Positions 1 through 40,924 of a DNA stretch of 40,924 bases are shown here, piece after piece; position 1 is the stretch's first letter, and each line of letters begins with the position of its first letter. The position numbers and the translations under genes are program-made. Below the pieces are notes generated by a model, which was given only the letters and a program-made list of their open reading frames with translations, did not search any database and was not told the DNA's origin. The DNA comes from an uncultured Ectothiorhodospiraceae bacterium (GTDB lineage Bacteria > Pseudomonadota > Gammaproteobacteria > Nitrococcales > Halorhodospiraceae): contig CAJXLI010000005.1 in assembly GCA_913055575.1 (NCBI GenBank), positions 1-40,924 on the forward strand, read 5' to 3'.

Positions 1-1121
1 ACGATGTGCATGACCTGGGAGTAGCGCTCCACCGCCATGCGCTCGGTCAGGCGCACCGTGCCGGTCTCGGCGACCCGGCCGACGTCGTTGCGGCCCAGGT
101 CGATGAGCATGACGTGCTCGGCGATCTCCTTGGGATCGGCGACCAGCTCCGCCTCCAGCTCCCGGTCGCGGGCCTCCGTGGCGCCGCGCTTGCGGGTGCC
201 GGCGATCGGGCGCACGGTCACCTCCCCCTCCTCGAGGCGCACCAGGATCTCCGGCGAGGAGCCCACCACCTGGCAGGCGCCGAGATCGAGGAAATACATG
301 TAGGGCGAGGGATTGGTGCAGCGCAACGCCCGGTACAGGTCCAGCGGCTCGGCGCTGAACGGCATGCTCATGCGCTGCGAGGGGACCACCTGCATCACGT
401 CGCCGGCGGCGATGTACTCGCGGATGCGCTCCACCGCCGTCTCGTAGCCGGCCTGGGTGAAGTTGTAGCGCGGCTCGCCGGCGGTGCCATGGCCGGAACG
501 GCGCTGGCTGCGCGCCAGCGGCTCCGCCAGCCGCTCCGCCAGCTCGTCCAGGCGGGCCAGGCCGTGCTCGTAGGCGCCCGCCTCGCGGGGGTCGCAGTGG
601 ACCACGAGGTAGAGGCGCCCGGCCAGGTTGTCGAAGACGACCACCTCCTCGGCCTCAACCAGGCAGATATCGGGCAGGCCGAGGGCGTCCGCCGGGGCGT
701 TGCCCGCCAGCCGCGGCTCGACGTAGCGCACCGTATCGTAGCCGAAGTAGCCCACCAGGCCGCCGAGGAACCGGGGCATCTGCGGGAACCCCGAGGGCGG
801 GGCCGCCCGGTGGCGGTGCTGGTAGGCCTCGATCCAGGCGAGCGGGTCAACGACCTCCTCCTCGTCGACCTGCACACCGTCGCGGTGCACCTCGATGCGG
901 TGGCCGTAGACCGCGATCTCCGTCCGGGCGGGCAGGCCGATAATGGAGTAGCGCCCCCACTTCTCGCCCCCCTCGACGGACTCGAAGAGGAACGAGCGGG
1001 GCCCGCGGGCGAGCTTGAGGTAGGTGGACAGCGGGGTGTCGAGGTCGGCGAGCACCTCCCGGATGAGCGGGATGCGGGTGTAGCCGGCGTCTGCGAGGCT
1101 GTGGAACTCGTGCTCCTTCAT
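1..1121 (-). CDS. trpE: Anthranilate synthase component I, 3' end cut by window edge
   Basis: Own minus-strand translation from the ATG at 1121: [37 protein letters not shown]...; continues with [50 protein letters not shown] (chorismate-binding family motifs). Missing from the ORF track because it runs off the window. Confidence 0.95.
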
Positions 1122-1126
1122 GGCCC

Positions 1127-1807
1127 TCAGGCGGCTCCGCGCAGCAGGGGCGGCAGCTCGGTGATCGCCTCGATGACGCCGTCGGCGCCCAGCGCCTCGA
1201 CGGCGACCCCCCGGCGGTAGCCGTAGGGGACGCAGGCCACCGAGATCCCGGCGTTGCGGGCGGCCTCCACGTCGGTGGCCGAGTCGCCGACCATGAGCGT
1301 GGTGATCGACGCGGCGCCGAGGCGCTCCATCGCGAAGCGCAGGGGCTCGGGGTCCGGCTTGCGGGCGTCGGTACTGTCGCCGCCGACCACGGCGTCGATG
1401 TGGCTGGCGATCCCCATATGCGCCAGGATGGCGTCGGCGAGATGGCGGGGCTTGTTGGTCACCACCGCCAGCCGCATCCCGGAGCGGGCGAGCTCCGCAA
1501 CCCCCTGGACGGCGCCGGCGTACGGCCGGGAGTCGACGTAGACCGCCTCGCCGTAGCACTCGAGGAAGCGCTCCAGGGCAGCATCCAGCGTCTCCGCGGC
1601 CGGCTCGCCGTCGCGGCTGCCCGTCAGGGCGCGGGCTACCAGGCGCCGTGTCCCGTCGCCGGTCCAGTCGCGCACCTGCGCCTCGGAGACCGGCTCCTGC
1701 CCCCGCTCGGCCAGGACCCGATTGATGGCGGCGGCCAGATCCGGGGCGCTGTCCACCAGCGTCCCGTCGAGATCGAACAGGATGGCGCGGGTCTTGATAA
1801 GGTCCAT
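1127..1807 (-). CDS. gph: Phosphoglycolate phosphatase (HAD superfamily)
   Basis: [27 protein letters not shown] motifs [23 protein letters not shown]; adjacent to trpE. Confidence 0.9.
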
Positions 1808-1900
1808 GGGCCAGCTTCTAGGAGGAAATCTTTAGCCTACCCGCTGGCGCCATCCGGCCGCAAGCGTACCCGGCGCAGGCCGTCGCTTCCGAGGGCCACG

Positions 1901-1916
1901 GCATCCGCCCGGATGC
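1901..1916. terminator. Short perfect hairpin just downstream of lpxC (no U-tract)
   Basis: GCATCCGCCCGGATGC: perfect inverted repeat starting 5 nt after the lpxC stop; no T-run, so it may be a 3'-end stabiliser or attenuator rather than a terminator. Confidence 0.35.
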
Positions 1917-1921
1917 GGGTA

Positions 1922-2827
1922 TCAGGCGACGACGGGCTGGTCGTAGGCGATAGGCAAGTCCTCGATCTCGTCGAAGGTCACCTCTTCCCAGGCGTGCTCC
2001 TGCTCCAGGAGCTTGCACAGCAGCTGGTTGTTCAGGGCGTGGCCCGACTTGTGCCCGTGGTAGGAGCCGATCAGGCTGCTGCCGAGCAGATAGAGGTCGC
2101 CGATGGCATCGAGGATCTTGTGCTTGACGAACTCATCCCGGTACCGGAGGCCGTCCTCGTTGAGCACGCGGTAGTCGTCGACCACGATGGCATTGTCGAG
2201 ACTCCCGCCGAGCGCCAGCTGCGACGCCCGCAGCGCCTCGAACTCCTTCATGAAGCCGAAGGTCCGCGCGCGGCTGACCTCCTTGACGAAGGAGGTGGAG
2301 GAGAAGTCGATCTGCGCACTGGCGTGCTTTTCCCGGAAGACCGGGTGGTCGAAGTCGATGGTGAAGCTGACCTTGAAGCCCTCGAACGGCTCGAAGGCCA
2401 CCCACTTGTCGCCGTCGACGACCTGGACCGGCTCGAGGATGCGCACGAAACGCTTGGGGGCCTCCTGCTCCTTGATGCCCGCTGAGCGTATCAAGAATAC
2501 GAACGGCGCAGCGCTGCCGTCCATGATAGGCACCTCGGCGGCGGAGAGGTCGACGTAGCAGTTGTCGATCCCCAGCCCGGCCAGCGCCGATAGCAGGTGC
2601 TCTACGGTGGCGACGCGGGCGCCGGTGTCATCGATCAGGGCAGTGGACAGGCGGGTGTCCCCCACGGCCGCAGCCGTCGCCTTGATTTCCCGGTCGAGAT
2701 CCGTACGCCGAAAGACGATCCCGGCATTGGCCGGCGCCGGTCGCAGGGTCAGGTAGACCTTCTCCCCGGTGTGCAGGCCGACGCCGGTCGCGCGGATATT
2801 GTTCTTCAAGGTGCGTTGACGGATCAT
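1922..2827 (-). CDS. lpxC: UDP-3-O-acyl-N-acetylglucosamine deacetylase
   Basis: [58 protein letters not shown]; follows ftsZ. Start at 2827 preferred over the track start at 2845. Confidence 0.96.
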
Positions 2828-2931
2828 GTCTCGACTCGGCTCCACTACTCATCTGCCCAGGTCCATTCAGGCACGCCCTGCGCGGACGCGCTGTCTACGC
2901 CACCCTCGCCGGAGCGACAAGATGTCACCCC

Positions 2932-2961
2932 ATTGTAGTACGATGGCCCCGCCAAGGGTAA
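2932..2961 (-). promoter_or_regulatory. Candidate sigma70-type promoter for lpxC
   Basis: Minus strand TTACCC-N18-TACAAT in the ftsZ-lpxC intergenic region; good -10, weak -35. Confidence 0.35.
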
Positions 2962-2982
2962 TGCGCTGCAACATAGGACTGC

Positions 2983-4140
2983 TCAATCGGCCTGCCGCCG
3001 CAGGAACGCCGGGATATCCAGGTACGCCATATCCCCCTCGGTATCGCTCTCCTGGCGCTCCTCGCTGGCGGCGCTGCTCTGGCGGAGCACCGTCGGCCGA
3101 TCCAGCTGCGAGTAGTCCACCTCCCCCGTCTGCTTGCGGGCGACCTGCTCCGCCGCCTTCGCCGGAGCGCCCGTCGCCTGCGGCGCGGAGCCGAGGCCGG
3201 TCGCGACCACGGTCACGCGCAGCTCCTCCTCCAGCTCCGGATCGATGACCGCGCCGACGACCACCGTGGCCTCGTCGGAGGCGTACTCGCGCACCGCGTT
3301 GCCGACCTCGTCGAACTCGCCGATGGACAGGTTGTTGCCGCCGGTCACGTTGACGAGGACGCCGTTGGCGCCGGAGAGGTTGAAGTCCTCCAGCAGCGGG
3401 CAGGCGATGGCCCGGTCGGCGGCCTCGCGGGCCCGCCCCTCGCCGGAGGCGACGCCATTGCCCATCACGGCCATGCCCATCTCGGACATCACCGTGCGCA
3501 CGTCGGCGAAGTCGACGTTGATCAGCCCCGGCCGGGTGATCAGCTCGGCGATCCCGCGCACGGCCCCGTGGAGGACGTCGTTGGCCGACTTGAAGGCGTC
3601 GAGCAGGGTCAGGTTCTTGCCGAGGACCGGCAGCAGCCGCTCGTTGGGGATGGTAATCAGGGAGTCGACGCTCTCCTCGAGCTCCTTGATCCCCTGCTCG
3701 GCCACCCCCATGCGCTTGTTGCCCTCGAAGGGGAACGGCTTCGTCACCACGGCCACGGCGAGGATGCCCATCTCGCGGGCCACCTCGGCGACCACGGGGG
3801 CGCCGCCGGTCCCCGTGCCGCCGCCCATCCCGGCGGTGATGAAGACCATATCCGCCCCGTCGAGGACCTCCTGCAGGCGGTCCCGGGACTCCTCGGCAGC
3901 CTCCCGGCCCGTGATCGGGTCCGCCCCGGCGCCTAGCCCCTTCGTGACGCCGGAGCCGAGCTGCACCGTCACGCCGGCCCGGGTCGTCGCCAACGCCTGG
4001 GCGTCCGTATTGGCGTAGATGAACTCCGCGCCCTCGATATCGCTGTCGACCATGTGCTGGACAGCGTTACCGCCGCCGCCGCCGACACCGATGACCTTGA
4101 TAACCGCGTTCTGGTTGGCGGTATCCATGAGCTCAAACAT
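2983..4140 (-). CDS. ftsZ: Cell division protein FtsZ
   Basis: MFELMDTANQNAVIKVIGVGGGGGNAVQHM; GGGTGTGGAPV tubulin signature; C-terminal peptide LDIPAFLRRQAD; AAGGAGG RBS before the ATG at 4140. Confidence 0.98.
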   Translation of the reverse strand: MFELMDTANQNAVIKVIGVGGGGGNAVQHMVDSDIEGAEFIYANTDAQALATTRAGVTVQLGSGVTKGLGAGADPITGREAAEESRDRLQEVLDGADMVFITAGMGGGTGTGGAPVVAEVAREMGILAVAVVTKPFPFEGNKRMGVAEQGIKELEESVDSLITIPNERLLPVLGKNLTLLDAFKSANDVLHGAVRGIAELITRPGLINVDFADVRTVMSEMGMAVMGNGVASGEGRAREAADRAIACPLLEDFNLSGANGVLVNVTGGNNLSIGEFDEVGNAVREYASDEATVVVGAVIDPELEEELRVTVVATGLGSAPQATGAPAKAAEQVARKQTGEVDYSQLDRPTVLRQSSAASEERQESDTEGDMAYLDIPAFLRRQAD

Positions 4141-4188
4141 AGCGCTACCCTCCTTACGATCTCTGGCGCTTTTCCGCACCGGCGTCTA

Positions 4189-5427
4189 TCAAAAGTATCC
4201 CTTGAACCAGCTCTTCATCCGTCCCCACAGGGCGTTCATGCCGGCGTCCCGGCCCAGCGCCGGGGACAGGCCGCTGTCCCGGTTGTGCGCGCCAAAGGCG
4301 AGCAACCCCACGCCTGTGGAGTACATGGGGTTGCAGACCACATCCGACAGGCCGGTGATGAACTTCGGGACCCCGATGCGCACCGGCAGATGGAAGAGCT
4401 CCTCGGCGAGCTCCGTGACCCCCTCCATCTTCGAGCTGCCGCCAGTGAGCACGATGCCGGCCGGGATCAGGTCCTCGAAGCCGCTCTTGCGCAGCTCCGT
4501 CTGCACCAGCGCCAGCAGCTCCTCGTAGCGCGGCTCCACCACCGAGGCCAGCGACTGCCGGGACAGCCGCCGCGGCGGCCGGTCGCCCACCGACGGCACC
4601 TCGATGCTCTCCTCGGGGCTCGCCCGCTGCGACAGCGCGCAGGCGTAGCGGACCTTGATATCCTCGGCGTGGTGCGTCGGCGTGCGCAGGGCCACCGCGA
4701 TGTCGTTCGTCACCTGGTAGCCGGCGATGGGGATCACCGCCGTATGCCGAATGGCGCCGCCGGTAAAGACGGCGATATCCGTGGTACCGCCGCCGATATC
4801 CACCAGGCAGACGCCGAGCTCCTTCTCGTCGTCGCTGAGCACGGCGTAGCTGGCGGCCAGCTGCTGCAGGACGATATCGTCCACCTCCAGCTGGCAGCGG
4901 CGGACGCACTTGGTGATATTGTCCGCTGCCGAGACGGCCCCGGTCACCATGTGGACCCGGGCCTCGAGCCGGACGCCGGCCATGCCCAGCGGATCCTTGA
5001 TCCCCTCCTGGCTATCGATCACGAACTCCTGCGGGATGACGTGCAGGACCTGCTGATCCGCCGGGATCGCCACCGCCTTGGCCCCGTCGAGGACCCGCTC
5101 CAAGTCCGCGCGCATCACCTCCTTGTCACGGATGGCTACCATGCCGTGGGAGTTGAGGCTGCGGATGTGGCTGCCGGAGATCCCCACGTAGCCGGAGTGG
5201 ATCTCGCAGCCGGCCATCAGCTCAGCCTCCTCGATGGCGCGCTGGATCGACTGCACCGTCGAGTCGATGTTGACCACCACCCCCTTCTTGAGCCCGTGGG
5301 AGGGGTGGCTACCGACCCCGATCACCTCCAGCTCGCCGTCTTCCTTGGTCTCACCGACGATGGCAACCACCTTGGAGGTGCCGATGTCGAGACCCACGAT
5401 CAAGCTGTCTTCCGTCTTTCGAACCAT
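4189..5427 (-). CDS. ftsA: Cell division protein FtsA
   Basis: MVRKTEDSLIVGLDIGTSKVVAIVGE; VDIGGGTTDIAVF; VLTGGSSKMEGV; C-terminal GRMKSWFKGYF amphipathic helix. Confidence 0.97.
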   Translation of the reverse strand: MVRKTEDSLIVGLDIGTSKVVAIVGETKEDGELEVIGVGSHPSHGLKKGVVVNIDSTVQSIQRAIEEAELMAGCEIHSGYVGISGSHIRSLNSHGMVAIRDKEVMRADLERVLDGAKAVAIPADQQVLHVIPQEFVIDSQEGIKDPLGMAGVRLEARVHMVTGAVSAADNITKCVRRCQLEVDDIVLQQLAASYAVLSDDEKELGVCLVDIGGGTTDIAVFTGGAIRHTAVIPIAGYQVTNDIAVALRTPTHHAEDIKVRYACALSQRASPEESIEVPSVGDRPPRRLSRQSLASVVEPRYEELLALVQTELRKSGFEDLIPAGIVLTGGSSKMEGVTELAEELFHLPVRIGVPKFITGLSDVVCNPMYSTGVGLLAFGAHNRDSGLSPALGRDAGMNALWGRMKSWFKGYF

Positions 5428-5441
5428 GGTCTGCTCCGCGT

Positions 5442-6218
5442 TCAGTCCGCTTCCTCCGCCGCTCCCCAAGCCACCGCGAACCCGTTGGGGTAGCGCAGAT
5501 CGACCCGCTCCAGCGGAGCCTGTTTTGCTTGCCGCAACGTCGGCAGTACAGCCGCGAACCGGGCCGCACGCTCACGAGGCTGCTGGCGCCCGAGGGCCAC
5601 CTCCACCCCACCGGCGAGCTCGGCACGCCAGGAGGCCCGCGGCGACAGGCGTAACGCCGCCACCTCAACCCCCTGCTCCGCGAGCCGCTGCCGCAGATCC
5701 TTGAACAGCTCGGCCACCTCGCGCTCGCTACCCGCAGGCCCGGCCAGCCGCGCCAGGCCCTCGGGGACCGTACCCGCTGGCGGCTCGAAACGCTGGCCGT
5801 CCGTATCCAGGAGGCCACCGCCCGCCCAGCGCGCCAGGGGCTGGCGCTCGACCAGGGCGACCTCCAGGGCGCCCGGCCACGCCCGGCGCACCTCGGCGCT
5901 GGCCACCCAGGGCAGGGCCTCCAGCGCCTGCCGGGCGCCACGCATATCCACGGCCAGCAGGCTGCGGTGCAGGTGGGGCGCCAGCGCCTCGCGGATCCGC
6001 TCATCGCTGATCCGCTCCGGCAGCTCGGTCACCGCCACCCGCTCCAGGGGCAGGATGCGCCCCTGCTGCACCGCCTTGGCACCGGCGCCGGCCGCGGCCA
6101 CCGCTACCAAGGCCACCGCAGCCCCCCAGAGCCAGGCCCGCAGGCCGGGCAGCGCCGGGAGCCGGGGCCCACGGCGCCAGCGGGCGCCGGGTCGATCGCG
6201 CCGCTCCGCCGGCGTCAC
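5442..6218 (-). CDS. ftsQ: Cell division protein FtsQ
   Basis: N-terminal TM segment, POTRA-like region (LPWVASAEVRRAWPGALEVALVERQPLARW), between ddl and ftsA. Confidence 0.92.
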   Translation of the reverse strand: MTPAERRDRPGARWRRGPRLPALPGLRAWLWGAAVALVAVAAAGAGAKAVQQGRILPLERVAVTELPERISDERIREALAPHLHRSLLAVDMRGARQALEALPWVASAEVRRAWPGALEVALVERQPLARWAGGGLLDTDGQRFEPPAGTVPEGLARLAGPAGSEREVAELFKDLRQRLAEQGVEVAALRLSPRASWRAELAGGVEVALGRQQPRERAARFAAVLPTLRQAKQAPLERVDLRYPNGFAVAWGAAEEAD

Positions 6219-7129
6219 GGCAGCGCCTCCCCGAGGATGCGGGCCACAAGCTCATCGAAGCCGATCCCGGCCTGGGCCGCCGCGATGGGCACCAGGGAAT
6301 GGCCGGTCAGGCCTGGGACGGTGTTCACCTCCAGGAGCCACCAGGCGCCCTCGGCGTCGCGCATCACGTCCACCCGGCCCCAGCCGTAACCACCGACAGC
6401 CCGGAAGGCCTCCCGGCACAGGGCGTCGAGCTCGGCCTCCTCCGCCGCCTCGAGCCCGCTCGGGCAGTGGTGGCCGGTGTCGTGGGCCTGATACTTGGCC
6501 GCATAGTCGAAGAACGCGTGGGAGGTCTCCAGCCGGATCGAGGGCAAGGCGCGATCCCCGAGTAGCGCCACCGTGTACTCCACGCCCTCGACCCACTGCT
6601 CGGCAAGGACCTCGGTGTCGTAGACGGCCGCGGCGCGATAGGCGGCCGCCAGCTGGTCCGGGCCGGCTACCCGGGTCATGCCGAGGCTCGAGCCTTCCCG
6701 GAGCGGCTTGACGATGAGCGGCCAGCCCAACGCCTCCCCGGGCTCCGCATCCCCGGGCGCCAGCAGGCTGCCGGCCGGGGTGGGCAATCCGCTGCCCTGC
6801 CAGAGGCGCTTGCAGCGCCACTTGTCCATGCCCAGCGCCGAGCCGAGCACGCCGCTGCCGGTGTACGGCACGCCGAGCAGGTCGAGTACGCCCTGCACGG
6901 TCCCGTCCTCGCCGCCGCGGCCGTGCAGGGCGATAAAGACCCCATCGTAGCCGCGCAGCGCCTCCAGGGCGCGATCCCGCGGGTCGAAGGCCTCGGCGTC
7001 GTAGCCGCCGCGCTGCAGGGCAGCGAGCACGGCCCCGCCGCTGCGCAGCGAGATGTCGCGCTCGGCGGAGTCCCCGCCCATGAGCACGGCGATCCGCCCG
7101 GCGTCTTGGCGCGCAGGGATCCCCCTCAA
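6215..7129 (-). CDS. ddl: D-alanine--D-alanine ligase
   Basis: RIAVLMGGDSAERDISLRSGGAVLAAL; GRGGEDGTVQGVLDLLGVPYTGSGVLGSALGMDK; EVNTVPGLTGHS. Start inferred as the TTG at 7129 in a TTGA overlap with the murB stop; the track start at 7555 is an overextension. Confidence 0.95.
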   Translation of the reverse strand: MRGIPARQDAGRIAVLMGGDSAERDISLRSGGAVLAALQRGGYDAEAFDPRDRALEALRGYDGVFIALHGRGGEDGTVQGVLDLLGVPYTGSGVLGSALGMDKWRCKRLWQGSGLPTPAGSLLAPGDAEPGEALGWPLIVKPLREGSSLGMTRVAGPDQLAAAYRAAAVYDTEVLAEQWVEGVEYTVALLGDRALPSIRLETSHAFFDYAAKYQAHDTGHHCPSGLEAAEEAELDALCREAFRAVGGYGWGRVDVMRDAEGAWWLLEVNTVPGLTGHSLVPIAAAQAGIGFDELVARILGEALP

Positions 7130-8025
7130 GGCGCTGCCTCCCCCACGATATGGACCTCCGGCTCCAGGTGGACCCCGTGCACCGCTGCCACCCGGTGCTG
7201 GACGTGCTGCATCAGGGCCTCGATATCCGCGGCGCTGCCTCCCTCGTTGAGGATGAAATTGGCGTGGCGGGTGGATACGCGCGCGCCGCCCCGGCGCGCG
7301 CCCTTCAGGCCGGCGCTGTCGATGAGCCGTCCGGCCGCATCCCCCGGTGGATTCCGGAAGACCGAGCCGCAGGTCGCCTGGCCCACAGGCTGCGTGGCGT
7401 TGCGCTGGCGCAGCAGCGCGCGCACGGCCTCGCGCAGCCCTGCCACCGACCCCGGCTCCAGCGCCCAGGTAGCGGCGAGGAAGGACTCGCCCGCCGGGCC
7501 GCGGACACTGCGGTAGCCCACCTCGAAGTCGGCCGGCGCGCGGTGCCGGACGCATCCGGAGCGATCCACCGTCTCCACGGCGACGACGCGCTCCCAGGTG
7601 GTGCCGCCCCAGGCACCGGCGTTCAGCGCCAGTGCCCCGCCGGCGGTGCCGGGGATCCCGGCCAGGAACGCCAGCCCGCCCAGGCCCGCGCGCACCGCCT
7701 CGCGGGCCAGGCGCCCGCAGGCGACCCCGGCCTCGGCCCGGATCCGGTCGCCGGTAATAGCCAGGCCGTCGAGCCCGCCCTGGGTGAGTAGCACCGTGCC
7801 GGGCAGGCCGCCGTCACGGACCAGCAGGTTGCTCCCCAGGCCGCACCAGAGCAAGGGCTCCTGCGCCGGCAGGTCGGCCAGGAAGGCAACCAGGTCGGCG
7901 GCATCCGCCGGGCGGTAGACCCGCCGTCCCGGGCCGCCCACCCGCCATGTGGTATAGCCGGCCATGGGCTCGCGCTCGCGGAGCTCGCCCGGCTGCACCC
8001 GCCGGCGCCTCGGTACCGCCGTCAT
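7126..8025 (-). CDS. murB: UDP-N-acetylenolpyruvoylglucosamine reductase
   Basis: [65 protein letters not shown]; type I-like MurB. Confidence 0.95.
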
Positions 8026-9476
8026 GGGCCACCTCCCGGGGCTATCGCCTCGCCCAGACGGGCCGGCAGGCTACCGATACTGCCTGCCCCCAGGGTCAGG
8101 ACCACGTCCTGGGGCCGTAGCAGCCCAGCCAGCAGGCCGGGGATCTCCGGCAGCGCTTCGGCAAAGATCGGCTGCACGCCGCCCTGCTCGCGCACCGCCG
8201 CCGCCAGGGCCCGCCCGTCGAAACCGGGCAGGGGGGCCTCACCGGCGCCGTAGACCTCGGTGAGCACCAGCGCATCGGCACCGCTGAGCACCCGGGCGAA
8301 GTCGTGGAAGAGCTCCCGGGTACGGGAGTAGCGGTGCGGCTGGAAGACGACCACCAGGCGCCGCCCCGGCCAGGCCTCCCGGGCCGCCTGGAGCGTGGCC
8401 GCCAGCTCCCGCGGGTGGTGGGCGTAGTCGTCCACCAGCGTAGCGGTGCCCCCACCCGCCAGGGGGATATCCGGATAGACCTGGAAGCGCCGGCCGATGC
8501 CCTGGAAGTCGGCGAGTGCGCGCTGGATGGCCGGCACCGCCACGCCTAGCTCCCGCGCCAGGGCGATGGCGGCGGTGGCATTGAGCACGTTGTGCCGCCC
8601 CGGGAGGCTGACCTCGACCCGGAAGGATCCCCCGTCGCCCTCGTGGACGCGGAACCGGGTCCGGTGGCCGTCGGGCTCCAGGGCCTCGGCGCGGATATCG
8701 GCGTCCGCGGCGAAGCCGTAGGTCAGCACCGGCCGGCCGAGCTCGTCGCGCAGCCGGCGCACTTCCGGGTCGTCGAGGCACAGCACCGCCAGGCCGTAGA
8801 ACGGCAGGTGGTGCAGGAAGTCGATGAAAGTCCGGCGCAGCGTCTCGAAGTCGCCGCCATAGGTACCCAGGTGGTCGGCATCGATGTTGGTTACCGCCGC
8901 CATCACCGGCTTGAGGTGGAGGAAGGAGGCGTCGCTCTCGTCGGCCTCGGCCAACAGGTACGGGCCCGTACCGAGGCGCGCGTGGGCGCCGGCGCTGATC
9001 AGCCGGCCACCGATGACGAAGGTAGGGTCCAGGCCGCCCTCGGCGAGGCAGCTGGCGAGCAGCGACGTGGTCGTCGTCTTGCCGTGGGTGCCAGCTACCG
9101 CGACACCCTGGCGGAAGCGCATGAGCTCGGCCAGCATCTCCGCCCGCGGTACCACCGGCAGGCGCGCCCGGCGCGCCGCCTGGACCTCGACGTTGTCCTC
9201 GGTGACGGCGGTGGAGACGACCACGGCATCCGTGCCCTCGATATGCGCCGGATCGTGGCCGATGCGCACCGCCACCCCGAGCCCGATCAGGCGCTCCACC
9301 ACCGCGCCCGAGCGCACGTCGGAGCCGGTCACGGTAAAGCCGAGGTTGTGCAGGACCTCGGCGATCCCGCCCATACCGGCCCCGCCGATGCCCACGAAGT
9401 GGATCCGGTGCACCCGGCCGAAGGCGCCGCGGCCGGCGAGGCGCGGCTCGCGGGCGGGGGCGGCTGCATCAGCCAT
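8022..9476 (-). CDS. murC: UDP-N-acetylmuramate--L-alanine ligase
   Basis: [54 protein letters not shown]; start at ATG 9476 ([11 protein letters not shown]). Confidence 0.97.
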
Positions 9477-10542
9477 AGACCACCTCCTCGCAGACCGTCG
9501 CGATCCGCTCGGCGGCATCCGGACGCGCGACGCTGCGCGCCATGCCGGCCATCCCCGCGAGCCGCTCGCGGTCGGCGAGCAGCCCCGGCAGGAGCTGCGC
9601 CAGGACGCCTGCCTCGACGTCGGCCTGGGGGACCACCCGGGCAGCGCCGACCTCGCGCAGCTGCGCAGCATTGGCGGTCTGGTGGTCATCCACCGCCCAG
9701 GGCAGCGGTACCAGTACCGCCGGCACTCCGGCGGCGGCCAGCTCGGCCACGGTGAGCGCGCCGGCGCGGGCCACGACCAGGTCCGCCCAGCCGTAGGCGC
9801 CAGCCATGTCGTCGATGAAGGGGACGATCTCGGCGCTCACCCCCGCCTCGCGATACCCCGTACGCGCCTCCTCCAGGGTGGCCTCGCCGGCCTGGTGGCA
9901 GATCAGCGGCGCCTCGCCGGCCTCGGCCAGCGCCTGCGGCACCCATCGGTTGAGGGCGCGGGAGCCCTGGCTGCCGCCGAGGACCAGCAGGCGCGGCGGC
10001 CCGGCACGGCCGGCGAAGCGCTGCTGCGGCGCCGCCAAGGCGTGGATCGCCGCACGGGCGGGATTGCCCGTCCACTCGCCGCGCCGCTCCCCCAGAGCCC
10101 CAGGGAAGCCGGTGAGCACCCGCTGGCTGAGCCGCGCCAGGGTGCGGTTGGTCAGGCCGGCACGGGCATTCTGCTCGTGGATCACCAGCGGCCGCCGGGC
10201 CAAGCGCGCGGCCAGCCCCACCGGGCCGGCCACGTAGCCGCCCATGCCCAGGACAACGTCCGGTTGCCAGCGCCGCAGGGCCCGGCCGGCGACCGCCACG
10301 GCCCGGCCCAGGCGGGCGGGCAGGGCCGCCAGGGCACGCGGCCCCTTACCCCGCACCCCGCCGATCTCCAGCCACTCCGAGGCCAGGCCGGCGGCAGGCA
10401 CCGCATGCCCCTCGAGACCCTGGCGGGTACCCAGCCAGACCACCCGGTGACCGCGGCGCTGCAGCACCTCGGCCACCGCCAGGCCGGGGTAGACATGGCC
10501 GCCAGTTCCGCCGGCGGCGATAGCGACGGTCAAGGCGCTCAT
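9469..10542 (-). CDS. murG: UDP-N-acetylglucosamine--(pyrophosphoryl)-undecaprenol MurNAc-pentapeptide transferase
   Basis: [51 protein letters not shown]; start at ATG 10542. Confidence 0.97.
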
Positions 10543-11732
10543 GCCCCCTCCTCCGCGTCGATCGGGCGTACCCCGTCGGCACGTGCCTGCGCCAGCTCGT
10601 AGCCGCAGCGCAGCAGCAGCCCGACCATAGCGCCGGTGACCACGGCGCTGCTGCCGCCGTAGCTGAACAGGGGCAGCGTAAGCCCCTTGGTGGGCAGCAG
10701 GCCCGTGGCTACGCCCATGTTGATGAACGCCTGCAGCCCCAGCACCAGCCCCAGCGCCCAGGCGAGGTAGCCGGCGAAGGGGAGCCGGTGGCGGTGGCAC
10801 TGCCAGCCCAGGGCCATCGCCCGCCAGACGATGTAGGCGAACAGCAGCAGCACCGTGGTGACCCCCAGCAGCCCCAGCTCCTCGGCGAGGACCGAGAAGA
10901 CGAAGTCGGTGTGCGCCTCGGGCAGGTAGAAGAGCTTCTGGACGCTGCCGCCGAGCCCCACCCCCAGCCAGCCGCCGCGGCCGATGGCGATCAACGACTG
11001 GGTCAGCTGGAAGCCGGTATTGAACGGATCCGACCACGGGTCCATGAAGGCGGTCACCCGCTCCCAGCGGTACGGCGAGTAGAGCACCAGGCTCGCCGCC
11101 ACCCCGGCCAGGGCCGCCACCAGGGCTGCGAACCGCCACAACGGCACCCCAGCCAGGTAGAGCAGCCCCCCCACCATGGCCATGAGCATCGCCGCCGTGC
11201 CGAAATCCGGCTGGCACAGCAGCAGGAAGGCGCAGATCCCGGCGACCACCACCGGCGCCATGAAGGCCAGGGTCGAGGTGCGCAGCTGCCGCTGCCGGCG
11301 CACGAGGAAGCCGGCCACGTAGATCGCCACCAGCACCTTCACCGGCTCGGCTACCTGCATGTTGAACACCCCCAGGTGCAGCCAGCGCGCCGCGCCGTTG
11401 ACCTCCCGCCCGACCCCGGGGATGAGGACCAGCAAGAGCAGCCCCAGGGCCACGAGGGCCAGCGCCGGGCCGGTGCGCTGCCAGAGGCTCAGCGGCGCCT
11501 GCAGCGCCGCCGCTGCCACCCCGGCGCCGAGGACGGCGAAGAGGGCCTGGCGCTTGAAGTAGTAGAAGGGATCGCCGGTGGCCTGCTCCGCGACGGAGGT
11601 CGAGGTCGAGGCCACCATGACGAGGCCCAGCAAGGCGGCGGCGATCACCACGCCCACCAGGCGCCGGTCCAGTGCCGGCCACAGCGGCAGGTGCGCCGCG
11701 CGTCCGGAAGCCTCGGCGGCGTAGTCAGCCAT
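10539..11732 (-). CDS. ftsW: Peptidoglycan polymerase (SEDS family) FtsW
   Basis: Multi-TM; GRGGWLGVGLGGSVQKLFYLPEAHTDFVFSVLAEELGLLG; GLTLPLFSYGGSS; start at ATG 11732. Confidence 0.96.
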   Translation of the reverse strand: MADYAAEASGRAAHLPLWPALDRRLVGVVIAAALLGLVMVASTSTSVAEQATGDPFYYFKRQALFAVLGAGVAAAALQAPLSLWQRTGPALALVALGLLLLVLIPGVGREVNGAARWLHLGVFNMQVAEPVKVLVAIYVAGFLVRRQRQLRTSTLAFMAPVVVAGICAFLLLCQPDFGTAAMLMAMVGGLLYLAGVPLWRFAALVAALAGVAASLVLYSPYRWERVTAFMDPWSDPFNTGFQLTQSLIAIGRGGWLGVGLGGSVQKLFYLPEAHTDFVFSVLAEELGLLGVTTVLLLFAYIVWRAMALGWQCHRHRLPFAGYLAWALGLVLGLQAFINMGVATGLLPTKGLTLPLFSYGGSSAVVTGAMVGLLLRCGYELAQARADGVRPIDAEEGA

Positions 11733-13074
11733 GCGCCACCTCCCCGAGGACGGCCTCGCGGTAGGCCCTGCCGCGCTGCTCGAAGCCGCTGAAGGCGTCG
11801 AAGCTGGCGCAGGCCGGCGCCAGCAGCACCGCATCCCCGGACGCGGCCCGGCGGGCGGCCCGCGCGACGGCGTCGGACAGGCCGGCGGCACGCTCGGTGG
11901 GCGTGCGGCCGGCGATGGCTGCCTCGATGGCTGCGGCGTCTTCGCCGATGAGGATGACCGCCCGGGCGCGCTCGGCGCAGGCCCGGGCCAGCGGCTGGAA
12001 ATCGGCGCCCTTGCCCTGCCCACCGGCGATGAGCACCACCGGCCGCTGCAGCCCCTCGAGGGCTGCTACGGCGGCGCCGACATTGGTCGCCTTGGAGTCG
12101 TTGATCCACTGCACACCGCGCCACTGGCCCACCGGCTCCATGCGGTGGGGCAAGCCGGTAAAACGGCGCAGGACCGCCTGCTGGGCGGCCACCCCGATCC
12201 CCCAGGCGTCGGCCAGGGCCATGGCGGCCAGGGCGTTGGCGCAGTGGGCGCGCCCCGGCACCGGCAGCTCGGCGGCCGCCACGCGCCGCTCGTCGCCGGC
12301 GGCCAGCCACGCCGCGCCGTCCGCCTCCACCAGGCGGTAGCCGGCGGCGGCCCCACCGCTCAGGGCAAAGGAGCGCACGCCGGCGCCCTCGCCGGCCATG
12401 GCCGCGGTCCAGGGATCGTCGGCGTTGACCACCGCCGTCTCCACCCCGTCGAGGATGCGCGCCTTGGCGGCGGCGTAGGCGGACAGGTCGTCGTAGCGGT
12501 CCATGTGATCGGCGCTGACGTTGAGCACGGCGGCGGCCCGAGGGCGGAACCCCGGGCAGGCCTCCAGCTGGAAGCTGGAGACCTCCAGCACGTAGCCGTC
12601 CCGGGGCGCCGCCTCGAGGAGCTCCAGCGCCGGGGTGCCGAGATTGCCGCCCACGGCCACATCCCGGCCGTCGGCCCGGGCCATCTCGCCGAGCAGGGTG
12701 ACCACGGTGCTCTTGCCGTTGGAGCCGGTCACCGCGCAGATCGGCGCCTCGGCGGCCTCGGCGAAGAGGGTCAGCTCCCCGATCACCGGTCGGCCGGCAG
12801 CGCGCAGCTCGGCGAGCACCCCGCAGCGCTGGTCCAGGCCGGGGCTCACCACGACCCGCTCGGCGCCGAGCAGGGTCGCGCGGTCCAGGGCGCCGACGAC
12901 CGCAGGCACCTCCGGCCACTCCGCCCGCAGCTGCGCCAGCCCCGGCGGCTCATGGCGGCTGTCGACGGCGGCCACCGCCTCGCCCTGGCGGCGCAGGTGG
13001 CGGACGCAGGCCAGCCCCGTCGCCCCGAGGCCGGCGACCGCGGTATAGCCGTTGTGCCGATCGCCTGCTGCCAT
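11725..13074 (-). CDS. murD: UDP-N-acetylmuramoylalanine--D-glutamate ligase
   Basis: [62 protein letters not shown]; start at ATG 13074. Confidence 0.96.
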   Translation of the reverse strand: MAAGDRHNGYTAVAGLGATGLACVRHLRRQGEAVAAVDSRHEPPGLAQLRAEWPEVPAVVGALDRATLLGAERVVVSPGLDQRCGVLAELRAAGRPVIGELTLFAEAAEAPICAVTGSNGKSTVVTLLGEMARADGRDVAVGGNLGTPALELLEAAPRDGYVLEVSSFQLEACPGFRPRAAAVLNVSADHMDRYDDLSAYAAAKARILDGVETAVVNADDPWTAAMAGEGAGVRSFALSGGAAAGYRLVEADGAAWLAAGDERRVAAAELPVPGRAHCANALAAMALADAWGIGVAAQQAVLRRFTGLPHRMEPVGQWRGVQWINDSKATNVGAAVAALEGLQRPVVLIAGGQGKGADFQPLARACAERARAVILIGEDAAAIEAAIAGRTPTERAAGLSDAVARAARRAASGDAVLLAPACASFDAFSGFEQRGRAYREAVLGEVAHG

Positions 13075-14156
13075 CAGCGGACCTTGAGCAGCGCCAGGCC
13101 GACGAGGACCAGGACCACGGTGATGATCCAGAAGCGCACGATGACCCGTGGCTCCGGCCAGCCCTTGAGCTCGTAGTGGTGGTGGAGCGGCGCCATGCGG
13201 AACACCCGCCGGCCGGTCAGCTTGTAGGACAGGACCTGGACCATCACCGAGACGGTCTCCAGGACAAATACCCCGCCCATGATGAACAGCACGATCTCCT
13301 GGCGCACGGCCACGGCGATGACCCCGAGGGCCGCGCCCAGGGAGAGCGCCCCCACATCGCCCATGAACACCTGGGCCGGGTAGGTGTTGTACCAGAGGAA
13401 CCCGAGCCCGGCGCCGACGATGGCACCGCAGAAGATGACCAGCTCGCCCACGCCCGGCAGCGAAGGGATGTTCAGGTAATCGGCGAAGATCTGGTGGCCC
13501 GTGGCGTAGGCGAACACCGCCAGACCCCCGGCGACGAGGACCGTCGGCATGATCGCCAGGCCGTCGAGCCCGTCGGTGAGGTTGACCGCGTTGGAGCTGC
13601 CGACGATCACCACCGTGGCCAGGGCGATGAAGCCGCCCCCGAGGGGGATAGTCCACTCCTTGAACAACGGCAGCACCAGGCTGGTCTCGACGGGCTCGAC
13701 GGCCGTGGCGAAGAGGAAACCGCTCGCCAGCAGCGCAGCGAGTAGCTGCAGTCCGAACTTGGTGTGCGCCCGTAGGCCCTGGCTGTCCTGGCGAATCAGC
13801 TTGAGGGTGTCGTCGGCACCGCCGATCCCCCCGAAGGCGAGGGTGACCAGCAGGACCGTCCATACGTAGCGATTGGTCAGGTCCGCCCACAGCAGGGTGG
13901 AGACGGCGATGGCGAGGAGGATCAGGGCACCGCCCATGGTCGGGGTACCGGTCTTCTGCAGGTGCGCCTCGGGCCCGTCGTCCCGGACCTGCTGCCCGAT
14001 CTGGTGGAGCACCAGGCGCTGAATCACCGCCGGGCCGATCAGCAGCGCAATCCCCAGGGCCGTGAGCACCCCGAGGATGGTCCGGAACGTGATGTACTGG
14101 AAGACGTTGAAGCCGGAATGGAACGCCTCCAGCAGCATGGCTACGTGGTAGAGCAC
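13074..14156 (-). CDS. mraY: Phospho-N-acetylmuramoyl-pentapeptide-transferase
   Basis: Multi-[54 protein letters not shown]. Confidence 0.98.
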
Positions 14157-15508
14157 CTGGATGACCTCCCCTGCTCAGGATCCTCGACAACCAGCGCCCG
14201 GGCCACTCGCTCCATGGCGGCCGAGCGCGAGCCCTTGATCAGCACAGCGGCGTCCGCCGTCAGCTCCGCAGCGCACGCCTCGATGAGCGCTTGGTGATCC
14301 GGGAAGCTGCGCCCGCCCGGACCGAAGGCCTCTGCCGCGGGGGCCGCCGCGTCACCGACCGTCCATAGCCGGGCCACACCGGCGGCGCGCGCCTGCTCGC
14401 CGGCACGCCGGTGCCACGGCGCGCTCTCCGCCCCGAGCTCGCCCATGCTCCCCAGCAGCAGCCACGCCGGGCCGTCGAGCTCGCGCAGCACATCGATGGC
14501 CGCCCGCAGGCTGCCCGGGTTAGCGTTGTAGGTATCATCGATGACCCAGCCGCCGTGGCAGCCGGGGCGCAGCTGCAGGCGGCCGGGCACGGGCCGGGCC
14601 GCGGCCACCGCCGAGAGGATCGCGCTCGGCGGGGCCGCCACGGCGCAGGCGCAGGCGGCCGCCGCGGCGACATTGCCGGCGTTGTGGGCGCCGAGCAGCG
14701 GCGTCGGCGCCGCCATCCAGCCGCTACCGAGGTCCAGCTCCAGGCGCCGCGCGTGGCCGCGGTAGCGGATCTGCCCACTGTCCGCGCCGAAGGTCAGGCA
14801 GCGCCGGGCCCCGGCCAGCTCGCGCCAGAGCCCGCAGAAATCGTCGTCGGCATTGATCACGGCCACGCTGTCGCGCGCCAACCCCTCGAAGAGCTCGCCC
14901 TTGACGCGGGCGACCCCGGCGACCGAGCCGAACCCGGCCAGGTGGGCCGGACCGGCGTTGGTGACCACCCCGACATCCGGGTGTGCCCAGGCGGTGAGCT
15001 GCGCGATCTCGCCGGGCGCGTTGGCGCCGAGCTCGATGACCGCGTAGCGGTGCTCGGCGCCGAGCCGGCAGAGCGTCTCGGGGACGCCGAGCAGATTGTT
15101 GCGGTTGCCCTCGGTAGCGAGGGTAGGCCCGAGCTCGCCGAGCATGCTGGCGAGCAGGTCCTTGACCGTGGTCTTGCCGTTGCTGCCGGTAACCGCCACC
15201 AGGCGGGCCGGGCTGCGGCGCCGGCACTCGGCACCGAGTGCCGCCAGCGCTGCCGCCGGATCCGCCACCACGACCGTGGGCAGCGCCGCCACCGGCCTTT
15301 GCCCCAGCATCGCCACGGCGCCGCGGCCGGCGGCGTCGGCAGCGAAGTCGTGGCCGTCCGCCCGGGCGCCGGGCAGCGCCACGAACAGCGATCCCGGCCC
15401 GGCGCGCCGGCTGTCTAGGGCCACATCGTGGACCGGGGCCGCCGGCTCCTCGCCGGCCAGCCGGCCGCCGGTAATCGCCGCGATCTGGGCCAGGCCTAGC
15501 GGGTCCAT
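14141..15508 (-). CDS. murF: UDP-N-acetylmuramoyl-tripeptide--D-alanyl-D-alanine ligase
   Basis: [50 protein letters not shown]. Confidence 0.96.
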
Positions 15509-17013
15509 GGCACCCCCCCAGGCCCGCTCAGCCAGCGCGCGGCCTCCTCCCGGTCGGAGAATGGGGTGGCGCCATCGGCCCTCTCCTGGAGCGTCTCGCG
15601 CCCCTTGCCGGCGATGAGCACCGCGTCCGCCGGGCCGGCAGCCTCGATGGCCGAGCGGATGGCCTCGCCACGATCCGCGACGGGCTCGGCAGCCTCGCCG
15701 GCCCCGGCGGCGATCGCGTCACGGATCGCCGAGGGCGGCTCGGTGCGGGGATTGTCGTCCGTAACCACGACCCGGTCGGCTAGGCGGGCGGCCACTTCGC
15801 CCATGAGGGGGCGCTTGCCGGGATCCCGATCGCCGCCGCAGCCGAAGACCACCGTCAGCCGCCCATCGGTGTGCTCGCGCAGGGCCGCCAGCGCCTGCTC
15901 GAGCGCGCCGGGCGTGTGGGCGTAATCCACGACGACCAGGGGGTCGTCGGCACCGCCGGGGAGACGCTCCATGCGTCCCGGCACCGGCCACAGGCCGGCC
16001 AGGCGCTCCAGGGCCGCATCCAGCGGCCGCCCGAGGGCGAGGGCCGCCCCCAGGGCGGCGAGGGCATTGGCGACGTTGAAGCGGCCGAGCAGGGGCAGGT
16101 GGACCGACCGGCGGACCCCGCCGAGCCGCAGTGCCACGCGGAGGCCGTCCGGGAGGGGGGTTACCGCCTCCGCCGCCAGGTCCGCGGACGCCCCGGCGGC
16201 GCTGTAGGTGAACACAGCCCCGGCGGCGCGCTCGTAGAGGCGCTGCCCCAGCTCGTCGTCGAGGTTCAACACCCGCGCGCGCAGCGTAGGCAGCTCGAAT
16301 AGCCGGCTCTTGGCGTCGGCGTAGGCCTCCATGGAGCCGTGGTAGTCCAGGTGATCCCGCCCGAGCTGGGTCAGCACCGCCAGGTCCACCGCCGTACCGG
16401 CCAGGCGCCCCTGCTCCAGGGCGTGGGAGGAGGCCTCCATGGCGATCCCACTGGCGCCCGCGTCCCGGCAAGCAGCGAGGGCCCGCTGCAGCGCCGCGGC
16501 GTCGGGCGTGGTCAGGTCGGCGGGCTGGAGGCGATCGATACGGCCGTACCCCAGGGTCCCGACCACCCCCCAGTGGGCCTCAGGCTCGCTGAGCAGCTGC
16601 GCCACGAAGTGGGTCACGGAGGTCTTGCCGTCCGTACCGGTAACCGCGATCACCGCCAGGTCCCGGGACGGCTCGCGGTAGAGCCGGCCCGCGATCGCGC
16701 TCAGGTGGCGCCGCAACCCGGAAACGGCGACCAGCGGCACCCCGGCCGCGGCGGTGGCGGTGGCAGCCTCGCCCGGGTCGCCGTCACTCTCCGGATCCCA
16801 GGCGACGGCTGCCGCGCCGGCCGACAGGGCGTCGGCGACGAAGGCCAGGCCGTGGCATCGCTGCCCGGACAGCGCCACGAAGAGATCGCCGGGCACGAGG
16901 CGCCGCGTGTCGAGGCTCATGCCGTGGATGGCCACCGCCGGTAGCGCCTCGCTGACCCAGGGCGCCAGGAGCCAGCGTAGCGTTACGGGCTGCCCGAGCG
17001 ACGCCGTGCTCAT
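15496..17013 (-). CDS. murE: UDP-N-acetylmuramoyl-L-alanyl-D-glutamate--2,6-diaminopimelate ligase
   Basis: VTGTDGKTSVTHFVAQLL; MEASSHALEQGR; TDDNPRTEPP (DNPR motif). Confidence 0.96.
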   Translation of the reverse strand: MSTASLGQPVTLRWLLAPWVSEALPAVAIHGMSLDTRRLVPGDLFVALSGQRCHGLAFVADALSAGAAAVAWDPESDGDPGEAATATAAAGVPLVAVSGLRRHLSAIAGRLYREPSRDLAVIAVTGTDGKTSVTHFVAQLLSEPEAHWGVVGTLGYGRIDRLQPADLTTPDAAALQRALAACRDAGASGIAMEASSHALEQGRLAGTAVDLAVLTQLGRDHLDYHGSMEAYADAKSRLFELPTLRARVLNLDDELGQRLYERAAGAVFTYSAAGASADLAAEAVTPLPDGLRVALRLGGVRRSVHLPLLGRFNVANALAALGAALALGRPLDAALERLAGLWPVPGRMERLPGGADDPLVVVDYAHTPGALEQALAALREHTDGRLTVVFGCGGDRDPGKRPLMGEVAARLADRVVVTDDNPRTEPPSAIRDAIAAGAGEAAEPVADRGEAIRSAIEAAGPADAVLIAGKGRETLQERADGATPFSDREEAARWLSGPGGVPWTR

Positions 17014-18740
17014 GGCGCCTCCCCCTTTGCGACGGCGCTCGCCTCCCGGCGCGGCAGGTCGTCGGGCGGGATATTGAGGATCCGCAGCGTCTCGCTCATC
17101 ACGCGAGAGAAGACGGGGGCCGCCACCTGGCCGCCGTAGTACGCCTCGCTGCGGGGCTCATCGATGGTGACCGCCATCACCAGGCGCGGGTCCGAGGCGG
17201 GCACGAAGCCGACGAAGGAGGCGATGTAGTCGTCCTCGGCGTAGCCGCCAGGCCCGCTCTTGTGCACCGTCCCGGTCTTACCGGCCACCCGGTAGCCGGG
17301 GATGGCGGCACGTTCCCCGGTCCCGTCCGGCGCCACGACGCCCTCGAGCATCCCGCGTAGCCGGCGCGCCAGGCCGGCGTCGAGGATACGGCGCCCCTCC
17401 GGCGGCGCCTCGAGCGCCCGGATCGAGGTCGGCCGGATCACCCCGCCCCGGGCCAGCGCGGCGTAGGCCCGGGCCAGCTGCAGCGGCGTCGCCGCGATCC
17501 CGTAGCCGTAGGCCAGGGTCGCACGCTGCACCTCCCCCTGGGGCGGGGCCGGCAGGAAGACTCCGCTGGACTCCTCCACCAGGCCGCTACGGGTCCGGGC
17601 ACCGAAGCCGAAGGCCTGGAGGGTCTCCCAGAGGGCGCGCGGCTCGGTATCCAGCGCGATCTTCGCCGCACCGACATTGCTGGACTTCTGGATCACGCCG
17701 GCGACATCGAGCGTCCCGTGATCGACAACGTCGCGCACGGTGTGGCCTCCGACCCGCAGGGTACCGGGTGCTGTCTCGAACACCTGCCCCTTACGGATGG
17801 CGTCGCTGGACAGGGCCGCGGCCACTGTGAAGGGCTTGATGACCGAGCCCGGCTCCTGCGTCCAGTTCACCACGCGGTTGCGGCGCTGCTCGGGATCGAC
17901 CCCGGAGCGCCGGTGCGGGTTGAACGACGGCTGGCTGGCCATCGCCAGCACCTCGCCGGTCGTGGCGTCCAGCACCACCGCGCTGCCAGACGCGGCGCTG
18001 TGGCGCTTGACCGCCCGCTTGAGCTCGCGGTAGGCGATGTACTGGATGTGCCGATCGAGGGCGAGCGCCACATCCTCGCCGGGCTGCGGCTCGCGCAGGA
18101 GCCCCACGCCCTCGACGGTGCGGCCGTGCAGGTCCTGGATGACCCGCTTGGCTCCGCTACGGCCGCTGAGCACCTCGTTGAACGCCAGCTCGGCCCCGGC
18201 CAGGCCGCGGCCGTCGATATCCGTGAAGCCGACCGGCTGGGCCGCGACCTCGCCCGCCGGGTAGAACCGCTGGAACTCCTGCTTCAGGTGGACGCCGGGC
18301 GCCTCCATGCGCGCGATCCGGTCAGCGACGTCGGGGGCCAGGTGGCGCTCCAGGTAGACGAACTCGCGATCCCGGCGCGCCTCCAGGTACGTGCGCAGCT
18401 CCTCCGCCGAGCGCGGCAGCTCACCGGCGACCTCCTCCAGGGCCGGCCCATCGTCGAGCAGCTTCGCCGGCTGGGCCCAGGCAGACTGGACCGGCGAGCT
18501 GACCGCCAGCGGCTCACCGTGGCGGTCGGTGATGACGCCGCGGTGGGCCTGCATCTCGACCGTGCGCATATGGCGCGCCTGCGCCTCGCTGTGCAAGAAC
18601 TCGCTGTTGATGATCTGCAGATCGAGGGCACGCAGGAAGATCGCCACGGGGGCAAGGAGCAGCACGCCCAGCACGCTGGCGAACCGCCAGCGCGGCGGCC
18701 CTTCCAACGTCGGCTTGCGGCGCGCACTGCGGCTCACCAT
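17010..18740 (-). CDS. ftsI: Peptidoglycan D,D-transpeptidase FtsI (PBP3)
   Basis: N-terminal TM; SxxK (EPGSVIKPFT), SxN (QKSSNVGAAKI), KTGT (VAGKTGTVHK). Confidence 0.97.
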   Translation of the reverse strand: MVSRSARRKPTLEGPPRWRFASVLGVLLLAPVAIFLRALDLQIINSEFLHSEAQARHMRTVEMQAHRGVITDRHGEPLAVSSPVQSAWAQPAKLLDDGPALEEVAGELPRSAEELRTYLEARRDREFVYLERHLAPDVADRIARMEAPGVHLKQEFQRFYPAGEVAAQPVGFTDIDGRGLAGAELAFNEVLSGRSGAKRVIQDLHGRTVEGVGLLREPQPGEDVALALDRHIQYIAYRELKRAVKRHSAASGSAVVLDATTGEVLAMASQPSFNPHRRSGVDPEQRRNRVVNWTQEPGSVIKPFTVAAALSSDAIRKGQVFETAPGTLRVGGHTVRDVVDHGTLDVAGVIQKSSNVGAAKIALDTEPRALWETLQAFGFGARTRSGLVEESSGVFLPAPPQGEVQRATLAYGYGIAATPLQLARAYAALARGGVIRPTSIRALEAPPEGRRILDAGLARRLRGMLEGVVAPDGTGERAAIPGYRVAGKTGTVHKSGPGGYAEDDYIASFVGFVPASDPRLVMAVTIDEPRSEAYYGGQVAAPVFSRVMSETLRILNIPPDDLPRREASAVAKGEAP

Positions 18741-18747
18741 CCCCTCC

Positions 18748-19020
18748 TCAAGGGCGCCTCAAGATCACGATGTCGCTGCGCGCGGGCAGCTCCATGCCGA
18801 GCTCCGCCCGGGCCAGCCGCTCCACCCGGCCGTGCTTGGCGAGGGCGCTCTGCTCGAGCTGCAGCTTGCGCCACTCCTCGCGCAGCCGGTCGCGGCGCTC
18901 GAGCTCCTGCTGCATGGTGGCGAAGACGGAGCGATACTCGTGCTGGAGCCCGACGAGCCCGAGGGCGCTCGCCACGACGGCGACCACCAGGCCCCCCGCC
19001 AGCCAGCCAGAGCGGCTCAT
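18748..19020 (-). CDS. ftsL: Cell division protein FtsL
   Basis: 90-aa bitopic protein, coiled coil ([24 protein letters not shown]), between rsmH and ftsI. Confidence 0.9.
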
Positions 19021-19976
19021 GGCAGGCGCTCCGCTGTACGCAGGACGGCGCTGCGCGCGCGCCGGTTGCCGGATACCTCCTCGGCGTCGGCCTGCACGGG
19101 GCGGCCGACGGTGCGCAGGCGCGGCTGGCAGCCTTCCGGCGGCACCGGCACCGAGGGCGGCAGGTCGCCGACGCTGGCGCTGCGGCGGATGAAGCGCTTG
19201 ACCCGCCGATCCTCCAGGGAGTGGAAGGCGATCACGGCGAGCCGCCCGCCGGGGTGTAGCAGGTCGATAGCGCCCTCGAGGAAGTGACCCAGCTGCCCGA
19301 GCTCGTCGTTGACGGCGATCCGCAGCGCCTGGAAGGTGCGCGTCGCCGGATGGCGGCCGGGCTCGCGCCGGGGCACGGCCCGCTCCACCAGCCGGGCCAA
19401 CTCGTGGGTCGTGCGCGGCAGCTCACCGGCATCGCGCGCCGCCACGATGGCCCGAGCGATGCGATTGGCGTGGCGCTCCTCGCCGAGCCGGCGCAGGATG
19501 CCGCCGAGCTCGCGGACGCTGGCCCGCGCCAGCAGGCCGGCGGCAGACTCGCCCGTGCCCGGATCCATGCGCATATCCAGCGGGCCATCCCGCTGGAAGG
19601 AGAAGCCGCGCTCCGGGCTGTCCACCTGCGGCGAGGAGATGCCCAGGTCCGCGAGCAGGCCGTCTACCGCGCCAGCGACCCCGGCCCGTGCCAGGGCCGT
19701 CGGCAGCCCGGCGAGATCGCTATGGAGCACGGTGCAGCGCGGATCGGCCCCCAGTACCTGCCGGGCGTGGTCGACAGCCTCCGGGTCCCGGTCTGCCACG
19801 ATCAGCTGCCCCTGCGGCCCCAGGGCGGCGAGGATGCCGCAGGCGTGCCCGCCCCGGCCGTAGGTGGCATCGACGTAGACCCCCCTCGGGCGTACGGCGA
19901 GCGCCTCGAGCGCGGCCTCGTAGAGGACCGGCCGGTGTTCCGTCGCTGTCGCTTGCTGCTCTGCCACTGCACCCAT
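19017..19976 (-). CDS. rsmH: 16S rRNA (cytosine1402-N4)-methyltransferase
   Basis: [67 protein letters not shown]; start near 19976 (MGAVAEQQ). Confidence 0.96.
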
Positions 19977-20005
19977 CTCCGCTGCGGGCAAGAACGCTGC
20001 TACCG

Positions 20006-20464
20006 CTAGAGGGCCAGGCTCTCCAGCGCCTCGGGTAGATCGGCGTCGGCGGCGGCCGCCTCCTGCAGCCACTCGGCCCGTCGCTGCTCCCAGAGCGCGG
20101 CGTCCCAGAGCTCGAATTTATTGCCCTGCCCGATCAGGACGACCTGCTTCGCCAGATCGGCGTACTCGCGCAGCGGCAACGGGACCAGGGTACGGCCGTT
20201 CCGGTCGACCTGGAGCTCCTGGGCGTGACCGATGAGCAGGCGCTTGAGCCGCTTCGCGCTCGGCTGCAGGTCCGGCAGGGCGATGAGCTTGCGCTCGATC
20301 TCCTCCCACTCCGGCAGGGGGTAGAAAACCAGGCAGGACTCCCGGTAATCGATCGTCGCCACGACCTCGCCGTTGCAGTGGGCCAGCAGGCGATCGCGAT
20401 GCCTGGCGGGGAAAGCCAGCCGCCCCTTGGCATCGAGATTGTGCTGGCTGACTCCACGGAACAC
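20006..20464 (-). CDS. mraZ: Transcriptional regulator MraZ
   Basis: [27 protein letters not shown]; two MraZ-fold repeats; GTG start at 20464 after a GGAGG-type RBS fits the family N-terminus better than the track start at 20512. Confidence 0.94.
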
Positions 20465-20502
20465 CGCCCCTCCCCGCTCCACGGCGTACCCTTTTGCCCC
20501 AC
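20463..20502 (-). promoter_or_regulatory. Candidate MraZ-box array (four degenerate G-rich hexamers, 10-bp period)
   Basis: Minus strand read in 10-mers: GTGGGGcaaa AGGGTAcgcc GTGGAGcggg GAGGGGcggt. Directly upstream of the mraZ start; known MraZ operators are TGGG-like repeats about 10 bp apart. Confidence 0.45.
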
Positions 20503-20520
20503 TCTGAGGCACGGTATGTC

Positions 20521-20549
20521 ACTATAGGAGGGGGGTTATACCCCGTCAA
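20521..20549 (-). promoter_or_regulatory. Near-consensus sigma70 promoter (Pmra) for the dcw cluster
   Basis: Minus strand TTGACG-N17-TATAGT; the spacer holds the inverted repeat GGGGT-ATA-ACCCC. Confidence 0.75.
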
Positions 20550-20715
20550 GCTATCCCCCTTTGCCCGATACGAAGCGGAACACGGACTTAGCGCCAGGAC
20601 TTCAAGGGGGCAGCGACGTAGCCGGGCCCCGATTAGTCACCAAATAACAGCAAGATAGGCTGTAATTTTGAAATCTGACATCAAGTCGAGATCACAATTC
20701 CCTGAGGATAAAGGA

Positions 20716-20743
20716 TTGACAACCCGGGCTACCGTGATAGCTT
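20716..20743 (+). promoter_or_regulatory. Candidate rnpB promoter
   Basis: TTGACA-N16-TAGCTT, ending about 7 nt before the inferred rnpB 5' end; consensus -35, weak -10. Confidence 0.5.
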
Positions 20744-20749
20744 GAGGAT

Positions 20750-21106
20750 GGAGAGCTGGCTAGACGGCCGCTGCGCTGCCTCGCAGCGCGGAGGAAAGTC
20801 CGGGCTCCACAGGGCAGGGTGCCAGGTAACACCTGGGGGGCGTGAGCCCACGGAAAGTGCCACAGAGAACAGACCGCCGATGGCCGGCAGGGCGCCGGCA
20901 CAGGCAAGGGTGAAAAGGTGCGGTAAGAGCGCACCGCGCGACCGGTAACGGCTCGCGGCACGGCAAACCCCACCCGGAGCAAGGCCAAATAGGGGAGCCA
21001 GGGCGTGGCCCGCGCCGCTCCCGGGTAGGCCGCTAGAGGCATGCGGCGACGTATGCCCCAGAGGAATGGCCGTCCTCGACAGAACCCGGCTTACAGGCCG
21101 GCTCTC
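20750..21106 (+). ncRNA. rnpB: RNase P RNA component, bacterial type A
   Basis: Conserved core strings: GCGGAGGAAAGTCCGGGCTCCACAGGGCAGGGTGCCAGGTAACACCTGGG, CCACAGAGAACAGACCGCC, GGGTGAAAAGGTGCGGTAAGAGCGCACCGCG, ACGGCAAACCCCACCCGGAGCAAGGCCAAATAGG, CCAGAGGAATGGCCG, GACAGAACCCGGCTTACAGGCCGG. Ends approximate. Confidence 0.98.
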
Positions 21107-21127
21107 TCCCCTTCCTTCACCCCGTTA

Positions 21128-22024
21128 TCACGCCCCGGAGGAGCTACGCCCGCCGAGCGCCAGGGCGCGCTGATAGAGGGCGTTCCGGCGCCCGCCGGTC
21201 AGCCGCGCCGCGATCCGCGCCGCCTGCTTCACGGGCACCCCCTCACCGAGGAGCACCTGCAGGGTCGCGTCGGCGTCGACCTCCTCGGCCCGCTCGTCGG
21301 CCCCGTCGAGGATCACCACGATCTCGCCCCGCTGCTGATCCGCATCCGCCTCCACCCGAGCGAGGAGCTCGCCCACGGCGCCGCGCAAGACCGTCTCGTG
21401 GCGCTTGGTCAACTCCCGGGCCACGACAGCCGGCCGCTCCGGCCCGCAGGTAGCGGCAACATCGCGCAGGCAGGCGACGATGCGGTGCGGCGCCTCGAAG
21501 AAGGCGACGGTTCGCGTCTCGGCGGCGAGCACCTCCAGACGCGACCTTCGAGCCGCCTCGCGAGCGGACAGGAAGCCGTCGAAGACGAAGCGGTCGGCGC
21601 CGAAGCCGGCTATCGACAGCGCGGCAGCCACGCTACTCGGCCCCGGCAAGGGAGAGACCGCCACCCCGGCATCCGCCGCGGCCCGCACCAGCCGGGCGCC
21701 GGGATCGCTGAGCAGCGGCGTCCCGGCATCGCTGACCAGCGCGACGTCGCCGCCGGCCGCGAGGATGCGCAGCAGCCGCGGCAACCGCGATGCCTCATTG
21801 TGCTCATGGAGGCTGATCACGCGGGCCTGCGCCCCGTGCTGCGCCAGCAGGAGCCCCGTGCGGCGGGTATCCTCGGCGGCCACCCACGCCACTGCCGCCA
21901 GGCGCTCGACGGCCCGGTGCGTCACGTCGCCGAGATTGCCGATGGGCGTCGCCACGACCCACAGCGTGCCGCCGCCGTTTGACAGGGGCGCAGCGGGCGC
22001 CGGATACTCCGATGACCTATCCAC
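21128..22024 (-). CDS. rsmI: 16S rRNA (cytidine1402-2'-O)-methyltransferase
   Basis: [57 protein letters not shown] start at 22024. Confidence 0.95.
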
Positions 22025-22044
22025 AGGCTACTCCAACCGCTTCG

Positions 22045-23955
22045 ATGATGGCCCCGACGCGCGCCCTACAGTCCCTGGCCGCGGCCGCACTGCTAGCCCT
22101 CCTGGCCAGTTGCGCCGCGCCCCCGGCCGAGCAGGCCGCGGGCCCGGAGCAGACGCGCATGCGCGCCGAGCAAGCCCGCGCCTCCGGGGACTACACGCAG
22201 GCTGGCGAACTCTATGATGCGGCAGCAGCCGCCTTTGAGGAAGACGCGCCGCGCAGCCGCGCCAGCCTCGCCGCGGCCCGTAGCTGGCTCCAGGCCGGGG
22301 AGGCGGAGGCCGCCGCCGCAGCCCTGGCCCGCGTCGTACCGGCGGCCCTGGACGAGGCCGGCCGGGCCCGCCTCACCCTAGCGCGGGCCGAGCTGCTCCT
22401 CGAGCGGGACGAGCCGGGCTCGGCGGCGGCCCTGCTCGAGGGGCTATCCGATCCCCCTGCGGGGGTACGCGCGGACTACCTCCGCCTGCGCGCCGAGGCA
22501 GCCCGGGCGCAGGGACAGCCCCTGGCCGCTGCCACCTACCGGGTCGAGCTGACGGAGCACCTGGACACGCCCGGCGAGCGCGCGGCGAACCGGGAGCGGA
22601 TCTGGGCGATCCTTGGCCAGGCACCGGCAGCGCAGCTCCAGCGGGCGGAGACCGGCGACGGCGTCCTCGGCGGCTGGATCCGCCTGGCACAGATCGCCCG
22701 CAGCCATCGGCTCGACCCGCAGCGGCTCGAGACCGCCCTGGCGGCCTGGGAGTCGACCTACCCGCAGCACCCGGCGCTCGAGCGCCAGGTCCCGGAGCTG
22801 CTCACCCGCTTCCAGGAGCACGCCCGCCGCCCTGAGGACCTCGCCCTCCTCCTGCCGCTGAGCGGCGACTTCCGCGACGCCGGCCGCGCCGTCCGCGACG
22901 GCATCCTGGTGGGCCACTTCAACCAGGCAGGCCAGCGGCCGAGCATCGCGGTCTACGACACCGGCGGTAACGCCGAGGGGGCCCGGGAGGCGCTCGCGCA
23001 GGCCCGCGAGGACGGCTGCGACGCGATCATCGGTCCGCTGACCCGCGACGCGGTGGCGGCCGTCGCCACCGCCCAGGGCGACGGGCCGGCACCGACGACG
23101 CTAGCGCTCAACCGGCTGCGCGGCGATAGCGAGCCCGGTGACGCCCTCTATCAGTTTGCCCTCAGCCCGGAAGCGGAGGCCCGTCAGGCCGCCCGCTACG
23201 CCTACCGGCGCGGCTGGCGGGAGGTGGCCGTCCTGGCGCCCAGAACGGACTGGGGGGATCGCGTCGAGCAGGCCTTCCAGGAAGCCCTCGACAAGGCCGG
23301 CGGGATCGTCCTGGAGAGCGAGGGCTACGACCCCGAGGACACCGACTTCTCGGGCCCCATCCGGGAGGTGCTCAACCTGCGCATCGCCGAGCAGCGCTAC
23401 CAGGAGCTGGCCCGTACCCTCGGGCAGCCCCTGGAGTACCGGCCACGGCGGCGCCAGGACGTAGACGCCGTCTTCCTCATCGCCTACCCGGAGAACGCGC
23501 GACTGCTGAAGCCGCAGCTGGCGTACTACTACGCCCAGGACGTGCCCGTGCTGGCCACCTCCCACGCCTACAGCGGCGCCGAACGCACGGAGGCGATCCA
23601 GGACCTCAACGGCCTGCACCTCCTGGCCGGGCCGTGGCTCCTCGGCCGCAGCCTCGGGGTGCCCGACGGGCTCGCGCGCGAGCGCCTCGATGAGCAGCTC
23701 GGTGGCGTGGTGGCGCGCCACGCCCGGCTGGTCGCCCTCGGCATCGACGCCTACCGCGTCCTGCCGTACCTGTCGATCCTGGCGGACTACCCCGAGGAGC
23801 GGCTGGACGGCCTGACCGGGACGCTGCACATGGAAGCGCAGCGCATCCTGAAACGGGAGCTGGCCGTGGCACAGTTCGTGGATGGCCGGCCGGTCTTCAA
23901 GACCCACGCTACGGAGGGCGAGCAGCATGAGCGAGCAGCGACGGCCGACGACTAG
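22045..23955 (+). CDS. lpoA: Penicillin-binding protein activator LpoA family lipoprotein
   Basis: Lipobox-like LLASCAAPP, TPR-like N-terminal half, periplasmic-binding-protein-like C-terminal half (LALLLPLSGDFRDAGRAVRDGILVGHF); synteny rsmI<->lpoA-yraN. Start uncertain (22012 or 22045). Confidence 0.9.
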   Translation: MMAPTRALQSLAAAALLALLASCAAPPAEQAAGPEQTRMRAEQARASGDYTQAGELYDAAAAAFEEDAPRSRASLAAARSWLQAGEAEAAAAALARVVPAALDEAGRARLTLARAELLLERDEPGSAAALLEGLSDPPAGVRADYLRLRAEAARAQGQPLAAATYRVELTEHLDTPGERAANRERIWAILGQAPAAQLQRAETGDGVLGGWIRLAQIARSHRLDPQRLETALAAWESTYPQHPALERQVPELLTRFQEHARRPEDLALLLPLSGDFRDAGRAVRDGILVGHFNQAGQRPSIAVYDTGGNAEGAREALAQAREDGCDAIIGPLTRDAVAAVATAQGDGPAPTTLALNRLRGDSEPGDALYQFALSPEAEARQAARYAYRRGWREVAVLAPRTDWGDRVEQAFQEALDKAGGIVLESEGYDPEDTDFSGPIREVLNLRIAEQRYQELARTLGQPLEYRPRRRQDVDAVFLIAYPENARLLKPQLAYYYAQDVPVLATSHAYSGAERTEAIQDLNGLHLLAGPWLLGRSLGVPDGLARERLDEQLGGVVARHARLVALGIDAYRVLPYLSILADYPEERLDGLTGTLHMEAQRILKRELAVAQFVDGRPVFKTHATEGEQHERAATADD

Positions 23956-24292
23956 CGCAACGCGCGCCGGGCGCGACGCCGAGGCCCGCGCGCGGGCCTA
24001 CCTGGAGGCGTACGGCTTGCGGACCCTGGCGCAGAACTTCCGTACGCGCAGAGGCGAGATCGATCTAGTCATGGCGGACGGGAGCGAGACGGTCTTCGTG
24101 GAGGTGCGCTACCGCAGCCATCCGGGCTTCGGCGGCGCCGCGGCCTCCATCGACACCCGCAAGCGGCGCCGCCTGCGCCAGGCGGCCGCCGCATGGCTGA
24201 GCCGCCACCCGGCGCGAGCCCGATTCGATGTCATCGCCACGGATGGGCACACCGTGGACTGGGTGCGGGACGCGTTTCGGGATGAAGCCTGA
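23927..24292 (+). CDS. yraN: UPF0102 family protein YraN
   Basis: GRDAEARARAYLEAYGLRTLAQNFRTRRGEIDLVMADGSETVFVEVRYRSHPGFGGAAASID (endonuclease-like fold motif). Confidence 0.92.
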   Translation: MSEQRRPTTSATRAGRDAEARARAYLEAYGLRTLAQNFRTRRGEIDLVMADGSETVFVEVRYRSHPGFGGAAASIDTRKRRRLRQAAAAWLSRHPARARFDVIATDGHTVDWVRDAFRDEA

Positions 24293-24925
<633 letters not shown>

Positions 24926-24967
24926 CCAGGAGCCGCGAGCGGGCCCGGGGGCAGGGTGCGGCGAGCG

Positions 24968-25390
24968 CTACTTGACCACCCGCAGGTTCGGGCGCTTGTC
25001 GCCGCCGCCTGGCCCCTGGGGCGGATCGTCGTCGGGGCTATCGCCGCTCTCGGTCCCCTCCGCAGCGGCCTCCTCCTCGTCGTCGGCCTCGCCGAAGAGC
25101 ATCCCTTGCCCGTTCTCGCGGGCGTAGATCGCCAGCACCGCGGCCACCGGGACCGCGACCGGGCGCGGTACGCCGCCGAAACGGGCCTGGAACGAGATCT
25201 CGTCGTTGCCCATGCTCAGCCCCTGCACAGCCTGCGGGGCCACGTTGAGGACCAGCCGGCCCTCCTCGGCGTACTCCATGGGCGCATCCAGATCCTGCCG
25301 GGTGGCGTCCACCAGCAGGTACGGCGTGTTCCCGTTATCGACGACCCACTCGTAGATCGCGCGAATCAGGTACGGACGGCTTGAGGTCAT
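24968..25390 (-). CDS. sspB: ClpXP protease specificity-enhancing factor SspB
   Basis: MTSSRPYLIRAIYEWVVDNGNTPYLLVDA; conserved C-terminal motif NLRVVK; next to sspA. Confidence 0.95.
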   Translation of the reverse strand: MTSSRPYLIRAIYEWVVDNGNTPYLLVDATRQDLDAPMEYAEEGRLVLNVAPQAVQGLSMGNDEISFQARFGGVPRPVAVPVAAVLAIYARENGQGMLFGEADDEEEAAAEGTESGDSPDDDPPQGPGGGDKRPNLRVVK

Positions 25391-25409
25391 CAATAGCCTC
25401 CTGCCCTCC

Positions 25410-26006
25410 TCAGCGCAGGGCCTGCTCGGCACGAGTCAGGCTGGCCTGGAAGGCGCGCGTTGCGAACTGGTGCTCGGCGTAGTGACGGATCGCCGCCGCC
25501 TGCTCGGGCAGCTCGATGCCAGCCGCCGGGAGCCGCCATAGCAGGGGCAGGACCGTCAGGTCCATGACGGTGCGGTCCTCGCCCGGGGAGAACGGCTGCC
25601 CCTCGAACAGCTCGGCCGCCGCCACCAGGCTCTCGCGCAGGGCGCACCGGGCGTGCTCCGATCGATCCGCGGGATCGCCGCCGATCTGCTCGAGCAGGGC
25701 GTACCAATCACGCTGGATACGGTATACCAGCAGGCGCGCCTTGGCGCGGCTGACCGGGTCTACCGGCAGCAGCGGCGGATGCGGATAGCGCTCATCCAGG
25801 TACTCGATGATGGTCCCGGCCTCGTAGAGGGCGATATCCCGATCGACCAGGGTCGGGACCTCTCCGTACGGATTGTGCTCGAACAGCTCGGCGGACGGAT
25901 AGTCCGGATCGACGAGGCTCCGCTCCGCCTCGACCCCCTTCTCGGCCAGGGCCAGCCGTACGCGATGGCTATGCGGGCAGACGGCTCCGGTATACAGGCG
26001 GACCAC
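25410..26006 (-). CDS. sspA: Stringent starvation protein A (GST-like)
   Basis: VVRLYTGAVCPHSHRVRLALAEKGVEAERSLVD; GEVPTLVDRDIALYEAGTIIEYLDERYPHPPLLP; GTG start at 26006. Confidence 0.95.
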   Translation of the reverse strand: MVRLYTGAVCPHSHRVRLALAEKGVEAERSLVDPDYPSAELFEHNPYGEVPTLVDRDIALYEAGTIIEYLDERYPHPPLLPVDPVSRAKARLLVYRIQRDWYALLEQIGGDPADRSEHARCALRESLVAAAELFEGQPFSPGEDRTVMDLTVLPLLWRLPAAGIELPEQAAAIRHYAEHQFATRAFQASLTRAEQALR

Positions 26007-26071
26007 GGATCCTCCGCAGGACCGGGATGGGGCGGCCGCCTCCCGACGTAGGAGGCCGCCGCCCCCGTCGA

Positions 26072-26818
26072 TCACTTCTTGATGTCTCTCCAGTACTCCT
26101 TATACAGGAGATAGAAGACGCCCGTGAAGACGATGAGGAAGAGGATCACCCAGACCCCCATCCGCTCCCGGTCGGCCCGGATCGGCTCTGCGGCGTAGGA
26201 GAGGAAGGCCGTGATCTGGGCCGTCATCTCGCGGTACTCCTCCTGGCTCAGACGCCCCTCCTCGCCCTCGACCGGCTCGAGGTCGACGACCTCACCGTGG
26301 TCGTCGCGCACCGCCTTCTGGTCACCCTGAAGGCTGGCAAGGACGTGGGGCATGCTCGTGCCTTCCTGGACGAGGTTGTTGTAGCCGACGTCGGAGTCCT
26401 CGTCCACGTAGAAGGTGTTGAGGTAGGTATAGATCCAGTCCTCACCCTGAGCACGGGCGGTCAGCGACAGGTCCGGCGGCGCCAGGCCGAACCACTCCAC
26501 GCCGTCCTGCGGATCCATGGACGAGGTGATGTGATCATACGGGTCCTTGTCGCCGCGCATGATCTCCTCCTCGAGCCACTGCTTGTCCGCGCCGACATCC
26601 TCCGCGAGCCGCTTGTAGCGGAGGTACTTCAGCGAGTGGCAGCCGACGCAGTACTGGGCGTACAGCTCCGCCCCCTTGCGGATGGACGCCCGATCGTGGT
26701 GGCTCACGTCGGGATCCATCATCTCGACGTCCGATCCGGCGGAGCCCTGGGCCGGGCCCGCTACAGCGAGCGCCAGGCCCAGGCCGAGTACGATGCCGTT
26801 CTTCTTCTGCATGCTCAT
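26072..26818 (-). CDS. petC: Cytochrome c1 of the bc1 complex
   Basis: Signal peptide, CVGCHSLKYLRYKRLAED haem motif, APPDLSLTAR, C-terminal TM anchor. Confidence 0.96.
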   Translation of the reverse strand: MSMQKKNGIVLGLGLALAVAGPAQGSAGSDVEMMDPDVSHHDRASIRKGAELYAQYCVGCHSLKYLRYKRLAEDVGADKQWLEEEIMRGDKDPYDHITSSMDPQDGVEWFGLAPPDLSLTARAQGEDWIYTYLNTFYVDEDSDVGYNNLVQEGTSMPHVLASLQGDQKAVRDDHGEVVDLEPVEGEEGRLSQEEYREMTAQITAFLSYAAEPIRADRERMGVWVILFLIVFTGVFYLLYKEYWRDIKK

Positions 26819-26819
26819 G

Positions 26820-28052
26820 TCAGACGGTCACCCTTTCCGGTACGGGCTTCGTCTTCTCGAACCCGAAGTAGGTATAGGCCCAGAGGAAGACGAAGTAGCC
26901 GAAGTAGATCACGGTGAAGATCTGCCCCAGGATCACGGGCAGACCCGTCGGCTCCTGCTTGCCCAGCCAGGTGAGCACTATGAACGTGATCGTGAACACC
27001 CCCAGGCCGATCTTGTAGCCCAGCCCGCGGAGCCGGATGGAGCCCACCTGCCCCCGGTCGATCCAGGGCAGGAAGAGCAGGATCGCGCTCGCGCCGAGCA
27101 TCACGACCACACCCAGCGCCTGGTTCGGGATGGACTGCAGCATGGCGTACCACGCCTGGAAGTACCACACCGGGTGGATGGCCGATGGCGTCTGCAGCGG
27201 ATCCGCCTCCTGGAAGTTAGGCGGCTCGATGAAGAAGCCCCCGAAGGTGGGCGCGAAGAACATCACGGCGCAGAACAGGATCAGGAAGATCCCCCAGCCG
27301 AAGAGGTCCTTCACCGTTATGTAGGGGTGGAAGGCGATCCCGTCCACGGGCTTGCCGTTGGCGTCCTTGTTCTTCTTGATCTCGACGCCGTCCGGGCTCG
27401 AGGAGCCGACGTGGTGCAGGCCCACGATGTGCACGAAGGTCAGCCCGATCAGCACCAGCGGCAGGCCGATCACGTGGAACGCGTACAGCCGCCCCAGGGT
27501 CGCCTCGTTGACGATGTAGCCGCCCTGCAGCCAGACCACCAGCTCCTCCCCGACGACCGGCACGACGCTGGCCAGGGAGATGATGACCTGCCCGGCCCAA
27601 TAGGAGAGCTGCCCCCAGGGCAGGACGTAGCCCATGAAGGCCTCGGCCATCAGGACCAGGTACAGGAGCACACCCGTGATCCACAGCAGCTCCCGCGGCT
27701 TCTGGTAGGAGCCGTAGAGCAGGCTCCGGTACATGTGCAGGTAGATCACCACGAAAAACGCTGATGCGCCGGTGGTATGCATATAGCGCATCAGCCAGCC
27801 CCAGTCCACGTCGCGCATGATGAACTCCACGGAGGAGAAGGCGCGCTCGGCGGAGGGCTGGTAGTAGAACATCAACCAGACCCCGGAGACGACCTGGATG
27901 ACGAGCACCAGGATCGCGAGCGATCCGAACAGGTACCACCAGTTGACGTTCTTGGAGACGTAGTACTCGGACATGTGGTAGCGCCAAGTACTCGTCAGGG
28001 GAAAGCGGTCATCCATCCACTGCTGTAGACCGCTAAGACTGAGACGGTTCAT
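26820..28052 (-). CDS. petB: Cytochrome b of the bc1 complex
   Basis: WWYLFGSLAILVLVIQVVSGVWLMFYYQPS; GYVLPWGQLSYWAGQVI; multi-TM with His ligands; PEWY-like HPVWYFQAWYAML. Confidence 0.97.
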   Translation of the reverse strand: MNRLSLSGLQQWMDDRFPLTSTWRYHMSEYYVSKNVNWWYLFGSLAILVLVIQVVSGVWLMFYYQPSAERAFSSVEFIMRDVDWGWLMRYMHTTGASAFFVVIYLHMYRSLLYGSYQKPRELLWITGVLLYLVLMAEAFMGYVLPWGQLSYWAGQVIISLASVVPVVGEELVVWLQGGYIVNEATLGRLYAFHVIGLPLVLIGLTFVHIVGLHHVGSSSPDGVEIKKNKDANGKPVDGIAFHPYITVKDLFGWGIFLILFCAVMFFAPTFGGFFIEPPNFQEADPLQTPSAIHPVWYFQAWYAMLQSIPNQALGVVVMLGASAILLFLPWIDRGQVGSIRLRGLGYKIGLGVFTITFIVLTWLGKQEPTGLPVILGQIFTVIYFGYFVFLWAYTYFGFEKTKPVPERVTV

Positions 28053-28207
28053 CACGCCGCGCCCTCCTGTTCGTCTTCGGTATCCTCGCCGATGACGAGC
28101 TCAAAGTCCTCGGCGAGCCTGGGTGGAGACCCTCCAGGCTGCCCGGTTCCGCCCCTGGGGAGACACCCGCCCTGGGCGGCTCCTTGCCGTATCCGGGCCA
28201 AGGGCAT
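28052..28207 (-). pseudogene. 51-aa ORF, possible remnant of the Rieske iron-sulfur protein gene (petA)
   Basis: Own translation: MPLARIRQGAAQGGCLPRGGTGQPGGSPPRLAEDFELVIGEDTEDEQEGAA; stop overlaps the petB start (TGATG). The tail FELVIGED resembles Rieske C-termini, but both [2Fe-2S] cysteine boxes are absent. Not in the ORF track (below 60 aa). Confidence 0.4.
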
Positions 28208-28318
28208 ATAAACAGCAGGCAAGCCTCTTACAATGCGCCAGCAGGCGTCAAGGCTCAGGCCCCCAGGCCGCCATACGGTCGGGTGATAGACTATTACATA
28301 ATCGGTGATGCGTCATGC

Positions 28319-29077
28319 CTATGCCGGATTATCCACCTCGACGTAGTGGTGCGCCACGCCGAGCGCCCGGCTGAGCTCCGCCCCGACGGCCTGGACGCCG
28401 CTGCGCTCCGTGGCGTGGTGGCCGGCCGCGAAGTAGTGGACGCCGCGCTCCCGCGCGACGTGGGCGGTCGGCTCGGAGATCTCGCCGGAGATGAAGGCGT
28501 CCACGCCGAGGTCGGCGGCCTGATCGATCAGCGCGTCGGCCCCGCCGCTACACCAAGCCAGGCGGCGGATCGGCCCCGGGCCGGCGGCGACGTGGGTGGC
28601 CGGGCGCCCGAAGGCGTGCTCGAGGCGCTCGCCCAGCTCGGCCGGGCCCAGCGGCGCGGCGGGGGTGCCGCTCCACAGGAGGCCAGGGACGCCCTTGGCG
28701 GTGTGCCGCGCCTCGACGGTCAGCCCCAGGAGCCCGGCGATGCCGGCGTTGTTCCCCAGCTCCGGGTGGGCGTCCAGAGGCAGGTGGTAGGCGAGCAGGC
28801 TCATGCCCGACCCCATCAGCAGCCCCAGGCGCCGCGCCTTCATCCCGACGACGCGCGGGTCCTCCCCCTTCCAGAAGTAGCCGTGGTGGACCAGCACCGC
28901 ATCGGCCCCCAGGTCCCGGGCCGCCTCGAGGAGCGCCGCGCTGGCGGTGACGCCGGTCACGACAGTGGCGATCTCCTCACGGCCCTCGACCTGCAGCCCG
29001 TTGGGCGCATAGTCCGTGTACGCCTCCGGCGTAAGGCGCTCGTCCAGGTATGCTTGCAGGCGGTTTCGATGCACCAT
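28319..29077 (-). CDS. Nif3-like dinuclear metal centre hexameric protein (YbgI family)
   Basis: APNGLQVEGREEIATVVTGVTAS; LVHHGYFWKGEDP; AYHLPLDAHPELGNNAGIAGLLGL; DAFISGEISEPTAHVARERGVHYFAAGHHATERSGVQAVG. Confidence 0.93.
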   Translation of the reverse strand: MVHRNRLQAYLDERLTPEAYTDYAPNGLQVEGREEIATVVTGVTASAALLEAARDLGADAVLVHHGYFWKGEDPRVVGMKARRLGLLMGSGMSLLAYHLPLDAHPELGNNAGIAGLLGLTVEARHTAKGVPGLLWSGTPAAPLGPAELGERLEHAFGRPATHVAAGPGPIRRLAWCSGGADALIDQAADLGVDAFISGEISEPTAHVARERGVHYFAAGHHATERSGVQAVGAELSRALGVAHHYVEVDNPA

Positions 29078-29105
29078 AGGGGGTTAATCCCTCGTAGGCA
29101 GTACG

Positions 29106-30347
29106 ATGAGACTACCAGGACCATCACGGTGGCGGCTATTGGGGCGCCAGGGTACCGCGTGGCTGCGCTTCCTGGTGGGCTATACCGCCCTGGGCGTGGT
29201 CCTGGCCCTGGCGATCGTCTGGCTCAAGCCGGGCCTGCTGGGCCCGCTGACCCCGCGGGTCGAGGTCAACCAGACCCAGGCGCAGGCCGAGCCGGCCCGC
29301 TCCCGTGGCACCGCCACGCCAGCGCCGGCCCCCGCCTCCTACGCCGAGGCCGTGGCGCGCGCCGCGCCTGCCGTGGTGAACATCTTCACCGTCAAGCAGG
29401 TCACGGAGCAACTGATACCGCCCGGGCTCGATACTCCCCTCTACCGCCACTTCTTCGGCGAGCCACCGACCCGGGAGCGGCAGCGCACGGAGACGAGCCT
29501 CGGCTCCGGCGTCATCGTCGCCGAGGACGGCTACGTGGTGACCAACCACCACGTCATCGACAACGCCGAGCAGATCCAGGTCCTGCTCGCCGACAGCCGC
29601 CAGCGGGCGGCCACCGTGGTCGGCCGGGACCCGGCGACGGACCTGGCGGTGCTGCGTATCGACGCCGCGGAGCTGCCGGTGATCACCTTCGCCGAGGATG
29701 GCCAGGCCCGGGTCGGCGACGTCGTCCTCGCCATCGGCAACCCCTTCGGGGTCGGGCAGACGGTAACGCAGGGGATCATCAGCGCCACCGGCCGGGATCA
29801 GCTCGGCCTGTCCACCTTCGAGAACTTCATCCAGACCGATGCGGCGATCAACCCCGGCAATTCCGGCGGGGCGCTGATCGACGCCCGAGGGGACCTGGTG
29901 GGCATCAACACAGCCATCTTCAGCGATAGCGGCGGCTCCCAGGGGATCGGCTTCGCCATCCCGGCAGGGATCGCGCAGACGGTCACGGCCGACCTGATCG
30001 AGCACGGCCGGGTAGTACGCGGCTGGCTCGGGGTCCAGGCCCAGCGGCTCACCCCGGCGCTAGCCGAGTCGTTCGGGGTCGCCCCCGACACCGAGGGCGT
30101 CGGCGTCACGGACGTCTTTCCCGGAGGGCCAGCGGACCGCGCCGGTATCCAGCCGGGCGATGTCATCACCCGGCTCGGCGAGCGCGCGATCCGCGACGTG
30201 CAGGACTTGCTGCGGGCGGCGAGCCGAGGCGCACCGGGCACGGAGATGGCGGTCACCGGCTACCGGGACGGCGAGCGATTCTCCAGCCAGGTTACGCTCG
30301 GCGATCGCCCGGAGATGGCGCAGCCGCGCCAGCCGGGCCAGCGCTGA
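29106..30347 (+). CDS. Trypsin-like serine protease with one PDZ domain, DegS/AlgW-like
   Basis: N-terminal TM; SLGSGVIVAEDGYVVTNHHVI; DLAVLRID; INPGNSGGALID (catalytic Ser); a single PDZ (GVTDVFPGGPADRAGIQPGDVITRLG). Confidence 0.93.
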   Translation: MRLPGPSRWRLLGRQGTAWLRFLVGYTALGVVLALAIVWLKPGLLGPLTPRVEVNQTQAQAEPARSRGTATPAPAPASYAEAVARAAPAVVNIFTVKQVTEQLIPPGLDTPLYRHFFGEPPTRERQRTETSLGSGVIVAEDGYVVTNHHVIDNAEQIQVLLADSRQRAATVVGRDPATDLAVLRIDAAELPVITFAEDGQARVGDVVLAIGNPFGVGQTVTQGIISATGRDQLGLSTFENFIQTDAAINPGNSGGALIDARGDLVGINTAIFSDSGGSQGIGFAIPAGIAQTVTADLIEHGRVVRGWLGVQAQRLTPALAESFGVAPDTEGVGVTDVFPGGPADRAGIQPGDVITRLGERAIRDVQDLLRAASRGAPGTEMAVTGYRDGERFSSQVTLGDRPEMAQPRQPGQR

Positions 30348-30387
30348 GCCGGGCCGACACGACGCCGCCCGGGCGCCAGGCCCGGCT
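30347..30387. terminator. Stem-loop between convergent degS-like and hisC genes
   Basis: Perfect 9-bp stem AGCCGGGCC...GGCCCGGCT with an inner palindrome CGCCCGGGCG; no U-tract. Confidence 0.4.
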
Positions 30388-30398
30388 CCCGGGATCGC

Positions 30399-31493
30399 CT
30401 ACGCCGCCGCGAGGGCCTCCGCCAGGGCCTCCAGGAAGCGGTCATTCTCCTCCGGCCGGCCCACGGTCACCCGCAGGCAGTCCGCCAGCCGCGGGTGGCT
30501 GCCGTGGAGGGACTTGATCAGCACCCCCCGCTCCAGTAGCCCGCGGTACACCGCCTCTCCGCACCCGGGCGGGACACGGAAGGTGAGGAAATTGGTCTGC
30601 GTCGGCCAGACCTGCTGGACACCGGGCACCGCCGGCAGCGCCTCCGCCAGCCGCCCGCGCTCCGCGAGCACGTGGGACACCGCCCGATCCAGGGCCTGCC
30701 GGTGCTCCAGGGCGAAGGCGGCGCTCGCCTGGGCTGGGACGCTCAGATTGTAGGGGAGCCGGCACTTCTCCAGCTCCTCCAGCCAGGCGGGATGGCCGAT
30801 GAGCGCGCCCACCCGGAGGCCGGCCAGGCCGACCTTGGAGAGCGTCCGCAGGAGCAGGCAATTGGGGTGGTCGAGCACCCGCGGCAGGAAGGTGGTATCG
30901 GCGTAGGGGGCGTAGGCCTCATCGACCACCACCAGGCCGTCCGCCTGCGCCACCACCTCGGCCACGGCATCCAGGTCCAGGCCGTTGCCGGTGGGATTGT
31001 TGGGGTGCGCCAGGTAGGTCACCGCGGGCTGATAGGCCGCCAGGGCCTCCAGGGTCGCCGGCAGGTCGAGCTCGAAATCCGGCCCCAGCGGGACCTCGGC
31101 GTACGTGGCACCCGTGACCTCGGCGATGATCCGGTACATGGCGAAGCTCGGCGCCGGGGCCAGGACGGTACGGCCGCTGCCGGCCACCGCCAGGTCGATG
31201 AGCTGGATGAGCTCGTCGGAGCCGTTGCCGAGGAGCAACCCGGCGTCCGCCGGGACGCCGAGGCCATCGCGGAGCAGCGGCTTGAGCTCGCGTGCCGCCG
31301 CATCGGGATAGCGGTTGATGGCCACCGTGCGCAGGCGCTCCAGCCAGGCCTCTTCCAGCGCCCCCGGCCAAGGCCAGGGGTTCTCCATGGCGTCCAGCTT
31401 GATGACCTCCCCCGGATCGGCCACGCGGTAGCCGGTCAGCGACTGGACCTGGGGCCGCACCCAGCGGGCGGCGCGCGCGGCGGCGTCACTCAC
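30399..31493 (-). CDS. hisC: Histidinol-phosphate aminotransferase
   Basis: [52 protein letters not shown] (PLP Lys). GTG start at 31493 or the track start at 31514. Confidence 0.94.
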
Positions 31494-32802
31494 TGCTGCC
31501 CTCCTGCTGGCCACGGTAGTCGGCGGAGCGGGCGTGGGCCGTCAGCCCCTCGCCCCGGGCGAGCTCCGCAGCGGGGCGACTCAGCCTCGCGGCCCCCTGC
31601 GGCGAGCAGCAGAGGGTCGTCGAGCGCTTCTGGAAGTCGTAGACGCCGAGCGGCGAGGCGAACCGGGCAGTGCGCGAGGTGGGCAGGGTGTGGTTGGGCC
31701 CGGCGCAGTAGTCGCCGAGGGCCTCGGCGCTGTAGTGGCCCAGGAAGATGGCGCCGGCGTGGCGGATGCCGCCGACCAGCTGGTCCGGCTCGGCCACCGA
31801 CAGCTCCAGGTGCTCCGGGGCCACGTAGTTGGCGACCTGCTGCGCCTCCTGCAGATCGCGGACGCAGATCAGGGCGCCGCGCTCGGCCAGCGAGGCGCGG
31901 ATGATCTCCGAGCGCTCCAGGTCCGGCAGCAGGCGCTCCATGGCCGCCTGAACCTGGTCGAGGAAGACGAAGTCCGGGCAGACCAGCAGGGCCTGGGCCT
32001 CCTCGTCGTGCTCGGCCTGGGAGAACAGATCCATGGCGATCCACTCGGGATCCGCCTGGCCGTCGCTGATGATCAGCACCTCGGAGGGACCGGCGATCAT
32101 GTCGATGCCCACCACGCCATAGACCCGGCGCTTGGCCTCGGCGACGTAGGCGTTACCGGGGCCGACGATCTTGTCCACGCTGGGCACGGTCTCGGTGCCG
32201 TAGGCCAGCGCCGCCACCGCCTGCGCCCCGCCAAGCGTCAGGATCCGGTCGATGCCGGCGACGTGGGCGGCTGCGAGCACCAGCGGCGAGAGCTCGCCGT
32301 CTGGCGCCGGCACTGTCATGGTGATCTCCCCGACCCCGGCGACCCGCGCCGGGACGGCGCTCATCAACACCGACGAGGGGTAGGCCGCCTTGCCGCCGGG
32401 GACATAGACCCCGACCCGGTCCAGCGCGCTGACCTGCTGGCCCAGCCGGTTGCCGTCGGCGTCCTCGTACGCCCAGGAGCTCAGGCGCTGGTGCTCGGCG
32501 TAGGCGCGGATCCGCTCGGCGGCCTGCTCCAGGGCCTCGCGTCTCTCCGGGGCGATACGCTCGAAAGCAGCAGCCATCTCCGCGGCCGGCACCTCCAGCT
32601 CCGCCACCGATTCGGCCGCCCGGCCGTCGAGCCGGCGCGTATAGTCGAGCAACGCCGCGTCACCACCGCTGCGCACGCCGTCGACGACCTCGGCGACGCG
32701 CCGCTCGACGGCAGCACCCGGCTGGCTGCCCCAGCTGGTCAGGGCCTCGAGGCTGTCCCAGAAGTCGGGCTGCGTGGTGCTCACCCGCTTGATCTCGACC
32801 AT
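31486..32802 (-). CDS. hisD: Histidinol dehydrogenase
   Basis: [90 protein letters not shown]. Confidence 0.97.
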
Positions 32803-32832
32803 GGCTGTCCCCTCTCGTCTGCGTGGCGTCCG

Positions 32833-33477
32833 TTAGCTGGCTGCTGCGGCCTGCGACGCGTCGGCTAGATCGTCGATCAGCGCGCCGACCCCCCCGGGGC
32901 TCGTCTTCAGCGAGGCCTTGTTCACGACCAGCCGGGAGCTGATCTCCGTGATCGGCTCCAGCGGCGCCAGGCCGTTGGCGCGCAAGGTGTTGCCGGTGTC
33001 CACTAGATCCACGATCAGGTCCGCCATGCCCACCAGGGGCGCCAGCTCCATGGAGCCGTAGAGCTTGATGATCTCGGCCTGGCGGCCCTGCTCGGCGAAG
33101 TGCTGCCGCGCCAGGTGGACGAACTTGGTCGCCACCCGCGGCCGCCGCCCGGCAGGCGGGCCGTCCGGGGGCCCGGCGACCATGAGCCGGCAGCGGGCGA
33201 TACCCAGATCCACCGGGTCGTAGAGCCCCTCGCCGCCGTGCTCCAGGAGCACGTCGCGCCCGGCCACCCCCAGGTCGGCGCCGCCGTGCTCGACGTAGGT
33301 GGGCACGTCCGAGGCGCGCACCACCAGCAGCCGCACGTCGTCACGGTTCGTGCCGATGATCAGCCGGCGGCTGGCGTCCGGGTCCTCCTGCGGCTCGATC
33401 CCGCAGCGCGCCAGCAGCGGCAGGGTCTCCTCCAAGATCCGCCCCTTCGACAGGGCGAGGGTCAGCATTCGGCTCAT
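32833..33477 (-). CDS. hisG: ATP phosphoribosyltransferase, short form (HisG-S)
   Basis: [54 protein letters not shown]; 214 aa without the C-terminal regulatory domain; ATG at 33477. Confidence 0.95.
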
Positions 33478-33509
33478 GGTCGTCACTCGGTCTCCGTTGG
33501 GGTCCTGGG

Positions 33510-35022
<1,513 letters not shown>

Positions 35023-35084
35023 GGGGGCCTCTCCTTCCGACGCTGGCCGCGACTCCCGCTGCAGGGCGCTGAATTATACGCGAT

Positions 35085-35402
35085 TCAGGCCGGGTCGTCG
35101 GCGATATCGAACACCGCCTGCACCCCGCTCGCCTGGACGATGGCGAGCATCTGCTGCGGCACGTGGCGCAGCCGCAGGTTGCCGCCCTGCGCGCGCGCCT
35201 GCCGGGTCCAATCGATGAGCAGCGCCACGCCGGCGCTGTCGGTGCGCTCGACGGCGGCCAGGTCGATCTCCCGGCTCACCGCCCCGCCCGCCTCGAAGAT
35301 CGCCCGGCCCTGGCGCCACAGCACAGGCGCATTGGCGAAATCCAGCGCACCGGCCAGGCGCAGGGTGCCGTCGGCGCCGCGCTCGAGGCTGGCAAGGCTC
35401 AT
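35085..35402 (-). CDS. mlaB: STAS-domain protein MlaB
   Basis: GALDFANAPVLWRQG...IDLAAVERTDSAGVALLIDWTRQARAQG; position in the mla operon. Confidence 0.88.
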   Translation of the reverse strand: MSLASLERGADGTLRLAGALDFANAPVLWRQGRAIFEAGGAVSREIDLAAVERTDSAGVALLIDWTRQARAQGGNLRLRHVPQQMLAIVQASGVQAVFDIADDPA

Positions 35403-36022
35403 TCGAAACCGAGCTCCCGGTTGCGCGCAGCCATCTCGTCAATCACCGTCTCAAGATCCTTCTCCCGCAGCCGGGACCGGAAGTCCTCGCGGTAATTGTG
35501 GATCAGGCTCACGCCCTCGGCGGTGACATCCACCAGCTTCCAGGCGCCATCCTGCTGCTCCAGGCGATACAGGATGCGCGTCGGGCTACCGCTGCCGGTA
35601 TCGACCTCCATGCCCACCTGGGCGCCGCCATCCCGGGGCCGGCTACCGAGGATGCGGATCGCCACATCCCCCTGGTAGTCCTCCATGCGGGAGGCGTAGG
35701 TCCGCAGCAGGCTGCGCTGGAACTCGCGGATGAACCGCTGCCGCGTCTCGGCGTCGGCCTTGCGCCAGTACGGGCCGAGGATGTGCGCACCGATCCGGTC
35801 GTAGGCGATGTGCGGCTCGATGAGCGGCGCCAGCGCCTCGTAGAGGGCCACCGGATCGTCGCTGAGCGCCTCGCCGCGCTCATCGAGCACCTCCAGGAGC
35901 TCGTGGGTGACCTCATCCACGACCGTCTCCGGGCCGGCCGACTGGGCCACCGTCGCACCGGCCAGGGCCAGGGCCGCCGCCAGGGCGAGCCCGATGCCGC
36001 CGAGCCATCTATACCTGAGCAT
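35399..36022 (-). CDS. mlaC: Phospholipid-binding periplasmic protein MlaC
   Basis: Signal peptide; RQRFIREFQRSLLRTYASRMEDYQGDVAIRI; KLVDVTAEGVSLIHNYREDFRSRL. Confidence 0.93.
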   Translation of the reverse strand: MLRYRWLGGIGLALAAALALAGATVAQSAGPETVVDEVTHELLEVLDERGEALSDDPVALYEALAPLIEPHIAYDRIGAHILGPYWRKADAETRQRFIREFQRSLLRTYASRMEDYQGDVAIRILGSRPRDGGAQVGMEVDTGSGSPTRILYRLEQQDGAWKLVDVTAEGVSLIHNYREDFRSRLREKDLETVIDEMAARNRELGFE

Positions 36023-36054
36023 CTTCACTACCTCCAAGCGCCGCCGGCACGTCC

Positions 36055-36510
36055 CTACTCCTGGGTGTTCGTGAGGAACTGGCCGAGGAGCCGCTCGAGC
36101 ACGACGGCGGACTGCGTATCCGCGATACGGTCGCCGTCATCCAGGGACTCGCTCTCCCAGCCGGGCTGCAGGCCCACGTACTGCTCGCCTAGCAGGCCAG
36201 CGGTGTAGATGGCCGCCGTGCTGTCTTCCGGGATGCTGTCGTAGCGCTCCTTGATGCGCATATGCACGGTCGCCCGGTGGCTCGCCGGATCCAGCTCGAT
36301 AGCCTCGACGCGCCCGATGCGGACGCCCGCCATGCTGACCGGCGCCTGCTCGCGCAGGCTGCCCACATTCTCGAACTTGGCGGTAACCTGGTAGCCGGTG
36401 CCCTGGCGCAGCTCCGCCAGGCCGCTGACCTGGAGGGCCAGGACCAGCAGCGCGGCCAGGCCGGCAGCCACGAACAACCCTACCCCAATCTCCACGAGCC
36501 GCTGATTCAT
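36055..36510 (-). CDS. mlaD: Outer-membrane lipid asymmetry transporter MCE protein MlaD
   Basis: N-terminal TM; YQVTAKFENVGSLREQAPVSMAGVRIGRVEAIELD (MCE domain); GLLGEQYVGLQPG. Confidence 0.95.
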   Translation of the reverse strand: MNQRLVEIGVGLFVAAGLAALLVLALQVSGLAELRQGTGYQVTAKFENVGSLREQAPVSMAGVRIGRVEAIELDPASHRATVHMRIKERYDSIPEDSTAAIYTAGLLGEQYVGLQPGWESESLDDGDRIADTQSAVVLERLLGQFLTNTQE

Positions 36511-36523
36511 ACCCTGTGCTCCG

Positions 36524-37300
36524 TCATTCGAACATCAGCGCGGTGAGCAGGAAGTCGAGCCCGAGCACGGCGAGGGAGGCGTGCACCACGCCGCGCGTGG
36601 TCGCCCTGCTCACCCCGCTGGATGTCGGCACCGCCGTGTAGCCCTTGTGGAGGGTGATCCAGCCGGCGAGGAGGCCGAAGGCGGCGCTCTTGATCACGCC
36701 GTTGAGGATATCATCCCGGATCGTGACGGCGTTCTGCATATTGGACCAGAAGGGGCCGCTGTCGACCCCGATCATACCCACCGTGACCAGGTAGCCGCCG
36801 AGGATCCCGATCACGCTGAACACCGCGGTGAGCAGGGGGACGGCGATCAACGCGGCGAAGAACCGCGGCGCCAGGATGCGCCGCTCCGGATCCACCGCCA
36901 TCATCTCCATGCTGGAGAGCTGCTCGGTGGCCTTCATCAGCCCTACCTCCGCGGTCAGGGACGAGCCGGCTCGCCCGGCGAAGAGCAGCGCCGTGACCAC
37001 CGGGCCGAGCTCGCGGACCAGGGACAGCGCCACCATGGTCCCGACGGCCTCGGTAGCCCCGAAATCGGCGAGGGTGTAGTAGCCCTGCAGGCCAAGGACC
37101 ATGCCGATGAACAGCGCCGAGACCAGGATGATCACCATGGACTGGACGCCAACGGCGTAGAGCTGCTCGATCAGCAGCCGCGGGCGCAGCGCCACCGCCG
37201 GCGCTGCACGCAGGATGCGCGCCACGAGCAGGACCGCCTCGCCCAGCCCGCGCAGCCCCTCCAGGGTCCGGGCGCCCAGCATCCGCAGCAGCCCGATCAC
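36524..37300 (-). CDS. mlaE: ABC transporter permease MlaE
   Basis: GMVLGLQGYYTLADFGATEAVGTMVALSLVRELGPVVTALLFAGRAGSSLTAEVGLMKATEQL. Confidence 0.96.
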   Translation of the reverse strand: MIGLLRMLGARTLEGLRGLGEAVLLVARILRAAPAVALRPRLLIEQLYAVGVQSMVIILVSALFIGMVLGLQGYYTLADFGATEAVGTMVALSLVRELGPVVTALLFAGRAGSSLTAEVGLMKATEQLSSMEMMAVDPERRILAPRFFAALIAVPLLTAVFSVIGILGGYLVTVGMIGVDSGPFWSNMQNAVTIRDDILNGVIKSAAFGLLAGWITLHKGYTAVPTSSGVSRATTRGVVHASLAVLGLDFLLTALMFE

Positions 37301-38118
37301 GGTGCCCCCCTCCCCGCCAGGTCCGCGGCCAGATCCGGGGCCGGGTAGTGGAACGGCACCGGGCCATCCGGGCGGGCGTCGAGGAACTGCCGCACCGAGG
37401 GCTCCGCCGAGGCCTGCAGGCTAGCCGGGCTGCCCTCCGCCACCAGCGCCCCGTCGGCCAGCAGATAGACGTAGTCGGCGATGGCCAGCGTCTCAGAGAC
37501 GTCGTGGGAGACGACCACGGAGGTCAGCCCGAGGGTGTCATTGAGCCGCCGTATAAGGTCCACCAGGACGCCCATCGTGATCGGATCCTGCCCCGCGAAG
37601 GGCTCGTCGTACATGAGCAGCACCGGATCCAGGGCGATGGCGCGGGCCATCGCTACCCGCCGGGCCATGCCGCCGGAGAGCTCCGATGGCATCAGGTGGC
37701 GGGCACCGCGCAGCCCCACCGCCTCGAGCTTGAGCAAGACCAGGGTCTCCAGCAGCGACTCGGGCAGGCTGGTGTGCTCACGCACGGGGAAGGCGACATT
37801 CTCGAATACGGACAGGTGCGTAAACAGGGCGCCGCTCTGGAAGAGGATGCCCATCTGCTGGCGCAGCTGGTACAGCGCCCGCCTGCCCAGGGCGGGGACC
37901 TCCTGGCCCATCACCTCCACGGTGCCGCCCTGGGGGTGGAGCTGTCCGCCGAGCAACCGCAGCAGCGTCGTCTTGCCGCTGCCGCTCGGGCCCATGATGG
38001 CGGTGACCTGACCACGCCGGATGGTCATGTCCACGCCGTCGAAGATCGACCGCCCCCCGCGCCGGAAGTGCAGCCCGCGCACGGCAGCGAGGGGGTCACC
38101 TTGTTCTACGGCGGTCAT
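37297..38118 (-). CDS. mlaF: ABC transporter ATP-binding protein MlaF
   Basis: Walker A GPSGSGKTTLL; signature LSGGMARRVAMARAIALDP; Walker B LLMYDEPFAGQDPIT. Confidence 0.96.
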   Translation of the reverse strand: MTAVEQGDPLAAVRGLHFRRGGRSIFDGVDMTIRRGQVTAIMGPSGSGKTTLLRLLGGQLHPQGGTVEVMGQEVPALGRRALYQLRQQMGILFQSGALFTHLSVFENVAFPVREHTSLPESLLETLVLLKLEAVGLRGARHLMPSELSGGMARRVAMARAIALDPVLLMYDEPFAGQDPITMGVLVDLIRRLNDTLGLTSVVVSHDVSETLAIADYVYLLADGALVAEGSPASLQASAEPSVRQFLDARPDGPVPFHYPAPDLAADLAGRGAP

Positions 38119-38204
38119 GGCTCGATCCTTTCCTCCAGGATGCCGGCAGTATCAATCTCGCCGGAGAGACCGTCAATTGCACCCGGAGCAGCGGAGGCTT
38201 GGGG

Positions 38205-38210
38205 TAGAAT
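38205..38210 (+). promoter_or_regulatory. Candidate -10 element (TAGAAT) for kdsD
   Basis: GGGGTAGAATAGACGCATG: -10-like hexamer ends 6 nt before the ATG; no visible -35 at normal spacing and no RBS. Confidence 0.35.
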
Positions 38211-38216
38211 AGACGC

Positions 38217-38921
38217 ATGACCCCTATACACACCCTGATCGAGCAGCACCAGGCCGGCGATACGGAGCCGGGCTCCGGTGAGCGGCTCCAGGCCCTCGGC
38301 CGCGCCGTGCTCCGGCTCGAGGCGGACGCCGTCACCCGTCTCGCCGAGCGGCTCGGCCCGTCGTTCAGCGAGGCGTGCCGGTATATGCTCGCCTGCCGCG
38401 GCCGGGTCATCGTCACCGGCATGGGCAAGTCCGGGCACATCGGCTCCAAGATCGCCGCCACCCTGGCGAGCACCGGCACGCCGGCCTTCTTCGTCCACCC
38501 CGGCGAGGCGAGCCACGGCGACCTGGGCATGATCACCGCCGACGACGTGATCGTCGCCCTTTCCAACTCCGGCGAGACGGACGAGATCACCGCCCTCCTG
38601 CCGCTCATCAAGCGCCTCGGGGTGCCGCTCATCGCCCTGACCGGCCGCCCCGGCTCCACCCTGGCGGAGGCGGCCACCGCGCACCTGGACGTGGGCGTCG
38701 AGCAGGAGGCCTGCCCCCTGGGCCTGGCCCCTACGGCGAGCACCACGGCGACCCTCGCCGCAGGCGACGCCCTAGCCGTCGCCCTGCTCGACAGCCGGGG
38801 GTTCACCGCCGAGGACTTCGCCCGTTCCCACCCCGGCGGCAAGCTCGGCCGGCGCCTGCTGCTGCGCATCGAGGACGTGATGCAGACCGGCGAGCGTATC
38901 CCGCGGGTCCGGCCCGGCAGC
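38217..38921 (+). CDS. kdsD: Arabinose-5-phosphate isomerase KdsD, truncated after the SIS domain
   Basis: RVIVTGMGKSGHIGSKIAATLASTGTPAFFVHPGEASHGDLGMIT; ALSNSGETDEI; FARSHPGGKLGRRLLLRIEDVMQTGERIPRVRPGS, then homology ends abruptly and the ORF enters a nonsense tail (KKRLMSANRCRGIFCCP...). Confidence 0.92.
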
Positions 38922-40051
38922 AAGAAGCGGCTTATGTCAGCAAACCGGTGTCGCGGTATTTTCTGCTGCCCGAAAACATCTCGAAAGTCCGGATTTACGC
39001 ACCGGAGCGCGTACTGGTCACCGGTTACAACCGCCCGCTGAAATTGCCCAAAACGACCCGGGTGCCGCAAGATTATTACGCAAAGACCCGGCACGCGGAA
39101 GGTCAGCCCACCTGGTTTCTGTTTTCCCCGGAAAACTATCGTGCGCTTTACATCAACCATCGTTCGATCCTGCTCACGCTCCAGTATCATCCGCCCGAAC
39201 GCGACCCCCGGCTGTTGAAAGGCCAATACCGCTGGGAGGCGTTTCGACCGGCCGGCGACTGGAGCGGGGCGTTTTTGTTTGCGCCCCGCGATACCGGCCA
39301 GCCCCTGCGAGAAGAAGCGTTGAACGCAGCCTACGCCTCCATTGCCGTAAACCGTCGCGAGTCCGTCGAACTGCAGTCCCCGGCGGCGTTAAACGTCATC
39401 CGGCCGGACCTGGTCTATTTCGCTGATGACACGGACCACGACGCATCGATTCAATGCTTTGTCAACGGCCGTCTGCATTTTACCCACGCCATAACCGGCC
39501 CGCGGGGGCGGTGGACGCTGCCGCCCGTGTTTTCGGGAGCAAACCACATCCGGATCACAGCCCCGGACAAAACGCAGGTCTACTTGAATCATGTCGTGTC
39601 AAAACCCCCGGCCCGACTGCTGCGCTTTGCCAATCGCATCGACGGCGAGGGGCTGTCCTTTGATTTTTACAAACAGACCGCCGGCAAAGAAAACCTTTCC
39701 CTGAAGTGGTTTTTCCCTTCTGCCGAAACCGGGCAATCGGTTTTCCGGGTTGAACTTGCCCCGGCCATCGATCGCCCGCTGGGGCCTTATAAACAATTGA
39801 GCCTGCTTGAACGCAAGTTTGTCGTCACCCCGCCCGAAGAAAGCAAAAAGGTACCGGTGATGCAATCCGAAACCGAATTCGTGACAACCGGACAGACATT
39901 TTTCTACCCGTTCGGCGACGACCTGCCGCCGGGCCAGTACCGGGTCAATATCGAACGTGTCAGCGGGCCGGATGGATATTTGCAGATGTATCGGGTGCTG
40001 CCCGGCCGTTTTCCCGAACGCACGATGAAAAAGGAGCCGATCAGGCCATGA
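38921..40051 (+). CDS. Unknown protein, N-terminus missing at the composition junction
   Basis: In-frame part of track ORF 38375..40051 from about 38921: QEAAYVSKPVSRYFLLPENISKVRIYAPERVLVTGYNRPLKLPK...; different codon usage from upstream; stop overlaps the next start (ATGA). Upstream part of the track ORF is an out-of-frame reading of kdsD. Confidence 0.7.
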   Translation, partial: QEAAYVSKPVSRYFLLPENISKVRIYAPERVLVTGYNRPLKLPKTTRVPQDYYAKTRHAEGQPTWFLFSPENYRALYINHRSILLTLQYHPPERDPRLLKGQYRWEAFRPAGDWSGAFLFAPRDTGQPLREEALNAAYASIAVNRRESVELQSPAALNVIRPDLVYFADDTDHDASIQCFVNGRLHFTHAITGPRGRWTLPPVFSGANHIRITAPDKTQVYLNHVVSKPPARLLRFANRIDGEGLSFDFYKQTAGKENLSLKWFFPSAETGQSVFRVELAPAIDRPLGPYKQLSLLERKFVVTPPEESKKVPVMQSETEFVTTGQTFFYPFGDDLPPGQYRVNIERVSGPDGYLQMYRVLPGRFPERTMKKEPIRP

Positions 40052-40924
40052 AATGGATGAAATCATTGTTTTTGTGCGCACTGGCCGGGTTGCTGCTTAG
40101 CTTCCCGCAGCCGGAGGCTTGCGCCGGGCCGCCAACGAAAATCGCCGAGCTCTACAGCCAGGCCCGGGGCGGAAGCACGTTTTACCATCCCGATGACGCG
40201 GAAATGGCCCGCGCCCGTCGGTTGTTTTCGCAGATGTTTGCCGGCGCTTTTTTCGAAGACGAGGCTGAAAACCCGGCGTGGAAAACCCTGGGTTTTCGTG
40301 CCGTTGCCGTCCGGCAGGACGGACGGCGATATGTTGCCGTCATGGAGGATGGGGCCAAAAAGGGGCGCGGGTTCTACCTGTTTGCCGCCCGGCCGGAAAG
40401 CCGTACCGCCCTGATGGTGCCGCACGGGCAAAAGGACCTGCGGACCGGCGACATCGGGATGGCGTTGCTGTCTGCCGGTGAATTTGTCGGCGGGGCGCTT
40501 AATACCATGCCACGATACGCCGAAGACGGGAGTAAAGGGCAGCAGCAGGATATGGCCCATGCCGAAGACACCTATTTTGTCGCCTATACGCGGGCGTTTG
40601 CCGACGTCTTTCCCAGGGGCCGGCTGGTACAGATCCACGGCTTTGCCAGTAAAAAGCGCAAAACCGAAGCCGGCCGGCAGGCCGATGTGATCATCAGCAG
40701 CGGCAGCGCCATCCTGCCGCCGGCCATATTCGAACTGAAAAATTGCCTGGGGCAGACCCAATTCAATATCGCCGTCTATCCGCTGGAAGTCCGTGAACTC
40801 GGGGGCACGACGAACATCAGCGGCAATGTTTTACAAAGCATGGGGCACAGCGGGTTTGTCCATTTCGAAATCAGTTATCCGCTGCGAAAGCGGCTGACGG
40901 CCAGTCCGGATCTTTTGGAAATTT
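40048..40924 (+). CDS. Secreted protein of unknown function, possible metallo-amidohydrolase-like; 3' end off window
   Basis: Own translation: MKWMKSLFLCALAGLLLSFPQPEACAGPPTKIAELYSQARGGSTFYHPDDAEMARARRLFSQMFAGAFFEDE...VPHGQKDLRTGDIG...AHAEDTYFVAYTRAFADVFPRGRLVQIHGF...GHSGFVHFEISYPLRKRL. Missing from the ORF track because it is open at the window end. Confidence 0.7.
   Translation, partial: MKWMKSLFLCALAGLLLSFPQPEACAGPPTKIAELYSQARGGSTFYHPDDAEMARARRLFSQMFAGAFFEDEAENPAWKTLGFRAVAVRQDGRRYVAVMEDGAKKGRGFYLFAARPESRTALMVPHGQKDLRTGDIGMALLSAGEFVGGALNTMPRYAEDGSKGQQQDMAHAEDTYFVAYTRAFADVFPRGRLVQIHGFASKKRKTEAGRQADVIISSGSAILPPAIFELKNCLGQTQFNIAVYPLEVRELGGTTNISGNVLQSMGHSGFVHFEISYPLRKRLTASPDLLEI

Follow-up and report, generated by a model that had tools for sequence, protein, structure and literature searches.

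Misassembly into chimeric contigs has been named among the principal sources of error in MAGs by the work on GUNC (PMC8201837). Chimeric contigs are also common: in one benchmark, MEGAHIT assemblies had 22.15 of them per genome and SPAdes assemblies 2.63 (PMC11261854). The window analysed here, a stretch of 40,924 nucleotides, is the whole of contig C5 (40.9 kb) from a metagenome bin of 2.0 Mb in 155 contigs (83.7% complete, 3.1% contaminated). Like chimeric MAG contigs, it shifts abruptly in both composition and gene content, has both partner genes cut partway through and breaks near a contig end, and its bin, as with such contigs, already mixes two strains. A second point of comparison is the CapC/PgsC-type (poly-gamma-glutamate-like) capsule cluster, as the genes beyond the break, in what we call the tail, have homologues on contig C3 of the same bin that adjoin a double-CapC protein; unlike such a cluster, the tail itself has no CapC or PgsB gene and holds an accessory pair only. 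We consider a chimeric assembly joint, an ordinary artefact and not a biological fusion, to be the best explanation of the break, with a probability of roughly 0.93.

The break falls in kdsD, a lipopolysaccharide gene. Its product reads as KdsD as far as ...GERIPRVRPGS, with all similarity gone after ...RVRPG, and the NCBIfam KdsD profile is covered only at positions 12–223 of 328, leaving the SIS domain complete and the C-terminal ~106 residues missing. An intact KdsD combines the SIS domain with the full C-terminal part, and the latter is lacking in the window copy and present in a 341-aa copy on contig C2, to which the window protein is 88% identical up to residue 238. Direct reading of the DNA places the start of the foreign frame (QQEAAYVSKP..., QQEAAYVSKPVSRYFLLPEN...) at 38,918, one register off kdsD and without a start codon, and similarity to its longer homologue begins at residue 3 of the frame. 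The two genes are thus cut within the same few bases and are mutually out of frame. Together, the point at which identity to C2 ends and the start of the foreign-frame homology bracket the joint to six bases (Table 1), only 2.0 kb from the end of the contig. These results agree with the original prediction that kdsD is cut mid-gene at an abrupt junction and is followed by a frame one register away that opens with no start codon.

Table 1. Features at and around the joint, in window coordinates.
Feature	Position	Strand	Basis
Duplicated stretch; copy of the second species-level strain is C2:1–9298	29638..38922	+	blastn 91.06%
kdsD 5' part (arabinose-5-phosphate isomerase, SIS domain)	38217..38921	+	Pfam SIS 3.3e-32; NCBIfam KdsD 5.4e-98
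Foreign gene's C-terminal ~375 codons (ORF1), 5' half missing	38918..40048	+	Aligns to residues 438–813 of C3 813-aa homologue
Joint (bracket of uncertainty)	38919..38924	.	C2 identity end 38,922; ORF1 homology start 38,924; no relative beyond 38,922
Start of next foreign gene (ORF2), runs off contig end	40048..40923	+	37% identity to C3 312-aa homologue

The first 9,298 bases of C2 are collinear with the window over 9,309 alignment columns, and the match ends at the joint. Beyond that point C2 continues through the intact kdsD into kdsC, lptC, lptA, lptB and rpoN (names after kdsD assigned from gene order and sequence resemblance). This part of C2 had no other match in the bin except for a short ABC-transporter-like similarity, and a search of the bin for a second copy of the first 20 kb of the window found none. 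One locus is thus present in the bin in two versions, ~91% identical to each other; the bin therefore combines two species-level strains, and its gene content is a mosaic.

Related genomes gave the same picture as C2. DNA of kdsD was matched in 54 of 58 relative genomes (55 of 59 when the bin is counted), and across all 59 no match other than that of the window itself passed query position 706, which corresponds to window position 38,922. The fusion is therefore confined to one contig. None of the relative genomes carried the tail DNA, and in the seven relatives examined kdsD was always full-length, with kdsC directly after it in six. The joint is real in the sequence: it cuts both genes, and neither the relatives nor the second copy in the bin have it. 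The same kdsD fusion had been named as something to look for in relatives, and none of the 58 shows it; it is absent from C2 as well. The advice not to assign 38,921–40,924 to the upstream organism stands.

The composition of the DNA also changes across the joint. GC content is 72% upstream and 59% in the tail, with a local fall from ~0.70–0.78 to ~0.59, and GC3 drops from 0.95 to 0.69. The codons AAA, GAA, TTT and TAT, said from the letters alone to become common, rise from 0–1 to 21–46 per thousand codons. In the tetranucleotide profile, which had been proposed as a check together with GC3, the tail lies at a distance of 0.574, outside the range of every 2-kb piece of C5 (maximum 0.405) and C2 (maximum 0.316). 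Composition alone is no proof of foreign origin, because low-GC islands occur in the bin (C3:1–7.4 kb, ~55–60% GC). The island on C3 (100–7333, minus strand) carries a Zorya type I-like defence set, as detected by PADLOC, comprising ZorB, ZorC, ZorD and a ZorA-like protein of 448 aa whose N terminus is shorter than the models; part of a DUF499 gene adjoins this set.

ORF1 appears to be truncated at the joint, with its 5' half missing, since its full-length homologues span ~810–850 codons; those in genomes other than the bin are open frames of 827–852 aa with 27–32% identity to it. The foreign partner is therefore also broken inside a gene, as had been proposed. ORF2 begins with a signal-peptide-like N terminus. 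Four genomes of another family, and C3 itself, show the two genes in the same order, with identities of 31–38% between the tail and C3 proteins and of 27–38% to the other homologues. On C3 the pair adjoins a 1,054-aa protein with two CapC domains, an arrangement that suggests, from sequence, that the tail genes are an accessory pair of a CapC/PgsC-type capsule-polymer cluster. The ORF2 (312-aa) family is absent from 114 relatives, the diverged native pair on C3 being the exception, and a search of the genus gave no further genome with it; it also occurs in scattered genomes of two other families of the phylum. The cluster on C3 occupies ~16 kb (427–16361 within C3:15000–34000, minus strand), with GC of up to 80%, and encodes the double-CapC protein, the 813-aa and 312-aa accessory proteins, and proteins of 1,816 aa and 1,464 aa, the last with HEAT repeats and, by eye, a PgsB-like look. 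The right flank of the contig is native to the genus.

A real event in the cell, in which illegitimate recombination or horizontal transfer truncated kdsD by bringing in an exopolymer gene cluster of 59% GC, would fit the presence of other low-GC islands in the bin and of a related cluster on C3. We regard such an event as very unlikely. No mobility genes, repeats or tRNA lie at the edge: no tRNA was found there, the two tail ORFs matched no mobile-element family, the only repeats at the edge were short, chance-like matches, and no integrase, transposase, attachment site or flanking repeat was found in the 2.0 kb between the joint and the end of the contig, which bears out the original prediction on this point. 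An insertion of this kind would, moreover, have had to bring in a gene that was itself severed midway, at the point where kdsD breaks, would split kdsD from the kdsC–lptC–lptA–lptB–rpoN genes that follow it on C2, and is shown by no relative.

Searches for the source of the tail returned distant homologues at best. Scans of genome contigs, with both tail proteins joined and with two-sequence alignment, returned no relative; plasmids and phages gave no match to the tail, and PHROGs, Pfam, NCBIfam and the PDB gave nothing for its proteins. Among 399 genomes drawn from the phylum, distant homologues were present in two families; across the searches, the nearest homologues of the tail proteins were no more than 38% identical. 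Searching a whole family turned up nothing above 33% identity for ORF1, and we rejected that family as the source; we likewise rejected the bin's own C3 cluster on identity (31–38%) and GC content (59% in the tail versus 75–77%). Neither C3 nor the other homologue-bearing genomes are the source, as the identities are only 27–38%. The diverged version of the tail gene pair that the bin has on C3 counts against the chimera to some extent, since it makes the pathway one that this lineage does possess. A native rearrangement joining kdsD to the organism's own exopolymer cluster, either the locus on C3 or another copy of that locus, is the least probable reading of all. In its favour, C3 has counterparts of both tail genes, in matching order, and one flank of that contig is native to the genus; against it, the same divergence in identity and GC content excludes C3 as the source, and no second contig in the bin matches the tail.

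A chimeric joint is favoured because both genes are cut, the contig ends 2 kb after the break, no mobile element lies there, the second strain keeps an intact locus and no relative shares the fusion. This central proposal of the original prediction thus draws support from the intact C2 locus, the relatives and the shift in composition, but its suggestion that the two sides were joined at a short shared string found no support in the bin or in the intact kdsD copies. A shared k-mer is typical of an assembly-graph misjoin, whereas a chimeric read does not need one. That string, GGCAGCAAGAAGCGG, a 15-mer at the joint, is absent from the intact kdsD of C2 and of seven relatives; extended by one 5' base, its sole occurrence in the bin is at the joint, and its matches with two mismatches are as frequent as those of a reversed-pattern control. 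Overlap with the intact C2 kdsD at the joint amounts to at most about 4 bases (GGCA). As the 15-mer was seen neither in the intact kdsD copies nor elsewhere in the bin, we infer that collapse of the assembly graph at a repeat is less likely than a chimeric read or a join made at low coverage.

On this reading the joint would have been created during library preparation or during assembly, outside any cell. Bases 1 to ~38,919 would derive from a GC-rich relative of the bin's other contigs, which we take to be gammaproteobacterial from its gene set, and bases ~38,924 to 40,924 from a different, third organism, carrying part of the putative CapC/PgsC-type accessory gene pair. The join inside kdsD near the contig end would most likely reflect a chimeric read or a low-coverage path in an assembly probably already fragmented by the two ~91%-identical strains in the sample.

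If a recent transfer of an exopolymer cluster into kdsD were real, it would disrupt KDO synthesis in this strain. With a chimeric joint as the preferred explanation, the last 2 kb of the contig should be masked and the contig given a quality flag, and the kdsD of the window strain should not be called disrupted.
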